From contig JAFIEO010000060.1 in assembly GCA_020832445.1 (NCBI GenBank), positions 1-56,256 on the forward strand: a DNA stretch of 56,256 nucleotides, read 5' to 3'. The position numbers were made by a program, and so were the translations under genes. This document shows, in pieces, positions 1-56,256 of the stretch (its first letter is position 1; each line of letters begins with the position of its first letter). The notes under the pieces are model-generated. The model was given only the letters and a program-made list of their open reading frames with translations, was not told the origin of the DNA and made no database searches. Origin of the DNA: Paracoccaceae bacterium (GTDB taxonomy: Bacteria > Pseudomonadota > Alphaproteobacteria > Rhodobacterales > Rhodobacteraceae).

Positions 1-1
1 T

Positions 2-109
2 GTCGAACCCTTCGCGTATCTCAAGGCAACCCTAACCGCTATCGCGAACGGTCATCCCCAGAACCGCATCGACGACCTGCTGCCATGGAACTTCAAGCCG
101 TCAAGCTGA
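2..109 (+). mobile_element. IS66-family transposase, C-terminal end (cut by window edge)
   Basis: The frame is open from the first bases of the window and encodes 35 residues beginning VEPFAYL and ending PWNFKPSS. This matches the conserved C-terminal tail of IS66-type (TnpC) transposases, which typically end in ...NGHPQ.RIDDLLPWNFKP. The rest of the gene and the two accessory IS66 genes would lie to the left of the window. An inverted-repeat-like sequence follows 11 bases after the stop, so the right end of the element appears intact. The family assignment rests on this short but distinctive tail. Confidence 0.85.
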
Positions 110-120
110 AAGCTCGGTGA

Positions 121-138
121 TCCGTAGCGAACGCTTAC
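121..138. repeat. Probable right terminal inverted repeat of the IS66-type element
   Basis: The bases TCCGTAGCGAACGCTTAC, read on the minus strand, begin GTAAGCG, the usual terminal sequence of IS66-family inverted repeats. They sit just after the transposase stop. The partner repeat would be outside the window, so the pairing cannot be checked. IS66 elements usually duplicate 8 bp of target, which would start at 139. Confidence 0.65.
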
Positions 139-330
139 GAAAGATCGTCAGATCGGGGCTACTAGAGCCTCTTCCCGAGGCGTTATCTGAGTACAAGAAG
201 GCAGACTCGGCACAACTGTCTTCGTACCGTTGATGCTGCTTCCTGACGATGATGCGCAGGAGGAAGTCCGCCGATGGCTGTGTCTGGCGATTCTGGATGG
301 CTTTGGGATTCTTGCTGATTTTTTTTTGAT
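139..330. other. Non-coding or decayed stretch between IS66 end and first glycan-locus gene
   Basis: No convincing gene is visible. One frame reads ...VFVPLMLLPDDDAQEEVRRW... without a start codon that makes sense and ends near the next gene, so it may be a remnant of a gene broken by the IS insertion. The stretch ends in a T-run (about 319-328) immediately before the following start codon. Confidence 0.4.
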
Positions 331-1014
331 GTGTATACCCCACTGAAAAGCTTGCAGTGTAGGATAGTGCGAATGCGAGGAAAAATCATAGAGTTGAGTG
401 TCTGTACTGCGCGTAGTCTTTATAATCTCGCTAAATATGGAGTTGATGCACCAAGATGTAATCAAAAGGTTTGGATTGCTCCATTCGTCGATGACATTTT
501 CCATGGAAAGCTTCGCTCACATCAGGGTGAGTTTCTGTCTGGAAAAGTTTTGACATCCGACTGGCCCTTTAAAAAGGATAGACTCCTAACGAAACAGGGG
601 AAAATGCGAATTTGCTATCGTAGATGGGTGGACGGAATGACTTGGGAGGATGCTGGCGCATATAAATGGATGGAGCAATCCATAGAAGAGCATGGGATAG
701 TGGACGGTTGTAAGAATAGAGAGGATATAGTTGAGCGCTACGAACGATTGGATAAAGTTTATCACGACGTTAAGAGTGCTAGGGGGTTTCATGACGATTT
801 TTATGTCAATGTTCATATTGGGCCTGATGGAACCCTTTTTTTTGGGCATGGTGGCGGTGCGCATAGAATAGCCATCGCGAATATATTAAAATTGCCAGTT
901 CGAGCTAAAATTGGCCTTGTGCACTTCGATGGCTTTCCTCGCTTGCTTGAGTTGCGTCAGAGAAAGAAGGACTTTAGCCATCCTACTTATTCTATAGCGT
1001 CCAATCCGAGCTAG
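331..1014 (+). CDS. ParB/sulfiredoxin-like domain protein of a glycan locus (copy A)
   Basis: This 227-aa protein is of unknown function. Its C-terminal third (about residues 163-202) reads as a conserved strand, then GPDGTLFFGHGGGAHRIAIA, then a leucine/proline turn and LVHFD. This resembles the nucleotide-binding G-x-HR block of the ParB N-terminal/sulfiredoxin fold. The central part carries SDWPFKK, a YRRW..GMTWED..AY block, and an acidic helix starting CKNREDI. The protein encoded at 3080-3727 on the other strand shows the same order of motifs, so the two are homologues. Known members of this fold include CTP-binding ParB, sulfiredoxin and the small-molecule kinases SbnI/SerK; a nucleotide-dependent role in glycan synthesis is inference. 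The gene is AT-rich relative to the window, which suggests transfer. An alternative start lies at 373 (ATG). It converges on the glycosyltransferase that ends at 1011. Confidence 0.7.
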   Translation: MYTPLKSLQCRIVRMRGKIIELSVCTARSLYNLAKYGVDAPRCNQKVWIAPFVDDIFHGKLRSHQGEFLSGKVLTSDWPFKKDRLLTKQGKMRICYRRWVDGMTWEDAGAYKWMEQSIEEHGIVDGCKNREDIVERYERLDKVYHDVKSARGFHDDFYVNVHIGPDGTLFFGHGGGAHRIAIANILKLPVRAKIGLVHFDGFPRLLELRQRKKDFSHPTYSIASNPS

Positions 1015-2138
1015 TTCAGCTTCGATTGATACGAATGTATCAAATCACTTAACCGGCGCGCCCTTGCCTCCCAAGAGTAGCGTTCGATGAAAAGCTGTCG
1101 TCCAGTCTGTCCTAGTCTTGTACGGAGGTCAGTATCCTCCCGCAACTGCGACAGAGCACGGCACCATGCATCTACGTTGTCTGGCTCGCACAGCAGAGCA
1201 TTCACGTCGTGATGTAGGACCTCTCTGAGGTTCGGTTGATCGGACGCGACTATTGGCAAGCCTGCTGCCATATACTCAAAAGCCTTTAGGGGAGATGTCC
1301 ACTGGCTGATATTATGTGTTTTGCTTTCGGCTGTGCCAACAAAGTTTTGATTGGGCAGCAGCGCGACGTCGAAGCTTCTCAAGTAACCTGCTGTCTGTGA
1401 ATGCGGCACATATCCTCGAAAGCAAAGGTTCGGAAGATTTCCAATTTTCGCCTTCCAGTGGGCGATATCGGCCTTTGTACCTCCTACAATTTCAAAATCT
1501 GCCCAGGGACAACGGGGCGCCATGGCCGCAATTACCTCCATCCCTTTGCCCTGATACAAATGACCCAGGAAGCCCGCGCGAATCCGACCGGGCGCAACGG
1601 GAGGCAATGCCGGTGGCGTGTCTACTAGGATTGGGTCGGCGCCATCAGGGGCGACGATGACGCAATTCGGATCGCAGTCCAGATCAGCGATAACCTGCTG
1701 ACGCAAGGCTTCGGTGATGACCACAATCAGCGGACGGCGTGCGATCCGAAGATAGGCACGCATAGTGCGTATAGATTCCGGCTGGTGCAGTTCGACCACT
1801 GCGCGCCAGCCAAAGAATTCTGCAAAATTGGCCGCCCTCGGCAGGCGCGTGTATATCACATCAGCGCCTTTTCTACGTGCTCTCCACAGTGCTGACAGAA
1901 TGTACCGTATCATCCTCGCCCGTCCTTTGGGCCACCTGATCAAGCTTAGGTCAAAGGATGGGGAAACCGCATAATGCGCATAGATCGCCTTCTGCGCGAC
2001 AGGTGGATCAGCCGGCATAGCCACGAGAGTTACCTCTATACCTGTTCGCTCAAAGGCTTGGGCCATTTTCATCACATGCACTGAGTTCGCTGCCACGGAC
2101 GGCAGCTGAGAGTGCGAGATGTAAAAGAGCCTATTCAT
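1011..2138 (-). CDS. Glycosyltransferase family 4 (GT-B fold)
   Basis: This 375-aa protein probably transfers a sugar from a nucleotide donor onto a growing surface glycan at the inner face of the membrane. It opens with a beta-strand and SQLPSVAANSVHVMKMAQ, typical of the N-terminal Rossmann domain of GT4 enzymes. The C-terminal domain has AGFLGHLYQGKG and the donor-binding segment KAFEYMAAGLPIVASDQPNLREV, which contains the E-x7-E-like pair of the family. The ATG at 2138 is preferred because it overlaps the stop of the upstream gene by 8 bases (ATGAATAG); a longer reading to 2165 lacks such support. It is co-directional with the kinase-like gene upstream, suggesting an operon 3060-1011. The sugar specificity cannot be read from the sequence. 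Confidence 0.88.
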   Translation of the reverse strand: MNRLFYISHSQLPSVAANSVHVMKMAQAFERTGIEVTLVAMPADPPVAQKAIYAHYAVSPSFDLSLIRWPKGRARMIRYILSALWRARRKGADVIYTRLPRAANFAEFFGWRAVVELHQPESIRTMRAYLRIARRPLIVVITEALRQQVIADLDCDPNCVIVAPDGADPILVDTPPALPPVAPGRIRAGFLGHLYQGKGMEVIAAMAPRCPWADFEIVGGTKADIAHWKAKIGNLPNLCFRGYVPHSQTAGYLRSFDVALLPNQNFVGTAESKTHNISQWTSPLKAFEYMAAGLPIVASDQPNLREVLHHDVNALLCEPDNVDAWCRALSQLREDTDLRTRLGQTGRQLFIERYSWEARARRLSDLIHSYQSKLN

Positions 2139-3060
2139 GTGACAGGCCAATTCTAGAACAATCAAAAGGAAGATGCCTCGCGGGGGCGATGGTTCTGGAT
2201 GCCATTAGCGATTGGCAATTTTGCATGTCACCACCGATGAACGCGGATCCTGCCTCTCTCATGATCCACGCTTGGGCGAGGCGATCTAAAACCTCTGGCC
2301 TTGGCGGCGTGCCGTCAAACCACTTCCCTGCAAGTATGTTGCGACCGTCGACCGAGAGCGGGCGCAGGGCATTACAAAGATCGAGCAACGGCATACTGCC
2401 GATGCAAAGCAGTTCATTGTCAATGCATACTATCCTACCGTCGGATCTACGCAGAAGGTTATCCGGTGATACATCGGGGTGCATGACGACATGCGCATCT
2501 GAGGTGCTTTCTGCGGCGGCAAGGCAGTTATCCAGACGATAGAGGTCGCCAGAAAGCGCAGCAGCGCGCTGGTAGCGTGGTACAATGAAATCGCGCAGAT
2601 AACAAAATCCTGCTGGTGGCAGTTCACCCAGCGCAAGGGCGTGTATGCGCCTTAATGTCAGTTCCTGCTGCGCTTCAATATCAGCCGTCAGGAGAGTGCC
2701 CTCAACCCATTCAGCAATTACCCAAGCGCCGCGCACCTCCAACACCGCTGGAAATATATCTGGTAGGGCTGAACTGACCGCTGCAATGAACCGCGCTTGA
2801 TCCTCCGAATATGCCTCGTATAGCTTTACATCCTGTGCCTTATAGCGCGCGCGCAGCACGGCACGCCCTGCCTTGTTGGTGATTAGGTTTCCGCGCATAT
2901 TTCCGATCGGCCGAATATCATCTAGCCCGAAAAAATCGACGCTTTGTCGTGTATCGGAACGGCCACGCAGCTTGCGTGCGGTATGTGAAAGGAACCATCT
3001 CAGTGGCATGCGTAAAACTTTGCTTTCTGAGCCGCTTTGTTTGTGATGTGCCGATGACAC
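2131..3060 (-). CDS. Aminoglycoside-phosphotransferase-fold (kinase-like) protein
   Basis: This 309-aa protein carries the APH/choline-kinase catalytic loop HPDVSPDN (about 194-201). The following metal-binding segment reads IDNE (213-216) where an ID.D/DFG-type motif is usual. An N-terminal lobe with AVLRARYKAQDVKLYEAYSED is consistent with the ATP-binding lobe. APH-fold proteins phosphorylate hydroxyls of small molecules, sugars or lipids. Here it sits between a glycosyltransferase and a ParB/Srx-like gene, so phosphorylation of a sugar, lipid carrier or glycan decoration is plausible but inferred. The 3060 start is GTG with no clear Shine-Dalgarno sequence; an ATG at 3009 (MPLRWFL) is an alternative. 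The 3' end overlaps the glycosyltransferase start by 8 bases. Confidence 0.75.
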   Translation of the reverse strand: MSSAHHKQSGSESKVLRMPLRWFLSHTARKLRGRSDTRQSVDFFGLDDIRPIGNMRGNLITNKAGRAVLRARYKAQDVKLYEAYSEDQARFIAAVSSALPDIFPAVLEVRGAWVIAEWVEGTLLTADIEAQQELTLRRIHALALGELPPAGFCYLRDFIVPRYQRAAALSGDLYRLDNCLAAAESTSDAHVVMHPDVSPDNLLRRSDGRIVCIDNELLCIGSMPLLDLCNALRPLSVDGRNILAGKWFDGTPPRPEVLDRLAQAWIMREAGSAFIGGDMQNCQSLMASRTIAPARHLPFDCSRIGLSHE

Positions 3061-3079
3061 GTGACAGGAGTCACGAACG

Positions 3080-3727
3080 TCAACCCTTCACGTTGATCGT
3101 GTCAAGTAGGAAGCGGTTGACTTTCTGGCCCGGAAAGATGCCGGGGGTCGCGACAACTTCGTCCAGAAGATCCATGTGCATGAAGTAAATCTGTATAGGT
3201 ACTGTCGGAAGCTGCAGTACAGACGCGATCGCGAAACGGTTGTTTCCTCCCGCTAGCTTCATGATGTTGCCGTCGCGTCCCATAATGCAGCCGATTTCAT
3301 TTCCACGACGACCCATCAATTGATATCCAGGTGTCACTTTTCCGTCTTTCTCAATGTCACGAAATATTCTTACATAGCCTTGCAGTTGCGCAAGAAGCCG
3401 TTCCTTAGTTTCAAAGCCAAGTCGAGGGTTCCCTCGCGACTGTCGCTCTCTGTGATAATGATAAGCGGTCGTGTCCTTTATAGACACGTTCTCGAAAAAA
3501 TATTCCTTATAGAACAGGTAGCGAGGATCGCTTTTCTGAACCTTGGAAACAGGACTTTTGCGCAGGTCCCAATCACCTGGCCTAAAGAGCTTCCCTATCT
3601 TTCTTTCAGGCTTTGGAACGCCCCCACATTTGAAACAGATCATATTTGTTGGAACAGTAAAATATGGACGGATCTGATGCGTTCCTGATTTCAAATGGCG
3701 AAGCGTATAAGACATGATCCAATTCAT
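3080..3727 (-). CDS. ParB/sulfiredoxin-like domain protein of a glycan locus (copy B)
   Basis: This 215-aa protein is a divergent homologue of the product of 331-1014. Shared features in the same order are GK(L/V)..GDWDLRK, a (F)Y(K/R)..F..V...DT.AY block, a helix starting (K/R)E.L......Y, then GRDGNIM.LAGGNNRFAIA, a leucine/proline turn and MHMD. The GG-N-NR signature corresponds to the G-x-HR block of ParB/Srx domains, with the histidine replaced by asparagine. An N-terminal FKCGG is present but no full zinc finger. Starts at 3727 or 3715 (both ATG) are possible. Its neighbours are a GT2 glycosyltransferase upstream and the kinase-like gene downstream, all on the minus strand. Function is unknown; a nucleotide-dependent modification step in glycan assembly is inference. 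Confidence 0.68.
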   Translation of the reverse strand: MNWIMSYTLRHLKSGTHQIRPYFTVPTNMICFKCGGVPKPERKIGKLFRPGDWDLRKSPVSKVQKSDPRYLFYKEYFFENVSIKDTTAYHYHRERQSRGNPRLGFETKERLLAQLQGYVRIFRDIEKDGKVTPGYQLMGRRGNEIGCIMGRDGNIMKLAGGNNRFAIASVLQLPTVPIQIYFMHMDLLDEVVATPGIFPGQKVNRFLLDTINVKG

Positions 3728-3762
3728 TTAGAACCCTCGGCGTCTCAAGTTTAAAAATATTT

Positions 3763-4515
3763 TTACGCTTTACTGCGACGAAGAAGTCCGCGGAAGTAGT
3801 CTCTAGCTATTCCCAAAATCAGTCGAAGCGCCTTGCTAAGCGCCCCAAGTGTTCCATAAAGGTGCCTATACCTCCATATGAATCGGAGCCTATACTTTTT
3901 TTCATTACGAAGGCGTGGCCCATCGTGCGGACGAAGTATCGCGGCGGCATTATATGCAATCGAGACCTTTTCCCCTGTTTCAAGTACATCAATTGCGAAT
4001 GCCTTATCATTCGAAACCCTGAGATGCTCTGTGAAGCCTCCAACCCGCCAGAAAAGTTCTTTCTCTATAAGAAGATTTTGTCCACCGGTTCCAGGGTTCC
4101 GACGCAGCAAAACTGGTATGGTCAACGTTTCTTCGCTCGGACACTTGTAGCGCTCTACGCGGCCGTCGCGAAAGACGTCCTTGCGTCCATAAACACAACG
4201 TGTCCCTTCTGCCTGTAAGACTGACCAGGTTTCACGCAAGAAATCTTGATCCCACCAATCATCATCATCCAGGAATGCCAAATGTGTGCCGTTAGCCATT
4301 GCCGCGCCAAAGTTGCGTGAGCGCGAAGCCCCGACACGTGGTGGCAAGCGATAGACCTTAACTCCCTTGGGAAGGTTCGCGGTGTCTACATCGATTGTGC
4401 CGTTGTCCACGATGATCACTTCGTGCGGTGATAGGCTTTGTGCCAGTACAGAGCCGGTCGCCTTCTGCAAAAACTCAGCAGGGCGGTCACAAGTTGGAAT
4501 AATGACTGAGATCAT
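3763..4515 (-). CDS. Glycosyltransferase family 2 (GT-A fold)
   Basis: This 250-aa inverting-type glycosyltransferase starts with the classic GT2 opening MISVIIPTCDRPAEFLQKA, followed by EVIIVDNGT and the metal/nucleotide-binding DXD-type motif FLDDDDWW (around residues 82-89). A later GTGGQNLLIEKELFWRVGGF segment fits the acceptor-side part of GT2 enzymes. The ATG at 4515 is chosen because it begins exactly at the conserved strand and has AAGG upstream; an in-frame reading to 4611 would add 32 unlikely residues. It is probably the first gene of the minus-strand set 4515-1011, divergent from the wbpB-type gene at 4751. Donor and acceptor sugars are unknown. Confidence 0.9.
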   Translation of the reverse strand: MISVIIPTCDRPAEFLQKATGSVLAQSLSPHEVIIVDNGTIDVDTANLPKGVKVYRLPPRVGASRSRNFGAAMANGTHLAFLDDDDWWDQDFLRETWSVLQAEGTRCVYGRKDVFRDGRVERYKCPSEETLTIPVLLRRNPGTGGQNLLIEKELFWRVGGFTEHLRVSNDKAFAIDVLETGEKVSIAYNAAAILRPHDGPRLRNEKKYRLRFIWRYRHLYGTLGALSKALRLILGIARDYFRGLLRRSKA

Positions 4516-4750
4516 AGGTCGACCTTGGATTATCTCATAAAGGTTGCCATTACACTGCAAGTTATGTGGAATCCAAGATATTTTTTCCTTTAGTACGTCC
4601 GTTGCCCTCAATAGCCCTTAGATTTGTGGGCTCCCTTCCTTGGAACTGAAACACACCTAGCTTGTGCTTCCCGTTCACCGACTTTATGAACAATGTCAGC
4701 TGTGTCGCATAAGACCGCTGCAACTTTCTTGCCAGGGAGCAATAGGTGTA

Positions 4751-5701
4751 ATGATCACAAAGTACGCTTTAATTGGTGCGGCGGGGTATATTGCGCCCCG
4801 CCATATGAAAGCGATCCGCGAAACTGGCGGTGTACTCTCTACTGCCTACGATGTGAACGATAGCGTTGGCGTCATAGATAGCCACTTTCCCGATGCAGCG
4901 TTTTTCACTGAGTTTGAACAGTTCGAAGCCGATGTCTATGCTCGTAAGGTGCGTGGCGATGCGCTCAATTACATCGGGATCTGTTCGCCCAACTACCTTC
5001 ACAAAGCCCATTCAAGTTTCACGCTGCGCGCAGGGTCAGATGCAATTTGTGAAAAGCCTCTCGTGCTTGACCCTGCAGACCTCGACGATTTGATCGCGGT
5101 AGAAAAAGAAACGGGCCGTAGGATCAACTCAATCTTGCAACTACGCCTGCACCCGTCGATCGTCGCGCTGAAAAAAAAGATAGAGGCGGGTCCGACGGAT
5201 CGCATTTATGATGTCGATCTGGGATATTTCACTTCGCGAGGGACTTGGTACCACGCATCCTGGAAAGGGGTCGAACAAAAATCAGGCGGGATCGCGACCA
5301 ACATAGGTGTACATTTCTACGATATGCTGGCCTTTGTGTTTGGAGCGATCAAGACCTCAGTGGTTCATCATCGGTCTCTGGATGCTGCGGCGGGCTATCT
5401 GGAATTTGAAAAGGCCCGCGTGCGCTGGGTAATGTCGATCAATCGATCGCACCTTCCTCCGCAAACCCCAACAGGGCAATCGACCTATCGCTCAATCACC
5501 GTCGATGGCGAAGAAATCGAATTTTCGAACGGCTTTACCGATCTGCATACGGCCAGCTATCAAGCGATCCTGAACGGCAAGGGATTTGGACTTGATGTCG
5601 TGCGCCCTTCAATTGAAGCGGTTAGCAGCATTCGCACTGCCGCGATCGAACCGAGCAAGGGCGAACGTCACCCCAACCTAGCAAAAGTGTTAAGCTCATG
5701 A
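4751..5701 (+). CDS. wbpB: UDP-GlcNAcA 3-dehydrogenase (Gfo/Idh/MocA family, WbpB/WlbA type)
   Basis: The 316-aa enzyme is predicted to oxidise C3 of UDP-N-acetylglucosaminuronic acid with NAD, feeding the aminotransferase encoded at 6274. The N-terminus MITKYALIGAAGYIAPRHM is the Rossmann dinucleotide-binding site of the WbpB/WlbA subgroup; EKPLVLDPADLDDL is the conserved EKP loop; GGIATNIGVHFYDM is the catalytic GG...N.G.H..D block. The start at 4751 is supported by GGGAG upstream; an upstream in-frame ATG (4664) would add 29 unrelated residues. It overlaps the acyltransferase gene by four bases (ATGA), so the three-gene set 4751-7395 is an operon. The subgroup is assigned from the neighbouring wbpD- and wbpE-type genes as well as from sequence. 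Confidence 0.88.
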   Translation: MITKYALIGAAGYIAPRHMKAIRETGGVLSTAYDVNDSVGVIDSHFPDAAFFTEFEQFEADVYARKVRGDALNYIGICSPNYLHKAHSSFTLRAGSDAICEKPLVLDPADLDDLIAVEKETGRRINSILQLRLHPSIVALKKKIEAGPTDRIYDVDLGYFTSRGTWYHASWKGVEQKSGGIATNIGVHFYDMLAFVFGAIKTSVVHHRSLDAAAGYLEFEKARVRWVMSINRSHLPPQTPTGQSTYRSITVDGEEIEFSNGFTDLHTASYQAILNGKGFGLDVVRPSIEAVSSIRTAAIEPSKGERHPNLAKVLSS

Positions 5702-6270
5702 CCGAAAAGGGCTATTTCGTTCATGAAAGCGCATTCGTAGACGCACCAGTGTCCATTGGCGAAGGTACCAAGATTTGGCACTTCGTGCACGTGTTGGCGC
5801 ATACGATTATTGGTCGGAATTGTGTTCTCGGTCAGAACGTCATGGCAGGGCCACATGTCAGGATTGGCGACGGCTGTAAGATTCAGAACAATGTTGCCCT
5901 GTATAAGGGCGTCACACTGGAGGCTGACGTTTTCTGCGGACCGTCGTGTGTTTTCACGAATGTTCTAACCCCGCGCGCCCATGTCGAGCGCAAGGATGAA
6001 TTTTCTGAAACGCTTGTCGGGCGCGGGGCCACGATCGGGGCCAATGCAACAATTGTCTGCGGCAACCAATTGGGAGCCTATTGTATGATCGCGGCCGGCG
6101 CCGTGGTAACCACTAACGTACCAGATTTTGCCCTGGTGGCAGGCATTCCAGCCCGCCGCATCGGCTGGGTCAGTCGTTCAGGCGAGAGGTTGGGCGAAGA
6201 TTTGGTATGCCCGCGCACTGGTGAATGCTACGCTGAAACAGACGGGCAACTTCGTTTGATGGAGGATTAA
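5698..6270 (+). CDS. wbpD: UDP-GlcNAc3NA N-acetyltransferase (WbpD/WlbB type)
   Basis: This 190-aa left-handed beta-helix acyltransferase is predicted to acetylate the 3-amino group of the UDP-aminouronate. Hexapeptide repeats run from about residue 10 to 145, including the characteristic KIWHFVHVLAHTIIG.NCVLGQNV start of WbpD/WlbB proteins and GAVVTTNVPDFALVAGIPAR near the end of the helix. A short C-terminal tail contains CPRTGECY, also typical of the subgroup. Its length matches the family. It is translationally coupled to the dehydrogenase through ATGA at 5698, and its stop is followed after three bases by the apparent start of the aminotransferase. Confidence 0.9.
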   Translation: MTEKGYFVHESAFVDAPVSIGEGTKIWHFVHVLAHTIIGRNCVLGQNVMAGPHVRIGDGCKIQNNVALYKGVTLEADVFCGPSCVFTNVLTPRAHVERKDEFSETLVGRGATIGANATIVCGNQLGAYCMIAAGAVVTTNVPDFALVAGIPARRIGWVSRSGERLGEDLVCPRTGECYAETDGQLRLMED

Positions 6271-6273
6271 GCT

Positions 6274-7395
6274 ATTCAGTTCATCGACCTTGCCGCGCAA
6301 CAGGCTCGGATTCGCAGCCAAATCGACGCCCGCATCTCGGCGGTTTTGGATCATGGCAGCTATATTATGGGCCCCGAAGTTGTCGAACTGGAACAGCAAC
6401 TGGCCGATTTCTGTGGGGCAAAGCACTGCATAAGCTGTGCCAACGGCACCGATGCCTTGCAACTGGCATTAATGGCCTTAGGAATCGGCTCCGGCGATGC
6501 GGTGTTCGTACCATCCTTTACTTTTGCGGCCTCCGCCGAAGTCGTGCCCTTAACGGGGGCTATACCTGTTTTTGTAGATATCGATATCGAAAGTTATACG
6601 ATGTCTGGCGACAGCCTTTTGCGCGCAATTGCTTACGCAAAATCGGTCGGCTTGCGCCCTAGACTGGTAATGCCTGTTGATCTTTTTGGCCGACCAGCAG
6701 AATATAACACACTGTCTGAAATTACGATAGCCCACGGTATGACTATGATCGGCGACAGTGCTCAAGGTTGGGGAGCACTCTATAACGGGCAGATGACTGG
6801 TACGTTCGCCGAAATAACTACCACCTCGTTCTTTCCTGCAAAACCGCTAGGCTGCTATGGCGATGGAGGCGCGTTATTCACCGACAGTGATGAACTAGCT
6901 TCTTTGTTGGACAGTCTTCGGGTCCATGGCAAGGGGGACGAAAAATACGACAACGTCCGCATTGGAGTGAATTCTCGGTTGGATACGCTGCAAGCGGCAA
7001 TTCTACTTGAAAAGCTGGCGATCTATGCTGACGAGATCGCGGCACGCCAGCGCTTGGCCGCGCGATACAATGCGGCGTTGGCATCCACTTTCATTGTGCC
7101 TGAAATGCCGAACCATATTATGTCGATCTGGGCGCAGTATACGCTGCGAGCCCAATCATCAGAACACCGGGCGCAGGTTTTGAACCAGCTGAAAGCAGCA
7201 GGCATTCCAACAGCAATATATTATCCTAAGCCCCTGCATGAGCAAACCGCTTTTCAAAATTTTCCAAGTGATCCCATGGGTTTGAAGCATAGTGAAATTG
7301 CCGCATCCTGCGTGTTTAGCTTGCCGATGAGCCCTTATCTAACACTTGAGGATCAGGATCAGGTCATCGGCGTATTGAAGACCGCCGTAGTTTGA
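6274..7395 (+). CDS. wbpE: UDP-3-keto-GlcNAcA aminotransferase (DegT/DnrJ/EryC1 family, WbpE type), AUU start
   Basis: This PLP enzyme (373 aa from 6274) is predicted to transfer an amino group to the C3-keto sugar made by the WbpB-type enzyme. The PLP lysine lies in TSFFPAKPLGCYGDGGA (K about 190), and GDSAQ (about 160) replaces the usual EDAAQ. The conserved family N-terminus (QFIDLAAQQARIRSQID) begins at 6274, where the codon is ATT. A stop (TAA 6268-6270) lies just upstream in the same frame, so no ATG/GTG/TTG can start there, and a GGAGG lies eight bases before the ATT. The first in-frame conventional starts (TTG 6340, ATG 6346) would delete more than 20 conserved residues. I therefore read it as a rare AUU start; a sequencing error cannot be excluded. 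Confidence 0.85.
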   Translation: MQFIDLAAQQARIRSQIDARISAVLDHGSYIMGPEVVELEQQLADFCGAKHCISCANGTDALQLALMALGIGSGDAVFVPSFTFAASAEVVPLTGAIPVFVDIDIESYTMSGDSLLRAIAYAKSVGLRPRLVMPVDLFGRPAEYNTLSEITIAHGMTMIGDSAQGWGALYNGQMTGTFAEITTTSFFPAKPLGCYGDGGALFTDSDELASLLDSLRVHGKGDEKYDNVRIGVNSRLDTLQAAILLEKLAIYADEIAARQRLAARYNAALASTFIVPEMPNHIMSIWAQYTLRAQSSEHRAQVLNQLKAAGIPTAIYYPKPLHEQTAFQNFPSDPMGLKHSEIAASCVFSLPMSPYLTLEDQDQVIGVLKTAVV

Positions 7396-7424
7396 ACTGT
7401 TCATTTGAAGATTGGAGTAATTTA

Positions 7425-8978
7425 ATGACACAGCGACAAATGAACAAAATTATCAGCCTAACTTATCACGAAATCACAGAAGATCCGCGTGTTTTGAAGC
7501 AGGCACGTGTGCTGCGGAAGGCTGGGTATGACGTGAGCGTCTTCTGCGATTGGCCCGACGAGCTACCGCAACACGACGAAATCGATGGCATTCAGATCAC
7601 TCGGTTTCGTTGCTTTTCACCGGATGGGGTCTCAACCGACTTTTTTGACGACCTCACCTTCCTTGACCAGTCGCGCGGTGAGTTGGCCAAGCGTTATCTT
7701 CCGTATGCGCAATCCTGCGAATACATCAAGCAAGTGGATCGGTTCTTAGAGGGCTTGCTTGGGCCGGATGCGATGCGCCGGTCGCACTCCACCTATTTCA
7801 AAGAAAAGTCTGGCTGGGAGCGAAAACGCAGACTCTTTGAATACCTGTGGTTGAATGTTCGCCTTCAGTTCATTCGTATTCCAATTCCTCCTTCGGCAAT
7901 CATGTCCACTGAGCAGAACTTTGTTAAAAGGTCCCGCCGACTTCAAGAACGAGACAGATACTACAAGACGGAACACCGCCGATACCGCCAACAGTTGTTT
8001 CAGGCTGAGTCTTTGGTTTTTGCTAGTAATTTTCCAGATATTGAATTGGAAGATAAGATCGCTGCGGTACATGCGCACGACATCTACTGCCTACCCACAG
8101 GCGTGATGCTGGCGCAAAAGCTGGGGGTGCCTTTGGTTTACGATGCTCACGAATACGAACCCGCCCGCGCGAGCAAAATGGATCCATATGGATCAAATCT
8201 GCCGGAACTGATTGAAAACGATTGCTTCCCATATATTACTCACTTGATTACCGTATCTGAAGGAATCGGCGATCTTTATGCCAAACGCTTTCAGGGCCCT
8301 CGACCTACTATCGTGATGAATGCTCCAGAAGTGGATATCTCGGATCTGTCGTCAGGCATAATGTTTCGTGAAGGTCTGCAAACTGTGCGGGAGAAAGCGG
8401 GTCTAAGCGAAAACGTGCCCTTAGTTGTGTTTACGGGTGGTATCCAGCGTACTCAACGAGGCATGGACAAAGTCCTTGAGGCTCTACTGTACTTGCCCGA
8501 GGCGCATCTAGTGGCTCTTGGCCCACGTAAGGCCCGCAATGACGAGTGGCTCTTGAATGTGGCGCGTGAAGTTGGCGTCGAGAATCGTGTTCACCTTCTT
8601 CCTCCCGTGGATGCCCGAGACGTGCCTGCGGTCATCAGCACCGCGACTGTTTCTGTGGTGCCGATTCAGGATGCTTCGCTTAGTTATAGATATTGCTTGC
8701 CCAACAAATTATTTGAAGCCGCCTTCGCACAGATTCCAATCTGTGTTTCAGATTTGCCTGAAATGCGTCGGTTTATCGAAGCTACCGGCATTGGACGTAC
8801 TATGGATCAGACTGACCCAAAAGACATTGCCGCAGCACTCAAGGATGTGATCGAGAATCATTCATGCTATAGCATGTCCCAAGAAGCTAAGGAGCGTCTG
8901 GCCAGTGAGTATAGCTGGCATCGGCAAGCCGAAAAACTCTGCCACCTTTATAGCAAAATGCTTGGACCGTCTGGATGA
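7425..8978 (+). CDS. Glycosyltransferase family 4, long form
   Basis: The product is 517 aa, longer than a usual GT4 (350-420), because of an insertion around residues 90-190 rich in basic and aromatic residues between the first strands and VHAHDIYCLPTG. The C-terminal half has VFTGGIQRTQRGMD, HLVALGPRK and the donor-binding KLFEAAFAQIPICVSDLPEMRRF segment of GT-B enzymes. ATG at 7425 has GGAG upstream; an in-frame TTG at 7392 overlaps the preceding stop and is less likely. It follows the wbpE-type gene in the same operon, so it may use the diacetamido-uronic acid as donor (inference). Confidence 0.85.
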   Translation: MTQRQMNKIISLTYHEITEDPRVLKQARVLRKAGYDVSVFCDWPDELPQHDEIDGIQITRFRCFSPDGVSTDFFDDLTFLDQSRGELAKRYLPYAQSCEYIKQVDRFLEGLLGPDAMRRSHSTYFKEKSGWERKRRLFEYLWLNVRLQFIRIPIPPSAIMSTEQNFVKRSRRLQERDRYYKTEHRRYRQQLFQAESLVFASNFPDIELEDKIAAVHAHDIYCLPTGVMLAQKLGVPLVYDAHEYEPARASKMDPYGSNLPELIENDCFPYITHLITVSEGIGDLYAKRFQGPRPTIVMNAPEVDISDLSSGIMFREGLQTVREKAGLSENVPLVVFTGGIQRTQRGMDKVLEALLYLPEAHLVALGPRKARNDEWLLNVAREVGVENRVHLLPPVDARDVPAVISTATVSVVPIQDASLSYRYCLPNKLFEAAFAQIPICVSDLPEMRRFIEATGIGRTMDQTDPKDIAAALKDVIENHSCYSMSQEAKERLASEYSWHRQAEKLCHLYSKMLGPSG

Positions 8979-9013
8979 CGCACCAATATCCGGCATAAAA
9001 GCAAGATAGGGTC

Positions 9014-10342
9014 CTAAGCCGTTAAAACCGTCATTCCGAGACGGCGATAGATACCGCGCGTATCAATCAGCAACGGCGCATGCTGGGCGATAAAATCATA
9101 ATCGAACTCAGAGTGATCAGTGAGCAGTAGAACAGCATCTTGCGCGGCCAGAAATTCGGGAGTAAGTGGTTCTGAAGACAGATCGAACTTGTGTTCGCGC
9201 ATCGTTGGGAAGGTGGGCACATGAGGATCGCTATAGGATAGTTTGCACCCCCAATCTCGAAGATGCTCCATAACGATAACCGAGGGGCTTTCGCGGACAT
9301 CCTCGACGTCGCGTTTATAGGCTACCCCTAACACTAGTATGTTTGCTCCATTTAGCGCCTTCCCGCGTTCAGATAGTGCTCGCACCAGCTTATTTACAAC
9401 ATAGGAAGGCATGTTGGCGTTGATTTCGCCCGCTAATTCGATGAAGCGGGTATGCAGCCCGTATTCACGTGCCTTCCAAGTTAAGTAAAATGGGTCGATT
9501 GGAATACAATGGCCTCCGATACCCGGTCCTGGATAGTACGGGGTAAAGCCAAAGGGCTTGGTTGCAGCTGCGTCAATCACCTCGAAAATATCGAGATCCA
9601 TGGCATCGGCTACGACCTTCATTTCGTTCATTAACCCAATGTTCACAGATCGCTGAATATTTTCCAGCAGTTTGGTCAACTCGGCCGCCTTCGTCGAACT
9701 GACTGGTATCACGGTAGCAATGAAGGCTCCGTAAAGTGCCATGCCTGCTTTGCGGCAGGCCGAGGTGTCACCGCCTACAACCTTAGGGATGGTGTGTGTG
9801 TTGAAATCGGCATTGCCTGGGTCTTCCCTTTCTGGCGAATAGACAAGGAAGAAATCCATGCCGACCGCTAGGCCAGCGCGCTCGACATAGGGTTTAAGGA
9901 TTTCCTCGGTGGTGCCCGGCCAAGTCGTACTTTCCAGCGCCAGCAGCTGACCCTTTTTCAAGTATGGTCCTATAGCAACCATGGTGGATACAACATAGCT
10001 GAGGTCAGGCTCGCGCGTTTTGTCTAGCGGCGTTGGCACGCAGATGATCAACGCATCACATTCTGATGCCCGAGAAAAATCGCTACTGGCCTCGAATCCA
10101 ACCGCCTTAATCTCTTCTAGCTCGGAATTTGGTATGTGGCCTATCGGACTTTGGCATGAGTTCAACTGGCGAATCCGTTCTTCCAAAACGTCAAAGCCAA
10201 GAACCGCAAAACCAGCACGGCCCACGGTTACAGCAAGTGGGATTCCAACATATCCCATGCCGATGATACCTATCTTGGAACGACGCGCTGCGAGCCGGTC
10301 CAAGAACGAAGTCAAAATGGAAGGCGGAGCGTTATCAGACAT
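9014..10342 (-). CDS. wbpA: UDP-N-acetylglucosamine 6-dehydrogenase (WbpA type)
   Basis: The 442-aa enzyme is predicted to oxidise UDP-GlcNAc twice at C6 to UDP-GlcNAcA, the first step of the pathway continued by 4751-7395. The N-terminal NAD site is [14 protein letters not shown] (about 24-36), the central domain has [11 protein letters not shown], and the catalytic cysteine is C279 in [27 protein letters not shown] marks the C-terminal UDP-binding domain. Length and motifs fit the UDP-GlcNAc/UDP-ManNAc dehydrogenase subgroup (WbpA/WecC-like) rather than the UDP-glucose type. It is transcribed against the operon that supplies the later steps, converging with the gene ending at 8978, and diverges from the ABC transporter gene. 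Confidence 0.9.
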
Positions 10343-10634
10343 GGTTACCTATCAACATGCGTTCTACTCATATGCTTCTAGTGCCACAGTCGTGCTGTAG
10401 CAACAGGATAGAACCATTCCATTTTTCTTTGGAGTATTCCAGTGGTAAATGCGAATTGCTTCATTGAAGCTTCTAGCTCGCGTGTATGCTCTGTCGGTTG
10501 CTTATCTTGAATATACCCTAGAACTTCGCTTACAAAGACGCTATTGGTCCCGAACTATCAGGGGCGCAGGCAAAGTGGGCGCCGATCTGAAATCTGTCGA
10601 TGCAAAATGCAACTGCGGGCGCGAAGAACAAAAT
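10343..10634. promoter_or_regulatory. Divergent intergenic region wbpA / ABC transporter
   Basis: These 292 bases separate the divergent wbpA-type gene and the ABC exporter and should hold both promoters. The frame of the exporter stays open to 10449, but the extra 62 residues (MRIASLKLL...) do not resemble the N-terminus of MsbA-like proteins, so I treat them as untranslated. No clear promoter pair can be assigned by eye. Confidence 0.35.
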
Positions 10635-12416
10635 ATGCGTTATATCAAGTCCTTGGCTGAGAAGTTTAACTTTGTTACGGAGGAGCATCGCCTGCTGCTT
10701 CGCTTGCTGCGAGAGCATGTTCCGGAGCACAAGAAGAAGTACTTTGTTGCTATGTCTGCAATGGTTCTCATGGCGTTCACCACTGCTGCTATGGCTTGGC
10801 TCATGGGACAGGTTGTCGACGTGATGTCGGATCCAGATCGGAAAAGCAACATATTCTTTATCTCTGTTGCGATTTTTGTAATTTTTTTAGCAAAAGGATT
10901 TTCTTCATTCGTCCAGGTTACGTTTCTAGCCCGGGCTGGGAATAGAATTGTTGCAGATAAACAGATTCAGGTATTTAATCACATGGTTCACCAAAGCGCT
11001 GATTATATCGGGAGTATTAGTTCCTCTGATCTCGTGTTGAAGGTTGCCAATAGTGTTAAAAGGGCAAGGTCTGTAATTGATATTATCGTGACTAGCTTCG
11101 TTCGCGATCTGTTGACGTTGATTGGCTTGATTGCGCTTATGTTTTATCAGCAACCAGTGCTTTCACTTGTGACGCTAATCGTTGGGCCTATAATATTGTT
11201 ATCTTTACGCAATATTCTTGGGAGAGTTAAGCTTATAATGGAGCAAGAGATGGCTGGCATGGGCTCCATTATAAAGGTCATTCAAGAAACCTCTTTAGGC
11301 ATGCGAGTCATTAAAGCGTTTGCGCTAGAAGACCGGCTTTTAGATCGGATGACTTTTGCTGCACGCAAGGTAGAGAGACGATCGAACAAAATCAAAGCAC
11401 TTGAAGCGGCGACAGATCCATTAGTTGATACGGTTGCTGGCTTCGCAATAGCTGGAGTCATTCTCATTGGATCCATAGGGATTTTGGGTGAATCCGATGC
11501 TACTCCAGGTCAGTTGATAACATTCGTAACCGCATTTCTTTTGTCATATGAGCCAGCAAAACGCCTGTCTAGAATGCGTGTGGGTCTTGAAACCGGTATG
11601 ATTGGCGTGAGAATGATGTATCAAGTACTGGATCATCCCATAACATTGGTTGAACCAGAATCTCCAAAGGTGGCACCCGAGGCGCCCATTGAGGTCAAGC
11701 TTGAAAATGTTGTGTTTGGTTATAATTCTGCCACTCGAATAATTGATGATATCAGCCATACGTTTCATGCAGGAAAGGTAACTGCACTTGTTGGGCCATC
11801 TGGGGGGGGGAAAAGTACGATCCTAAATTTGCTACTACGACTTCATGACCCTAGTGAAGGTCAGATTTTGGTAAACGGAATTGATTTAAAAGACCTTAAA
11901 TTTGCGGATTTACGAAAGCTTATCTCGTTTGTTGGTCAGGACACATTCCTTTTTGATGAAACAATTAAAGAGAATATTAGGATGGTGCGTGCAGGAGCAA
12001 CTGATGAGGAAGTTGTAAATGCAGCAAAGATAGCGAACGCCCATGAATTTATTGAGAAGTATCAGAACGGGTACGATACAATGATTGGGGAGAATGGAAG
12101 AAACCTTTCCGGAGGTCAGCGACAGAGACTTTCCATTGCACGTGCAATCCTAAAAAACGCCCCAGTGCTTTTGCTGGATGAAGCAACCAGTGCCCTTGAT
12201 AGTCACTCAGAGCGGCACATTCAGGAGGCAATTGAAGTCGTAACGAAAGGTACTACCATGATTGTAGTAGCGCATCGTCTTTCTACGGTGCTAAAGGCTG
12301 ATAAAATTTGTTATGTTGAAGAAGGCAAAATCATCGAAAGTGGAACATTGAGTGAGCTTTTGGAAAAAAATGAGAAATTCGCGCGGCTATACGAGACGCA
12401 GTTTAACGTTGATTAG
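10635..12416 (+). CDS. MsbA-like ABC exporter (fused membrane and ATPase domains)
   Basis: This 593-aa half-transporter likely works as a homodimer that flips a lipid-linked glycan or lipid across the inner membrane. The N-terminal half has about six hydrophobic segments (for example FFISVAIFVIFLAKG and LLTLIGLIALMFY). The ATPase half carries Walker A GPSGGGKST, a Q-loop (SFVGQDTFLF), signature LSGGQRQRLSIARA, Walker B PVLLLDEATSALD and the H-loop VAHRLST. It is one of the AT-richest genes of the cluster. The start at 10635 gives the usual family length (about 580-600). No other transporter, flippase or polymerase is visible in the window, so it may be the exporter for this locus, but substrate is inference. 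Confidence 0.9.
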   Translation: MRYIKSLAEKFNFVTEEHRLLLRLLREHVPEHKKKYFVAMSAMVLMAFTTAAMAWLMGQVVDVMSDPDRKSNIFFISVAIFVIFLAKGFSSFVQVTFLARAGNRIVADKQIQVFNHMVHQSADYIGSISSSDLVLKVANSVKRARSVIDIIVTSFVRDLLTLIGLIALMFYQQPVLSLVTLIVGPIILLSLRNILGRVKLIMEQEMAGMGSIIKVIQETSLGMRVIKAFALEDRLLDRMTFAARKVERRSNKIKALEAATDPLVDTVAGFAIAGVILIGSIGILGESDATPGQLITFVTAFLLSYEPAKRLSRMRVGLETGMIGVRMMYQVLDHPITLVEPESPKVAPEAPIEVKLENVVFGYNSATRIIDDISHTFHAGKVTALVGPSGGGKSTILNLLLRLHDPSEGQILVNGIDLKDLKFADLRKLISFVGQDTFLFDETIKENIRMVRAGATDEEVVNAAKIANAHEFIEKYQNGYDTMIGENGRNLSGGQRQRLSIARAILKNAPVLLLDEATSALDSHSERHIQEAIEVVTKGTTMIVVAHRLSTVLKADKICYVEEGKIIESGTLSELLEKNEKFARLYETQFNVD

Positions 12417-12598
12417 CGAAAGTTGATAATGGAGTTACAGTTATAGCAGTTGGGAAGAATTGCTTCGAAGGAATATCATGTACTGCCAATTTGAAGAGGA
12501 CATGAGGTGACGGCATTGACATCGCCATGACCAGAAGAACACAAAAACTGAGAAGGTTAGATCTCGGTGAATTAAACGACTTGGTCAAACTAATACAA

Positions 12599-13873
12599 TT
12601 AGGGGCGCGGTAGGGGTATTATTGTGTCGTCAGGCAGACCCAAGGCATCCGGCCCTGACATTGCAACGAGATTGTCAACCAATTCATCCCGCTGATCTAA
12701 GGTCATACCATACCCTCCCCAAAAACGTTTCTGCTTCGGGTCGATCTGCCACTCTTTCGGCACACCTTCGATCGCAAGACGCAGGAAGTTCCTCGCCACT
12801 TGTTCTGGTCGCCACCGTTCAGATACAAACGCGTGCGCAGCTCTGCCTATTTCATGCCGTTCGGCATTGTGGTCCAATGCCCATTTAACACAGTCATAAA
12901 GTTCGTCCGGTTCTCCAATGATCGTTGGCGGCCAGTCCTCCGCCGGAACGATACTTTGAAGAGCCTTGAGATCATAACCGCAGACAACAGTCGGGCAGCT
13001 CTGTCCAGCAGCCTCAGTCGCCAGATGAGCCATCGGTGTATCGGAAAAGACTTGATCTATAAGCAGATCAGCATTTCGCAACGTTGCCAAAACCTGCGAG
13101 TTGGGCACATTAATCAATAACTGTAGGTCAATTTTGTAGCCCTCAGATCGCAGCTTCGTGATCACTGCCTTAATCTTTTCAGTGCCTTTGGTCTCGGGGT
13201 TAGAAGGAGCGTGTACGATCTGGAAAGCGTCTGATTTCCGTTCAACTTCTTGCTGCTGTTTCGGCTTGATGTGAGTTGTCGGAATACCCACTGACAGATA
13301 TTGCGCATATGACCTATTTTGAAGTGGTGCCATCGGTGGATGGCTGACGATTGCATCCGCGTATTTCTCGATTTCTCGGAGCCAAGACAGTTTTCTGGCT
13401 CCTTGTTTCAAAAGCTCTTCGGGCTCTTTGTCGGTAAAGCTGCCATTGAGCCAAACAGGTCTCACATCAGAGCCATGAAAAACACAAATTACAGTTTTCC
13501 CGAGCGCTTTAAGGCGCTTAAGATCCCGAAGGCGGGGGCCGCCCTTGAGCATACCATCAAGCGAGGTCATGAAACCAAATATAAACACATCGTGCTGACG
13601 GATTATACGACGCCTCAGCCACTCTTCAAGAATCGGAACAAACATAAGATCAGGCCTGGTTCGGCGCGATTTCTTGGGTGCTGCTCGAAATCGCGCAGAG
13701 AGTTTCTGTAACCAACGCTCGGAGAAGGTTCCGCTACTATAGCCAAACTTGTGAGGTTTTTGAAAATAACATGATACAGGTAACCCAAGTTCAGAGAAAC
13801 CCTTATATAAGCCAGCATAGTATCCTGCTATTTCTGTGGTGCCTAGAAAAATCCGTGGCCTATCGACATTCAT
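12599..13873 (-). CDS. GT-B-fold glycosyltransferase-like protein
   Basis: This 424-aa protein has the two-domain layout of GT4-like enzymes. Its N-terminal domain starts RIFLGTTEIAGYYAGLYKGF, resembling the glycine-containing acceptor loop; VICVFHGSDVRP follows the middle of that domain. In the C-terminal domain FQIVHAPSNPETKGT is followed by DLLIDQVFSDTPMAHLATEAAGQSCPTVVCGYDL, which matches the donor-site region where GT4 enzymes have E-x7-E, here in altered form. Divergence makes the exact family uncertain. It overlaps the upstream acyltransferase by four bases (ATGA at 13873-13870) and ends the minus-strand operon 16515-12599. Confidence 0.75.
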   Translation of the reverse strand: MNVDRPRIFLGTTEIAGYYAGLYKGFSELGLPVSCYFQKPHKFGYSSGTFSERWLQKLSARFRAAPKKSRRTRPDLMFVPILEEWLRRRIIRQHDVFIFGFMTSLDGMLKGGPRLRDLKRLKALGKTVICVFHGSDVRPVWLNGSFTDKEPEELLKQGARKLSWLREIEKYADAIVSHPPMAPLQNRSYAQYLSVGIPTTHIKPKQQQEVERKSDAFQIVHAPSNPETKGTEKIKAVITKLRSEGYKIDLQLLINVPNSQVLATLRNADLLIDQVFSDTPMAHLATEAAGQSCPTVVCGYDLKALQSIVPAEDWPPTIIGEPDELYDCVKWALDHNAERHEIGRAAHAFVSERWRPEQVARNFLRLAIEGVPKEWQIDPKQKRFWGGYGMTLDQRDELVDNLVAMSGPDALGLPDDTIIPLPRP

Positions 13874-14406
13874 GGATTTAAACTCTTCTCATCTTTTTGC
13901 TTGGACTGCGCTGGGGTGCCATAGGCTATGCTCCCGTCCGGCACGTCTTTCAACACCAGGCTCATAGCTCCAATAACACAGCCCGAACCGATCCTTACTC
14001 CTTTGGCAATCACCGAATTAGGACCAACATAGCTGCTAGCACCGATGACAACCGGCGACTTCGAAATATCTTTTGTGCCTCCGCTTATGCATCTATCAAC
14101 ACTATCGTGGGAATAGATTTGAACACCAGCTGAGATGTTGCAATTGTCTCCGATTGTCAGTCCACCGCTGGCATCTAAGACTACGTTCGGACCGATCCAA
14201 ACATTTTTTCCAACTGATGGCTCACCCAAAATTACAACATTGTCATAGACCGACGATCCCTCACCAAAACCAAGCTGTCGCGCTTTTTCCCAGCGATCCA
14301 CGATGTAATCGCCAAAAGGCAGAGTCCGGATATGTTGTTCCTGTTTCTCTTCACGTGCGCGAGAAAAGAACTGACTCAGCAGAGATCGCAGATCGTCAAG
14401 ATGCAT
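13870..14406 (-). CDS. Hexapeptide-repeat O- or N-acyltransferase
   Basis: This 178-aa protein has an N-terminal helical part (about 1-50) followed by left-handed beta-helix repeats (I/V-G-x-x-x-x): GKNVWIGPNVVLDASGG, TIGDNCNISAGV, PVVIGASSYVGPNSVIAKG, RIGSGCVIGAMSLVLKDVP. The catalytic-type histidine lies in IYSHDSVDR. The enzyme probably acetylates a sugar, most likely the amino sugar made by the adjacent DegT aminotransferase (inference from adjacency). ATG at 14406 is preferred; it overlaps the upstream stop by 11 bases. Confidence 0.85.
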   Translation of the reverse strand: MHLDDLRSLLSQFFSRAREEKQEQHIRTLPFGDYIVDRWEKARQLGFGEGSSVYDNVVILGEPSVGKNVWIGPNVVLDASGGLTIGDNCNISAGVQIYSHDSVDRCISGGTKDISKSPVVIGASSYVGPNSVIAKGVRIGSGCVIGAMSLVLKDVPDGSIAYGTPAQSKQKDEKSLNP

Positions 14407-15523
14407 CTTCGAGGCACCGCGCAAGTGTGCTGGTCACACGGTCTATATCTACAGGGTGCATAGTTTCGCAAAGAGGCAGTGCTAGCCCTTGCTTTGCAAG
14501 TCGCTGCGCCACTGATTCATCCAATGTCGCGCGATATGCACGATGTGTCTGGGTGTCGCCAAGGCATTGTGCCCCGAGGTTCGTCTCAATTCCTTGTTCT
14601 CCCATCGCGACAATAATAGACCTTTGATCAAAACGCCTATCCAACACGATCATGAAGGTTTGCCAGCTTTGACCGTCTACAAGAGCCGGAAGAGTGAGAT
14701 AACCCTTTTGCTCCAAGGGTGCGAGGGCATAGAGATAGCGCTCCACCAATTGGCGACGGCTCTCGATCCAGCCCGGAAGATGCGGCAGTTGACTTAGCCC
14801 AAGTGCCGACTGAAAGTCAGTTAATCGGAAATTCAATGCTGCTTCGACAAATGCAACACCACCTTCAGCAGGTTGCATACCGTGGTTACGATGAACGCGA
14901 AAACGATCAGCAAGAACAGGATCGTCCGTTACCAGGGCGCCACCCTCTCCAGTGGTCAGGGTCTTGCGAGGATGAAAAGAAAAACAAGCTACGTCCGAAC
15001 CTTTTCCGACCATCCCAAACGATGTTCGAGCCCCCAGCGCACACGCAGCATCTTCCACTAGTTTCAAACAATACTTGTCTGATAAAGCCCTAAAACCCAA
15101 CATATCACAAGGCGTTCCAAATTCATGCACCAGCAAAATCGCCGCCAGCTTTGCTCCGGAGCTAAATGCATTAATTGCTGCCTCCGCTGCCGCGGGCGTC
15201 ATGCAATAGGTTTTAGGATCCACATCAACTAAGACAGGTGTTGCACCAACCATAACGACAGCATTTGCTGTAGCTGGAAACGTAAAATCCGGCACAAGAA
15301 CCGCATCGCCTGGTCCTATCCCCAAACCGCGCAGCGCCAAATAAATCGCCGCCGTTCCAGACGAGACTACCACGGCATGAGAAGTCCCAACAAAGGCTGC
15401 TATTGCCGCCTCAAATTCACGGCCAACAGCGCCATGCACTAGGTTCCCCGACCGTAGCACCTCGGCCACCTTGGAGATGGCCGTCTCGTCAATATTCGGG
15501 CGAGAAAGCTTTAGTTGAGTCAC
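14396..15523 (-). CDS. DegT/DnrJ/EryC1-family sugar aminotransferase
   Basis: This 375-aa PLP enzyme has [20 protein letters not shown] near the N-terminus and [18 protein letters not shown]. It carries [10 protein letters not shown], with the conserved aspartate contacting the PLP nitrogen, and [18 protein letters not shown], with the PLP lysine. It is distinct from the WbpE-type enzyme at 6274 and probably acts on a different keto sugar. Overlaps on both sides (epimerase stop at 15520, acyltransferase start at 14406) show an operon epimerase-aminotransferase-acyltransferase-glycosyltransferase. That order suggests synthesis and transfer of a second N-acylated amino sugar, which is inference. 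Confidence 0.88.
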
Positions 15524-16515
15524 TCACGAAATACCTTTTGCATGGTTGGTAGGGCCTCACTGTTTTGTCGTATCCACTCAGCTGTACGTCGAAGACCCTC
15601 ATCTAAATCGACCTTGGCTTCGAACTCAATGACGTCTCGCGCTTTATCTACCTTGGGTATCCTCAGTTCAATATCGGCCGAAAGTGGCGGCTTAAAAACT
15701 ATCTTTGATTTACTATTCAATACGCGGATCACCGACTCTGCTAGACCATGGATTGTTGAAACGGCGCGTGCATTTCCAATGTTAAAGCTTTGCCCCACTG
15801 CGTCAGGATGAGACAGCGCAGCCATGATGCCAGCCACCATGTCGTCAACATAGCACCAAGCACGAATTTGGCTGCCGTCGCCAAAAATAAATAGATCTTC
15901 GTTAGCCAGCGCCTTGCGTATGAAAATTGTCATCGCGCCTTCGCCGGTTTGGCCCGGGCCATAAACGTTAAAGGGGCGGACGATCACAGTCGGCAGCTCA
16001 TACTGCTTGTGATAGGCATGACACAGATGCTCACTCGCTAGCTTGCTCACAGCATAGGTCCAGCGAGCTTCACCCACGGCCCCTGTAATTGCATGATCCC
16101 CTTCACCGACATTGTAAGCGCGAGAACCAAAAATTTCGGATGTTGAAAACTCCACAAAGCGCTCAACGCTTCCGGTTGCATGCGCTGCTGCGAGGGCATT
16201 GGCGCTACCTAACATGTTGACGCGCATGGTTGCGACCGGGTTTTCGAGCGTTGTGTTGATACCAGCGATGGCTGCCGCATGCACGATGATCTGAGCCCCT
16301 TCGCAAGCGACGGCCAGCGCATCGGCGTCGAGAATATCACCCCTGACGATGCGTACATTGTCATGATGCGCGAGCCGAGTGCTGGTTATGGTGTCGCGCG
16401 CGAAATTATCAAAAATTACGATTTCGTTTGTGTCGGCAAGCACATCCGCCAACGTCGACCCAATAAAACCAGCTCCACCGGTAATTACGACGCGCTTTCC
16501 ATTGATTTTGGGCAT
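15520..16515 (-). CDS. NAD-dependent nucleotide-sugar epimerase/dehydratase (extended SDR)
   Basis: The 331-aa protein has the extended SDR Rossmann motif [17 protein letters not shown], the aspartate strand [10 protein letters not shown], the HAAAIAG strand, and the catalytic set S-T (EFSTSEIFG) with YAVSK. The substrate region has [16 protein letters not shown] and AWCYVDDMV. Family members act as 4-epimerases, 4,6-dehydratases or decarboxylases on nucleotide sugars; the exact reaction is not readable, although feeding a keto sugar to the aminotransferase next door would make sense. Starts at 16515, 16539 and 16557 are all possible; 16515 sits just before the first strand. It is the first gene of the minus-strand operon. 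Confidence 0.85.
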
Positions 16516-16949
16516 CTTTTCGCTTTCACTTATTTGCATTATAGTTTGTGCGGCCACAGGCTAAAGAAAACTCCAACCTCGAAACGGTCCAACATACAGG
16601 GAAATCGGATTGACCTACCTTTCGATGATATCTCATTCATGATGAGAGTACGTGGGTTTAATCGCTGCGTGATTGACACAAATCTCCATTCGCCCGTAGT
16701 GCTGATAGAAGAGCTCATATGAAAGTAATTAATGTGCTGATCAAATCAAATATGAACCACCCCGTGAGACCCAAAAAGGACAATTCTCCCAAAGGACTTT
16801 GTTCTCCAAGTTGACCGACTCACTTAACCTGAAGTTAGGTCAGTTTCTACCAAGACACACTTACATAAGTATCACATGAGTTCAATAGCTTTGCTGAAGC
16901 AACCAAGTCCATAATGGATGATCCGCTCGTCGACACCTACGCTCTACGA
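16516..16949. other. Junction between glycan locus and prophage; no gene recognised
   Basis: About 430 AT-rich bases hold no recognisable gene. A 31-codon frame starts at 16719 (MKVINVLIKSNMNH...) and stops at 16814 with no known match. The promoter of the minus-strand epimerase operon must lie at the left of this stretch, and the left end of the phage DNA at its right. I looked for a copy of the tRNA-Met 3' end (GGAGGAGGGACTTGAACCCC) expected at an attachment site and did not see one. Confidence 0.5.
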
Positions 16950-17342
16950 TTAGGCCCACCTTTTCAATGCCAATGCTCCTGCATCGCCGAGTATAATCGC
17001 CGGAATCAGCACCAGTGCGGCATCCCAGAACCGCGGCGGGATATCGTCGATCGACCACGCTAGCCCGAATAGCGGGTTGATGATCGACACGCCAAACACG
17101 GCTGCCCACCACAATCCGAAGGGCACGACAATCAGCAGCCTACCGATACGTGTGGCGGAGAAACGGTCGGATGATTCCGCCAGCGCGACATCGCGCGCGG
17201 CCTCCAGCCGTGCGATTTCCTGTTCAGCGGCAATCCGATCGGTGTTGTTCTGGGCCGCCAGCCGCTGGCGATGGGCTTCCAGCAGCGGCGCGGTGAATTG
17301 CTGCACCACGCCGCCGGTGAGGATTGAAACCAGCCACTTCAC
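16950..17342 (-). CDS. Phage membrane protein, holin-like (distal lysis gene)
   Basis: This 130-aa protein has an N-terminal hydrophobic start (MKWLVSILTGGVV), an amphipathic helical stretch (about 15-60, coiled-coil-like with HRQRLAAQNN and EQEIARLEAARD), and two membrane segments (LLIVVPFGLWWAAVFGVSII and AALVLIPAIILGDAGALAL). This fits the 3TM-type holin-like proteins of Rhodobacteraceae phages. It overlaps the 73-aa membrane gene by four bases (ATGA), so both are co-translated after the endolysin. Assignment as holin is from position and topology, not from a diagnostic motif. Confidence 0.65.
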   Translation of the reverse strand: MKWLVSILTGGVVQQFTAPLLEAHRQRLAAQNNTDRIAAEQEIARLEAARDVALAESSDRFSATRIGRLLIVVPFGLWWAAVFGVSIINPLFGLAWSIDDIPPRFWDAALVLIPAIILGDAGALALKRWA

Positions 17343-17560
17343 GACCTATCCCTCCCGAAGGGCGTATCGGTTACCCTGCGCATTGCCATATTCCCCAGCG
17401 CGGTGAGCAGCACCCACCATGGCAGCCAGCCTTCGGGCAGGACGGCGCGCAGCTCGGGCAGGGAGAGGACCGGCATGATGACGGGCAGCAGTTCAAGCAC
17501 CATGACGGGCAGGGCGGCTGCGATGTTGAAGATCAGCGTACGATATCCTTTCAGCCTCAT
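17339..17560 (-). CDS. Small phage membrane protein, candidate holin
   Basis: This 73-aa protein has two hydrophobic stretches (LIFNIAAALPVMVLELLPVIM and WWVLLTALGNMAM) and a charged C-terminus (RRVTDTPFGRDRS), the size and shape of a class II holin or antiholin. It is coupled to the endolysin gene upstream and to the 130-aa gene downstream by four-base ATGA overlaps. Which of the two membrane proteins makes the hole cannot be told from sequence. Confidence 0.65.
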   Translation of the reverse strand: MRLKGYRTLIFNIAAALPVMVLELLPVIMPVLSLPELRAVLPEGWLPWWVLLTALGNMAMRRVTDTPFGRDRS

Positions 17561-18348
17561 GTGCCTGCCTCCAGAGCTGCTGCCTGATAAGCTGCCGCGC
17601 GATCGAGATCATGGCGGCGCTGGCCCAGCAGAAGTGCGATGATGACCAGCACTGCGACAGCCAACCCGGCCAGACCCCATACCGGCAGATCGGCGAGGGT
17701 TGCAGCCCCGCCCCCTGCGCCACCACCCGCGACCGCCGTGCCGCCTGCTGCTTGCCCCTCACGTTCCGCCTTGCCCTGCGCAGAGTCCTGTTCGGCAACC
17801 AGTGCCGGACGGGCAGGGGCGCCTGCGGCCGCAACCGCCATGGCCACACTGACGGCCTCCACAGAGGCCACACGGCGCGACCAGCCGCGCCCGAAGGCGT
17901 CCCAGGTGCGCAGGCCGCGCAGGAAGCCCATGCGTTTGGCGCAGGCGCGCTTGATCACCGGCACAGGCTCGGCCTTGCGCGCCGCGCCAAGGGTTTGCGG
18001 CCCGACCTTGCCGTCTACACTCACGCCGCCCAAAGCCTGCTGGAGCCAGCGCGCCCCGCGGGAATTGCCGCTGTTCACGGCCGGATCGAAGGTGACCAGA
18101 TCGAGGCCTACGGGCAGGTCATCACCCTTGACGGGGTTCCAGTACCGCGCGCGGTAGATGGTCTTGGCCTCGCGCTTGGTCAGTGTGCGCACATCCTCGA
18201 CAGTGACCGGCCCCGAGCGCCACCCGCGCAATGTGCCGATGGTGATGCCCATATTGGTGGCCCCGCCGGGATCGCGGGGATGGTTCACAAACCCGCCCTC
18301 ATGTTTGAAGATTTCGGCCATGCAGGCCTCGAAATTACCACGCGCCAT
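17557..18348 (-). CDS. Endolysin, glycoside hydrolase family 108 with C-terminal membrane segment
   Basis: This 263-aa peptidoglycan hydrolase begins with the GH108 signature FKHEGGFVNHPRDPGGATNMGITIGT, with the catalytic glutamate at E17. The peptidoglycan-binding-like part GVSVDGKVGPQTLGAA lies around 130-145. After about residue 175 comes a low-complexity Ala/Gly linker and a membrane segment (VWGLAGLAVAVLVIIALLLGQ, about 225-245) followed by a basic tail. A C-terminal membrane anchor is unusual for GH108 lysozymes (about 170-180 aa). It may tether the enzyme to the membrane. The start has AGGAGG five bases upstream. A terminator hairpin lies between this gene and the upstream 116-aa gene. 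Confidence 0.88.
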   Translation of the reverse strand: MARGNFEACMAEIFKHEGGFVNHPRDPGGATNMGITIGTLRGWRSGPVTVEDVRTLTKREAKTIYRARYWNPVKGDDLPVGLDLVTFDPAVNSGNSRGARWLQQALGGVSVDGKVGPQTLGAARKAEPVPVIKRACAKRMGFLRGLRTWDAFGRGWSRRVASVEAVSVAMAVAAAGAPARPALVAEQDSAQGKAEREGQAAGGTAVAGGGAGGGAATLADLPVWGLAGLAVAVLVIIALLLGQRRHDLDRAAAYQAAALEAGT

Positions 18349-18367
18349 TTGCGCCTCCTTTCAGGGT

Positions 18368-18395
18368 TAAAAAAGCCGCCCCCGGGGGAGCGGCT
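18368..18395 (-). terminator. Rho-independent terminator upstream of the endolysin gene
   Basis: Read on the minus strand, AGCCGC and GCGGCT arms enclose a CCCCC/GGGGG inner stem and are followed by six T residues (plus-strand AAAAAA at about 18369-18374). It lies after the 116-aa gene and before the endolysin ribosome-binding site. Late transcripts would have to read through it, or the lysis cassette has its own control. Confidence 0.75.
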
Positions 18396-18434
18396 GCATA
18401 GTTGTGTGCATATTTTGCGACCGAATTTGTCGCG

Positions 18435-18785
18435 CTACTTGGCGGTCAGCGCCTGCCATGCGGCGATGACCAGATCCTTGGTGCTGGTGATCAGGAAAAT
18501 CAGCGCCGAGCCTATGAAACCCAGCACAAAGGCGGCGCCGATGGCGCGCGAGCGCCAGTCGCGCACGCCCTTGATGACGGGCTGGACATCTTCGGCGATG
18601 ATCTGCTCGAGCTTGGCCACGCGGTGACGGGTGTCTTGTGCATCCTCGCGGATCTCGCGCAGTGCGTCATATACGGCCGCACGGCTGCCGCGGGAATCGT
18701 TGTTGGCCGTCCTGAGTGTGTCCTCTATCGAGGAAAGCCGCGCATCGAGCGCACCCAGCAGGCGCTGTGTTTCGCTATCACTCAT
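18435..18785 (-). CDS. Phage coiled-coil membrane protein of the lysis region
   Basis: This 116-aa protein has an N-terminal helical coiled coil (about 1-65, with LDARLSSIEDTLR and HRVAKLEQII) and one membrane segment near the C-terminus (AIGAAFVLGFIGSALIFLI, about 84-102). Such proteins are common beside phage endolysins, where they are proposed as holin accessories; no function can be read directly. A terminator follows it. Confidence 0.65.
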   Translation of the reverse strand: MSDSETQRLLGALDARLSSIEDTLRTANNDSRGSRAAVYDALREIREDAQDTRHRVAKLEQIIAEDVQPVIKGVRDWRSRAIGAAFVLGFIGSALIFLITSTKDLVIAAWQALTAK

Positions 18786-18808
18786 GACCTGCCCCCAGTA
18801 TTTTCAGT

Positions 18809-19081
18809 TCAGTGATCCATTCCGGCGCGCTCGCGATGCTGCGCTTTGAACGCTGCCGCGCGTTCAAGATCTGCGTTATAAGCATCGAGGCAGTGGTGGC
18901 GCTGCCCGAACAACCGGAACGGCAGGTCGATCCACCATTCCACCCGCCAGCCCATGCGATGCGCCCGCCCGCTGATGCTTTCATTTGCCGTTGTGGCACG
19001 GTGGTCCGGCAAGAACGAAACATTGCCAAGCTGCGACAACGCGTCCCCGATCTTGTGAAGGCGTGGTGTTTCGTCACGCAT
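18809..19081 (-). CDS. Conserved small phage protein between tail-fibre and lysis genes
   Basis: This 90-aa protein of unknown function has RLHKIGDALSQLGNVSFLPDHRATTANESISGRAHRMGW followed by aromatic WRVEWWIDLPF. The pattern resembles small phage-encoded proteins related to peptidoglycan or DNA handling, but none is convincing. The start at 19081 is set by an 8-base overlap with the stop of the DUF4376-like gene (ATGCGTGA). A competing frame at 18778-19092 lacks these features and is rejected. Confidence 0.6.
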   Translation of the reverse strand: MRDETPRLHKIGDALSQLGNVSFLPDHRATTANESISGRAHRMGWRVEWWIDLPFRLFGQRHHCLDAYNADLERAAAFKAQHRERAGMDH

Positions 19082-19589
19082 CGGGCCACCATGTATCGTC
19101 AGCGTAATCTTCCGGGATCGGGTCCATCTCGCGCAGATCAAAGGCCGCGTTGAATATGGGTTGCCGGTGCTGGCCAGCGGCCAGCAGGATCATCTGCCAT
19201 TCCGCTGCGGTCACGGTCACACGGCCGGTGCCCGTCTTTATCCCGATCGGGGCGTCAGACTGGCCAAGGTTAAGCGCGGTCTGTGCCAGCTTGGTGACTT
19301 CGTCCCAACCGCGCATATCCTTATCTGTGGTGTTGATGCGGTGGGCACCGCGCGCATCCCCGAAGTCATAATTGAAACCGGCCGCCAGCCTGCGGTCGCG
19401 TTCCTGCCCGATACGTTCGGCCAGTTCCTCCTGACTGGGCGGCACTTCTGGCGGGGGAAGAAACGCCCCGTTTTCATAGGACCAGCCGGGGCCTGCGTTT
19501 TCAGTCGGGATCCAGTTCGGCGCAAGCGGTGCTGTGGCCGTGGCGACATTGACAACGATGCCACCCTCGATGATTGCGTATTTTGCCAT
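19074..19589 (-). CDS. Tail fibre assembly-like protein (DUF4376 type)
   Basis: This 171-aa protein starts MAKYAIIEGGIVVNVATAT..., typical of phage tail fibre assembly proteins, which often begin with a strand describing the fibre tip. A middle part is rich in proline (FLPPPEVPPSQEE), and the C-terminal DUF4376-like helical part (about 65-160) has DRRLAAGFNYDFGDARGAHRINTTDKDM and AEWQMILLAAGQH. It follows the glycine-rich fibre gene by 12 bases, the usual place for a fibre chaperone. Confidence 0.75.
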   Translation of the reverse strand: MAKYAIIEGGIVVNVATATAPLAPNWIPTENAGPGWSYENGAFLPPPEVPPSQEELAERIGQERDRRLAAGFNYDFGDARGAHRINTTDKDMRGWDEVTKLAQTALNLGQSDAPIGIKTGTGRVTVTAAEWQMILLAAGQHRQPIFNAAFDLREMDPIPEDYADDTWWPDA

Positions 19590-19601
19590 CTGATCAGCCC
19601 C

Positions 19602-20663
19602 TCATATCCAGATGCGGATTTCACCGCGTGCACCTGCAGCGCCACCGCCACCACCGCCAGCAGGAGCTGAACCGGCTTGTAATAGGTTTCCACCATCCCC
19701 GCCAAACGCTGACGTCCCGCCTATGCCAGATCCTGCAGACGTCCCGCGCGACCCACCGCCGCCGCCCCCCCATATTGCCCACCCCCCAGGGTTTCGTCGA
19801 CGCGCGTTAGCAGCCCCGCTGGATTGCGGAGCGCCACCGCCGCCGCCGCCCCAAATTGTCGCCGCATCACCGCCGAAACCCATACCAACGTCGGTCGAAA
19901 ACTCCCCACCAAATCCTCCTCCGACACGCCCCCCATCTGCGGTCCCAACACTACTACTGCCCCCTCCACCGCCACCTCTCCCTCCGTATGGAAAACCACG
20001 CTGACCAGCATATGCCGTCAGTAAGCTGCCAAAGCTGCTATCTCCTCCGGTCACATTCACAGCGCCACCAGCACCAACAGTGACAGTTACACTTTCTGGC
20101 AGATCGCCTGCGCGCACAACTATCTCACTATATGCTCCACCGCCTCCTCCGGATCCTTCAGACCCCGAACCACCACCGCCACCACCGCCCCATGCTGCAA
20201 TCGTTACAGGCGTGTTGCTTGGCAGCCCTTCCGGCTTCTCCCAAGTTCCAGATGCCTCAAACACCCAGTAGTAACGCGCCGTCCCGGCCCCGCCTGCCAG
20301 CAGGCTTTGCGATAGCAAAACGAAATCGCCGCCGACATAGCTGACCAGTGACCGTAAGTTCGGCCCGACTGACCCCGGCGGCAAGCCACCACCATCCGCC
20401 CCCAGCACCGGCACGGGCGGCCCACCATTCAGCGCCAGCGTCATGGGGCCCATGTTCTCATCAGCCCACGTGATGGTGAAACTCATACCATCCAGAAGGC
20501 CGTCACCGTCCAGCGCGGGTGCCACCGTAGCCGTGACATCATTCGCAGTGCCGCCCACATCTGTCAGCGGGAATGCGGCTGCATTGAACAGGGACTTGAA
20601 ACGTGTGTTGATCCCGTCGACCAGCTGGTCGCCGTTCGGATCACCGAAGGGGGCGCGTGTCAT
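19602..20663 (-). CDS. Glycine-rich phage tail fibre / adhesin
   Basis: This 353-aa protein has an N-terminal part (1-125) with DGDGLLDGMSFTITWADENMG and a strand-rich C-terminal half built from glycine tracts (for example AWGGGGGGGSGSEGS, GGRGGGGGGSSS, WGGGGGGA), ending GARGEIRIWI. Polyglycine sandwich domains at the end of siphovirus fibres act as receptor-binding tips, as in gp38-type adhesins; the GARGE.R.W ending is common in such proteins. The start overlaps the TipJ stop by four bases. Receptor choice is unknown. Confidence 0.82.
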   Translation of the reverse strand: MTRAPFGDPNGDQLVDGINTRFKSLFNAAAFPLTDVGGTANDVTATVAPALDGDGLLDGMSFTITWADENMGPMTLALNGGPPVPVLGADGGGLPPGSVGPNLRSLVSYVGGDFVLLSQSLLAGGAGTARYYWVFEASGTWEKPEGLPSNTPVTIAAWGGGGGGGSGSEGSGGGGGAYSEIVVRAGDLPESVTVTVGAGGAVNVTGGDSSFGSLLTAYAGQRGFPYGGRGGGGGGSSSVGTADGGRVGGGFGGEFSTDVGMGFGGDAATIWGGGGGGAPQSSGAANARRRNPGGWAIWGGGGGGSRGTSAGSGIGGTSAFGGDGGNLLQAGSAPAGGGGGGAAGARGEIRIWI

Positions 20664-23314
20664 GCTGCAAAGATCTCCTGTGCTTCATCGACCAGCGTCA
20701 AGGTTGCGCCAAGGTCGCGGTTGAACTTCATGTCGAATACGATCATCCGGCGGTATTCAGTTGTCAGCACCCGCGTGGACAGCAGCGCACCCGCAGGCAC
20801 GGGGTCCAGCACATCGGCAAAGACAATCTGATCTGTCCGGCCCGTTGCATTGGCCAGATCGACTGTGATGATGTCACCATCCGGATACCTGATCTGTGCC
20901 TGCGTCCGCTGCCCCAGCGCGCGCACGCTGGCCACGGCGCGAAAATCCCGCACCTGGCGCGGCATCGGCTCGTTGCTGCACATGACCTGATCATCCAGCT
21001 GCACGCCCTGCGCACCGCCCTGCAGCACGCGGGCAAAGCCGCCGTTTTCTGCGACAGCATCATGCACCAGCCCGACCAGTGACCCGCGCCGGCATACGAT
21101 GGCATCATGCCCGACATCGATGTTGAACAGCGTGGCGCGCGCTTCCAGCTGCGCCAGATCATACAGCGCGCGGGCGATCACATCAGCCTCATGCGTCATG
21201 CCTTCATAGGTCACCTGTTCCAACCGGCCGGTATCGCGTGTCACCCCTTTGCGGAACACCGTGATCTGGCGCTGTTCATAATCCTGCGCGGCATCATCGA
21301 AACTGACACGCAACCCGTCAGGCAAGCGCGCGAACCCTTTGGACCAGGTCAGGTTCGCACTGTTGCGCGGCGTGAACAGTTGCACGGGCGGCTCGGCCGA
21401 CCGGTCATAGTCACGGATGACGCCCCATCGGTCGGACTGATAGGGCCGCGCATACCCACAGCCCCCAATCACAGACAGCGCCTCGCCCACGCTGGTATCT
21501 TCAAGCACGGCGTTGCAGGTATGCCCCGCCGCTGCACAGGCCGCGCGCCATTCCACCAGCCCCGCATCATCCAGATTTCGCAACGGCAACGGGTCGAGGT
21601 TCTGCGCGCCCACAAGGACATCGCGGTAATGCGGGGCCGGATTATCGGTGATCGACCAGTCATGCCAGCCGACCCCGTTCCAGTCGCGCACATAGCCGCC
21701 CGCCATGACACTGACCCGTTCGATATTCACATTGCGCGCACGCACTGCAATCAGCGCGAAATCATCAGACTGCACCGGGCTGCGGTTCCAGATCGAGACA
21801 GACCGCTGCAGCGTCAGCGTGTCGGCCATGTCTTCGCGGGCATACGGGATCTGCGCAGGTGTGCCGGCATACCCGAACAGGTTGTAGACTGTGCCGCCCA
21901 GCGTGTAAGCGCTGTTCGACCAGCTGGCATTTCTGATTGCAACGCCGCGCCTGATCTCAATCTCGTAGACCCCGCGCGGAAACTCGGCTGGGTCCAGGAA
22001 GAACTGCATGACATCGCGCGTCATGCGGTAATTCCGCAAGCCCGTGGATCCAAGATTATTCTGGTCGACATAGGTATCGCCGCTGTCAAAGAAGTACGGG
22101 TCAGCCACCCAGTCACCGCCTGCCGGAACCAGCGCCTGTGCCGGCACATCCGCAAACGCCGCAACAAACCCTTTCGCCGGGCCAGCTGATGGCGACAGAT
22201 CTGCGCCAGACTGCCAGACCAGTTTGATCGTTGCGCGCAGCGTGCTGAAATCCGCACCCTGATAATGCACCTCTGGCAGGTTGCGCCACTCGGGCGCACC
22301 GCGCAGCCGGATGCGGATGCGCAACGGCACGCGCAACCGGTCGGATGGCGCAGCCACACGCCCAAGTCCCTGCCCGAAGGCGATCTGCAACTGGTGCTCA
22401 TCGGGCGCGCGGCGCGTGGCCACCAGACTGGGTTGCGGTATGGCAAGGCTGACATCGACCAGTTCATCCAGCAGCGCGCCGTCATCCGCACTGACCTTAT
22501 GGCCGGTGATTTCCTGCCCGACAGATTCCGTGCGCCCGTATCGCTGCACCAACAACAAGGGCGCGTCACCGGGCCAGCCTTCGCGCGTCTCGATCGACAC
22601 GCCGGCGATGTCCCCCGCAGGGGCTGCACCGATCTGGATATCCTGCAGCCGGTGCGGTCCGCACAGGCCATAGACGGCCTCGACCACTTCATCCTCGCCG
22701 TCGAATGTGACCAACGGTTCAGCCAGCAACGGCGGGAACATGCGGCGTTCCCCGACCACGCGCGGGACAACCCCGTTGGGTTCCAGCACATTGCCGCGCG
22801 CACTGGCCGCGCGGCGGCTGTCGCGCACCTGACTGTCGCTGCCGCCACTGCCCCGCCCGTCCAGCGTTGGCGGCGGGACGAGCGCATTCAACAGCAGCGA
22901 TCCCACCAGCGAGATACCACCGGCCAGCAGCGCGGCAGACGTGGTACCTGCAGCGAACAACCCGCCAGCCGTTGCGAACAGCCCCGCCGCCGCACCGCCT
23001 GAAAGCAACAGCAACCCGACACTGAAGATCGCCGCGATCGGGTTCTTGCCACCGTCACTGCCACCGCCGCCCATGATCGGGGCATGGAACGTGACCGGAT
23101 TGACGACGCCGCCTGTCACCGCTTTCGGCCGCACCAGATGCCACGCCCCGCGCGGGACGGGCACACCGCCCACACAGACAGTGCCATGTTCGGCAAAGAT
23201 CGCGGGCAGATCCATGCGCGCCACCAGTTCGGCCAGCGTCAACCCATAGGGCAGCCGCTCGACGCGTGGGGCCAACTGGCTGAAGGGCGGGCGGTAAACA
23301 CAGTAGAGACTCAT
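20660..23314 (-). CDS. TipJ-family tail tip / host specificity protein
   Basis: This 884-aa central tail tip protein, a relative of lambda J, joins the tail tube to fibre and host surface. The N-terminus (1-110) contains the ubiquitin-like MDLPAIFAEHGTVCVGGVPVPRGAWH segment and a short hydrophobic stretch (about 90-165, AAIFSVGLLLLSGGAAAGLFA) typical of the family. EVVEAVYGLCGPHRLQDIQIG and RYGRTESVGQEITG lie near 200-270, and later parts contain fibronectin/hub-like strands. Length is shorter than lambda J (1132 aa) but usual for TipJ proteins of Rhodobacterales. It is the last gene of the core tail operon before the fibre and is separated from the NlpC/P60 gene by about 600 bases that hold a plus-strand gene. 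Confidence 0.88.
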   Translation of the reverse strand: MSLYCVYRPPFSQLAPRVERLPYGLTLAELVARMDLPAIFAEHGTVCVGGVPVPRGAWHLVRPKAVTGGVVNPVTFHAPIMGGGGSDGGKNPIAAIFSVGLLLLSGGAAAGLFATAGGLFAAGTTSAALLAGGISLVGSLLLNALVPPPTLDGRGSGGSDSQVRDSRRAASARGNVLEPNGVVPRVVGERRMFPPLLAEPLVTFDGEDEVVEAVYGLCGPHRLQDIQIGAAPAGDIAGVSIETREGWPGDAPLLLVQRYGRTESVGQEITGHKVSADDGALLDELVDVSLAIPQPSLVATRRAPDEHQLQIAFGQGLGRVAAPSDRLRVPLRIRIRLRGAPEWRNLPEVHYQGADFSTLRATIKLVWQSGADLSPSAGPAKGFVAAFADVPAQALVPAGGDWVADPYFFDSGDTYVDQNNLGSTGLRNYRMTRDVMQFFLDPAEFPRGVYEIEIRRGVAIRNASWSNSAYTLGGTVYNLFGYAGTPAQIPYAREDMADTLTLQRSVSIWNRSPVQSDDFALIAVRARNVNIERVSVMAGGYVRDWNGVGWHDWSITDNPAPHYRDVLVGAQNLDPLPLRNLDDAGLVEWRAACAAAGHTCNAVLEDTSVGEALSVIGGCGYARPYQSDRWGVIRDYDRSAEPPVQLFTPRNSANLTWSKGFARLPDGLRVSFDDAAQDYEQRQITVFRKGVTRDTGRLEQVTYEGMTHEADVIARALYDLAQLEARATLFNIDVGHDAIVCRRGSLVGLVHDAVAENGGFARVLQGGAQGVQLDDQVMCSNEPMPRQVRDFRAVASVRALGQRTQAQIRYPDGDIITVDLANATGRTDQIVFADVLDPVPAGALLSTRVLTTEYRRMIVFDMKFNRDLGATLTLVDEAQEIFAA

Positions 23315-23398
23315 GCGTCATACCTATGAGAATCAGTGACACCAGCCATCCGACGCGTCGATGATGTGCTCATCGCAGAATCAACGCAGGAGGATGAC

Positions 23399-23770
23399 AT
23401 GGACGGAAAGGTAGAACTGGTTTTCAGCAAAGACGGCGCAACGATCATGTCACCCGCGATAGGAAGCGGAGAGGTCAAGCTGACGCCAAGTGAAGTTCGA
23501 AGCGTCATAACAGCAATGACTGCAGCATGTGAGAAATTTTTTCCACCATTGGACGCAGAACCAACGGGCAAAATCGAACCGGTCATTCCTGATCCTCGCT
23601 GGTATGTGCAAGTTGACAGGACAGAAACGTTTGTACTTCTGGGCATTCAGGACCCGCGCTTCGGTTGGTTGACCTATTCCCTTCCGACTGACTCCGCTCT
23701 CCAAGCGTCAACGTATATTGAACAGGCCGCGACCGGCATTCTGGGCAGGCCAAAGCCGACGCCCATGTAG
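23399..23770 (+). CDS. Moron-like gene of unknown function inside the tail operon
   Basis: This 123-aa soluble protein, MDGKVELVFSKDGATIMS..., has a C-terminal part with WYVQVDRTETFVLLGIQDP and GWLTYSLPTDSAL. I do not recognise a family. A perfect AGGAGG five bases before the ATG at 23399 supports translation, and the gene lies on the plus strand between two minus-strand tail genes. It is therefore probably expressed independently of late phage transcription, the usual pattern of a lysogenic-conversion or exclusion gene. The C-terminal half suggests a small alpha/beta domain. An upstream in-frame start (23336) is less likely. Confidence 0.6.
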   Translation: MDGKVELVFSKDGATIMSPAIGSGEVKLTPSEVRSVITAMTAACEKFFPPLDAEPTGKIEPVIPDPRWYVQVDRTETFVLLGIQDPRFGWLTYSLPTDSALQASTYIEQAATGILGRPKPTPM

Positions 23771-23924
23771 ACCCACCACCACCGCCACCGCCGCCGACAC
23801 CTTCGAGCGTCAATGTGCCTTGAGGCTCTGTTGTGCCCCCACCGCCGTGGCCGTTGCCGCTGCCATATGCCGAAAGGAATTCAGATGGATCGTTCTTCAT
23901 TCTGCAAATCATGCGCTTAGTCAT
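23583..23924 (-). CDS. Glycine-rich small tail-operon frame, partly under the plus-strand moron
   Basis: The frame starts with ATGA overlapping the NlpC/P60 stop and reads MTKRMICRMKNDPSEFLSAY, then glycine runs (GHGGGG, GVGGGGGGGGS). The first 51 codons do not overlap the plus-strand gene. The remaining part overlaps it antisense and has a composition of arginine, serine and cysteine unlike a real protein. It may be a short tail gene truncated by insertion of the moron, or no gene at all. Confidence 0.3.
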   Translation of the reverse strand: MTKRMICRMKNDPSEFLSAYGSGNGHGGGGTTEPQGTLTLEGVGGGGGGGGSTWASALACPECRSRPVQYTLTLGERSQSEGNRSTNRSAGPECPEVQTFLSCQLAHTSEDQE

Positions 23925-24286
23925 AGGCAATACCTTCTGAAAGCGGTGATCCGGCCCTTGATTGTTATGTGATCGATCGGGACACGCACTGCGCCTGTGG
24001 CGCGTTCTGTGTGCAGCACATGCCGCGCATCAGTCATCACCCCCACATGCCAGACCTGCGACCGACCGCGCATCAGCACCCCGTCATATTCTGCAGGCGG
24101 ATCAACCGGCTGCCAACGATCCTGCCCGCGCCCGATTTCGCGGGCCACACGCACCAGGTCGCGCGCATCAACCTCGCCATAGACAGGCAGATGCACGCCC
24201 AACTGATCCGCATAGACGCGGCGCACCAACTCCCAGCAATGCGCATCCTCATAAGGCAGGCCGATATACTTGCCCCACCACATCAT
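23921..24286 (-). CDS. NlpC/P60-family tail peptidase (lambda K-like)
   Basis: This 121-aa cysteine peptidase has the catalytic cysteine in EDAHCWELVRRVY (C17) and the histidine in VWHVGVMTD (H80), with a following histidine at about 89. It is thought to sit at the tail tip and open peptidoglycan cross-links or process tail proteins during DNA entry, like lambda gpK. ATG at 24286 overlaps the DUF1833 stop by four bases; a longer reading to 24334 adds unrelated residues. Confidence 0.85.
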   Translation of the reverse strand: MMWWGKYIGLPYEDAHCWELVRRVYADQLGVHLPVYGEVDARDLVRVAREIGRGQDRWQPVDPPAEYDGVLMRGRSQVWHVGVMTDARHVLHTERATGAVRVPIDHITIKGRITAFRRYCL

Positions 24287-24786
24287 GCGAACAGCCCCGG
24301 ACAGCGCGATTGTGTGGCGCGCACACCCGGCCAAGGCTCTTGCGTGTAGTCACGCAGCATGATCCGCCCGCTGGCCTCTGTGACGCTGCCCTGCACATCT
24401 GTCAGATCGAAGTTCAGCAATTCCATCAGCGGCACCGGTTCCCCCAGCGCTTGGCGCGGCTCGACCGTCAGGTCGAAATCATCCGTTGTCAGCACCCAGA
24501 CAGATATCTTGGCGCGCTCCGGCAGGGCGATCAGCGCCCGCGTGATTGTCCGGTCAATCGCCGACAACGTGATGCGCGCCTCTGGCGTCTGTTCATTGTC
24601 TGTCACGGCCTCGAACTCGAACATCACGGGATGCCAGTCGACCCCCTTCCAGCGGTATCCCAACACATCTGCGACCACGCGCATCGGGCCCGACAACAGC
24701 GGATGCGTGATTTCCGCGAAGGCCAGATACCCGTCGCCTGTCGCTTCAGCGTTCAGCGATTCCGCATTGCCGACATCGCGCCTCAT
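24283..24786 (-). CDS. DUF1833 phage tail protein
   Basis: This 167-aa protein matches the DUF1833 pattern: FAEITHPLLSGPMRVVADVLGYRWKGVDWHPVMFEFEAV, then EARITLSAIDRTITRAL (about 65-85) and TDVQGSVTEASGR near the C-terminus. Members lie between tape measure and NlpC/P60 genes of siphophages and are taken as minor tail or tail-tip connector proteins. It is coupled on both sides by ATGA overlaps. Confidence 0.82.
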   Translation of the reverse strand: MRRDVGNAESLNAEATGDGYLAFAEITHPLLSGPMRVVADVLGYRWKGVDWHPVMFEFEAVTDNEQTPEARITLSAIDRTITRALIALPERAKISVWVLTTDDFDLTVEPRQALGEPVPLMELLNFDLTDVQGSVTEASGRIMLRDYTQEPWPGVRATQSRCPGLFA

Positions 24787-25394
24787 GCTACGAACCCCGC
24801 GATCCAGTCCACACCAACGGGCGCGGTCTGGGGCACATCACCGGCATATGTGACATCTGTTGATTGTTGATCGCCGGATGTCTGCTGCTGCACCACAAGA
24901 TATGAGCCGCTGATCTGGTCCAGATCGGATGCCGCAACTTCCTGCTGACCAATCCAGTATCTGTCAGCCGCATAGTCGGCCACGAAATCGGGAATGCGCA
25001 ACATGCCCTTCGGGACATATGACGCGAACCACAATGCGCCGGGCAGCATCATCAGGCGCATCGAAATGAACACTCGCCCGGCGCGCGTGAACGACTCGTC
25101 GTATGTACCGGTCTCAAACCTGAACCTTTTTAAGGTCTTTTCTGTCGGATGCAGCCAGAGGAACGGCAACGCACCGAATGCCAGCTGATTGTCGAACCAC
25201 GCTTCGAAATCCTTCAGCTGCTCGAAGCTGTGCAGACGGACCTGCAGTGACCACAGTTCAAGACGCGCTGTCGTGCGCGGGCGCGATATGGCTGGACCAA
25301 TGTCCGGCTGAAAACTCACCAGCTGATCGACAGGCGCAGCGGTCGACTGAACCAGAGGCGACAACGGGTCGGAGAATGGCCATACGGCGATCAT
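24783..25394 (-). CDS. Minor tail protein (after tape measure)
   Basis: This 203-aa protein has LELWSLQVRLHSFEQLKDFEAWFDNQLAFGALPFLWLHPTE (about 45-90) and AGRVFISMRLMMLPGALWF, a pattern seen in distal-tail-like proteins directly after the tape measure gene of Rhodobacterales siphophages. The exact counterpart (for example lambda M or a distal tail protein) is uncertain. It overlaps its neighbours by four bases on both sides. Confidence 0.65.
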   Translation of the reverse strand: MIAVWPFSDPLSPLVQSTAAPVDQLVSFQPDIGPAISRPRTTARLELWSLQVRLHSFEQLKDFEAWFDNQLAFGALPFLWLHPTEKTLKRFRFETGTYDESFTRAGRVFISMRLMMLPGALWFASYVPKGMLRIPDFVADYAADRYWIGQQEVAASDLDQISGSYLVVQQQTSGDQQSTDVTYAGDVPQTAPVGVDWIAGFVA

Positions 25395-27532
25395 CGACGC
25401 ACCGGCGCTGGCGAAAGACCAAACCGCGTCATAGCCTTGTCACCGCGTCCCTTACCTAACTCACCAAACACAAGATCGACCAACTCACGTCCGTCAGGCG
25501 ACCGCGAGCGGCGCTGCGTCACATTGGCTCCGGTATTGTTCGTTATGTTAATCACAGTTCCCCCGCCGCCGCGCGTGTGGTCGATGACTGTTTCGTTCGG
25601 ATGCATCACGGCCAAAAAACCGCCACGACCATCCAGCCCGCCCGATCTCGCGCCAAAACCGGTATGTCCGCCGCCATCAAAGCTGGCCAATGGCCCGCTG
25701 CCCATGGCATTCAAGGGACCGCCCAGCAGCCCGCCAAGCGCGTTGTTCAGCCCGGAGGCCAGCGGGCCAAGAATGAATTGCCGCGCGCCGATCATGGCGA
25801 AGTCTGCAAGGATCGACAGGACCAGATCCTTCACTTCCAGCTTGCCCGTGCGCACGAAATCCCCGATGGCAGATTCCGCCGAGCGGAACGCGCCGGTCAT
25901 CGCATCACCAATGCCCTTGCCCCAATCCATGGCCTGCTCGTGATAGCGCGCAAGCGAGTCTGCCACCGCATCCCAGCCGGTCAGGGCCTCTTCACCGGCC
26001 TCCCTGATCTCCTTGCCTGCCTGCTTTGCCGCCCCTCCGGCCCGGCCAAGCGCGTCTTCGACCTCGGCGACCGAGGCCAGCACATCATCAAGGCTGCTGT
26101 CATCATCGGCCGCGTCCATCGCCGCGCGCATTTCGTCCACAGCAGCACGCGCGCCCGCAAACGCATCCACAAGATTGCCGCGCAGCGTGTCGGCCAGCTG
26201 GCCTGCCTCGAAATTCGCGCCTGCCGCCGCGATGCGGGTGGTGTTGCCAAAGGTATTGGCGGTGTCGGCGGCTGCTTTCAGCGAGTCGGAGATGCGTCCA
26301 AACCCGCGCACATCTTCAACACTTGTCCCCATCCAGCGCAGGAAATCCGACCAGCGGAAGGTCAGGTCCGCGACCAGATCAAAGAATTGCGCGCGGATCC
26401 GCGTCCAGACAATCTGCAATGCATCAGGGATGAGCGCGGCACTTGTCTTGATGCCTTCCCAGACGCCTGCTGCGATCCGCCCGAGAATTTCCAGCGCTTC
26501 GCCAAAACTGCCCGCGCCTTTGACCAGCTGGCCGAACCAGTAGATCAACTCGCCTGCGCCCACGATCAGCGCGCCGATCCCTGTGCGAATGAGCGCAGCG
26601 CGCAGCGCCACCAGCGCGCCGGTCAGCGTCATCGTGGCCACGCGGGCGGCGACAAAGGCTGCGACGTAGCGCACGGCCATGAAGCCAGCAAAAGCGATCC
26701 CGATCGCGGCCACACGCTCGAGATTGTCAGCGAGCGTGATGATCGCCTCTGCCACGCGGTTGGAGGCGCCCAGCATCTGGTCCCATGTGCCCACCAGTTC
26801 CAGCGCCGCATTGCCCATCAGCACGAACGCATCACCAATCGTGGCGGGCATGCTGTCGGCCTCCTCGCGCAAGAGTTGCAAATTCCCGACCAGCGCGTTG
26901 CGGATCACATCGCCGGTGATTTTACCCTGCGCGCCAAGCGTGCGCAGCTGGTTGACGCCCACACCCAGTTCGGCGGCCAGCAGTTCGGCGACGCGCCCGC
27001 CATTCATGATGACAGTGTTGAGCTGCTGGCCGCGCAGCGCGCCCAGTGCCATGGCTTGGCTCAGCGCATTGGAGATCTGCTCGGCGCGTTGTTGCCGTGC
27101 GCCCGAGACGACAATGGCGTTGTTCAGCGCCTCCGTGAAATCAAGGCTTTCGCGCGTGCTCATGCCCAGCTCGCGCAGCGCGGTTGAATTGGCGAGATAG
27201 GACTCTGTGGTCTGCTCGAGGCTGGAATAAGTGCGCCGTGCCATTTCCGCCAGCCGGTCCATGACGGCCGCACCTGCCTCTTGTGATCCGGTGGCCAGAT
27301 CGACGCGCGATCCCAGATCGGTCCATGTATCGGCGTAGCGGGCCAGCTCGCGCACGCTGAATGCTGTGCCCAGCACCCCCATAGCGCGGCGCACCATGCG
27401 GCCTGCGGCGTCCGCCTGATCCGCGATGCGCCCGAATTCGCGCGTACCGGCGTCACCGATGCCTTTGAATTCCGCACGCACTTTCCCGCCGCCTTCGGCA
27501 GAATAACGCACGGAGACGCGTTTCTCACTCAT
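25391..27532 (-). CDS. Tail tape measure protein
   Basis: The 713-aa protein sets tail length and is threaded into the tail tube. The N-terminal domain has EFKGIGDAGTREFGRIADQADAAGRM and the conserved tape-measure domain (about 60-250, with TTESYLANSTALRELGMS, EALNNAIVVSGARQQ, VIMNGGRVAELLAAELGV). A hydrophobic central part (about 265-320) and an alanine-rich helical region with VAEVEDALGRAGGAAKQAGKE follow. The C-terminus has glycine-rich FILGPLASGLNNALGGLLGGP. Its length predicts a tail of roughly 100 nm by the usual proportion, which is inference. The ATG overlaps the small upstream frame by 8 bases. Confidence 0.92.
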   Translation of the reverse strand: MSEKRVSVRYSAEGGGKVRAEFKGIGDAGTREFGRIADQADAAGRMVRRAMGVLGTAFSVRELARYADTWTDLGSRVDLATGSQEAGAAVMDRLAEMARRTYSSLEQTTESYLANSTALRELGMSTRESLDFTEALNNAIVVSGARQQRAEQISNALSQAMALGALRGQQLNTVIMNGGRVAELLAAELGVGVNQLRTLGAQGKITGDVIRNALVGNLQLLREEADSMPATIGDAFVLMGNAALELVGTWDQMLGASNRVAEAIITLADNLERVAAIGIAFAGFMAVRYVAAFVAARVATMTLTGALVALRAALIRTGIGALIVGAGELIYWFGQLVKGAGSFGEALEILGRIAAGVWEGIKTSAALIPDALQIVWTRIRAQFFDLVADLTFRWSDFLRWMGTSVEDVRGFGRISDSLKAAADTANTFGNTTRIAAAGANFEAGQLADTLRGNLVDAFAGARAAVDEMRAAMDAADDDSSLDDVLASVAEVEDALGRAGGAAKQAGKEIREAGEEALTGWDAVADSLARYHEQAMDWGKGIGDAMTGAFRSAESAIGDFVRTGKLEVKDLVLSILADFAMIGARQFILGPLASGLNNALGGLLGGPLNAMGSGPLASFDGGGHTGFGARSGGLDGRGGFLAVMHPNETVIDHTRGGGGTVINITNNTGANVTQRRSRSPDGRELVDLVFGELGKGRGDKAMTRFGLSPAPVRR

Positions 27533-27742
27533 GGGATCCCCGGGTTTGCTCGTTGAACTTGCGCGCCATGACCGGCTCGATGACGGGCAGCAGGGCTGCG
27601 GTGATATGGGGCGCGATATCCATAGCGCTGCCCAAGGCGAGGGCTGCGCTCATATCCCAGCCGATGATGCGGCCGTTCGAGACGCGCAGCTGGCCGCCAA
27701 GGCGCATGGCCAGCCGCCAGACCTGCGCGCCCTCAACGCTCA
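27525..27742 (-). CDS. Second tail assembly chaperone part, likely reached by -1 frameshift
   Basis: The frame encodes QNAPLSVEGAQVWRLAM..., ending MARKFNEQTRGSHE, and stops at 27525, eight bases into the tape measure gene. It can start independently at ATG 27707 (60 aa) or be entered by a -1 shift at the A-run AAAA (agc aaa acg) just before the stop of the 165-aa chaperone at 27740. The reading after a -1 shift is continuous with conserved-looking residues upstream of the ATG. Siphophages typically make a G/GT pair in this way; GTA-like clusters instead have a separate ~60-aa chaperone, so both readings are possible. Confidence 0.6.
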
Positions 27743-28237
27743 GCGGCGCGTTTTGCTTTTGCGGGCAGGTTTGGCAGCGCGACGGGCAGGCCGCGCAATA
27801 TTCGGGGCCACCGCCGAAATGCCATTCGGCGAGGCCCCTGAGGCGTTTCCCTCTGCGGCCAGATACATGGCAGGGGCCATATAGCTGTCCTGAAACTTGC
27901 GAAACACCGATGGAATGCGCAACAGCGCCTCAACCCCTTCGTCAAAGGGCTCGGCAATGGGCTGGCCGTCTTCATCCTCCATGCCTTCCCAGGCGATGAT
28001 GGCGCGCTTGGCCATAGCAATGGCAAGGGCCAGACCCACACGCTGCTTTTGCGCAGGCGGCATGGTGAGGGCCGCGTCGTCATCAGCGGGCAGATGGTCG
28101 CTACCCAAGGCCTCGATGAACTCCGGATCGGACTGGGCGTCACTGACCAGTTCGATATCGGCGGGTTGCAACAGCACGCGCACGCCCGGGGCAAACTCCA
28201 GCCAGTGCGGCTTGCGGGATATGTTCAGTCTCAGCAT
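27740..28237 (-). CDS. Tail assembly chaperone (lambda G-like)
   Basis: This 165-aa protein has MLRLNISRKPHWLEFAPGVRV (strand-rich start), DAQSDPEFIEALG, then the helical QKQRVGLALAIAMAKRAIIAWEGMEDEDGQP, a shape typical of tail chaperones placed between tail tube and tape measure. The C-terminus is basic (ARRAAKPARKSKTRR), near the candidate slippery A-run. The start overlaps the stop of the tube gene (TAATG at 28237-28239). Confidence 0.78.
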   Translation of the reverse strand: MLRLNISRKPHWLEFAPGVRVLLQPADIELVSDAQSDPEFIEALGSDHLPADDDAALTMPPAQKQRVGLALAIAMAKRAIIAWEGMEDEDGQPIAEPFDEGVEALLRIPSVFRKFQDSYMAPAMYLAAEGNASGASPNGISAVAPNIARPARRAAKPARKSKTRR

Positions 28238-29199
28238 TAATACTCGCTCCGGTCATTGATCAGGGTTGTGGTGCACATCCGGCCCGTGTCGGGATCGCGC
28301 GCGGCCTGCCATTCAAAAGAGGCCTGCACGCCTTGCGGGCCGTTGATCTCGCGGCGCGGGCGGGGCAGGTAGACGGCATGGGCGGCGATGGTCAGGCTTT
28401 CGCCTGAGGGCAGCGCCCAGCCGAATTCGAGCGCGCAAGGGGTGCCGTCGATGGCCTGCATCAGCAGGGTCGTGTCAGAAAACCGCACATCCATGCGGCC
28501 GGAGAGCATGGCCATGCCGGGATCTGCGCCATCGATCAGCCCGTCGGCGCGGATAGTCTCAATCCGGTCGAGGTTGTTCTGGTAGCTCAGCTCGGCGCTG
28601 ACGACATTGGCAAGGGCCACACCGTCGCGTTGGATCATGCCGTTGAAATGGCCAAACCGGCGCAGGGCGATCTCGTCGAGCGTGCCGGTCTGCGCTTCTG
28701 TGTCCAGCACCTCGCCTTGCGGGATCAGGCGTGCAGTGGCGGTCAGAAGCCCTGCGCGCTGCATGGTCAGCGACAGACCATCAACGCGGCAGCCGGGATA
28801 GATGGCAAAGCTTGGCACTTCGGGCATGCCCACTTCAATCGCCATGGAGGGCAGGGTCCAGCTGCCCGAGTGGAAGACATGCGTGAACACCCCGTTGGGA
28901 TCACCACTGCCATCTTCGCCCTCGGAACTGGTGGGATCGCCGAACGCGGCCTTCAGCCAGAAGCCGAAGGCGCGCGCGTCAATGGGGATGACGACATCAC
29001 CATCGGCATTCAGCGCGTCCTTAATGGGGGCCAGCGGATCGCGGCCATAGCCCAGCAGTTCGCTTTGCAACAGCGGCTGGTCGGCCCCGAGTGTGGAGCT
29101 GGCAAAGGGCATCCGCGTATAGCCTGATGCGGGCGGGGTGCCATAGATTGTCTCGAAAGCAAGCGCCATCTGCGCCCGCCCTCCATGTGCGCGTGCCAT
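28237..29199 (-). CDS. Major tail tube protein
   Basis: This 320-aa protein starts RAHGGRAQMALAFETIYGTPPASGYTRMPF, close to the tail tube proteins of Rhodobacterales siphophages, and has ALRRFGHFNGMIQRDG and PQGVQASFEWQAARDPDTGRM near its C-terminus. Position between terminator and chaperone genes fits. GAGAGGAC lies before the ATG. It should polymerise into the non-contractile tube. Confidence 0.85.
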   Translation of the reverse strand: MARAHGGRAQMALAFETIYGTPPASGYTRMPFASSTLGADQPLLQSELLGYGRDPLAPIKDALNADGDVVIPIDARAFGFWLKAAFGDPTSSEGEDGSGDPNGVFTHVFHSGSWTLPSMAIEVGMPEVPSFAIYPGCRVDGLSLTMQRAGLLTATARLIPQGEVLDTEAQTGTLDEIALRRFGHFNGMIQRDGVALANVVSAELSYQNNLDRIETIRADGLIDGADPGMAMLSGRMDVRFSDTTLLMQAIDGTPCALEFGWALPSGESLTIAAHAVYLPRPRREINGPQGVQASFEWQAARDPDTGRMCTTTLINDRSEY

Positions 29200-29234
29200 G
29201 TTCTGTCCTCTCGTTCTTGGTGTGTCGTGTCAGG

Positions 29235-29672
29235 TTAAAGCAGCGGGTCGGCTGCGGAATAATGCAGCACCAGTGTGATGGTGGCGGCTTTGAGGGTTTC
29301 TGCGCCCTTGATGGGCAGCGAGAGCGGCGCGGGTGCCTGCCCGTCGATCAAGTCGCAGCGCCCGCCCAGAGTGCGATCGGCATCAATGGCTGTGCCTATG
29401 GCGCGGGCGAGGGCGTCAAAGGCGGCATCGCGGTCTGTCTCCTGCCGCTCGACCAGAATGTCGATCTCGGCGCGGTGCTGGTAGTGATAGGCCAGCGGCG
29501 AGAGTGTCACCTCCGGCTCGCCCGGATCGCCGTCGCGCAGAATGGCCACGCCACCTGCAGGGATGCGTGCGGGCAGAGTGTCATTGCGGGGTGAAAGCTC
29601 CGCACTTGCGGGCAGGGCGGACCCAAGCGCTGTGTGCAAGGCCTCCAGCACCTCTTCACGCGTGCTGGTCAT
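29235..29672 (-). CDS. Tail terminator / tail completion protein
   Basis: This 145-aa protein, MTSTREEVLEALHTALGSAL..., has EIDILVERQETDRDAAFDALARAIGTAI and TLVLHYSAADPLL at the end. Homologues are frequently mislabelled acyl-CoA transferase in databases; position between joining proteins and tail tube, length and helical pattern fit the tail terminator. ATGA overlap with the gene upstream. Confidence 0.78.
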   Translation of the reverse strand: MTSTREEVLEALHTALGSALPASAELSPRNDTLPARIPAGGVAILRDGDPGEPEVTLSPLAYHYQHRAEIDILVERQETDRDAAFDALARAIGTAIDADRTLGGRCDLIDGQAPAPLSLPIKGAETLKAATITLVLHYSAADPLL

Positions 29673-30331
29673 GGTGCACCACCCCCTGAAGTGCGGGCGC
29701 GCGGCCAGCTGGAGACCACGAGCCCCGGGATGCGTGCGGCCCAGCGGTCTGCGGCGGGGGCCAGATCGAGGCGTTTTTTGAGCTGCACCTGCGGCAGCAG
29801 GATGAATATCACCGCTGTGATGGCCCCTGTCTGCACCCCGTCCTTGCGGGTCTTGCGGCGGTTGAGCACGGCACGCCCGCGTGTGTTCATGCGCATATTA
29901 TCGGCCACCAGCAGCATCGGCTGGCCGGGCCGGTAGATGGGGCGCAGCGGCACGCCGGTGCGCTGTTCCCAGCCGCGCGGTGTGATGCGTTTGCGCCCGA
30001 GGCCGCGGGTGCCTGCCAGCTCGGTGGGGATTGCGAGATACAGCCCCTCGCCGGATTTGATCAGCGCGCCGCGATCGAACGCATCGATCAGCTTGGGCGC
30101 GCGGGTCCAGACCAGCGATGCGGCATTGCTCGACGGTTTGCGCGGATAGGTATTGGCGCGGATGGTGCGGGCCAGACGTGATCCGAGCCCTGCCGCTTCC
30201 ACCTGACGCCGCCAGTCGGCCTGCAGGCTCTTGGCAGCCGCATTGAGCCCTTCGCGCATAGCCTTTCGCCCGGCATATTCCTCGGCCTCCATCTCGCGGG
30301 CCAGATCATGCAGGATCTTGAGCGACAGCAT
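29669..30331 (-). CDS. DUF6441-family phage protein (head-tail region)
   Basis: This 220-aa protein begins with a helical part (LARTIRANTYPRKPSSNAASLVWTRAP at about 53-79), then ALIKSGEGLYLAIPTELAG, GWEQRTGVPLRPIYRPG, and a basic segment RRKTRKDG. These match the DUF6441 family found in Rhodobacterales prophages in the same place. It is probably a head-tail connector or HK97 gp10-like neck protein (inference from position). Start and stop overlap neighbours (TGATG at 30331, ATGA at 29672). Confidence 0.78.
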   Translation of the reverse strand: MLSLKILHDLAREMEAEEYAGRKAMREGLNAAAKSLQADWRRQVEAAGLGSRLARTIRANTYPRKPSSNAASLVWTRAPKLIDAFDRGALIKSGEGLYLAIPTELAGTRGLGRKRITPRGWEQRTGVPLRPIYRPGQPMLLVADNMRMNTRGRAVLNRRKTRKDGVQTGAITAVIFILLPQVQLKKRLDLAPAADRWAARIPGLVVSSWPRARTSGGGAP

Positions 30332-30648
30332 CAGGGCAGCACCCGCGCCTCGGACGCCCAGATCAGACGCGCGGCATCGCGGACCGGCTCGGAGCGGATC
30401 TCGTAAAGCGTGCCGTCAACCTCGAAAGTGTCCCCGCGCGCGAGTTCTGCCGCCTCTGATATCCGTAGATCGATCAGCACGGAATCTGTCACAAAGCGCC
30501 CGTCACCGAAATTGGCAATCCGGTCGGGCGTGCGCAGGATCACCCGCACAGGCTGGCCGTCGCCTGCGCCGCCTGCGCGGTAGAGCGCGGGCTGCGAGAG
30601 GTGCGGGTCAGTGAAGAGAATGTCATCGGCGGCTGCGAAAGCGTTCAT
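30331..30648 (-). CDS. Head-tail joining protein (lambda FII-like)
   Basis: This 105-aa protein has AFAAADDILFTDPHL at the start and RVILRTPDRIANFGDGRFVTDSVLIDLRISEAA followed by GDTFEVDGTLYEI. The DILF..D and GD.(F/I)..DG.(L/T)Y patterns are those of FII-type joining proteins. ATG at 30648 is chosen; a longer frame to 30690 adds cysteine-rich unrelated residues. It follows the capsid gene with an 83-base gap that holds a perfect GC palindrome (about 30692-30711) without a T-run. Confidence 0.78.
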   Translation of the reverse strand: MNAFAAADDILFTDPHLSQPALYRAGGAGDGQPVRVILRTPDRIANFGDGRFVTDSVLIDLRISEAAELARGDTFEVDGTLYEIRSEPVRDAARLIWASEARVLP

Positions 30649-30731
30649 GAGCGTGTTCCGGTAGAGAGGGAGGAAACGGCAGGGGCACACCGCCCCCGCG
30701 CGGGGGCGATGCGCTATGGTATGCCCGCAGC

Positions 30732-31754
30732 TCAGTTCGAGCTGTGCAGGCGGATGACGATGCGCGGGCGTTTGTTCACCGGCAGGATGTTGGATTCGGT
30801 CATCAGATCGATCCAGCGGCCCTTGTTCTCCACCAGCTGGCGGGCATAGATTTCCTGCCCGATTGTATTGGCAGCCTCCAGCAGATCGGCCGGTGCGCCA
30901 TAGGTGGTGAAGGTGTCCATTGTGCCCAAGGGGAAGGCCACGCCTTCATTGGCAGGCACCAGCCGCTCCGACGCACCAGAGGACAATGTGCAGCTGCCGT
31001 TATATTCCTCAAAGAGGATGCCTGCGAAGGGGAAGTTGCGGCGCATATCCTCGCGCAGGGGTTGCGCGCCGGTGGCGGCGTAGAACTTATAGGCCTCTTC
31101 CGTCTTGGGATGGCCGATCAGCTTGTCGAAGAACTCGCGGCTGACCAGCGCATGAACCGATGTCATGGTCTCGCCCAGCAGATTGTCTTCTACCGCGCGC
31201 AGCACTTCGCGGCATTTGGCCTGCACATTGGTGCCATTGGTGCCCAGCAGGAAATCCACGCTGATCTGGCTCAGGCCGAACTCGGTGAAGTAATTGTAAA
31301 GCGTGGCACCGGCCCCGTCGCGCACTGTGCCGCGCAGCGCGTTCATTTCCATGAACTCGCGGGTCTGGGCATGTTTGCGGCGCATCAAGGTCAGCTTGCG
31401 GTTCATCACCTCTGACAGCGGATCGGCCTCGGTGGAGGATCCCAGCGCAGGCTGGCCCTGAATATCCATCACGGTGATGACATCATCATGGGGGATATGC
31501 GGGACAGCGAACGAGCGCATGGAGCGGCCCTCGCGCGTGCCGACTGTGGCGGGCGCGCCCCAGGGCACGGTGGGCAAGAGGTTCAGCTGGCCCTCATATT
31601 GCTCGATGATCACACTGCGTTGCGTGACGCCTTCGAAGCGAAAGAGGCCGATCTGGCCAAGGCGTGTGTAGAGATTTGGCAGGATATTGATGGCCTGCGT
31701 CATCTCCGCCAGCGAATACCCCCCGGCATCAAACGGGTTGCGGGTGATGGTCAT
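30732..31754 (-). CDS. Major capsid protein (phage capsid E family)
   Basis: This 340-aa protein matches lambda gpE-type capsids: MTITRNPFDAGGYSLAEMTQAINILPNLYTRLGQIGLF at the N-terminus, RSMRSFAVPHIPHDDVITVMDIQG, and near the C-terminus ALVSREFFDKLIGHPKTEEAYKFY, GILFEEYNG and FTTYGAPADLLE. It forms the icosahedral head. Start at 31754 has AGGAGAG upstream; the 353-codon reading to 31793 is less likely. Confidence 0.93.
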   Translation of the reverse strand: MTITRNPFDAGGYSLAEMTQAINILPNLYTRLGQIGLFRFEGVTQRSVIIEQYEGQLNLLPTVPWGAPATVGTREGRSMRSFAVPHIPHDDVITVMDIQGQPALGSSTEADPLSEVMNRKLTLMRRKHAQTREFMEMNALRGTVRDGAGATLYNYFTEFGLSQISVDFLLGTNGTNVQAKCREVLRAVEDNLLGETMTSVHALVSREFFDKLIGHPKTEEAYKFYAATGAQPLREDMRRNFPFAGILFEEYNGSCTLSSGASERLVPANEGVAFPLGTMDTFTTYGAPADLLEAANTIGQEIYARQLVENKGRWIDLMTESNILPVNKRPRIVIRLHSSN

Positions 31755-31804
31755 GGTAACTCTCCTCAAGGACTGGCGCAGGGATCTGCGCATGCAAAAG
31801 ACAC

Positions 31805-31829
31805 CGGCCCGCGCGAGAGCGGCGGGCCG
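31805..31829. other. GC-rich hairpin between decoration and capsid genes
   Basis: The arms CGGCCCGC and GCGGGCCG are perfectly complementary with a 9-base loop. On the minus strand only a short T tract follows, so it may attenuate transcription or protect mRNA ends rather than terminate. Confidence 0.4.
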
Positions 31830-31873
31830 TGTGTGGTGGTGTCAGCAGGTGACGCTGTCAGTCGATCAGCGGC

Positions 31874-32272
31874 TCAGACGTTCTGGCGGGCGACAATGCC
31901 CAGGGCAGTGAGCTGCTCGCGCTTGGCCGCGCGTTTGTCTTCATCATCGACAGACGGGTCATAGACCAGCATGCCGCGTGATACGATGGCGGGGCCGCGT
32001 TTGATGATGATACCTGTGCGGTCGCCCTCGCGTGCATCCACTGCCGCGATCAGCACGGCACTGGCCAGCTGCTCGCCCGTGTCGGGATCGGCAGCAGCAT
32101 CGGGCGAGAGCGTGTATTTGCCACTATGATCGCCGGAGGTGAACCGGCCCAGCACCGAGCCCAGCTGGTAATCGGTGCCCGCCAGCAGCGTGATGGCCTC
32201 GCGGGTATAGTTCTTGTCGAGATCAAGTTTGAGCAGATCGCCCTCACTGGGCGGTTTAACAAGCGGTGCCAT
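31874..32272 (-). CDS. Head decoration protein (lambda gpD family)
   Basis: This 132-aa protein has EGDLLKLDLDKNYTREAITLLAGTDYQLGSVLG, GKYTLSPDAAADPDTGEQLASAVLIAAVDA and a C-terminal AKREQLTALGIVARQNV, the gpD pattern. It forms trimers on the capsid surface and stabilises packaged heads. Position between protease/scaffold and capsid is the same as in lambda. Confidence 0.9.
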   Translation of the reverse strand: MAPLVKPPSEGDLLKLDLDKNYTREAITLLAGTDYQLGSVLGRFTSGDHSGKYTLSPDAAADPDTGEQLASAVLIAAVDAREGDRTGIIIKRGPAIVSRGMLVYDPSVDDEDKRAAKREQLTALGIVARQNV

Positions 32273-32343
32273 GAGAGGGTCCTTTCAATGGCTGTGGAAT
32301 GGGGGCGCGACGGGGGTCGCGTCCGCGGGGGTTAATGCCGGGG

Positions 32344-32829
32344 TTAGTGCCGTGCCACGACCTGACTTGCCGCGCGCTTGGCGGCCGCGACAATCGGGCT
32401 TTCCTTGGGTTTGGTGGAGGCTGCCGGTGTGGCCACCATGACGCCTGCAGCTTCATCGCGCGCGCTGGCCTCGGACAGCACCCGCGTGCGCAGCGCATCG
32501 GCGCTGACGCCTTCGCGCAGGGCGGCGGCCACATCGACATTGATGCCAAGGCGTGCGGCCTGCGCGCCGATATCGGCAATGGCCGCCGCCTCGCTGCGGC
32601 TGAGATTGGCAGCTTTGCGCGGCGTTCCCACAGTTTCTTCTGCAGTTTGACGCAAAGTTGTGGCGCTGGCGGCTGCCGGTGGAGTTTTCACTGTGTCGCT
32701 TCCGTCTTCAGTGCCGGATGCATCCGCACCGGTCTTATCCGCGTTGGTGGTGTCTAGTTCCGTTTCACCGGTTACAGGATCATCCGTTGCAGTTTCTGCG
32801 CGATGGCTCGCGCGCGTTGTGCCACTCAT
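32344..32829 (-). CDS. Nested scaffolding protein (Nu3-like), internal start within the protease gene
   Basis: ATG at 32829 (codon 326 of the protease frame) is preceded by AAAGGAGCC, a strong Shine-Dalgarno seven bases upstream, which has no reason to occur inside a gene otherwise. The in-frame product would be 161 aa, MSGTTRASHRAET..., acidic then helical (ARLGINVDVAAALREGVSADALRTRVL). This is the layout of lambda C/Nu3, where the scaffold is made from an internal start. Independent translation is inferred, not proven. Confidence 0.65.
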   Translation of the reverse strand: MSGTTRASHRAETATDDPVTGETELDTTNADKTGADASGTEDGSDTVKTPPAAASATTLRQTAEETVGTPRKAANLSRSEAAAIADIGAQAARLGINVDVAAALREGVSADALRTRVLSEASARDEAAGVMVATPAASTKPKESPIVAAAKRAASQVVARH

Positions 32830-33804
32830 GGCAGGCTCCTTTCGTGGGGCGCTGCCAGTGGCAGCGCGGGTGGGTGCCGCCGGGGGGCGGCGGTGAATGT
32901 GATCTTTGAAACTGGCAAAGCCCGCGCGCAGATCCATGACTTGATCGGCAAGGCCCAGCTCGACGGCGCGCGCCCCGCGAAACACACGCGCCTGCGTGGC
33001 AATGGCCGAAGGCGCATCCAGACGCGCGCCCCGTCCGGCCTCGATCGTGGCGGCAAAGAGAAGGCGCATCTCCTCGGTCTCGGCCTGCAGCGTGTCGCGC
33101 ACATCCTCGGGCAGCGGCTCGTAGGGGTTGCCATCGACCTTATGGCTGCCTGCATGGATCATGGTGACGCGCACGCCTTCATCACTCAGGCGCTGGCTGT
33201 AATCGGCATGCACGATCAGCACACCAATACTACCCACCTCGCCAGTGCGGGGCAGGATGATCCGGTCGGCCTGCGAGGCCAGCGCATAGCCTGCCGACAG
33301 CGCCGCTTCGGCCACAAAGGCCCAGACCGGCTTTTGCGCGCGCGCAGCCCGGATCGTATCGGCCAGATCGAACACGCCCGCGACCTCGCCGCCGAATGTG
33401 TCGATCTCGAGTGCAATGCCCGCCACAGCAGGATCGGCGGCAGCCGCCTCGACCTGCTGGGCCAGCCCTTCATAAGACGTGGCGCCGGAGGATTCGCCCA
33501 GCCAGTCGCCGCGATGAACCAGCGTGCCTGTGGCCTCAATGATGGCAATCCCCTCGCGCAGTCCAAACATCCGCCGCCCGCGCTCGCGATACCCCTCGCT
33601 CAGATCGGCCCCCAGAATGGAGGCGCGCGGACGGGTGCGTGAGGCGCGTTCCAGACGCGGCGCGTCGTCAAGATCGGTGACAGGCAGGCGCATACGGCCC
33701 TCGACCAGCCGCGCGCCAAAGCCCGACAGGAAGGCATGGCCCTTGACCGGGTCCACAAGAAGCGGCGTGTTGAACACACGCTGGGCAATCATCGGTGTAT
33801 GCAT
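32344..33804 (-). CDS. Head maturation protease (S49/ClpP-like, lambda gpC type)
   Basis: This 486-aa fusion of protease and scaffold cleaves head proteins during maturation. The S49 core (about 80-285) has the serine in AEAALSAGYALASQAD (S170), the general-base lysine in AGSHKVDGNPYE (K222) and the oxyanion segment DTFGGEVAGV. After about residue 325 comes a helical, Thr/Ala/Asp-rich scaffold-like part. An internal start inside the gene (32829) is likely, as for lambda C/Nu3. It lies immediately after the portal gene (3-base gap). Confidence 0.9.
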   Translation of the reverse strand: MHTPMIAQRVFNTPLLVDPVKGHAFLSGFGARLVEGRMRLPVTDLDDAPRLERASRTRPRASILGADLSEGYRERGRRMFGLREGIAIIEATGTLVHRGDWLGESSGATSYEGLAQQVEAAAADPAVAGIALEIDTFGGEVAGVFDLADTIRAARAQKPVWAFVAEAALSAGYALASQADRIILPRTGEVGSIGVLIVHADYSQRLSDEGVRVTMIHAGSHKVDGNPYEPLPEDVRDTLQAETEEMRLLFAATIEAGRGARLDAPSAIATQARVFRGARAVELGLADQVMDLRAGFASFKDHIHRRPPAAPTRAATGSAPRKEPAMSGTTRASHRAETATDDPVTGETELDTTNADKTGADASGTEDGSDTVKTPPAAASATTLRQTAEETVGTPRKAANLSRSEAAAIADIGAQAARLGINVDVAAALREGVSADALRTRVLSEASARDEAAGVMVATPAASTKPKESPIVAAAKRAASQVVARH

Positions 33805-33807
33805 GGG

Positions 33808-35316
33808 CTATTCCCTGTCTTCGCGTTCATCAGGATCGTCATCCTGCGCATCATCATCCTGCGACAGCCGCCGCTCGCCGCTTGACGGGCCGGAACTGCC
33901 CGACGGTCCCTGCGCAGGCGATCCGGGCTGGCGGAAATCCAGACCCAGTTCCCTCTCTCGCGCGCGCTCGGCCGCAATCTCGCGGTCCAGAACTTCCGCA
34001 TCATAGCCGCGTTCCGACACTGCCTGCGTGCGGCTTTTAAGACCGGCCGAGATTTGCGCCAGTTCGGCATTGGTGTCCTTCAGCGGATCGACCCAGTCCC
34101 ATTTGGTGGGCAGCCACGCACAGGCCTGATAGTCGGCGCGGCGGCGTTCATAGGAGGGCAGTGGCAGCGCGCCGGACAGCACCGCCACATCCATCCAGCG
34201 CTGCCAGACCGGCAGGCGCATCTGATAGACCATCACGCTGTGCTGCCAGGATGACACCCGCCTGCGAAACTCCATCAGCGACAGGCGCGAGTTGGAAAAG
34301 TTCCCCCGTGCCACATCGCCCGTCAGATAGGCATAGGGCAGACCCAGCGAGGCTGCGACCTGCATCAGGGTGCGAAACTGGAACGGCTCGTAGGTCGCCC
34401 CCGAATCCGCGGGGCTGGCCACAGTCACGTCCTGACCGGGCAGCAGATTGACGATCGAGCCAGGCACAACTTCCAGATCATCGCCTTCCTCGGGCATCAG
34501 CGGCGCTTCATCTTCCCCCAACGCGTTGGTGACAAACATCGCATAGAGGGCTGCGACTTTCTTGCGGTCCAGCTCTGCATCATCATACTGGTCCAACATC
34601 AACAGCTTCACGATGGCGGGGGCAAAGCGCGACACGCCGCGCAGCTGGCCCGCCTCCACCGGATCGAGCACATGGATGACGTCGGAGGCAGGCACGCGCA
34701 CCTTCTCGCCTTTCAACCCCGGCTCGGTCGGATCGGACGGGTGGCGGCGGTAGAAATGATAGGCCACGCGCCGCCCGATCCGGTCAAACTCGATCCCTTG
34801 CCGGATGACATGCCCGTCAATATCTGCGGGCCGGTTCATCTCCGTGGGCAGCATTTCGGTGGGCATCATCTGCAACTGCAAGGGCACGCGCAGCCCGTCG
34901 GTGGGGCGGCGCGGGCGAAACCGCAAGAACGCCTCGCCGGTGATGAACACCTCGCGGGCCACGCGGCGCTGCAGCCCGTAGAAATCCGTGAGCCCCTCGG
35001 CATCGGCCTCGTCGGTCCAGTCCAGAAACAATTCCTGAATGCGCAGCTTGTGGCGGGGCTGCGCAATCCGCGCGCTTGGCTTGATCCCGTCGCCCACTGC
35101 ATTGGCCGCCCAGCTTTCCACCGCATTGGACGCATAGCCGTTATTGCGCACCAGCCAGCGCGCACGGGCGTTCATCTCCGGCCCAGCCGCGGCCAGCAGC
35201 GCATTCACATGCGCACGCGCCGGACGAAAACCCTTCAGGCGGCGGTTGCCAAGGGCAGCTTCAAACCCGCCCACCCATGCGCCAAGGCGCTTGCGAAACC
35301 CTGTCATCATCGCCAT
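33808..35316 (-). CDS. Portal protein (lambda gpB family)
   Basis: This 502-aa portal protein forms the dodecameric ring through which DNA is packaged. It has GNRRLKGFRPARAHVNALLAAAGPEMNARARWLVRNNGYASNAVESWAANAVGDGIKPSA, GEAFLRFRPRR, and DVIHVLDPVEAGQLRGVSRFAPAIVKL, all diagnostic of the lambda family. The C-terminus is acidic (DDDAQDDDPDEREDRE). It starts two bases after the gpW-like gene; ATG 35310 is an alternative start. Confidence 0.92.
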   Translation of the reverse strand: MAMMTGFRKRLGAWVGGFEAALGNRRLKGFRPARAHVNALLAAAGPEMNARARWLVRNNGYASNAVESWAANAVGDGIKPSARIAQPRHKLRIQELFLDWTDEADAEGLTDFYGLQRRVAREVFITGEAFLRFRPRRPTDGLRVPLQLQMMPTEMLPTEMNRPADIDGHVIRQGIEFDRIGRRVAYHFYRRHPSDPTEPGLKGEKVRVPASDVIHVLDPVEAGQLRGVSRFAPAIVKLLMLDQYDDAELDRKKVAALYAMFVTNALGEDEAPLMPEEGDDLEVVPGSIVNLLPGQDVTVASPADSGATYEPFQFRTLMQVAASLGLPYAYLTGDVARGNFSNSRLSLMEFRRRVSSWQHSVMVYQMRLPVWQRWMDVAVLSGALPLPSYERRRADYQACAWLPTKWDWVDPLKDTNAELAQISAGLKSRTQAVSERGYDAEVLDREIAAERARERELGLDFRQPGSPAQGPSGSSGPSSGERRLSQDDDAQDDDPDEREDRE

Positions 35317-35317
35317 G

Positions 35318-35536
35318 TCAGATATCCTTCACGGCATAGGCGCGGATCACGCGGCGGCGCTTGCGCCCCTCCAGCCGTGCCAGACGCTGTTCCAGATCCG
35401 TGATCGCTGCGACCATTTCGGCGTCACTCGCATAGCCCACACGGCGGCCTTCGATCACGGTCTCGCGCACGCCCCGCCAGCGGGCATCCTGCAATGCCGA
35501 CAGGCGGGATTTGAGTTGTTCCGTGGTGAACCCCAT
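35318..35536 (-). CDS. gpW-like head-tail connector
   Basis: This 72-aa protein, MGFTTEQLKSRLSALQDARWRGVRETVIEG..., ending KRRRVIRAYAVKDI, fits the small gpW family that lies between terminase and portal and closes the head after packaging. ATG 35536 has GGAG upstream; a GTG at 35542 overlapping the terminase stop is possible. Confidence 0.85.
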   Translation of the reverse strand: MGFTTEQLKSRLSALQDARWRGVRETVIEGRRVGYASDAEMVAAITDLEQRLARLEGRKRRRVIRAYAVKDI

Positions 35537-35538
35537 GA

Positions 35539-37566
35539 TCACTCCATATAGCGGGCGCGGTAGCTGCGCCGTGCCCGCGGTTTGCGTTTCAATATCCGCC
35601 CCGCAATCGGGGGCGTGGTCTCGGTCTCATCATTGCCATCAGAAGGCGCTTGTGTGTTTACCGGACCGGCCAGAGCTTCGGGCGCAATCTGGCCTTCCAG
35701 CGTGGACCAGCGCGTGTCATCCCAGCGATCGATCCCCAGAAGCCATGCGGCGGCGCGCGCATAGACGCGGCAATCCAGTGCCTCGTTGCGCTCGCGCAGC
35801 TGCTGCCATTCGAGTTTTGTGTAGCCGCGGCGTTTGTCGCGGCGGGTCACCAGCTGCTCGGCGGTCAGCTGCTTGATCCATTCGGACGTCACCCCGCTTT
35901 TGGGGATATGGATGAACCCTGCAGGCCAGTCGGCACCCAGCTCGATCTCTTCATCCGTGGGCGGGCTCTGGCGCAAAAACCGGTAGGTCTCGGATTTGAA
36001 ATACCCCGACTTCACAGTCCAGAGCGACAACCCGCGCCGGATCTTGCGGCCGCCCTCGGTCACATCCACCTTGCTGGGCCCGTCGACCGGGGCTTTGACA
36101 ATCCCCTCGCGCTGGCCCTTGACGGCCAGCACCTGTTCGCCGCGATTGAGCCGCGCCCAGGAATAGACCGCATCTGTTGTGGCCCCGTCACCGGTATCAA
36201 TCGCAAAGCGCGCCAGCGCCATGCGCGCGCCGCTCTCATGCGGCCATGTCTCTTGCAAAAGCGTTGTCAGCCGTGTCCAGATTTCGGGGCGCGCCGTGTC
36301 GCCTTCAATCACGATATGATCGACCAGCCAGGATTGCAGGTTGCGCCCCCAGGCCCAGATGTCGATCTCGATACGGTCGCGCTGCACATCCGCGCCCGCC
36401 GTCAGCACCAGCCCGCCCTTGGGCACTGTGCCAAGGGCGAAGGTGATCTCGCGCCGGTCATAGAGGCGCTGCCAGTCCGGGGCCTCGCCTTTCTCCTGCC
36501 ATGTCTCGCCCAGAATGGTGTTCTTGAAGGTCTTGAGCATTGCGTCATTCCCCTGCGCCGCCTCCCATGCGGCGGCGATATCGACCCATGACAGCCAGCC
36601 CAGTGGCGAATAGAGCCCCGATATGTGAAACCCCACCACGCCCGCGCGTGCGGCCCGCGCAATCGTCTCCTCGTCAGCCGTTGCATACCAAGCCGCGCCA
36701 TTGGCGGGATCCATCATCCATGTCTTGTGGCGCTCCTCGATCGGCGTCTCGCAGCTCTCGCAGTGATACTGCGCTTCCTCGGGCCGTCCTTTCGGCCAGC
36801 GCAGATGCGCGAATTTAAGCCATTGCATGGCCCCGCAATGGGGGCAGGGCACGTGATAGCGGCGCTGGTCGCTCAACTCCCATTCGCGCTCGATGCGCGA
36901 CAGCCCCGCGATGGTGGGGGTGGAGGCGAGAAACATCTTGGCGCGGTGGCCAAAGCTGATCGTGCGCGCCTCGGCCAGCGAGACCGGATCGCCCTCGCCA
37001 TCGAGATCACCGGGATAGGCATCGACCTCGTCCAGAAACACATTGCGTGCGGGCATCGAGCGCAGACCCACGGCGCTGTTGGCGCCAGTAATCAACAACA
37101 CACCGCCCGGAAACCGTTTGGACAGCACTGTATTGCCCGCATCGCGCGAGCGCGACGGCAGCACGCGGGCGCGCAACTCGGGGCTTTCATCAATCAGCGG
37201 CTCGATGCGCTGTTGCGACAGGCGCTTGGCCATATCCACTGTGGGCTGGACCAGCAGAAACGGGCCCGGCGCGATATGCACACAATGCCCCAGCCAGTTA
37301 TTGCCCGCCTCTGTCGCCCCCACCTGCGCGGCTTTGGGCAGCACCACGCGCCGCGCGGGGTGCGCAGGGCTCAGCGCATCCATGACATCGCGCATATAGG
37401 GCGTGCGGGCCGTGCGATAGGGACCCGCCTCTGCGGCCCCGCGCGACGACAGCATGCGAAACCGGTCCGACCATTGCGACACCGTCAGCGCGGGATCGGG
37501 CGCCAGCCCTGACGACCATGCACGGCGCAGCGCGTCTGCACCTTCAAAGGCCTCAACGGAAGTCAA
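35539..37566 (-). CDS. Terminase large subunit (GpA family)
   Basis: The 675-aa packaging ATPase and nuclease has the GpA-family ATP site VVLPKAAQVGATEAGNNWLG (about 62-81), Walker-B-like NVFLDEVDAYPGDLDGEGDP, and CPHCGAMQW with CESCETPIE, a zinc-binding pair. The nuclease part follows (LTAGADVQRDRIEIDIWAWG). A TTG at 37566 with AGAGG upstream is the best start; it overlaps the small subunit gene by 14 bases. The longer ATG-initiated frame to 37698 would lie wholly inside the upstream gene. Confidence 0.9.
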   Translation of the reverse strand: MTSVEAFEGADALRRAWSSGLAPDPALTVSQWSDRFRMLSSRGAAEAGPYRTARTPYMRDVMDALSPAHPARRVVLPKAAQVGATEAGNNWLGHCVHIAPGPFLLVQPTVDMAKRLSQQRIEPLIDESPELRARVLPSRSRDAGNTVLSKRFPGGVLLITGANSAVGLRSMPARNVFLDEVDAYPGDLDGEGDPVSLAEARTISFGHRAKMFLASTPTIAGLSRIEREWELSDQRRYHVPCPHCGAMQWLKFAHLRWPKGRPEEAQYHCESCETPIEERHKTWMMDPANGAAWYATADEETIARAARAGVVGFHISGLYSPLGWLSWVDIAAAWEAAQGNDAMLKTFKNTILGETWQEKGEAPDWQRLYDRREITFALGTVPKGGLVLTAGADVQRDRIEIDIWAWGRNLQSWLVDHIVIEGDTARPEIWTRLTTLLQETWPHESGARMALARFAIDTGDGATTDAVYSWARLNRGEQVLAVKGQREGIVKAPVDGPSKVDVTEGGRKIRRGLSLWTVKSGYFKSETYRFLRQSPPTDEEIELGADWPAGFIHIPKSGVTSEWIKQLTAEQLVTRRDKRRGYTKLEWQQLRERNEALDCRVYARAAAWLLGIDRWDDTRWSTLEGQIAPEALAGPVNTQAPSDGNDETETTPPIAGRILKRKPRARRSYRARYME

Positions 37567-38170
37567 TACGCACCTCTGCCAACTCCCCCAGATGCTCGCG
37601 CAGATAATGATCGAGCACTTGTTCCAACTCATGGGCCTCCACGCCCAGTTCTGCCGCCATATTGGCCGCAACCCGCGCGGGCCAGCCGGTCCAGGCATCG
37701 CGTTCCTTGCGCGCCAGATCGAACACCATCGCCACGGCCTTGTTGCGATCGACCACTTCGCCGCGCACGCGTTTGAGCTGCTCTTTTTGCAGCTGCGCCT
37801 TCAACACTTCTGTGGCCAGCCGCGCGCGCATAAACGTCACCTGACCGCCCGGTGCAGGCGCTTCACCTGTCTCGCCCAGCGTGTCCTGCACCGCATCGAT
37901 GGCCGCCTGCGGAACAGGGCGCTCTGCAGGGGTGCCAGTGCCAGCGCCATCCGCTGTGCGCGCGCCTGCACCTGCACCGCCTGCGCCGCGCTGCTTGGCC
38001 GGATCGGTCTGTCCCGACCATTGCGCATCCGCCCGTTCCGGATCGATCGTGCCATCCGCCTCGGGCGTCACACGGCCCGCCGCAATCGCCTTGCGCACCG
38101 CCGTATGCGAGCCACCCGGCAAGCCACGCGCCGCGCGGCTTTGCGCATATGCCCGTATCGACAGACCCAT
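37553..38170 (-). CDS. Terminase small subunit (Nu1-like)
   Basis: This 205-aa DNA-binding packaging protein has an N-terminal HTH-like segment (about 1-40: LSIRAYAQSRAARGLPGGSHTAVRKAIAAGR), an Ala/Gly/Thr-rich linker (60-90), and a C-terminal helical part with RARLATEVLKAQLQKEQLKRVRGEVVDRNKAVAMVFDLARKERDAWTGWPARVA typical of this family. It precedes the large subunit with overlap, and its start diverges from the plus-strand gene at 38300. Confidence 0.85.
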   Translation of the reverse strand: MGLSIRAYAQSRAARGLPGGSHTAVRKAIAAGRVTPEADGTIDPERADAQWSGQTDPAKQRGAGGAGAGARTADGAGTGTPAERPVPQAAIDAVQDTLGETGEAPAPGGQVTFMRARLATEVLKAQLQKEQLKRVRGEVVDRNKAVAMVFDLARKERDAWTGWPARVAANMAAELGVEAHELEQVLDHYLREHLGELAEVRIDFR

Positions 38171-38299
38171 CAGGCCTCCTTCTTCTTTGCCTTAGGTTTT
38201 GTCCGTAAGGCATTGTTATTATGAGTAAAAATCTTTGTTTTGCTGGCATTTCAGCAGCGTTTCCGGCATGATGAACCTGCCCCGAAAAGGAGACAGAAC

Positions 38300-38482
38300 A
38301 TGACCACACTCGAGATGATCACCCGCATCAATGACGCCATTCGCGCAGGCGACATGACCGACCTGCGCGATATGGAAAACCACGTCCGCGACCTCCTCAT
38401 CAGCGAGGACGCGCGCGACACATGGCTCGCCCTGATCGAGACCGGCACCGAGGTGGTCGAACGCAACGAGGGCGGGCTGTAA
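38300..38482 (+). CDS. Small acidic phage protein, plus-strand pair member 1
   Basis: This 60-aa helical acidic protein, MTTLEMITRINDAIRAGDM..., ending EVVERNEGGL, has an AAGGAG sequence before its ATG. I recognise no family. With the next gene it forms a plus-strand pair divergent from the terminase operon, so it is likely transcribed from its own promoter in the 38171-38299 gap. Confidence 0.6.
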   Translation: MTTLEMITRINDAIRAGDMTDLRDMENHVRDLLISEDARDTWLALIETGTEVVERNEGGL

Positions 38483-38514
38483 GCCCGCCCCCCCCCAATC
38501 AAGGAAAACTCCCC

Positions 38515-38715
38515 ATGAACTATATTCTGATCACCAGCCCTGACGATGCAGAGCAGGTCACTTGCTATCACGACACCGAAATGGTCGAGATCTACACCCA
38601 GATGGAAATCATCGCCCTGCAAGAGGGCAAGGTGATCTTCAAGAACGGCGCGCTGCATGCCGACATGCTGGCCGCCGCCCGCGCTGCCACACTCGATGAG
38701 CTGGTCAACGGGTGA
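38515..38715 (+). CDS. Small phage protein, plus-strand pair member 2
   Basis: This 66-aa protein, MNYILITSPDDAEQVTCYHDTEMVEIYTQMEII..., ending AATLDELVNG, has a strand/helix pattern suggesting a small globular domain. AAGGAAAA precedes the start, 32 bases after the previous stop. No family recognised; placement is moron-like. Confidence 0.6.
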   Translation: MNYILITSPDDAEQVTCYHDTEMVEIYTQMEIIALQEGKVIFKNGALHADMLAAARAATLDELVNG

Positions 38716-38803
38716 GGGGCGCGAGCCTGCGATGATCTTGGGTCAAAAATCTATGCTTGCACCTAATCAGGTGTGGATCAGATTAGAGATGATGCGACTT
38801 TCT

Positions 38804-39298
38804 TCAGCACGAGGGGCCACAGGATGCAAATCTTGCAATCAGCTCCATATGCATTGCTTGTGCTAGTTGCTGAAGCAAGTGGTCGTCGGTACTTTGCAAA
38901 GCAATCCGGTTGGTCAGCATCCGGTCAGGAGTAGTGCGTTGTCTGAGATCAGTGATCGCCCGCACGCTTCCGGAGAACACAGTTTTTCGATCTTCCAGAC
39001 GGGTAACCTCATAGTTCACCGCTCCGCGTCGGACCCTCACATCCTCAAGCCGCTCTCCGCTTGTCATACTGATCCGGTAGTTGACCCGATATCGGATATC
39101 AGAACGGTCGCCCGGCATCACCTGCTCAACATACTTCAGAAAATTAAAGTCGTTCTCTGTGCGAGGATCTGCAAATTCAACAGATGTTAACGTCTCCCTA
39201 TGTGGCGAATTGCTGCCATATACAGGCTCGAAGCCACAGCTTGCTAACACTGTAGTCAAAGAAAATGCAGTCAGAAGCGCAGCTACCGTACGAAACAT
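38804..39298 (-). CDS. LptE-like outer-membrane lipoprotein (prophage cargo)
   Basis: This 164-aa predicted lipoprotein has a signal peptide of 20 residues with hydrophobic core and a lipobox LASC, lipidated Cys21, followed by the LptE-family hallmark CGFEPVYG. The C-terminal part has DHLLQQLAQAMHMELIARFA, matching the conserved end of LptE (A..RL...LA..I..RL). LptE plugs the LptD barrel that inserts lipopolysaccharide into the outer membrane. A phage-borne copy could alter LPS export or surface receptors in the lysogen; that is inference. It is AT-rich relative to its neighbours and carries GAAGG before its ATG. The frame continues open upstream to 39436 but the start at 39298 gives the signal peptide. 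Confidence 0.8.
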   Translation of the reverse strand: MFRTVAALLTAFSLTTVLASCGFEPVYGSNSPHRETLTSVEFADPRTENDFNFLKYVEQVMPGDRSDIRYRVNYRISMTSGERLEDVRVRRGAVNYEVTRLEDRKTVFSGSVRAITDLRQRTTPDRMLTNRIALQSTDDHLLQQLAQAMHMELIARFASCGPSC

Positions 39299-39432
39299 AA
39301 ATTTAAAACCTTCGACATAAGAAACCAAAAGCGACAAATCGCTAAGCTCTACGATCTTGCGGTTTCCCGTTCTCGTCAAGGCTTTTGATGATCTTTTTGT
39401 GATCGTTTTATGGTGGACAAAAGCTGGCACAC

Positions 39433-40152
39433 TCACAACCCCAACTCCGACAGATCAAACGCCACATCGTGCAGTTTCACCCGCGCGGGTTTTTGCGCGG
39501 GTCTCTCGCCCTCCTTTCCGGCCGGTTTTGCGGCCTGTGGGTCCCAGCGGTCATAGACCGCCCTGATGATGGCGCGGTTGTCCTGACTGCGCCCGCTCTC
39601 GTCCCAGAGCGCGTCAAACCACGCGGTGTAAAAGCCCGCGACATCGTCGCAGACATCGATATCGAACTGCTCGGTGCGCAGGTTCTTGTTCAGGTTCATG
39701 CTGGACCGCATCACGGCCGCACCGCGCGTGCCGCAGACAATGATCACGTTGGCATGCACCGACAGGCAGCGGAACGCCTCCACGCCAAGGGCGGCGATCA
39801 GCGGCCCTGCATATTTGGGCGATTTCTCGAACGTGCCGCGATCCAGCAGCACGCGCATGCCGGTGATCCGTCCTTCCTGCCGGATCGCGGCGGCGCGTTC
39901 GATATCGTAAAGCCCCGTCGTCCAGGTCGAGATGCGCACCACCGCAGGGCCCAACTCATCCACCATATGCTCCATCGCATCGATGGCCGAAAACTGGCCT
40001 GCCGTCAGCCCCGTGACCCGCACCCCCGGCGCCAGCGGGCCGATCACTTCGGCCGCCGTTTCTGTGCGATGCACCACGCGGCGCACCGCGCCCGTCCGGT
40101 AGCGCAGCGCGCGCGGCCGTGCCACTGCGCCTTTCGTTACGCGCCCCGGCAT
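39433..40152 (-). CDS. Degenerate phospholipase D-like phage protein
   Basis: This 239-aa protein contains one PLD-like half-motif. HANVIIVCGTRG (H133) stands where HxK(x)4D is expected, with N for the lysine, and MRSSMNLNKNLRTEQFDI (about 148-164) corresponds to the GSxN part. The C-terminus is basic and proline-rich. PLD-fold proteins include nucleases and lipid enzymes; loss of the lysine suggests altered or no catalysis. AGGAGG precedes the ATG, and the start overlaps the methyltransferase stop. It is the only gene between the methylase and the LptE-like cargo. Function unknown. Confidence 0.6.
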   Translation of the reverse strand: MPGRVTKGAVARPRALRYRTGAVRRVVHRTETAAEVIGPLAPGVRVTGLTAGQFSAIDAMEHMVDELGPAVVRISTWTTGLYDIERAAAIRQEGRITGMRVLLDRGTFEKSPKYAGPLIAALGVEAFRCLSVHANVIIVCGTRGAAVMRSSMNLNKNLRTEQFDIDVCDDVAGFYTAWFDALWDESGRSQDNRAIIRAVYDRWDPQAAKPAGKEGERPAQKPARVKLHDVAFDLSELGL

Positions 40153-41543
40153 CGTTGCCTCCTGACGTCTTCAAAACTGCGCCCGTCGGATTCCAGCGTG
40201 GCGGCCTCGCCGGTATAGGTCTGCCAGCGCTCCACGATGACATCGCAATAGCGCGGGTCCAGTTCCATCAGGCGGGCGACGCGGCCCGATTTGTGACACG
40301 CGATCAGCGTGGAGCCCGAGCCCCCGAACAGATCCAGCACCCTGCCGCCCTTCTGCGTGCTGTTCTCCAGCATCTCGAGGATCAGCGCGACCGGCTTCAT
40401 GGTCGGGTGTTCGGCATTGCGCGCAGGGCGTTCGGCGCGAATGATCGAGCCGTCATAGGCCTCGACCGTCAGCCCCTTGCCGGAGACGACAAAGGTCTTG
40501 TTGGCCACATCCACCTGCAGCGTGCCATCGGGCATGACGCGTAGCGGCATGACGGCTCCGTCACGCACAGTGGTCTGCTTGCGTCCCCCGTACCATGGAT
40601 GGGCCGCACCGGGCTTCCAGCCATAAAGGATGGCTTCATGCCGCCACTGGTAATCCGAGCGCCCCAGCACCAGCGAGGGCTTCACCCAGATCAGACAGCC
40701 CGACAGTTTGAAGCCCGCAGACGCAAAGCTTGTCCGAAACGCCAGCCCTTCGGTTTCGGCATGGGCCACATAGACTGGTGCCCCGCGCTTCATCACATGC
40801 AGCGCGGCCTTGAATGCGCGGGTCAGGAACTGGCGGAACTCGTTCTCCGGCAGATTGTCATTGGCGATCTTGCCTGCAACCCCTTCATAATTGACGTTAT
40901 AGGGCGGGTCGGTCCAGCAGGCATCGACCGGCCCCGCGCACATGGCCTCCACCTCTGCCAGCGCCGTGCTGTCCCCGCACATCACGCGATGCGGTCCCAG
41001 CAGCCAGATATCACCGCGTTCCGACACTGCACGTGGTGGCGGCTCGGGGATGAAATCGGGATCACCCAGTTCCGCCGCGGGCGGTTCGTCACTTTCCAGC
41101 CCGCCCAGCAGATCCTCCAGCTCTGCCTCGGAAAACCCCGTGATCTCCAGCCCGAAGCCTTCGCCTTGCAGATCGGCGAGCTCGCTGCGCAGCAACTCCT
41201 CGTCCCAGCCCGCATTCTCGGCGATCTTGTTGTCGGCGATCACCAGCGCGCGGCGTTGGGCGGGGCTCAGATGCGCCAGCGTGATTGCGGGCACACGGGC
41301 CATTCCCAGACGTTGTGCAGCCAGCAAGCGGCCATGACCGGCAACCAGCACCGAATCATCGCCGACCAGCACCGGATTGCAAAACCCGAACTCCGCGATC
41401 GAGGCAGCGATCTGGTCGATCTGCCAGTCTGGATGGGTGCGGGCGTTGCGCGCATAGGGCAAAAGTTCGTCCAATGGTCGCATCTGCACCTGAAGGGCAG
41501 AATTTCTGTTTGTCTCCATCTCGATGTTCGCTTTATGTTTCAT
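40137..41543 (-). CDS. ParB-domain / DNA methyltransferase fusion (beta class)
   Basis: The 468-aa protein begins with a ParB/Srx-type nuclease-like domain (about 17-150; VLVAGHGRLLAAQRLGMARVP, and LALVIADNKIAENAGW). A beta-class amino-methyltransferase follows: DPPY motif at 212-215 (CWTDPPYNVNY), AdoMet motif I LDLFGGSGSTLIAC near residue 403. The order DPPY before FGG identifies the beta class (N6-adenine or N4-cytosine). Such fusions are common in phages, where methylation may protect viral DNA. The start is uncertain: 41543 (MKHKANIEM), or 41519. Upstream of it the frame stays open for 166 codons of low-quality composition, which I leave out. Confidence 0.88.
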   Translation of the reverse strand: MKHKANIEMETNRNSALQVQMRPLDELLPYARNARTHPDWQIDQIAASIAEFGFCNPVLVGDDSVLVAGHGRLLAAQRLGMARVPAITLAHLSPAQRRALVIADNKIAENAGWDEELLRSELADLQGEGFGLEITGFSEAELEDLLGGLESDEPPAAELGDPDFIPEPPPRAVSERGDIWLLGPHRVMCGDSTALAEVEAMCAGPVDACWTDPPYNVNYEGVAGKIANDNLPENEFRQFLTRAFKAALHVMKRGAPVYVAHAETEGLAFRTSFASAGFKLSGCLIWVKPSLVLGRSDYQWRHEAILYGWKPGAAHPWYGGRKQTTVRDGAVMPLRVMPDGTLQVDVANKTFVVSGKGLTVEAYDGSIIRAERPARNAEHPTMKPVALILEMLENSTQKGGRVLDLFGGSGSTLIACHKSGRVARLMELDPRYCDVIVERWQTYTGEAATLESDGRSFEDVRRQRCRGA

Positions 41544-42069
41544 CCGCCCGCCGGTGGGTAGGGAGCGGCCATAAAGCTTGTCTGGTCGGCGGGGTCGGCC
41601 GCGAAACTGACCCCCGTGTCGCAGGGCGCGCCAACGCCCTGTGGCCTCCCGCAAACCGACAAGCGGTCTGCGCAAAAGTCCGAATGCGAACGGGCCGCAG
41701 CATCTGATGCCCCGGCCCGTGCGAAGTGAGGCTCCAAAGCCCCCGTTCAAGATCGAATTCAAAGCGCTGGTTGATGGTGGGGTTTCCACCCCTTTCCAGT
41801 AGTGGAAACCGGAAACCCAAAGTGGAAACCCAGAATTTTGCCCTGACGCTAGTGATCTAACGCGCCTCCGCCCCCCGCATACGCCCCGCGCCGGGAAGGA
41901 CCCGATCAGGGGGCGGATGCGAGGGGCGTGGCGTTCCCATACAACTCTGCCGATCTTATCTGTTTTTGTAGGAGATTCCGGTGTTTTTGTTAAGCGAAAC
42001 GTTCGACCTGTTGACGACCTCGAAAGGGCACGAAACGGCATCGAATGTCCTCCAATGTCCTCAATTATT
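41544..42069. promoter_or_regulatory. Long intergenic region with repeated GTGGAAACC motifs
   Basis: About 526 bases without a convincing gene separate the DUF6362 and methyltransferase genes. Three copies of the 9-mer occur: GGTTTCCAC at 41781-41789 (inverted), GTGGAAACC at 41802-41810 and 41822-41830, the last two 20 bases apart. They can fold or act as a binding array. Two copies of AATGTCCTC lie at about 42045-42063, near the DUF6362 stop. A promoter for the methylase gene presumably lies here; I cannot fix its boxes. Confidence 0.5.
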
Positions 42070-42483
42070 TTATAAACCCTTGGCTCCTTGATGTAATTTG
42101 ATGTTATATGTCAGTGACTTACGGATGGTCAGCAGTGCTGCGGTCCATCTTTGCCATGCAGTCGTTCTTGAGACGCCAAATCGCCAACAAATTGGCTTCC
42201 AGCGCCATCCTTCCGCCCGCATCCACACAATCCGGCGGTCATCGGGGTGCGCGATCAACAGCAGCCAGCCGATTGTCTCCTCCATCCGCGCGATCTCTCC
42301 CGCATTGGGGATCACCCGCATCCGTGCCTCGTGGTAGCCATAGGCATGGCGCGCATCACGAACGAACTCCGGCCATGAATTGCCATAGCCTTTGGGCCCC
42401 GATCCGCTCGGGGCGGGCAGGCGGCGCAGGGTCAGCGCCGCCTCTTCCAGCCGGTCCTCGATCTCGCGTGGTGTGATGGTCAT
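42070..42483 (-). CDS. DUF6362-family protein (HTH-type phage protein)
   Basis: This 137-aa protein has TITPREIEDRLEEAALTLRRLP, SWPEFVRDARHAYGYHEARMRV, GEIARMEETIGWLLLI and the C-terminal RIVWMRAEGWRWKPICWRFGVSRTTAWQRWTAALLTI, diagnostic of DUF6362. The last part is an HTH-like recognition unit (WRFGVSRTTAWQRW). GGAGGGATC lies before ATG 42483; longer readings are rejected. Likely an early regulator or DNA-binding protein of the phage. Confidence 0.85.
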   Translation of the reverse strand: MTITPREIEDRLEEAALTLRRLPAPSGSGPKGYGNSWPEFVRDARHAYGYHEARMRVIPNAGEIARMEETIGWLLLIAHPDDRRIVWMRAEGWRWKPICWRFGVSRTTAWQRWTAALLTIRKSLTYNIKLHQGAKGL

Positions 42484-42493
42484 GATCCCTCCG

Positions 42494-43354
42494 TCAGTAG
42501 ATTTGCAAGGCGCGCAACCGCGCTTCCGACACAAGGCCGCGTGCCAGCAGCGCGTCGCGCTGGGTGTTGGTGACAGCGCTTGGCGGCACGCGTGCCCCCG
42601 AATTGATCCATCTGGCCAGATACGCCACGTGATCAGAGTCTGGCGCTGCGGATCGAACATGCTGTTTCTCAGCATTCTTGCCTGCCCGCGCCGCCTGCGC
42701 TTCGCGGCGGGTCTGGCGCGCCGTCACGGCTTGCGTGAAATAATCCCATGTCCGGATCACACGGTCGCGGGCTGTGGCTGTGCGCTCCCTCAGAACCGGC
42801 AAGACGTCGGCCTCGAGATCGACACCGGCCTCGATCCAGCCGTGGATCACATCATCCGTGTCCCGAATCACCGACCGCGAGTACTCCGACAAGCCCGGTC
42901 CGCAGGCATTGATACACCGCAGGGCCGGATCCGACGACGGCGGCTCGAAATCCGTAGTAGTACTTACTGGTTCCCTTACAGGGTTAGTGTCCAAAGTTTG
43001 GACACGGGAATCGCCGATTTTTGGACACGGCTTTTGTTCGATTCCGTGTCCATTATCTGGACACGGCTCTTGTGCAAAATCATCTTCGAACCCCAAGATG
43101 TAGCGTGTTGACATCTGCTTGCGTGTCTTCGGATTGATGCGCCGTTCCCGCCGTATCAGGCCCATATCGACCAGTTCTTCGAGGATGTTGTTCAACCCTG
43201 ATCGTGACATTTCGCAGTCATAGGCCAGCTGGCTTTGTGACGGGAAACAGCCATTGTCGGGATTGTGGCGGTCGGCCAGATAGAGCAGCACGACGCGCGC
43301 TGCGGGCCTCAATCCCCGCTGCTGGAAGGCCCAGTTTGTGGCTTGATGGCTCAT
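42494..43354 (-). CDS. Winged-helix phage protein, candidate replication initiator
   Basis: This 286-aa protein starts MSHQATNWAFQQRGLRPAARVVLLYLADRHNPDNGCFPSQSQLA, then DCEMSRSGLNNILEELVDMGLIRRERR, the winged-helix layout (about 15-75) of phage replication-organiser proteins of the O/helix-turn-helix domain type. The middle part is low-complexity and the C-terminal part (about 180-286) is helical and basic. ATG 43354 has GGAGGGG. It directly precedes the DUF6362 gene and the region with repeated 9-mers, which could include the origin (inference). Confidence 0.7.
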   Translation of the reverse strand: MSHQATNWAFQQRGLRPAARVVLLYLADRHNPDNGCFPSQSQLAYDCEMSRSGLNNILEELVDMGLIRRERRINPKTRKQMSTRYILGFEDDFAQEPCPDNGHGIEQKPCPKIGDSRVQTLDTNPVREPVSTTTDFEPPSSDPALRCINACGPGLSEYSRSVIRDTDDVIHGWIEAGVDLEADVLPVLRERTATARDRVIRTWDYFTQAVTARQTRREAQAARAGKNAEKQHVRSAAPDSDHVAYLARWINSGARVPPSAVTNTQRDALLARGLVSEARLRALQIY

Positions 43355-43459
43355 GTCGCCCCTCCAGCATTTCGGCCGCCGTGAAGCAGGTTGCACTTGT
43401 GTGTAATATTTTGCGCAGTTCCCTTGCGGCACGTATGCAGCGTGTGTATATATTTGCGC

Positions 43460-43642
43460 ATGGAGCGGGACAGCAGAAAGATAATCAAGCGGTTGCTGCA
43501 GGAGGGGTGGGTTTTGCGAAATACTGCCGGATCCCACCACCAATTTACCAAAGGCGACAAGCGCCTGACAGTGCCGCACCCAAAGAAGGATTTGCCGACT
43601 GGAACTGCACGGCAGATCGCAAAACAGGCGGGTTGGCTGTAA
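43460..43642 (+). CDS. hicA: HicA toxin (mRNA interferase)
   Basis: This 60-aa protein has ERDSRKIIKRLLQEGWVLRNTAGSHHQF followed by LTVPHPKKDLPTGTARQIAKQAG. The catalytic histidine in GSHHQF and the dsRNA-binding-like fold are characteristic of HicA. Toxin first, antitoxin second on the plus strand against the surrounding minus-strand genes suggests a moron expressed in the lysogen. Its stop is 36 bases before the antitoxin start. Confidence 0.92.
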   Translation: MERDSRKIIKRLLQEGWVLRNTAGSHHQFTKGDKRLTVPHPKKDLPTGTARQIAKQAGWL

Positions 43643-43677
43643 TGGCCCCTCGCGTCACACGAGAGAGGAACACCACG

Positions 43678-44097
43678 ATGCAAACCTATATTGCCGTTGT
43701 AGACAAAGAGGAAGACAGTGCTTTTGGCCTGTGGTTTCCAGATGTCCCCGGCTGCTTTTCTGCGGCCGATTCCGAAAACGCACTCCTTGGCAATGCCATT
43801 CAGGCGCTGGCGCTGCATCTGGAAGGTCATGCACATCCCGCCGCGCGAGATATCGCGGAACTGCGGCGTGATGCGGATGTGGCGGATGCTCTCGCCGAAG
43901 GGGCTTATTTGCTGGCTGTTCCGCTGGTGACGATGGCGCATCGCCTTGTGCGCGCCAATATCAGTCTGGACAAGGGTGTTCTGGATGCGATCGACGCTGC
44001 AGCCGCGCAGCGCGGCCTGACGCGGTCTGCTTTCATCTCGGAAGCCGCCCGGAATGAGATTTCGGGCCGGAGTGCTCAAGAGGCTGCCGACGTCTGA
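43678..44097 (+). CDS. hicB: HicB antitoxin
   Basis: The 139-aa antitoxin has an N-terminal HicB domain (YIAVVDKEEDSAFGLWFPDVPGCFSAADS, about 4-32) that binds HicA, and a C-terminal ribbon-helix-helix region (ANISLDKGVLDAIDAAAAQRGLTRSAFISEAARNEI). The RHH part probably autorepresses the operon. GAGAGGAA precedes the ATG at 43678. It converges on the methyltransferase gene ending at 44130. Confidence 0.92.
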   Translation: MQTYIAVVDKEEDSAFGLWFPDVPGCFSAADSENALLGNAIQALALHLEGHAHPAARDIAELRRDADVADALAEGAYLLAVPLVTMAHRLVRANISLDKGVLDAIDAAAAQRGLTRSAFISEAARNEISGRSAQEAADV

Positions 44098-44129
44098 CCT
44101 GTAACCTCCGGTATGATGAAATTCAGCGA

Positions 44130-44837
44130 TCACAACAGCACCCCCTGCCGGTGGTCGCGCCGGTCAAGCCAGCGGAATTCGGGAAAGGGTGCGCTGCCAT
44201 CTGTGGCGCGGATATCGTCGCGGTCCCACACAAACCATGCATTGCGCTGGGGCGGCGATCCCTCGCCGGTGAAATCCAGCTTCCAGCGCATCAGATAGGC
44301 CCGTGTGAACGGGTGCCGGTCCAGCAATTCGCCAAAGCCGTTGATGCGGGCTGCAGGCCAGTCCCAGGACAGAAGAAGCGCCAGATAGCGCCATTCCGGC
44401 AGATGCAGCGTGTGGCGCAGCCAGCGGCCGTGCCCGTCGCGTGCATTGATCTCGCAATAGGGAGGGTTGGTGATGATGACAGGTGCGGGTGATGCGGTCA
44501 CCTTCAGGAAGTCGAGAAACCATGTGCCCGCCCAGCCGCGATCTGCAACATCGCTGCCAATGACACGCAGCCCCGAGGCGGTCAGCTCGCGCGCTAGCGC
44601 CCCGTCGCCCACAGCCGGTTCCCAGACATCTCCGCCCAGCGAAGCGATCCGCGCGCCGTCTGCGGCCAGCAGCGCCCGTATGGCATCGGGCTGGCCCGTC
44701 AGATAGGCGTCAAGCGCGCGCCGCTCCTCCTTGGGCTTGCGCGCCTCTGGAAGGGCCATCAGTGCGGCCTGCCCCTGCGCCTGCCTGCGTCGGCCCTGCA
44801 TGGCCCGAAACAGCGGTTTTGCGGAGTGCGCGGCCAT
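44130..44837 (-). CDS. DNA methyltransferase-like protein (NPPY)
   Basis: This 235-aa AdoMet-dependent enzyme has motif I VWEPAVGDGALARELTASG (about 71-89), an acidic strand GSDV, and motif IV IITNPPYCEIN (NPPY at 124-127), the N6-adenine type. The C-terminal part has SWDWPAARINGFGELLDRHPFTRAYLMRWKLDFTGEGSPPQRNAWFVWDR, typical of phage-encoded methylases. Start 44837 is one base after the stop of the TSCPD gene. Target site unknown. Confidence 0.85.
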   Translation of the reverse strand: MAAHSAKPLFRAMQGRRRQAQGQAALMALPEARKPKEERRALDAYLTGQPDAIRALLAADGARIASLGGDVWEPAVGDGALARELTASGLRVIGSDVADRGWAGTWFLDFLKVTASPAPVIITNPPYCEINARDGHGRWLRHTLHLPEWRYLALLLSWDWPAARINGFGELLDRHPFTRAYLMRWKLDFTGEGSPPQRNAWFVWDRDDIRATDGSAPFPEFRWLDRRDHRQGVLL

Positions 44838-44838
44838 G

Positions 44839-45183
44839 TCAAACTCCGCCCCGCAGATGGTCTGCCTCCGCAACGACAGCGGCAATGGCCCCCAGCGCGC
44901 TGGCAGGGCCGCACTGGTCGGGGCCGCGGGCAGGGTAGGGCACACGGCCCATGGATTTGGGCAGCAGCTCCGGCGGACAGCCATGCTGGAGGGCCAGACT
45001 GAGAACGACACAGGCATCGCTGACGATATGGCCGATATCCGTGCCGATCTTGGCGCCATCCGCAAAGACCTCGCGCGGGCGGCCGGTCAGATCGAATCCG
45101 ACGGTGACCGTGAAGGTGAATGCCCCAAAGGCAACCTCGGTCGTGGCATTGGGGCGACGCGCGGGTAAACGGGTGCGGGTCAT
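44839..45183 (-). CDS. Stand-alone TSCPD-domain protein
   Basis: This 114-aa protein matches the TSCPD domain found at the C-terminus of vitamin-B12-dependent ribonucleotide reductases and as separate proteins: LPARRPNATTEVAFGAF.FTVTVGFDLTGRPREVFADGAKIGTD, SDACVVLSLALQHGCPPELLPKSMGRVP. No RNR core is present in the window. The protein may modify host nucleotide reduction during infection (inference). Start at 45183 overlaps the upstream stop (ATGA). Confidence 0.85.
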   Translation of the reverse strand: MTRTRLPARRPNATTEVAFGAFTFTVTVGFDLTGRPREVFADGAKIGTDIGHIVSDACVVLSLALQHGCPPELLPKSMGRVPYPARGPDQCGPASALGAIAAVVAEADHLRGGV

Positions 45184-45419
45184 CTGCGCCACCCCGCGCG
45201 TCGGATCGCAGGGTCCGGCACAGGCCAGACAAGATGCAGGCGCGACTGATGCTCGGCACCGGCCGCGCAGTTGCGAGGCTGCAGATCAGGGCGCGCCATG
45301 GCTGTGCGTTCCAGTCGCTCGATCCGGCGGGCGGCGCGCCCCAGTGCGAGTTCAAGGCTTGAGACGCGATCCAGCAAGGTCAGGATCGCGGTCTGTTCGG
45401 CAGTGAGATCACAGGTCAT
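45180..45419 (-). CDS. Small phage protein with coiled-coil N-terminus
   Basis: This 79-aa protein, MTCDLTAEQTAILTLLDRVSSLELALGRAARRIERLERT..., has a helical first half with heptads and a low-complexity tail. No family recognised. ATG 45419 overlaps the previous gene by 11 bases. Confidence 0.55.
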   Translation of the reverse strand: MTCDLTAEQTAILTLLDRVSSLELALGRAARRIERLERTAMARPDLQPRNCAAGAEHQSRLHLVWPVPDPAIRRAGWRR

Positions 45420-45624
45420 GGTGCAAATCCTTCTGAAGTCGTTCCAGCACCAGCAGGTCAGCCGCATAGAAGCGGGCAAAGCGCCCGTCCTGCCGGTCGT
45501 GCAAGTCGCGGTAGAGGGTGATCCAGCGCGGTAGATCCGCGATCGGGCAGTCCAGCCGCCACATCCGCTTCACAAGAACCACCCTTTGGCGGTCCTTCGA
45601 GAGAGTGGCGGTCAGGACCGGCAT
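45409..45624 (-). CDS. Small conserved-looking phage protein
   Basis: This 71-aa protein, MPVLTATLSKDRQRVVLVKRMWRLDCPIADLPRWITLYRDLHDRQDGRFARFYAADLLVLERLQ..., probably has a strand-helix-helix fold. Unknown function. It belongs to the early minus-strand operon 47357-44130. Confidence 0.55.
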   Translation of the reverse strand: MPVLTATLSKDRQRVVLVKRMWRLDCPIADLPRWITLYRDLHDRQDGRFARFYAADLLVLERLQKDLHHDL

Positions 45625-45633
45625 GGCGGGGTC

Positions 45634-45858
45634 TTAGGGCCGCGCCAATGTGGTCAGGCGGCGCGCAATAGCCTCCATCATGGCGATATTGCGGTCAGCC
45701 TGCCCTTGGGTCATGCGCCCCGCCAGTATCTGGCGGGGATAGACCCTGCGGCGCATGGAGGCCTCGCGCCGCGCCTCGTCGATCAGCTCGCGCAGAGTGA
45801 AGCGGGCCTCGCGATCCAGCGGATGCGCATGCGGTGCAATTTCGGACGCGCGCGCCAT
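45634..45858 (-). CDS. Small helical phage protein
   Basis: This 74-aa protein, MARASEIAPHAHPLDREARFTLRELIDEARREASMRRRVYPRQILAGRMTQGQADRNIAMMEAIARRL..., is largely helical and basic. Its start overlaps the DUF2303 stop (TGATG at 45858-45860). Function unknown. Confidence 0.6.
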   Translation of the reverse strand: MARASEIAPHAHPLDREARFTLRELIDEARREASMRRRVYPRQILAGRMTQGQADRNIAMMEAIARRLTTLARP

Positions 45859-46724
45859 CAGCCCGCCCGCCCCTGAAACACCGGCAGGCCGGTGGCCTCG
45901 GCCACGCGAAACGCCATCTCGCGGAACTTGGCCTGACGCACATATTCGACGCGCCGCCAGACAAAGCCCAGCTTCAACCCGTCCGACTGGGGGCGAAACC
46001 GGAAGGAGGCCTCGATCTCGGTGGGGGACTCGCCGAAGAAAAGCGGAAAGGACAGGGTGAAGCGCTGCGGCACGACCAGATCACTCTTCACATGGGTCTC
46101 GGTCTCGTAGGTGAAGGAGCGCTCGCCGGTTTGCAGCCGGACGCCGGACTTGAAGGCCACGCCTTGGGTGGCTTCCAGATCCCGTGCGATCTCGATCATC
46201 ACCGCAGGGTCGGGATCGATGATATCGGCCGAGTTCTCGTCCAGAAACTCGGCAAACTCCATCTGGCTGTGCAGCACGCCTTCCATGGCGGCCCAGCGCG
46301 CGAATTCCTCGCTGTTGCGCAGCTTCAGCGCCGCCTTGTGGCTGCAGGGCTGCGCCTCAAGCGTCATCCCGATATCTTCGGGCACCTGATTTTGCGAATG
46401 CCAGTCCAGTACTGCGGTGATGGACAGCGCGTCTAGATCCGCGATGATTACCGAGCGATCGTCTGAGAACCTGTTGACATAGGCAATCAGCGAGTCCGCA
46501 TCATCGACCGTCACGGCCTGCCTGATATGGGGCGGCAGGCGGTGGGGATCGCTGATATCTTCCAGCGAGAATCCTTCTGGCAGGAAGGCGACAGTCTGGC
46601 CATGCGCCAGCGTGACAACAGGGCTGGCAATGCGCGCGGCCTTCAGCACTGTCTCGAGGGTCTCGCCGGGGCGGGTGGTCAGGGCTGCGCCAACGTCAGG
46701 GGGCAGGGTGTCTGTTTTGGACAT
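45858..46724 (-). CDS. DUF2303-family phage protein
   Basis: This 288-aa protein has the DUF2303 pattern: VDDADSLIAYVNRFSDDRSVIIADLDALSITAVLDWHSQ (about 74-110), EEFARWAAMEGVLHSQMEFAEFLDENSADIIDPDPAVMIEIARDLEATQGVAF, and FRFRPQSDGLKLGFVWRRVEYV. The family is linked to phage early regions of unclear role. AAAGGA lies before the ATG. Confidence 0.85.
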   Translation of the reverse strand: MSKTDTLPPDVGAALTTRPGETLETVLKAARIASPVVTLAHGQTVAFLPEGFSLEDISDPHRLPPHIRQAVTVDDADSLIAYVNRFSDDRSVIIADLDALSITAVLDWHSQNQVPEDIGMTLEAQPCSHKAALKLRNSEEFARWAAMEGVLHSQMEFAEFLDENSADIIDPDPAVMIEIARDLEATQGVAFKSGVRLQTGERSFTYETETHVKSDLVVPQRFTLSFPLFFGESPTEIEASFRFRPQSDGLKLGFVWRRVEYVRQAKFREMAFRVAEATGLPVFQGRAG

Positions 46725-46753
46725 GGTGGGGATCCTTTCATGTTTCGGGAAAA

Positions 46754-47092
46754 TCAGATCGCGGGGTCGCGGACACTGCGCCGCTCGACCAGCTCGTCCT
46801 CGACCCAGTCGCTCTGGTCGGGATCGCGGCGGGTCAGCTGGCCGTCATCGGTGGCGAAATAGATGCCGGTGCCCAGCGCGCGGCGCGGGGGCTTGCTGTC
46901 CACACGGGGCAGGCATTCCAGCTGGCCCGCATCATTGATCTTGAAGGGCAGCGAGATCGTGAGTGACCCCTTGCTGCCGGTGTCCTTGACCGCGCGGATC
47001 AGGTCTTCGAGCTGGTCATTGGCCTCGCGCAGCAATTCGCCGCGCCGGAAGGACTGCAGGAATTCCAGAAAGTTCAACTCGTCCTTGGGCAT
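46754..47092 (-). CDS. Phage protein of unknown function, early region
   Basis: This 112-aa protein, MPKDELNFLEFLQSFRRGELLREANDQLEDLIRAVKDTGSKGSLTISLPFKI..., has a helical first half and a short strand segment. AGGAGG six bases before the start supports it. It lies 43 bases before the HTH gene; similar genes accompany DUF2303 in other prophages, but no function is known. Confidence 0.6.
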   Translation of the reverse strand: MPKDELNFLEFLQSFRRGELLREANDQLEDLIRAVKDTGSKGSLTISLPFKINDAGQLECLPRVDSKPPRRALGTGIYFATDDGQLTRRDPDQSDWVEDELVERRSVRDPAI

Positions 47093-47135
47093 TTCTGCCT
47101 CCTCTCGATTGTGAAACGTCAGACACGTAGGGGCA

Positions 47136-47357
47136 TCACATCTGCCCCCGTTCGCGCGAGATCAGCCATTGCTGGACCGCCTCGCGCCGGTAGAGGATCT
47201 TCTTGCCAACCTTGGTGCAGGGCGGCGCCGAGCCTTCGGTGTGCCAGCGTGCGAGCGTGGCGGCTGTGACACCCAGCTCCTGTGCCAGTTCCTTGCGGGT
47301 CAGCCATGCGCTCAGAAGTTTGTCATCGGCAGGCTGCGGGGCAGGTTGCATGTTCAT
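47136..47357 (-). CDS. HTH (AlpA/excisionase-like) DNA-binding protein
   Basis: This 73-aa protein has LLSAWLTRKELAQELGVTAATLARWHTEGSAPPCTKVGKKILYRREAVQQWLISRERG, the winged-helix (MerR/AlpA-type, HTH_17) layout. The WLTRKELA and ILYR.EAV..WL motifs are typical of excisionase-like regulators. ATG at 47357 overlaps the upstream stop by four bases (ATGA). Probably a regulator of early transcription or excision. Confidence 0.78.
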   Translation of the reverse strand: MNMQPAPQPADDKLLSAWLTRKELAQELGVTAATLARWHTEGSAPPCTKVGKKILYRREAVQQWLISRERGQM

Positions 47358-47830
47358 GACACCCCCCTGACTGTGCGCGGCCCAGTGGGGCGTGGCGCAG
47401 CTTCGGTTGCGGCAATTACCGCATCGCAATCCGCCCGCAACTTGCGCGCCTGTACATTGACCCGCGCACGTTCATCTTCGGTCAGGCGTTCGGGGTCCGG
47501 CGATGCCCCTGAAAACGACATCACCAGCTCCGACACTGCAGAGCCTGAATCCTGCGCCATGCGCGCGGCCAGTGCCTGCAGATCACCGTCACTGGCCGTG
47601 TCGCGCCCGATCCGTTCAAACAGCCGCAGTGTGACCGGATAGGCGCCCAGCGCCTCCTCCAGCGCGACTATGGCCGCAATGGTGATCTCCGCCTGACCCG
47701 AGCACATCTTGCTGACCGTGCCCTTGCTGGCCGCGCCCCACGCCTGTTCAATCACCGCCGCAGCCGCATCAACGCCGCCCGCCTGTGACACCAACCCGCG
47801 AAACATCATCTGCGTGATGCGATCAGGCAT
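47354..47830 (-). CDS. CII/Cro-like phage regulator
   Basis: This 158-aa protein has LVSQAGGVDAAAAVIEQAWGAASKGTVSKMCSGQAEITIAAIVALEEALGAYPVTLRLFERIG, an HTH-like array seen in phage transcription regulators; the rest is helical. GAGG lies before ATG 47830. It stands just downstream (minus strand) of the Cro-like gene, the place of CII in lambda. Identity as CII is by position only. Confidence 0.55.
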   Translation of the reverse strand: MPDRITQMMFRGLVSQAGGVDAAAAVIEQAWGAASKGTVSKMCSGQAEITIAAIVALEEALGAYPVTLRLFERIGRDTASDGDLQALAARMAQDSGSAVSELVMSFSGASPDPERLTEDERARVNVQARKLRADCDAVIAATEAAPRPTGPRTVRGVS

Positions 47831-47908
47831 GCGAAACCTCGTTTTGTTGGAAAGTGGGGGCGCAAGTGGCAGAGTGCGCAAAGGTCAGGGCTGAAGAAGG
47901 ATATGGCA

Positions 47909-48136
47909 TCATGCGGCGTCCTCAGCTTCATTAGTGGTAACGGCGGTTCTCATGCCAAACAGCTCAGGGGGACATTCAACACCAGCTTGTTCAGCCAAGT
48001 GTTGGCACGCGAGAAACCACGACGCGGGAAACCTGTTGCGCACGACAGCGTTGCTTACAGCCGTCGCGCCCACGTCCAGCGCTTCTGCCATTTTCTTGCG
48101 CCCAATGGCGTCTGCGAATTTAGGTGCGGTCAACAT
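47909..48136 (-). CDS. Cro-like HTH protein (leaderless)
   Basis: This 75-aa protein, MLTAPKFADAIGRKKMAEALDVGATAVSNAVVRNRFPASWFLACQHLAEQAGVECP..., has a Cro/YdaS-type helix-turn-helix (AEALDVGATAVSNAVVRN). No Shine-Dalgarno precedes the ATG at 48136; instead a TATTCT -10-like box ends six bases before it, which suggests a leaderless mRNA. It is the first gene of the minus-strand early operon and diverges from the XRE regulator at 48225. Confidence 0.65.
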   Translation of the reverse strand: MLTAPKFADAIGRKKMAEALDVGATAVSNAVVRNRFPASWFLACQHLAEQAGVECPPELFGMRTAVTTNEAEDAA

Positions 48137-48148
48137 GGATGTAGAATA

Positions 48149-48213
48149 TCCACATAATGTGGAAATACGCAAGATCACTTTTTGTGGTTTGCTTAAATTG
48201 CCACAATTTGTGA
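48149..48213. promoter_or_regulatory. Operator array 1 (CAC-N5-GTG) between the divergent regulators
   Basis: Three copies of CAC-N5-GTG lie at 48151-48161 (CACATAATGTG, within a perfect TCCACAT-A-ATGTGGA palindrome), 48176-48186 (CACTTTTTGTG) and 48202-48212 (CACAATTTGTG), about 25-26 bases apart. Two more copies lie at 48667-48677 and 48697-48707. They are the likely binding sites of the XRE and/or Cro-like protein and overlap the promoters of both genes; lambda-like switches use three such operators. Confidence 0.75.
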
Positions 48214-48224
48214 ATTCTCGCGAT

Positions 48225-48485
48225 ATGTCACAAGATGCTGCACAATATCTGGAGATCGGCGCGCGACTTGCTGCAGTAAGGACGGCATTTTCCGACCTTA
48301 GCCAAAAAGCTTGGGCTGAAAAGCATGGTTTTTCACCGACGCAGTATAACAATTGGGAAAAGGGCGTTCGCCGAATCCCTGTCGATGAGTCGGAAAGGTT
48401 GTGTAACGTCTATGGCTTGACGTTGGACTTTATATATCGCGGTAGGCGAGATGGACTTTCAGAGACTGCATTAAAAATTCTCTGA
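48225..48485 (+). CDS. XRE-family repressor-like regulator
   Basis: This 86-aa protein, MSQDAAQYLEIGARLAAVRTAFSDLSQKAWAEKHGFSPTQYNNWEKGVRRIPVDESERLCNVYGLTLDFIYRGR..., has the Cro/CI HTH (QKAWAEKHGFSPTQYNNWEKG). It lacks the peptidase domain of CI-type repressors, so its mode of induction is unclear. There is no Shine-Dalgarno before the ATG at 48225, and a TGAATT -10-like box lies nine bases upstream. It diverges from the Cro-like gene. Confidence 0.85.
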   Translation: MSQDAAQYLEIGARLAAVRTAFSDLSQKAWAEKHGFSPTQYNNWEKGVRRIPVDESERLCNVYGLTLDFIYRGRRDGLSETALKIL

Positions 48486-48583
48486 TCTTCGCGGCCAATA
48501 GCTCGCACGACGGTATCCAAGGGCTCGCCTGACTCCTCTGCAATTTCGATCATGCGGTCGAGTCTTCGATCCACGAGTTTCAT
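48410..48583 (-). CDS. Small minus-strand frame under the 3' end of the XRE gene
   Basis: The frame encodes 57 residues, MKLVDRRLDRMIEIAEESGEPLDTVVRAIGREDQRIF..., and overlaps the XRE gene at its end. The helical N-terminus looks protein-like, but overlap and lack of known homologues keep confidence low. Confidence 0.3.
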   Translation of the reverse strand: MKLVDRRLDRMIEIAEESGEPLDTVVRAIGREDQRIFNAVSESPSRLPRYIKSNVKP

Positions 48584-48666
48584 CTCCACCCCCTTTCCGT
48601 CAGAACAAAGCGTGAACACTCTAAATTGACGTTGTGCTGCATGTCTAGATGTCTGGATAAAAAATT

Positions 48667-48715
48667 CACATTTTGTGAATTAAATATTGCAAAATCCACG
48701 TTAAGTGGATATTAA
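48667..48715 (+). promoter_or_regulatory. Promoter and operator array 2 for the plus-strand operon to int
   Basis: A candidate promoter has -35 TTGCAA (48687-48692), 17 bases, -10 TATTAA (48710-48715). One CAC-N5-GTG operator lies in the spacer (48697-48707) and another upstream (48667-48677, CACATTTTGTG). Binding of the repressor would close this promoter, which serves 48735-50804, so integrase expression would be under repressor control. Confidence 0.65.
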
Positions 48716-48734
48716 ATTCCATGAGAAGAGACTC

Positions 48735-49031
48735 ATGGAGAGCACAATGCGCGATGTCTTCGTACGCATCTTACCCGCTTCAGTTCATCCAGAACGACTG
48801 CGCAAATTGGGCAAGCCTGCCAAGGATAGCGCGCTCAGTGAGCGAGCCAGCGTCTGGACTGATCACAACCGCCGTACAATCCGAACTGAACGGCTGCAGG
48901 CCGTCGCCATGGGCCTTGCATGGGTATTGGCCGGGATGCTGGCCATAACACTGCTGCTGGCAATCGCCCGCTATGCGCTGGCCCGTGCAGCGGATGCCGC
49001 GACCCTCGCCCCCAGCATGATGATGTTCTGA
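48735..49031 (+). CDS. Small single-pass membrane protein
   Basis: This 98-aa protein has a basic N-terminal half (about 1-55, with VHPERLRKLGKPAKDS) and one membrane segment (LAWVLAGMLAITLLLAIARYAL, about 62-83). It is the first gene behind the operator-controlled promoter. ATG 48735 or 48747 can start. Function unknown; an exclusion or anti-phage role is speculation. Confidence 0.55.
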   Translation: MESTMRDVFVRILPASVHPERLRKLGKPAKDSALSERASVWTDHNRRTIRTERLQAVAMGLAWVLAGMLAITLLLAIARYALARAADAATLAPSMMMF

Positions 49032-49243
49032 TGCGTGAAACTGCGCTGAACGAAGGAGAATGCCCGCCCATGGCCAAGCCAGATGAAACCACGCCCAGCG
49101 CGCTGCAGAAATGCCTTGGCCCTGTGGGGCTGTGCAAATGGCCTGCGTGCCGCTGCTACGACCCGCAGGGGCCGAAAGACTGCCAGTATCAGTCGCGCCA
49201 AACGCTTGGCCCGCGTGCGCCGATTACGAAGGGGATCGAGTGA
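49031..49243 (+). CDS. Small cysteine-rich phage protein
   Basis: This protein of 70 aa (57 if started at 49070, where AAGGAG lies upstream) carries CLGPVGLCKWPACRCYDP...DC, five cysteines that could bind zinc. Its 5' end overlaps the previous stop (TGATG at 49029-49033). No family recognised. Confidence 0.5.
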   Translation: MRETALNEGECPPMAKPDETTPSALQKCLGPVGLCKWPACRCYDPQGPKDCQYQSRQTLGPRAPITKGIE

Positions 49244-49473
49244 TGCAAGTGATCAGCACGCCGCGCGACCTGCGACCCTATCTGCGCAGGCTCTACAATC
49301 CCCTGACAGGTCAATACCTGCACCTGTCCGGCCGTGGCGAGACAAGAGGAACTACGCATGCATGGGCAGGCACCCGCGATCAGGCGCAGACCCTGCGCAA
49401 CCGCGCACGCGCAAAGCAGGAGCCATTCCCCTACAGGCTTGCGCCCCTCACGGAATCGGGGGCGGATGCATGA
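49243..49473 (+). CDS. Small basic phage protein
   Basis: This 76-aa protein, MQVISTPRDLRPYLRRLYNPLTGQYLHLSGRG..., is arginine-rich, with WAGTRDQAQTLRNRARAKQEPFPYRL. Start overlaps the preceding stop (TGATG at 49241-49245). Unknown function, likely nucleic-acid associated by charge. Confidence 0.55.
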   Translation: MQVISTPRDLRPYLRRLYNPLTGQYLHLSGRGETRGTTHAWAGTRDQAQTLRNRARAKQEPFPYRLAPLTESGADA

Positions 49474-49517
49474 TGATTTTTGGCCAACGCACCAAGCAAC
49501 CGGAGGACTATCCATGA
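49470..49517 (+). CDS. 15-residue mini-frame coupling two small genes
   Basis: ATGATGATTTTTGG... encodes only 15 residues (MMIFGQRTKQPEDYP) and overlaps the preceding stop (ATGA at 49470) and the following start (ATGA at 49514-49517). Such tiny frames can pass ribosomes on (translational coupling); whether the peptide has a function is unknown. Confidence 0.3.
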   Translation: MMIFGQRTKQPEDYP

Positions 49518-49738
49518 CTGCTCCCATTGCAACCCGACGTAATCAGCGCGTGCGCTTCAAGCAGGCGGATCTGTCGCGAGCGCTGAAGGCCGCAAAGGAC
49601 GCCGGGCTCGCGGTCGAGCGCACGAGGATCATGCCGACGGGCGAAATCGTGTTAGAACACCAAAGCGACGAGGTCTCGCATGACAGTGCATTCGACGAAT
49701 GGAAAGCAAGTGCGCGTAAAGCTCAAGGGTATCAATAA
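49514..49738 (+). CDS. Small phage protein upstream of integrase
   Basis: This 74-aa protein, MTAPIATRRNQRVRFKQADLSRALKAAKDAGLAVERTRIMPTGEIVLEHQ..., is basic, with a helix-strand-strand pattern common in small proteins next to integrases (possible recombination directionality factor). CGGAGGAC precedes the start. It overlaps the integrase by 59 bases. Confidence 0.6.
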   Translation: MTAPIATRRNQRVRFKQADLSRALKAAKDAGLAVERTRIMPTGEIVLEHQSDEVSHDSAFDEWKASARKAQGYQ

Positions 49739-50804
49739 GGTCCGCAAGCGGCTGGCGAACGGGACCGTTGTCACCCACTACTATGCGTGGCGGGGGAAGG
49801 GCGCACCGAAGCTGGAGGGCGTGCCAGGCAGCCCTGAGTTTATTGCAAGCTACGAGGCAGCGCACAGGCAGCGCTATACGGGGCATGATGGCACGCTTCA
49901 GGCCATTCTGAACGCCTATCAGCACTCGCCCTATTTCAAAGAAAAGGCCCCGCGCACGCAGATTGACTACATCAAGCATATCCGCCGGATTGAAACGGAA
50001 TTCGGGACCTTCCCGATTGTGGCCCTGTCCGACCGGCGCGCGCGTGGCGAGTTCCTGCGCTGGCGCGACCGGCTGGCGACTGCATCGCGCAGGCAGGCTG
50101 ATTACACGCTTTCTGTGTTGGCCCTGATCCTCGCATGGGCATTTGATCGAGGCGATGCGCCCGCGAACCCGCTGGAACGGCCAAGCAAGACATACCGGGC
50201 CACGCGCGTGGACCGGATCTGGAATGAGGACGATCTGGAAGCATTCCGCAAAGTAGCACCCGCGCATCTGTGTCTTGCGCTGGAACTCGCGCTTTGGACG
50301 GGGCAGCGTCAGGGCGATCTTTTGCGCCTGACATGGGCTGCCTATGACGGACAGCGCATACGGCTGCGCCAGAGCAAAACCGGCAGGCGGGTGAGCATTC
50401 CCGTGGCGCAGCCGCTGCGCGCCCTGCTGGAGGTCGCGAAGGCCCAGCGCAAAGGTTTGACGATCCTGACCAACTCGCGCGGGGCACCGTGGACGAGCGA
50501 CGGGTTTCGGACGTCATGGGGCAAGGTGAAGCTGGATCTGGGCGGTCTGACGTTTCACGATCTGCGCGGCACAGCCGTTACGCGGCTGGCGCAGGCAGGA
50601 TGCAGCATTCCGGAAATCGCGTCGATCACAGGCCATGCGCTGAAAGAGGCCGAATCCATCCTCGACAGTCATTACCTGAGCCGCGATTCGGGACTGGCTG
50701 ATCTGGCTATTTCCAAGCTCGAAAAGCACGCATCTGGGACGAGTTTTGCAAACCAAACTGCAAACCACGCCCTGCGGGTCTGTGGGCGGTCTGATGAAAG
50801 CTGA
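49680..50804 (+). CDS. int: Tyrosine-family site-specific integrase
   Basis: The 374-aa recombinase has an N-terminal arm-binding part (1-70), a core-binding part and the catalytic domain with R210 (TGQRQGD), K233 (QSKTG), H293 and R296 (FHDLRGT), H319 (ITGHA) and Y332 (SHYLSRD). All active-site residues are present, so it is probably active. Its gene ends 21 bases before the 3' end of tRNA-Met, the usual arrangement for tRNA-targeting phages. Confidence 0.95.
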   Translation: MTVHSTNGKQVRVKLKGINKVRKRLANGTVVTHYYAWRGKGAPKLEGVPGSPEFIASYEAAHRQRYTGHDGTLQAILNAYQHSPYFKEKAPRTQIDYIKHIRRIETEFGTFPIVALSDRRARGEFLRWRDRLATASRRQADYTLSVLALILAWAFDRGDAPANPLERPSKTYRATRVDRIWNEDDLEAFRKVAPAHLCLALELALWTGQRQGDLLRLTWAAYDGQRIRLRQSKTGRRVSIPVAQPLRALLEVAKAQRKGLTILTNSRGAPWTSDGFRTSWGKVKLDLGGLTFHDLRGTAVTRLAQAGCSIPEIASITGHALKEAESILDSHYLSRDSGLADLAISKLEKHASGTSFANQTANHALRVCGRSDES

Positions 50805-50824
50805 TATGTTTCAGGGGATTATGG

Positions 50825-50901
50825 TGGTAGCGGAGGAGGGACTTGAACCCCCGACACGCGGATTATGATTCCGCTGCTCTAACCAACTGAGCTACTCCGC
50901 C
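50825..50901 (-). tRNA. tRNA-Met (CAT, elongator type)
   Basis: The cloverleaf reads with acceptor GGCGGAG paired to CTCCGCT (one G-U), anticodon loop with CAT, T-loop GGTTCAAGTCC, and an encoded CCA (50825-50827, on the minus strand). The anticodon stem and sequence match the elongator tRNA-Met of alphaproteobacteria rather than initiator. Its 3' end faces the integrase and is the likely attachment site. Confidence 0.95.
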
Positions 50902-50913
50902 AAGCACGGGTTG

Positions 50914-50942
50914 CGTTTAGTGCAGTGCTGAATCAGCGTCAA
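50914..50942 (-). promoter_or_regulatory. Promoter of tRNA-Met
   Basis: On the minus strand, TTGACG (50942-50937), a 17-base spacer and TAAACG (50919-50914) precede the tRNA by 12 bases. Good match to a housekeeping promoter. Confidence 0.6.
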
Positions 50943-51044
50943 GACCTTGATAGCACCCTTGTGACGGATAATTGTCACTTCTGCCTCGTGTTTGGCAGGG
51001 GGACGGCATAGTGTGGCCGTGGTGAACTGGAAGAGTGACATGAT

Positions 51045-52175
51045 ATGAACGGCTTAAAGCGGCAGCCCGCAGAAGTTGTGCTGATTGGCGGCGGGCATAC
51101 CCATGCATTGGTCTTGCATCAACTGGCACAAATGCCGCTGCCGGATGCGCAGATCACCCTGATCACGCCCACGCCCAAGGCCCCCTATACCGGTATGCTG
51201 CCGGGATTCATTGCAGGGCATTATACACGCGAGGATCTGGACATCGATCTGCAACACCTGATCGACAGGGTGGGTGGTACGCTGGTTCTTGGCAAGGTCG
51301 ACAGGTTGGACCGGGCGGCGGGGCTGATAGGTGGCGCGGGGTTTCGGGATATTCGCTTTGATTTTGCGGCATTGGATATCGGGATCACATCTGACCTGCC
51401 AGCACTGCCCGGATATGCAGAGCATGCTGTTTCGGCCAAGCCGCTTGGTGGATATGCGCGGCGTTGGCAGGACTGGCTGGCCGGTGTCGAGGGGGGCGCG
51501 CTGCGTCCCGATATTGCAGTTCTGGGGGCAGGGGTGGCCGGTGTGGAACTGGCGCTGGCAATGGCTTTCAGGATGAAGGGGCGTGCGCATAAGCTGCGTG
51601 TCATTGACCGGGGGCGTGCCTTGCCCAATATCGGCGGGTTCGCCCGCAAGCGGTTGCTGGCACATCTTGCGCATTTCGGAATCGAGGTTTTGGAGCATAC
51701 CGAGGTTACCGGTATCGAGGCGGATCATCTGCGCTGTGCAGACGGGCAGACCATACCTGCGTCCTTCGTGGTGGGCGTGGCGGGTACGCGCCCGCAAGAC
51801 TGGCTACACACGACCGGACTGGCGCTTGAACGCGGGTTCATCAAGGTGGACCGCCATTTGCGCACGTTGTCGGATGACCGGATATTCGCCGTGGGTGATT
51901 GTGCCCATATGACACATGCCCCCCGTCCGAAAGCAGGTGTTTTTGCGGTGCGGCAGGCACCGTTTCTGCTGGCCAACCTGCGCGCGGCACTGGGCACGGG
52001 GCCGCAGCGGGCATACCAGCCACAGCGGGATTATCTGAAACTTGTGTCGCTTGGTGACAAGACGGCGCTGGCCGACAAATGGGGGTTGCCGCTGGAAGGG
52101 CGGTGGCTGTGGCGGTTGAAAGACCGTATTGATGCCAAGTTCATGCGGCAATTCGGGCCGCATGGTGGTGATTAG
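51045..52175 (+). CDS. Pyridine nucleotide-disulfide oxidoreductase (FAD), SelD-associated type
   Basis: This 376-aa flavoprotein has the N-terminal FAD site VVLIGGGHTHALVLHQLA, PYTGMLPGFIAGHY, the second NAD(P)-binding site IAVLGAGVAGVELALA and a late IFAVGDCAHM. In many bacteria this domain (type II NADH dehydrogenase-like) is fused to selenide-water dikinase SelD; here it stands alone. The C-terminal part continues with LRAALGTGPQRAYQPQRDYLKLVSLGDKTALADKWG, where a SelD partner would normally follow. Substrate unknown. It converges with the LysM/M23 gene. Confidence 0.8.
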   Translation: MNGLKRQPAEVVLIGGGHTHALVLHQLAQMPLPDAQITLITPTPKAPYTGMLPGFIAGHYTREDLDIDLQHLIDRVGGTLVLGKVDRLDRAAGLIGGAGFRDIRFDFAALDIGITSDLPALPGYAEHAVSAKPLGGYARRWQDWLAGVEGGALRPDIAVLGAGVAGVELALAMAFRMKGRAHKLRVIDRGRALPNIGGFARKRLLAHLAHFGIEVLEHTEVTGIEADHLRCADGQTIPASFVVGVAGTRPQDWLHTTGLALERGFIKVDRHLRTLSDDRIFAVGDCAHMTHAPRPKAGVFAVRQAPFLLANLRAALGTGPQRAYQPQRDYLKLVSLGDKTALADKWGLPLEGRWLWRLKDRIDAKFMRQFGPHGGD

Positions 52176-52278
52176 AGCATATCCCGTTCATTCGCATTCA
52201 CAAGATATGCTCTAACTTATTAATTTCGCATGTTCGAGAAGCTCAAAACCGGTTCCCACTTTTGAGCAACATGCTCTA
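52172..52278. repeat. Alphaproteobacterial intergenic palindromic repeat
   Basis: Two hairpins lie end to end. The first has perfect 12-base arms TTAGAGCATATC / GATATGCTCTAA (52172-52215). The second has GCATGTT...GCTCAAAA / TTTTGAGC...AACATGC (52228-52274), ending in TGCTCTAG. The phrase CAAAACCGGTTCCCACTTTTG is typical of repeated extragenic elements in alphaproteobacteria. The stop of the oxidoreductase lies within the first arm. Confidence 0.65.
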
Positions 52279-52307
52279 GCCCTGACGTGATCCATGCATT
52301 CGCGCGC

Positions 52308-52354
52308 AACGGGTCCAAAGGGCACCCCTGACGGGCTTGCCCTTTGGACCCGTT
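52308..52354. terminator. Bidirectional hairpin between convergent genes
   Basis: Perfect 17-base arms AACGGGTCCAAAGGGCA and TGCCCTTTGGACCCGTT with a 13-base loop lie between the oxidoreductase and LysM/M23 genes. No T-run follows, but the position between convergent genes suggests transcript end or RNA-stability function. Confidence 0.6.
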
Positions 52355-52365
52355 GGCGAACGCGG

Positions 52366-53544
52366 CTATTGCAAATAGCGCATCGGATCGACGCTTTCCT
52401 GTCCGCGCCGCACTTCGAAATGCACAAAGCTGGGATCGCCTGCCGCGACCTTGCCGATGTTTTGCCCCTGCGACACGCGTGCATCCTTGGCCACGCTAAG
52501 GCTGTCGATATTGGCATAGACGGTCAGCAGCCCGTCATCATGGCGGATCACCATGATATTGACATTGCCGGTCGTGCGCGTGATTGCCGCAACCGTTCCG
52601 GCGGCGGCGGCGCGCACATTCGTTCCTGCGCTTGCGGCAATGCCGATCCCTTCGTTGCGGCCCGGCGAATAGGCGCGGATGATGCGTCCGTCTACAGGCA
52701 TGACGAAGGTTGTGCGCGATGCTTCGGTGCGTTCCTGCGACAGGTCGGCCGCAGGCGGTGTTGCGGCGCGTGCTTCTTCCTGTGCCTGATCTGCCGACGG
52801 CACGGGTTCAGGCAGCGGCGTTGATGCGCTGGGGGGCGGCGGGGCAGGGCTGGCGCTGCCCGGCGCGGTGGTGGTCTGGGGTTCGGGGGGCGGTGCTGCT
52901 GCCGCCGCCTGCTGTGTGTCCTGCTGGCGCCCCACAGGGATCAGCAATGTCTGTCCTTCACGCACACGCATTTCAGGGTCCAGCCCGTTCCAGTCTGCAA
53001 GCGCGCGCGGCGTCACATTATACAGACGCGCAATGATAAACGCGGTTTCGCCGCGCTGAACGACATGGCGTGTGGGCTGCTCTTCTGCGGGTTGGGTCGG
53101 GGCGGGTGCGCGCGGGCTGGTGTCCTGTCCGGTTTCGGCGCGGCTGATGGCGCTGTCTGCCAGTGTTGATATTTCGATATCGCCCGCGCGTGGCGCGGCG
53201 CCGGACGCATCTGAACCGCGCGGCAGGGCCAGCACTTCGCCAGAGCGCAATCTGGTTTCTGGCGTCAATGCATTGAAACTTGCCAACTCGTTTTCTGACA
53301 TGCCAATCCGGTTTGCAACGGTGGCGACCGTGTCACCGCTGCGTGCGACAACAACCTGATAGTCGGGATATGCGATAACGCCGCGTGAATCCGGCCTTGG
53401 GCGTTGGCCCGTGATCTCGCGTGCCGCATCTGCCGTGGTGAAACCTGCGGTTGAAGGGCGCAGGTCGGGGTCGAAGCCTTCGCAGGCAGCAAGCGCTAGA
53501 AGGGCTGCGCTGCTTAATAGTGTCACCTGGCGTTTCAGATGCAT
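52366..53544 (-). CDS. NlpD-like LysM / degenerate M23 lipoprotein
   Basis: The 392-aa lipoprotein has a signal peptide with lipobox LAAC (Cys21), two LysM repeats (VVVARSGDTVATVANRIGMSENELASFNAL at about 68-97, HVVQRGETAFIIARLYNVTPRALADWNGL at about 179-207), a Pro/Ala linker, and a C-terminal M23 domain. In the M23 part the zinc ligands are altered: GRNEGIGIAA where HxGxDxA would be, and YANI for YAHL, with HFEV kept. This is the pattern of NlpD-type factors that activate amidases rather than cut peptidoglycan themselves. AGGAAA precedes ATG 53544. It is downstream of pcm and surE. Confidence 0.9.
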   Translation of the reverse strand: MHLKRQVTLLSSAALLALAACEGFDPDLRPSTAGFTTADAAREITGQRPRPDSRGVIAYPDYQVVVARSGDTVATVANRIGMSENELASFNALTPETRLRSGEVLALPRGSDASGAAPRAGDIEISTLADSAISRAETGQDTSPRAPAPTQPAEEQPTRHVVQRGETAFIIARLYNVTPRALADWNGLDPEMRVREGQTLLIPVGRQQDTQQAAAAAPPPEPQTTTAPGSASPAPPPPSASTPLPEPVPSADQAQEEARAATPPAADLSQERTEASRTTFVMPVDGRIIRAYSPGRNEGIGIAASAGTNVRAAAAGTVAAITRTTGNVNIMVIRHDDGLLTVYANIDSLSVAKDARVSQGQNIGKVAAGDPSFVHFEVRRGQESVDPMRYLQ

Positions 53545-53619
53545 TTTCCTGTCACCTCTGCTGTGTCGCGCAATGGCGCGGGCGGATCTTTTGTCCCGCC
53601 GCAACCGTTATGTTATCTT

Positions 53620-54270
53620 CTAGTGCCCCAGACCTTCCAGAAGGGGCACAAAACGCACTGCGCGCATTTCCTCATACTCAAAACCATCATCATGCCGGAT
53701 TACGCGGATCAGGCTTTGCACTGTATCTGACTGACCTACCGGCACAACCATGATACCCCCGATCTTCAACTGCGCCAAGAGCGGGCCGGGCGGGTCTTCT
53801 GCCGCAGCAGTCACGATGATGCGATCAAACGGGGCCTGTTCGGGCAAACCATATGACCCGTCCGACACCATGCTTGTTATATTGTGCAACCCCAGATCGT
53901 TGAACACGCGCTGTGCCACTTGCGCCAGTGTGCGGTGACGTTCAACCGTGTAGACACGGCGCGCAAGCTGGGACAGGATGGCAGCCTGATAGCCCGATCC
54001 GGTGCCCACTTCCAGCACCTTGTCGCGGGGGCTGACCTGCAAGGCTTCGGTCATCAGCGCCACAACTGACGGCTGGCTGATGGTTTGCCCGCAGGCAATC
54101 GGCAAGGGCATGTCTTCATAGGCGCGGTCGCTGAATATGCCGGTGACAAAGGCGCGCCGGTCTATCCGTTCCATCGCCGACAGCACGCGCGCATCCGTCA
54201 CCCCGCGCGACCGGATCGTGTAGATAAAGCGCATGCGCTGCTCGCTCAGATCGTCGTCACCTTGCGTCAT
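53620..54270 (-). CDS. pcm: Protein-L-isoaspartate O-methyltransferase
   Basis: This 216-aa repair enzyme methylates isoaspartyl residues with AdoMet. It has [39 protein letters not shown], motif [28 protein letters not shown] (about 84-110), and [20 protein letters not shown]. Length and motifs are typical. It overlaps surE by four bases (ATGA), the common surE-pcm pair. Confidence 0.95.
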
Positions 54271-55052
54271 TCAAGTGCCTTTTTCACATCGCTCAGGGCA
54301 TCATGTGCCGTCAGATCGGCGCGCATGGGCGTGACCGAAATATAGCCGTCCAGATTGACCGCCGCATCGGTTCCCGGCGCTGTCGGCTGGTGCTGTGGCC
54401 CGCCGGTCACCCACAGAAATTTCCGCCCCGACGGCGAGATATGCGGCTTCACCCCGAAAAACGTGTCCCGGCGGTAGCCTTGCGGGGTCACGCGCAGCCC
54501 CTTCACATCGCCGGTTGCAACAGGGGGGAAGTTCACGTTGTAAAACAGCCGGTAGTCGCCCTTGTCCCATGGGGCCTCTTTGATCAGGCGTTCGATCACG
54601 GCCTGCCCATGGCCTGCGGCGCTGTCAAAAATGGATGGCAGGTCTTCGGTCAGCGGGCCCATATATTGCGATAATGCAATTGCAGGCAGTCCTTGCAGGG
54701 CCGCTTCCATGGCGCCCCCCACCGTGCCGGAATACATGACGTTTTCGGCGGCGTTATTGCCACGGTTAACACCTGACAGCACCAGATCGGGGCGCGCGCC
54801 TTGCAGTACGTCATAAAGGCCCGCCAGCACGCAATCGGCAGGGGACCCTTCGGCGGCATAGCGGCGCGGGCCAAGCTTGGCGATCATCATCGGGTGTGTG
54901 TAGCTTATGCAATGGCCCACGCCGGATTGTTCAAACGCAGGCGCAACAACCCAGACTTCGCCATCCGGTCCCGCGATATTTTGTGCAATCTGTTCCAGAA
55001 CCTGCAAGCCCGGGGCGTTGATGCCGTCGTCATTGGTTACCAGAATGCGCAT
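54267..55052 (-). CDS. surE: 5'/3'-nucleotidase SurE
   Basis: This 261-aa nucleotidase has the metal site [16 protein letters not shown] (D8, D9), [16 protein letters not shown] (serine of the site), and [25 protein letters not shown] (asparagine). ATG 55052 has AAGGGGGT; the open frame upstream to 55394 is rejected. It forms an operon with pcm and the LysM/M23 gene and diverges from rnpB. Confidence 0.95.
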
Positions 55053-55093
55053 GATACCCCCTTGGTTTGCATACATCTTGCTTAGAACAGGGC

Positions 55094-55118
55094 GGCGCAG
55101 CCGACAAGGGGCTGCGCC
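55094..55118. other. Hairpin between surE and rnpB
   Basis: GGCGCAGCC and GGCTGCGCC arms pair perfectly with a 7-base loop. It lies in the divergent region between surE and rnpB; no T-run, so purpose unknown. Confidence 0.35.
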
Positions 55119-55185
55119 CGAACCATTTATATGCCTGTGCGATTGTAGCAGTTGCAGCGCAGTCCCGCTTTGCCTATGTGGGGCA

Positions 55186-55586
55186 TGTGCGGATGGTCGG
55201 ATGGCCGCGTGCGGGGGCGCATGCCCCTGCGCGAGGAAAGTCCGGGCTCCATGAAGTGACGGTGCCGGGTAACGCCCGGCCGGGGCAACCCGAGGGAAAG
55301 CGCCACAGAGAACAGACCGCCATGCACGCATGGTAAGGGTGAAACGGTGGGGTAAAAGCCCACCGCAGGACGGGCAACCGGACTGGCATGGCAAGCCCCA
55401 CCGGGAGCAATGCCGAATAGGGACTTCGCGCGGGTATGATCCTTCCGGGATATCTACGCAGGGCCGCTTCAGCCTGAAGTCCGGGTTGGCAGCTAGATCC
55501 TGTCCGCAAGGGCAGGGGCAGATGAATGGTCATCGACGGGGGCAACCGCCCCCTGAACAGAACCCGGCTTACAGACCATCCGCACA
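55186..55586 (+). ncRNA. rnpB: RNase P RNA (class A)
   Basis: The about 400-base RNA has P1 formed by TGTGCGGATGGTC (55186-55198) and GACCATCCGCACA (55574-55586), GAGGAAAGTCCGGGCTCC (conserved CR-I), a GAGCAATGCCGAATAGGGAC-type segment, and CAGAACCCGGCTTACAG near the 3' end. These are the universal bacterial RNase P landmarks. It processes the 5' ends of tRNA precursors with RnpA. Confidence 0.95.
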
Positions 55587-55648
55587 TTTGTTTTCCGCCG
55601 TGCAGGCGAAAACCATGGATTTCGGGGCGGAATATTTCGGGAATCCGG

Positions 55649-55676
55649 TTGACACGGGGCGGGAGCCTTGTAGAAG
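55649..55676 (+). promoter_or_regulatory. Candidate rpmG promoter
   Basis: TTGACA (55649-55654), a 16-base spacer and TAGAAG (55671-55676) precede rpmG by about 64 bases. Confidence 0.45.
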
Positions 55677-55740
55677 GCAGTTTCAGAATTCACGGGCGCA
55701 GGGCTGTCATGGCGCGTGTCCCGGTTCAGGAGAGTAAAAA

Positions 55741-55908
55741 ATGGCGAAGCCGACCACCATCAAGATCCGTCTGAACTCGACCGCGGGGACCGGGCATTTC
55801 TATGTGACCAAAAAGAATGCCCGCACCATGACCGAGAAAATGACAACGCGCAAATACGACCCTGTCGTGCGCAAGCATGTCGAATACAAAGAAGGCAAGA
55901 TCAAGTAA
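55741..55908 (+). CDS. rpmG: 50S ribosomal protein L33
   Basis: This 55-aa protein, [20 protein letters not shown] then [20 protein letters not shown] and ending KEGKIK, is an exact-length L33 of the cysteine-free type common in alphaproteobacteria. It binds 23S rRNA near the E site. AGGAGA precedes the start, and a terminator follows. Confidence 0.97.
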
Positions 55909-55935
55909 TCCTGCCCGACTTTAGCTGACTGAAAG

Positions 55936-55958
55936 CCGCGCCTTCGGGCGCGGTTTTT
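55936..55958 (+). terminator. Rho-independent terminator of rpmG
   Basis: CCGCGCC-TTCG-GGCGCGG followed by TTTTTG, 27 bases after the rpmG stop. A stable UUCG tetraloop and T-run make it a strong terminator. Confidence 0.92.
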
Positions 55959-56256
55959 GTTTGCGGCAAGGGTGGAATCGCGGTGTTGCCAGCATATCCC
56001 TGCGGTCACCTGTCGTTGTGCGCGTTGGTTTGTCAAGTGGACGTGGCACTGGTCGCGGATCGTTTTGGCCTTTTGCTGACATCGCAAAAGCCCCAAGGCG
56101 CGGCGCAAAGGCCGCAGGCCGCCGCGCCATCGGTGGGCCGTCCCGCGGCCTGCCGATAACCTGATGGCATGCCAAGCCTTTGAAGTAAGGATATGCAGCC
56201 CGCATAAACTGCATTCCTATATTGTCGGAACGGCAGACCCCGGCCCACCGCTGGCG
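55959..56256. other. No gene recognised at right edge
   Basis: About 300 bases after the terminator contain frames on both strands but none with a clear ribosome-binding site or recognised protein. It may include a promoter of the next gene to the right. Confidence 0.4.

Follow-up and report, generated by a model that had tools for sequence, protein, structure and literature searches.

A divergent LptE homologue as probable phage cargo in a Paracoccaceae bacterium

Does a prophage of a Paracoccaceae bacterium carry its own relative of LptE, and what might a phage gain from one? The question is raised by an open reading frame on the 56,256-nt contig JAFIEO010000060.1 of Paracoccaceae bacterium assembly GCA_020832445.1, and this whole contig is referred to here as the window. 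The original prediction, made from the sequence alone, described the frame at 38804-39298 as a phage-borne, LptE-like lipoprotein gene that could influence lipopolysaccharide (LPS) export and superinfection. The frame itself was recovered as a minus-strand gene of 164 aa, and it is arranged among its neighbors as follows.

33808..35316, minus strand: portal protein (phrog_21)
35539..37698, minus strand: terminase large subunit, terL (phrog_15)
37553..38170, minus strand: presumed terminase small subunit, terS, from its place before terL and its conservation in relatives; no Pfam match
38240..38482, plus strand: small conserved phage open reading frame, 80 aa as listed, with 90% amino acid identity over its last 60 aa in the sister phage contig L084
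38515..38715, plus strand: small conserved phage open reading frame of 66 aa at the other cassette edge, with 89% amino acid identity in L084
38714..39432, no strand assigned: cargo cassette of 719 bp with a GC of 0.488; L084 has other genes in its place
38804..39298, minus strand: LptE-like lipoprotein gene, 164 aa, from its open reading frame, lipobox Cys21, CGFEPVYG motif and homology by profile, hhalign and BLASTP
39433..40152, minus strand: phage endonuclease (phrog_16945), at whose stop codon homology to L084 stops
40137..42041, minus strand: ParB-like/DNA methyltransferase fusion (PHROGs)
49680..50804, plus strand: phage integrase (Pfam), adjoining tRNA-Met
50825..50901, minus strand: tRNA-Met, the probable integration site; the match to a stretch of the close relative G033 starts at 50816

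The sequence of the window protein firmly supports homology to LptE. Against a profile of 55 other LptEs, which excludes the seven extra or off-locus copies, it scored 89.9 bits, compared with 9.0 bits for the best of 500 shuffled sequences. When the lipobox and CGFEPVYG were removed by using only residue 30 onward, the same profile still returned 55.0 bits. Comparison by hhalign with 11 chromosomal LptEs gave a probability of 98.9 over 139 columns, and BLASTP against the host LptE gave 31% identity over 144 columns (E 5e-9 in this single comparison). Together, the profile scores with and without the motif, hhalign and BLASTP argue that the likeness is not a coincidence of motifs. The Pfam LptE model PF04390 did not match the window protein, NCBIfam gave no match, and all Pfam and PHROGs matches had E values above 0.1. 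PF04390 is weak for divergent relatives, as two plasmid LptE homologues fall just below its cut-off of 23 bits (20.3 and 20.7 bits) while the host LptE passes with 29.9 bits.

The window protein alone, used as a query, matched no solved structure; a profile of 21 LptE-like rows that includes it matched 4kwy, deposited as a putative uncharacterized protein (E 7.6e-13), and the LptE structure 5tse (E 0.007). LptE folds as a sheet packed against two helices, with an expected element order of E-H-E-E-E-H. This order follows the signal helix in an AlphaFold2 model of the window protein made from a three-sequence alignment. The fold comparison proposed with the original prediction has thus been run, and the models speak neither for nor against an LptE fold, their mean pLDDT being too low at 39.0 for the three-sequence model and 37.8 for a single-sequence model. 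A Foldseek search with the former gave no match at E 0.001, its pLDDT being too low for a meaningful fold search.

The features expected of a lipoprotein are in place. A hydrophobic N-terminal signal segment ends in LAS-C21 and is followed directly by GFEPVYG, so that sequence, hydropathy and alignment all bear out the predicted signal peptide, lipobox cysteine and motif. C21, G22, P25 and Y27 are invariant in the alignment of 21 LptE-like rows. A plausible ribosome-binding site, GAAGG, lies ten bases 5' of the ATG that immediately precedes the signal peptide, and a further in-frame GTG is found upstream at 39436. The suggestion that the gene is separately transcribed found no backing: no sigma-70-like promoter was found for it, where chance would give 0.7, and a single terminator-like stem, at 39343-39330, is no more than chance would supply (0.8 expected).

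Beyond the motif, the protein has diverged considerably. It keeps 26 of the 49 positions that are conserved at 75% or more in the 55 other LptEs, among the features kept being the lipobox, CGFxPxYG, P45, R91, G92 and the overall LptE length. Six of the 23 changed positions fall in the last helix (D136, A137, R140, M142, D147 and Q148), and F115, Y118 and S119 are three more. It also has two extra C-terminal cysteines; all 55 other LptEs have the lipobox cysteine only. These cysteines and the changed positions suggest that the window protein may no longer perform LptE's job or may be decaying. The searches brought to light no near relative of the gene that would serve for gauging selection.

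The surroundings of the gene are those of a tailed phage. PHROGs matches in the window comprise tail fibre, tape measure, minor tail, major head, head protease, portal, terminase, endonuclease, the ParB/methyltransferase fusion and a replication initiator, to which Pfam adds a GH108 lysozyme and the integrase, whose end is 20 bases from tRNA-Met. The right prophage border is set by the close relative G033, as the stretch fetched from that genome matches the window only from 50816 rightwards. No left attachment site was detected, in that no repeat of the tRNA-Met end rose above chance on the left side of the prophage. A polysaccharide biosynthesis cluster of lower GC occupies the left 17 kb of the window (331-16557) and directly abuts the prophage. 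To the right of the border, a stretch of about 107 bp (52173-52280) recurs in G033 and, since it receives 24 of the 25 G033 matches, is a dispersed repeat; the last 165 bases of the contig (56092-56256) have four counterparts inside a 9-kb span of G033 (L159), in both orientations and with 77-83% identity.

Comparison with the viral contig L084 shows the limits of the cassette. Nucleotide identity between L084 and the prophage is 84.5% on one side of the cassette and 87.8% on the other; the match ends at the endonuclease stop codon (39433) and restarts at 38713, making the cassette edges exact and bearing out the claim that the gene is phage-borne. The gene is AT-rich, as originally described, with GC of 0.51 in the gene and 0.488 in the cassette, against 0.627 for the prophage. 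In place of the 719 bp of the window, L084 holds 1848 bp with open reading frames of 297 aa and 143 aa (L084:3172-4882), which in PADLOC weakly resemble PDC-S42 (E 2.7e-5) and PDC-M69A (E 9.3e-4), both models of candidate defence systems, and are possibly a defence pair.

Other relatives offer a partial view of this slot. An endonuclease relative occurs in 30 viral loci, of which 15 match terS as well; in these 15 contigs the spacing between the two matches is below 75 bp in eight and 1.0-3.2 kb in seven. Several of the seven long-gap contigs contain no confidently nameable gene, so the case for a cargo slot draws mainly on the window and L084, together with L118, a relative with no endonuclease match that has a DUF3800 gene before terS. 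Within the family, only 3 of 395 genomes have an endonuclease relative, and in the two besides the host the gap between the endonuclease and terS matches is 23-113 bp. A more distant relative (L119:7644-8555) has a cytochrome b561 gene between its methyltransferase match and terS, and by eye a small cytochrome-c-like open reading frame as well. The window gene thus lies between backbone genes, is absent from relatives and differs in base composition, the marks by which a moron is recognized. We consider it almost certain that this is phage cargo homologous to LptE. In our best explanation, a temperate tailed phage, now integrated, carries the gene as a moron, and the product is a divergent homologue of the outer-membrane lipoprotein LptE. 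The whole of this explanation, with the benefit to the phage considered below, we hold with about even confidence.

As far as our searches reach, this would be the first LptE reported in a phage, in line with the original prediction, which knew of none. Viral contigs queried with the window protein, with 11 aligned chromosomal LptEs and with the extra copy of genome G382 yielded no relative. A scan of the viral contigs for L/F-A-[AGS or similar]-C-G-F-x-P-x-Y-[GA], a pattern that misses variants of the motif, gave a single match (L133), which lies antisense inside a 200-aa open reading frame and was attributed to chance. In tblastn searches of 50,697 phage records, the host LptE found no match, and the window protein found three weak partial matches only (E 0.3-0.8). 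A plasmid LptE copy used as the query gave one match at E 0.1, inside a 257-aa open reading frame of JWDelta, that we likewise took as chance. The LptE profile found nothing in six frames of 54 other phage and prophage loci, which are partial records (one of them, L117, from the same contig as L084), and did match the window as a control. Within the genus, a portal-protein relative is present in 7 of 37 genomes, and five stretches from four of these genomes had no endonuclease match, so that the slot lay mostly outside their view. Among the open-access papers found, judged by titles and abstract openings, none described a phage LptE. Bacterial genome contigs gave four matching loci: two are LptEs beside leuS (L032 and L033), and two are short weak matches of 27 residues in Paenarthrobacter (L034) and 60 residues in Phycisphaerae (L035).

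This rarity, along with the AT-rich foreign composition and the lost conserved positions, could also suggest a passenger: a functionless, decaying fragment of some bacterial chromosome. We find this highly improbable, however, because the frame runs uninterrupted from end to end and comes with a lipobox, a signal segment and a plausible ribosome-binding site, and because similarity to other LptEs spans 139-144 residues or columns.

The cargo gene is not the host's LptE. An intact LptE of 161 aa is encoded elsewhere in the same genome, between leuS and holA, and is 64-95% identical to its orthologues in the genus; at only about 31% identity to it, the window gene is unlikely to be a recent copy of host lptE. 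In the genus, LptE matches were found in 30 of 37 genomes, at 32 places including the window. Of the other 31 places, 30 were checked, and LptE is flanked by leuS and holA at every one. The window copy is instead flanked by phage genes. It resembles the chromosomal LptEs of the genus in its signal segment and lipobox, in the CGFxPxYG or CGFxPxYA motif, in its length of about 160 aa and in the homology of the mature part, and differs from them in identity, in genomic place, in its failure to match the Pfam model and in its changed positions and extra cysteines.

A second LptE is rare across the family, as far as our profile detects one. A search of the family at E 0.001 matched LptE in 189 of 395 genomes, and 27 of the 29 best-scoring loci have the leuS-lptE-holA context, the exceptions being in G280 and G382. 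In a profile search, 384 of the same 395 genomes yielded an LptE, and just two of them, the host genome and G382, yielded a pair of matches; this profile includes the window, G280 and G382 proteins, which biases it toward finding them, and at most nine candidates were scored per genome. G382 has, besides an LptE 46% identical to the host's, an AT-rich extra copy near sugar-nucleotide genes (by reading of open reading frames). In G280, leuS and holA almost touch with no LptE between them (L141, G280:C1:695000-701000), and the one LptE match is a CGFEPVYG lipoprotein gene adjoining a fatty acid desaturase gene (L071 9229-9735). On the simplest reading, this off-locus gene appears to serve as the LptE of G280, replacing the standard gene. 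A further genome of the genus, G029, which is not in the 395-genome sample, carries two LptEs, both with leuS nearby (for the second by reading), in an assembly with an estimated contamination of 4%.

LptE-like genes also occur on plasmids. The window protein matches 39 plasmid records at E 1 or below: 31 from Pseudosulfitobacter, six from Sulfitobacter and one each from Cereibacter and Sphingomonas. In Cereibacter the match proved to be an ordinary leuS-lptE-holA locus, and in Sphingomonas it overlaps annotated lptE and leuS. In the five Sulfitobacter/Pseudosulfitobacter regions that we opened (L036, L066, L067, L068 and L069), four of the genes are annotated as hypothetical proteins and one as a putative lipoprotein. 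Four of the five regions have a glycosyltransferase gene no more than a few kilobases away, with none listed in L067. These off-locus LptEs and those of G382 and G280, like the window gene, are found outside leuS-holA; they reside on a plasmid, island or chromosome, whereas the window copy is in a phage. Aligned with the window protein, they are 22-29% identical.

Kinship between the window protein and this extra-copy group, as judged from sequence trees, is not firm. A first tree grouped it with seven off-locus LptEs, that of G280 among them, at a support of 98/98; its partner there was the G382 copy, which sits on a long branch, and the tree carried a long-branch warning. A stricter tree, built from mature parts only and leaving out rows L072 and L033, had no G382 row; it kept the window protein with the remaining six off-locus LptEs (88/98) and again joined it to a long row, with the same warning. 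Placing the window protein among the LptEs of the genus itself was not rejected by an AU test (p 0.211).

The plasmid and island genes bring to mind a benefit to the host, in which an additional LptE, adapted to one particular kind of lipopolysaccharide or polysaccharide, moves between replicons with surface-sugar genes and was acquired by the phage. The glycosyltransferase genes near the plasmid copies, the nucleotide-sugar genes beside the G382 copy and the polysaccharide cluster in the left part of the window are all consistent with such cargo. The cassette itself, however, contains no glycosyltransferase, plasmid region L067 has no such neighbor listed, and the tree join to the plasmid and island proteins is uncertain; we judge this explanation unlikely.

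What, then, could the phage gain from an LptE homologue? As far as the accessible text of PMC12644819 goes, LptE occupies part of the barrel of LptD, which folds around it. The accessible text of PMC12685063 describes LptDE as the terminal receptor of some coliphages, and describes a phage lipoprotein of about 6 kDa, Rtp45, that acts at the periplasmic side of LptDE, binding the complex, preventing the receptor-binding protein from binding and blocking superinfection; the superinfection-exclusion lipoprotein Llp, described there too, targets FhuA. Each of the five genomes that we searched, the host included, has one LptD match. Given a phage-borne LptE homologue, a host with one LptD and the precedent of LptDE and Rtp45, the window protein would most plausibly act on LptD, by substituting for a subunit or by competing, although on whether it acts on host LptD at all our expectation is evenly divided. 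Control of LPS export, receptor display or superinfection by the window protein, as originally proposed, is a plausible inference, and an LptDE-directed role in superinfection exclusion is credible in light of Rtp45. Precedents for such roles are Rtp45 acting on LptDE and G280, whose only detected LptE lies outside an empty usual locus.

The most likely benefit would be that the phage LptE homologue alters the LptD surface or LPS display, blocking the adsorption of competing phages, a route to exclusion different from that of Rtp45. That superinfection exclusion is the main benefit to the phage is possible, and we rate it somewhat below even; general lysogenic conversion would be an alternative benefit. 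More specifically, newly folded LptD may take up the phage LptE, giving a hybrid translocon with changed LptD outer loops or displayed LPS that would exclude phages using LptDE or LPS as receptor. The phage would then provide a copy of its own of an essential part of the host's LPS translocon, and exclusion would work by subunit substitution. We advance this substitution tentatively, as it seems to us unlikely.

Alternatively, the product could be a lipoprotein that has kept the LptE fold but lost entry to the LptD barrel, binding instead to a different outer-membrane receptor, or to LptDE on its periplasmic side, and so excluding other phages as Llp and Rtp45 do. The 23 changed positions, the two new cysteines and the phage-borne location of the gene would suit such a protein, and the accessible text of PMC12685063 provides precedents in Rtp45, which targets LptDE, and Llp, which targets FhuA. 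Yet the lipobox, CGFxPxYG, P45, R91, G92 and LptE length are all retained, and the window protein is far larger than the roughly 6 kDa given there for Rtp45, and we regard this alternative, too, as improbable.

Action on LptD by the phage-borne LptE homologue, the reading that we favor, invites comparison with Rtp45. Both are phage-encoded lipoproteins, with LptDE as a target shown for Rtp45, in the accessible account, and proposed for the window protein; the two are likened here by description. The window protein, at 164 aa, is a homologue of LptE itself. What would be new is a phage cargo lipoprotein built on the host subunit itself and probably aimed at a known phage target. Such a protein could attack LptDE, the target of Rtp45, from inside the complex. 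It would also offer a naturally occurring LptE variant for studying the role of LptE inside the barrel, and it draws attention to the LptE-like genes on Rhodobacterales plasmids and islands, most of which are annotated as hypothetical proteins.
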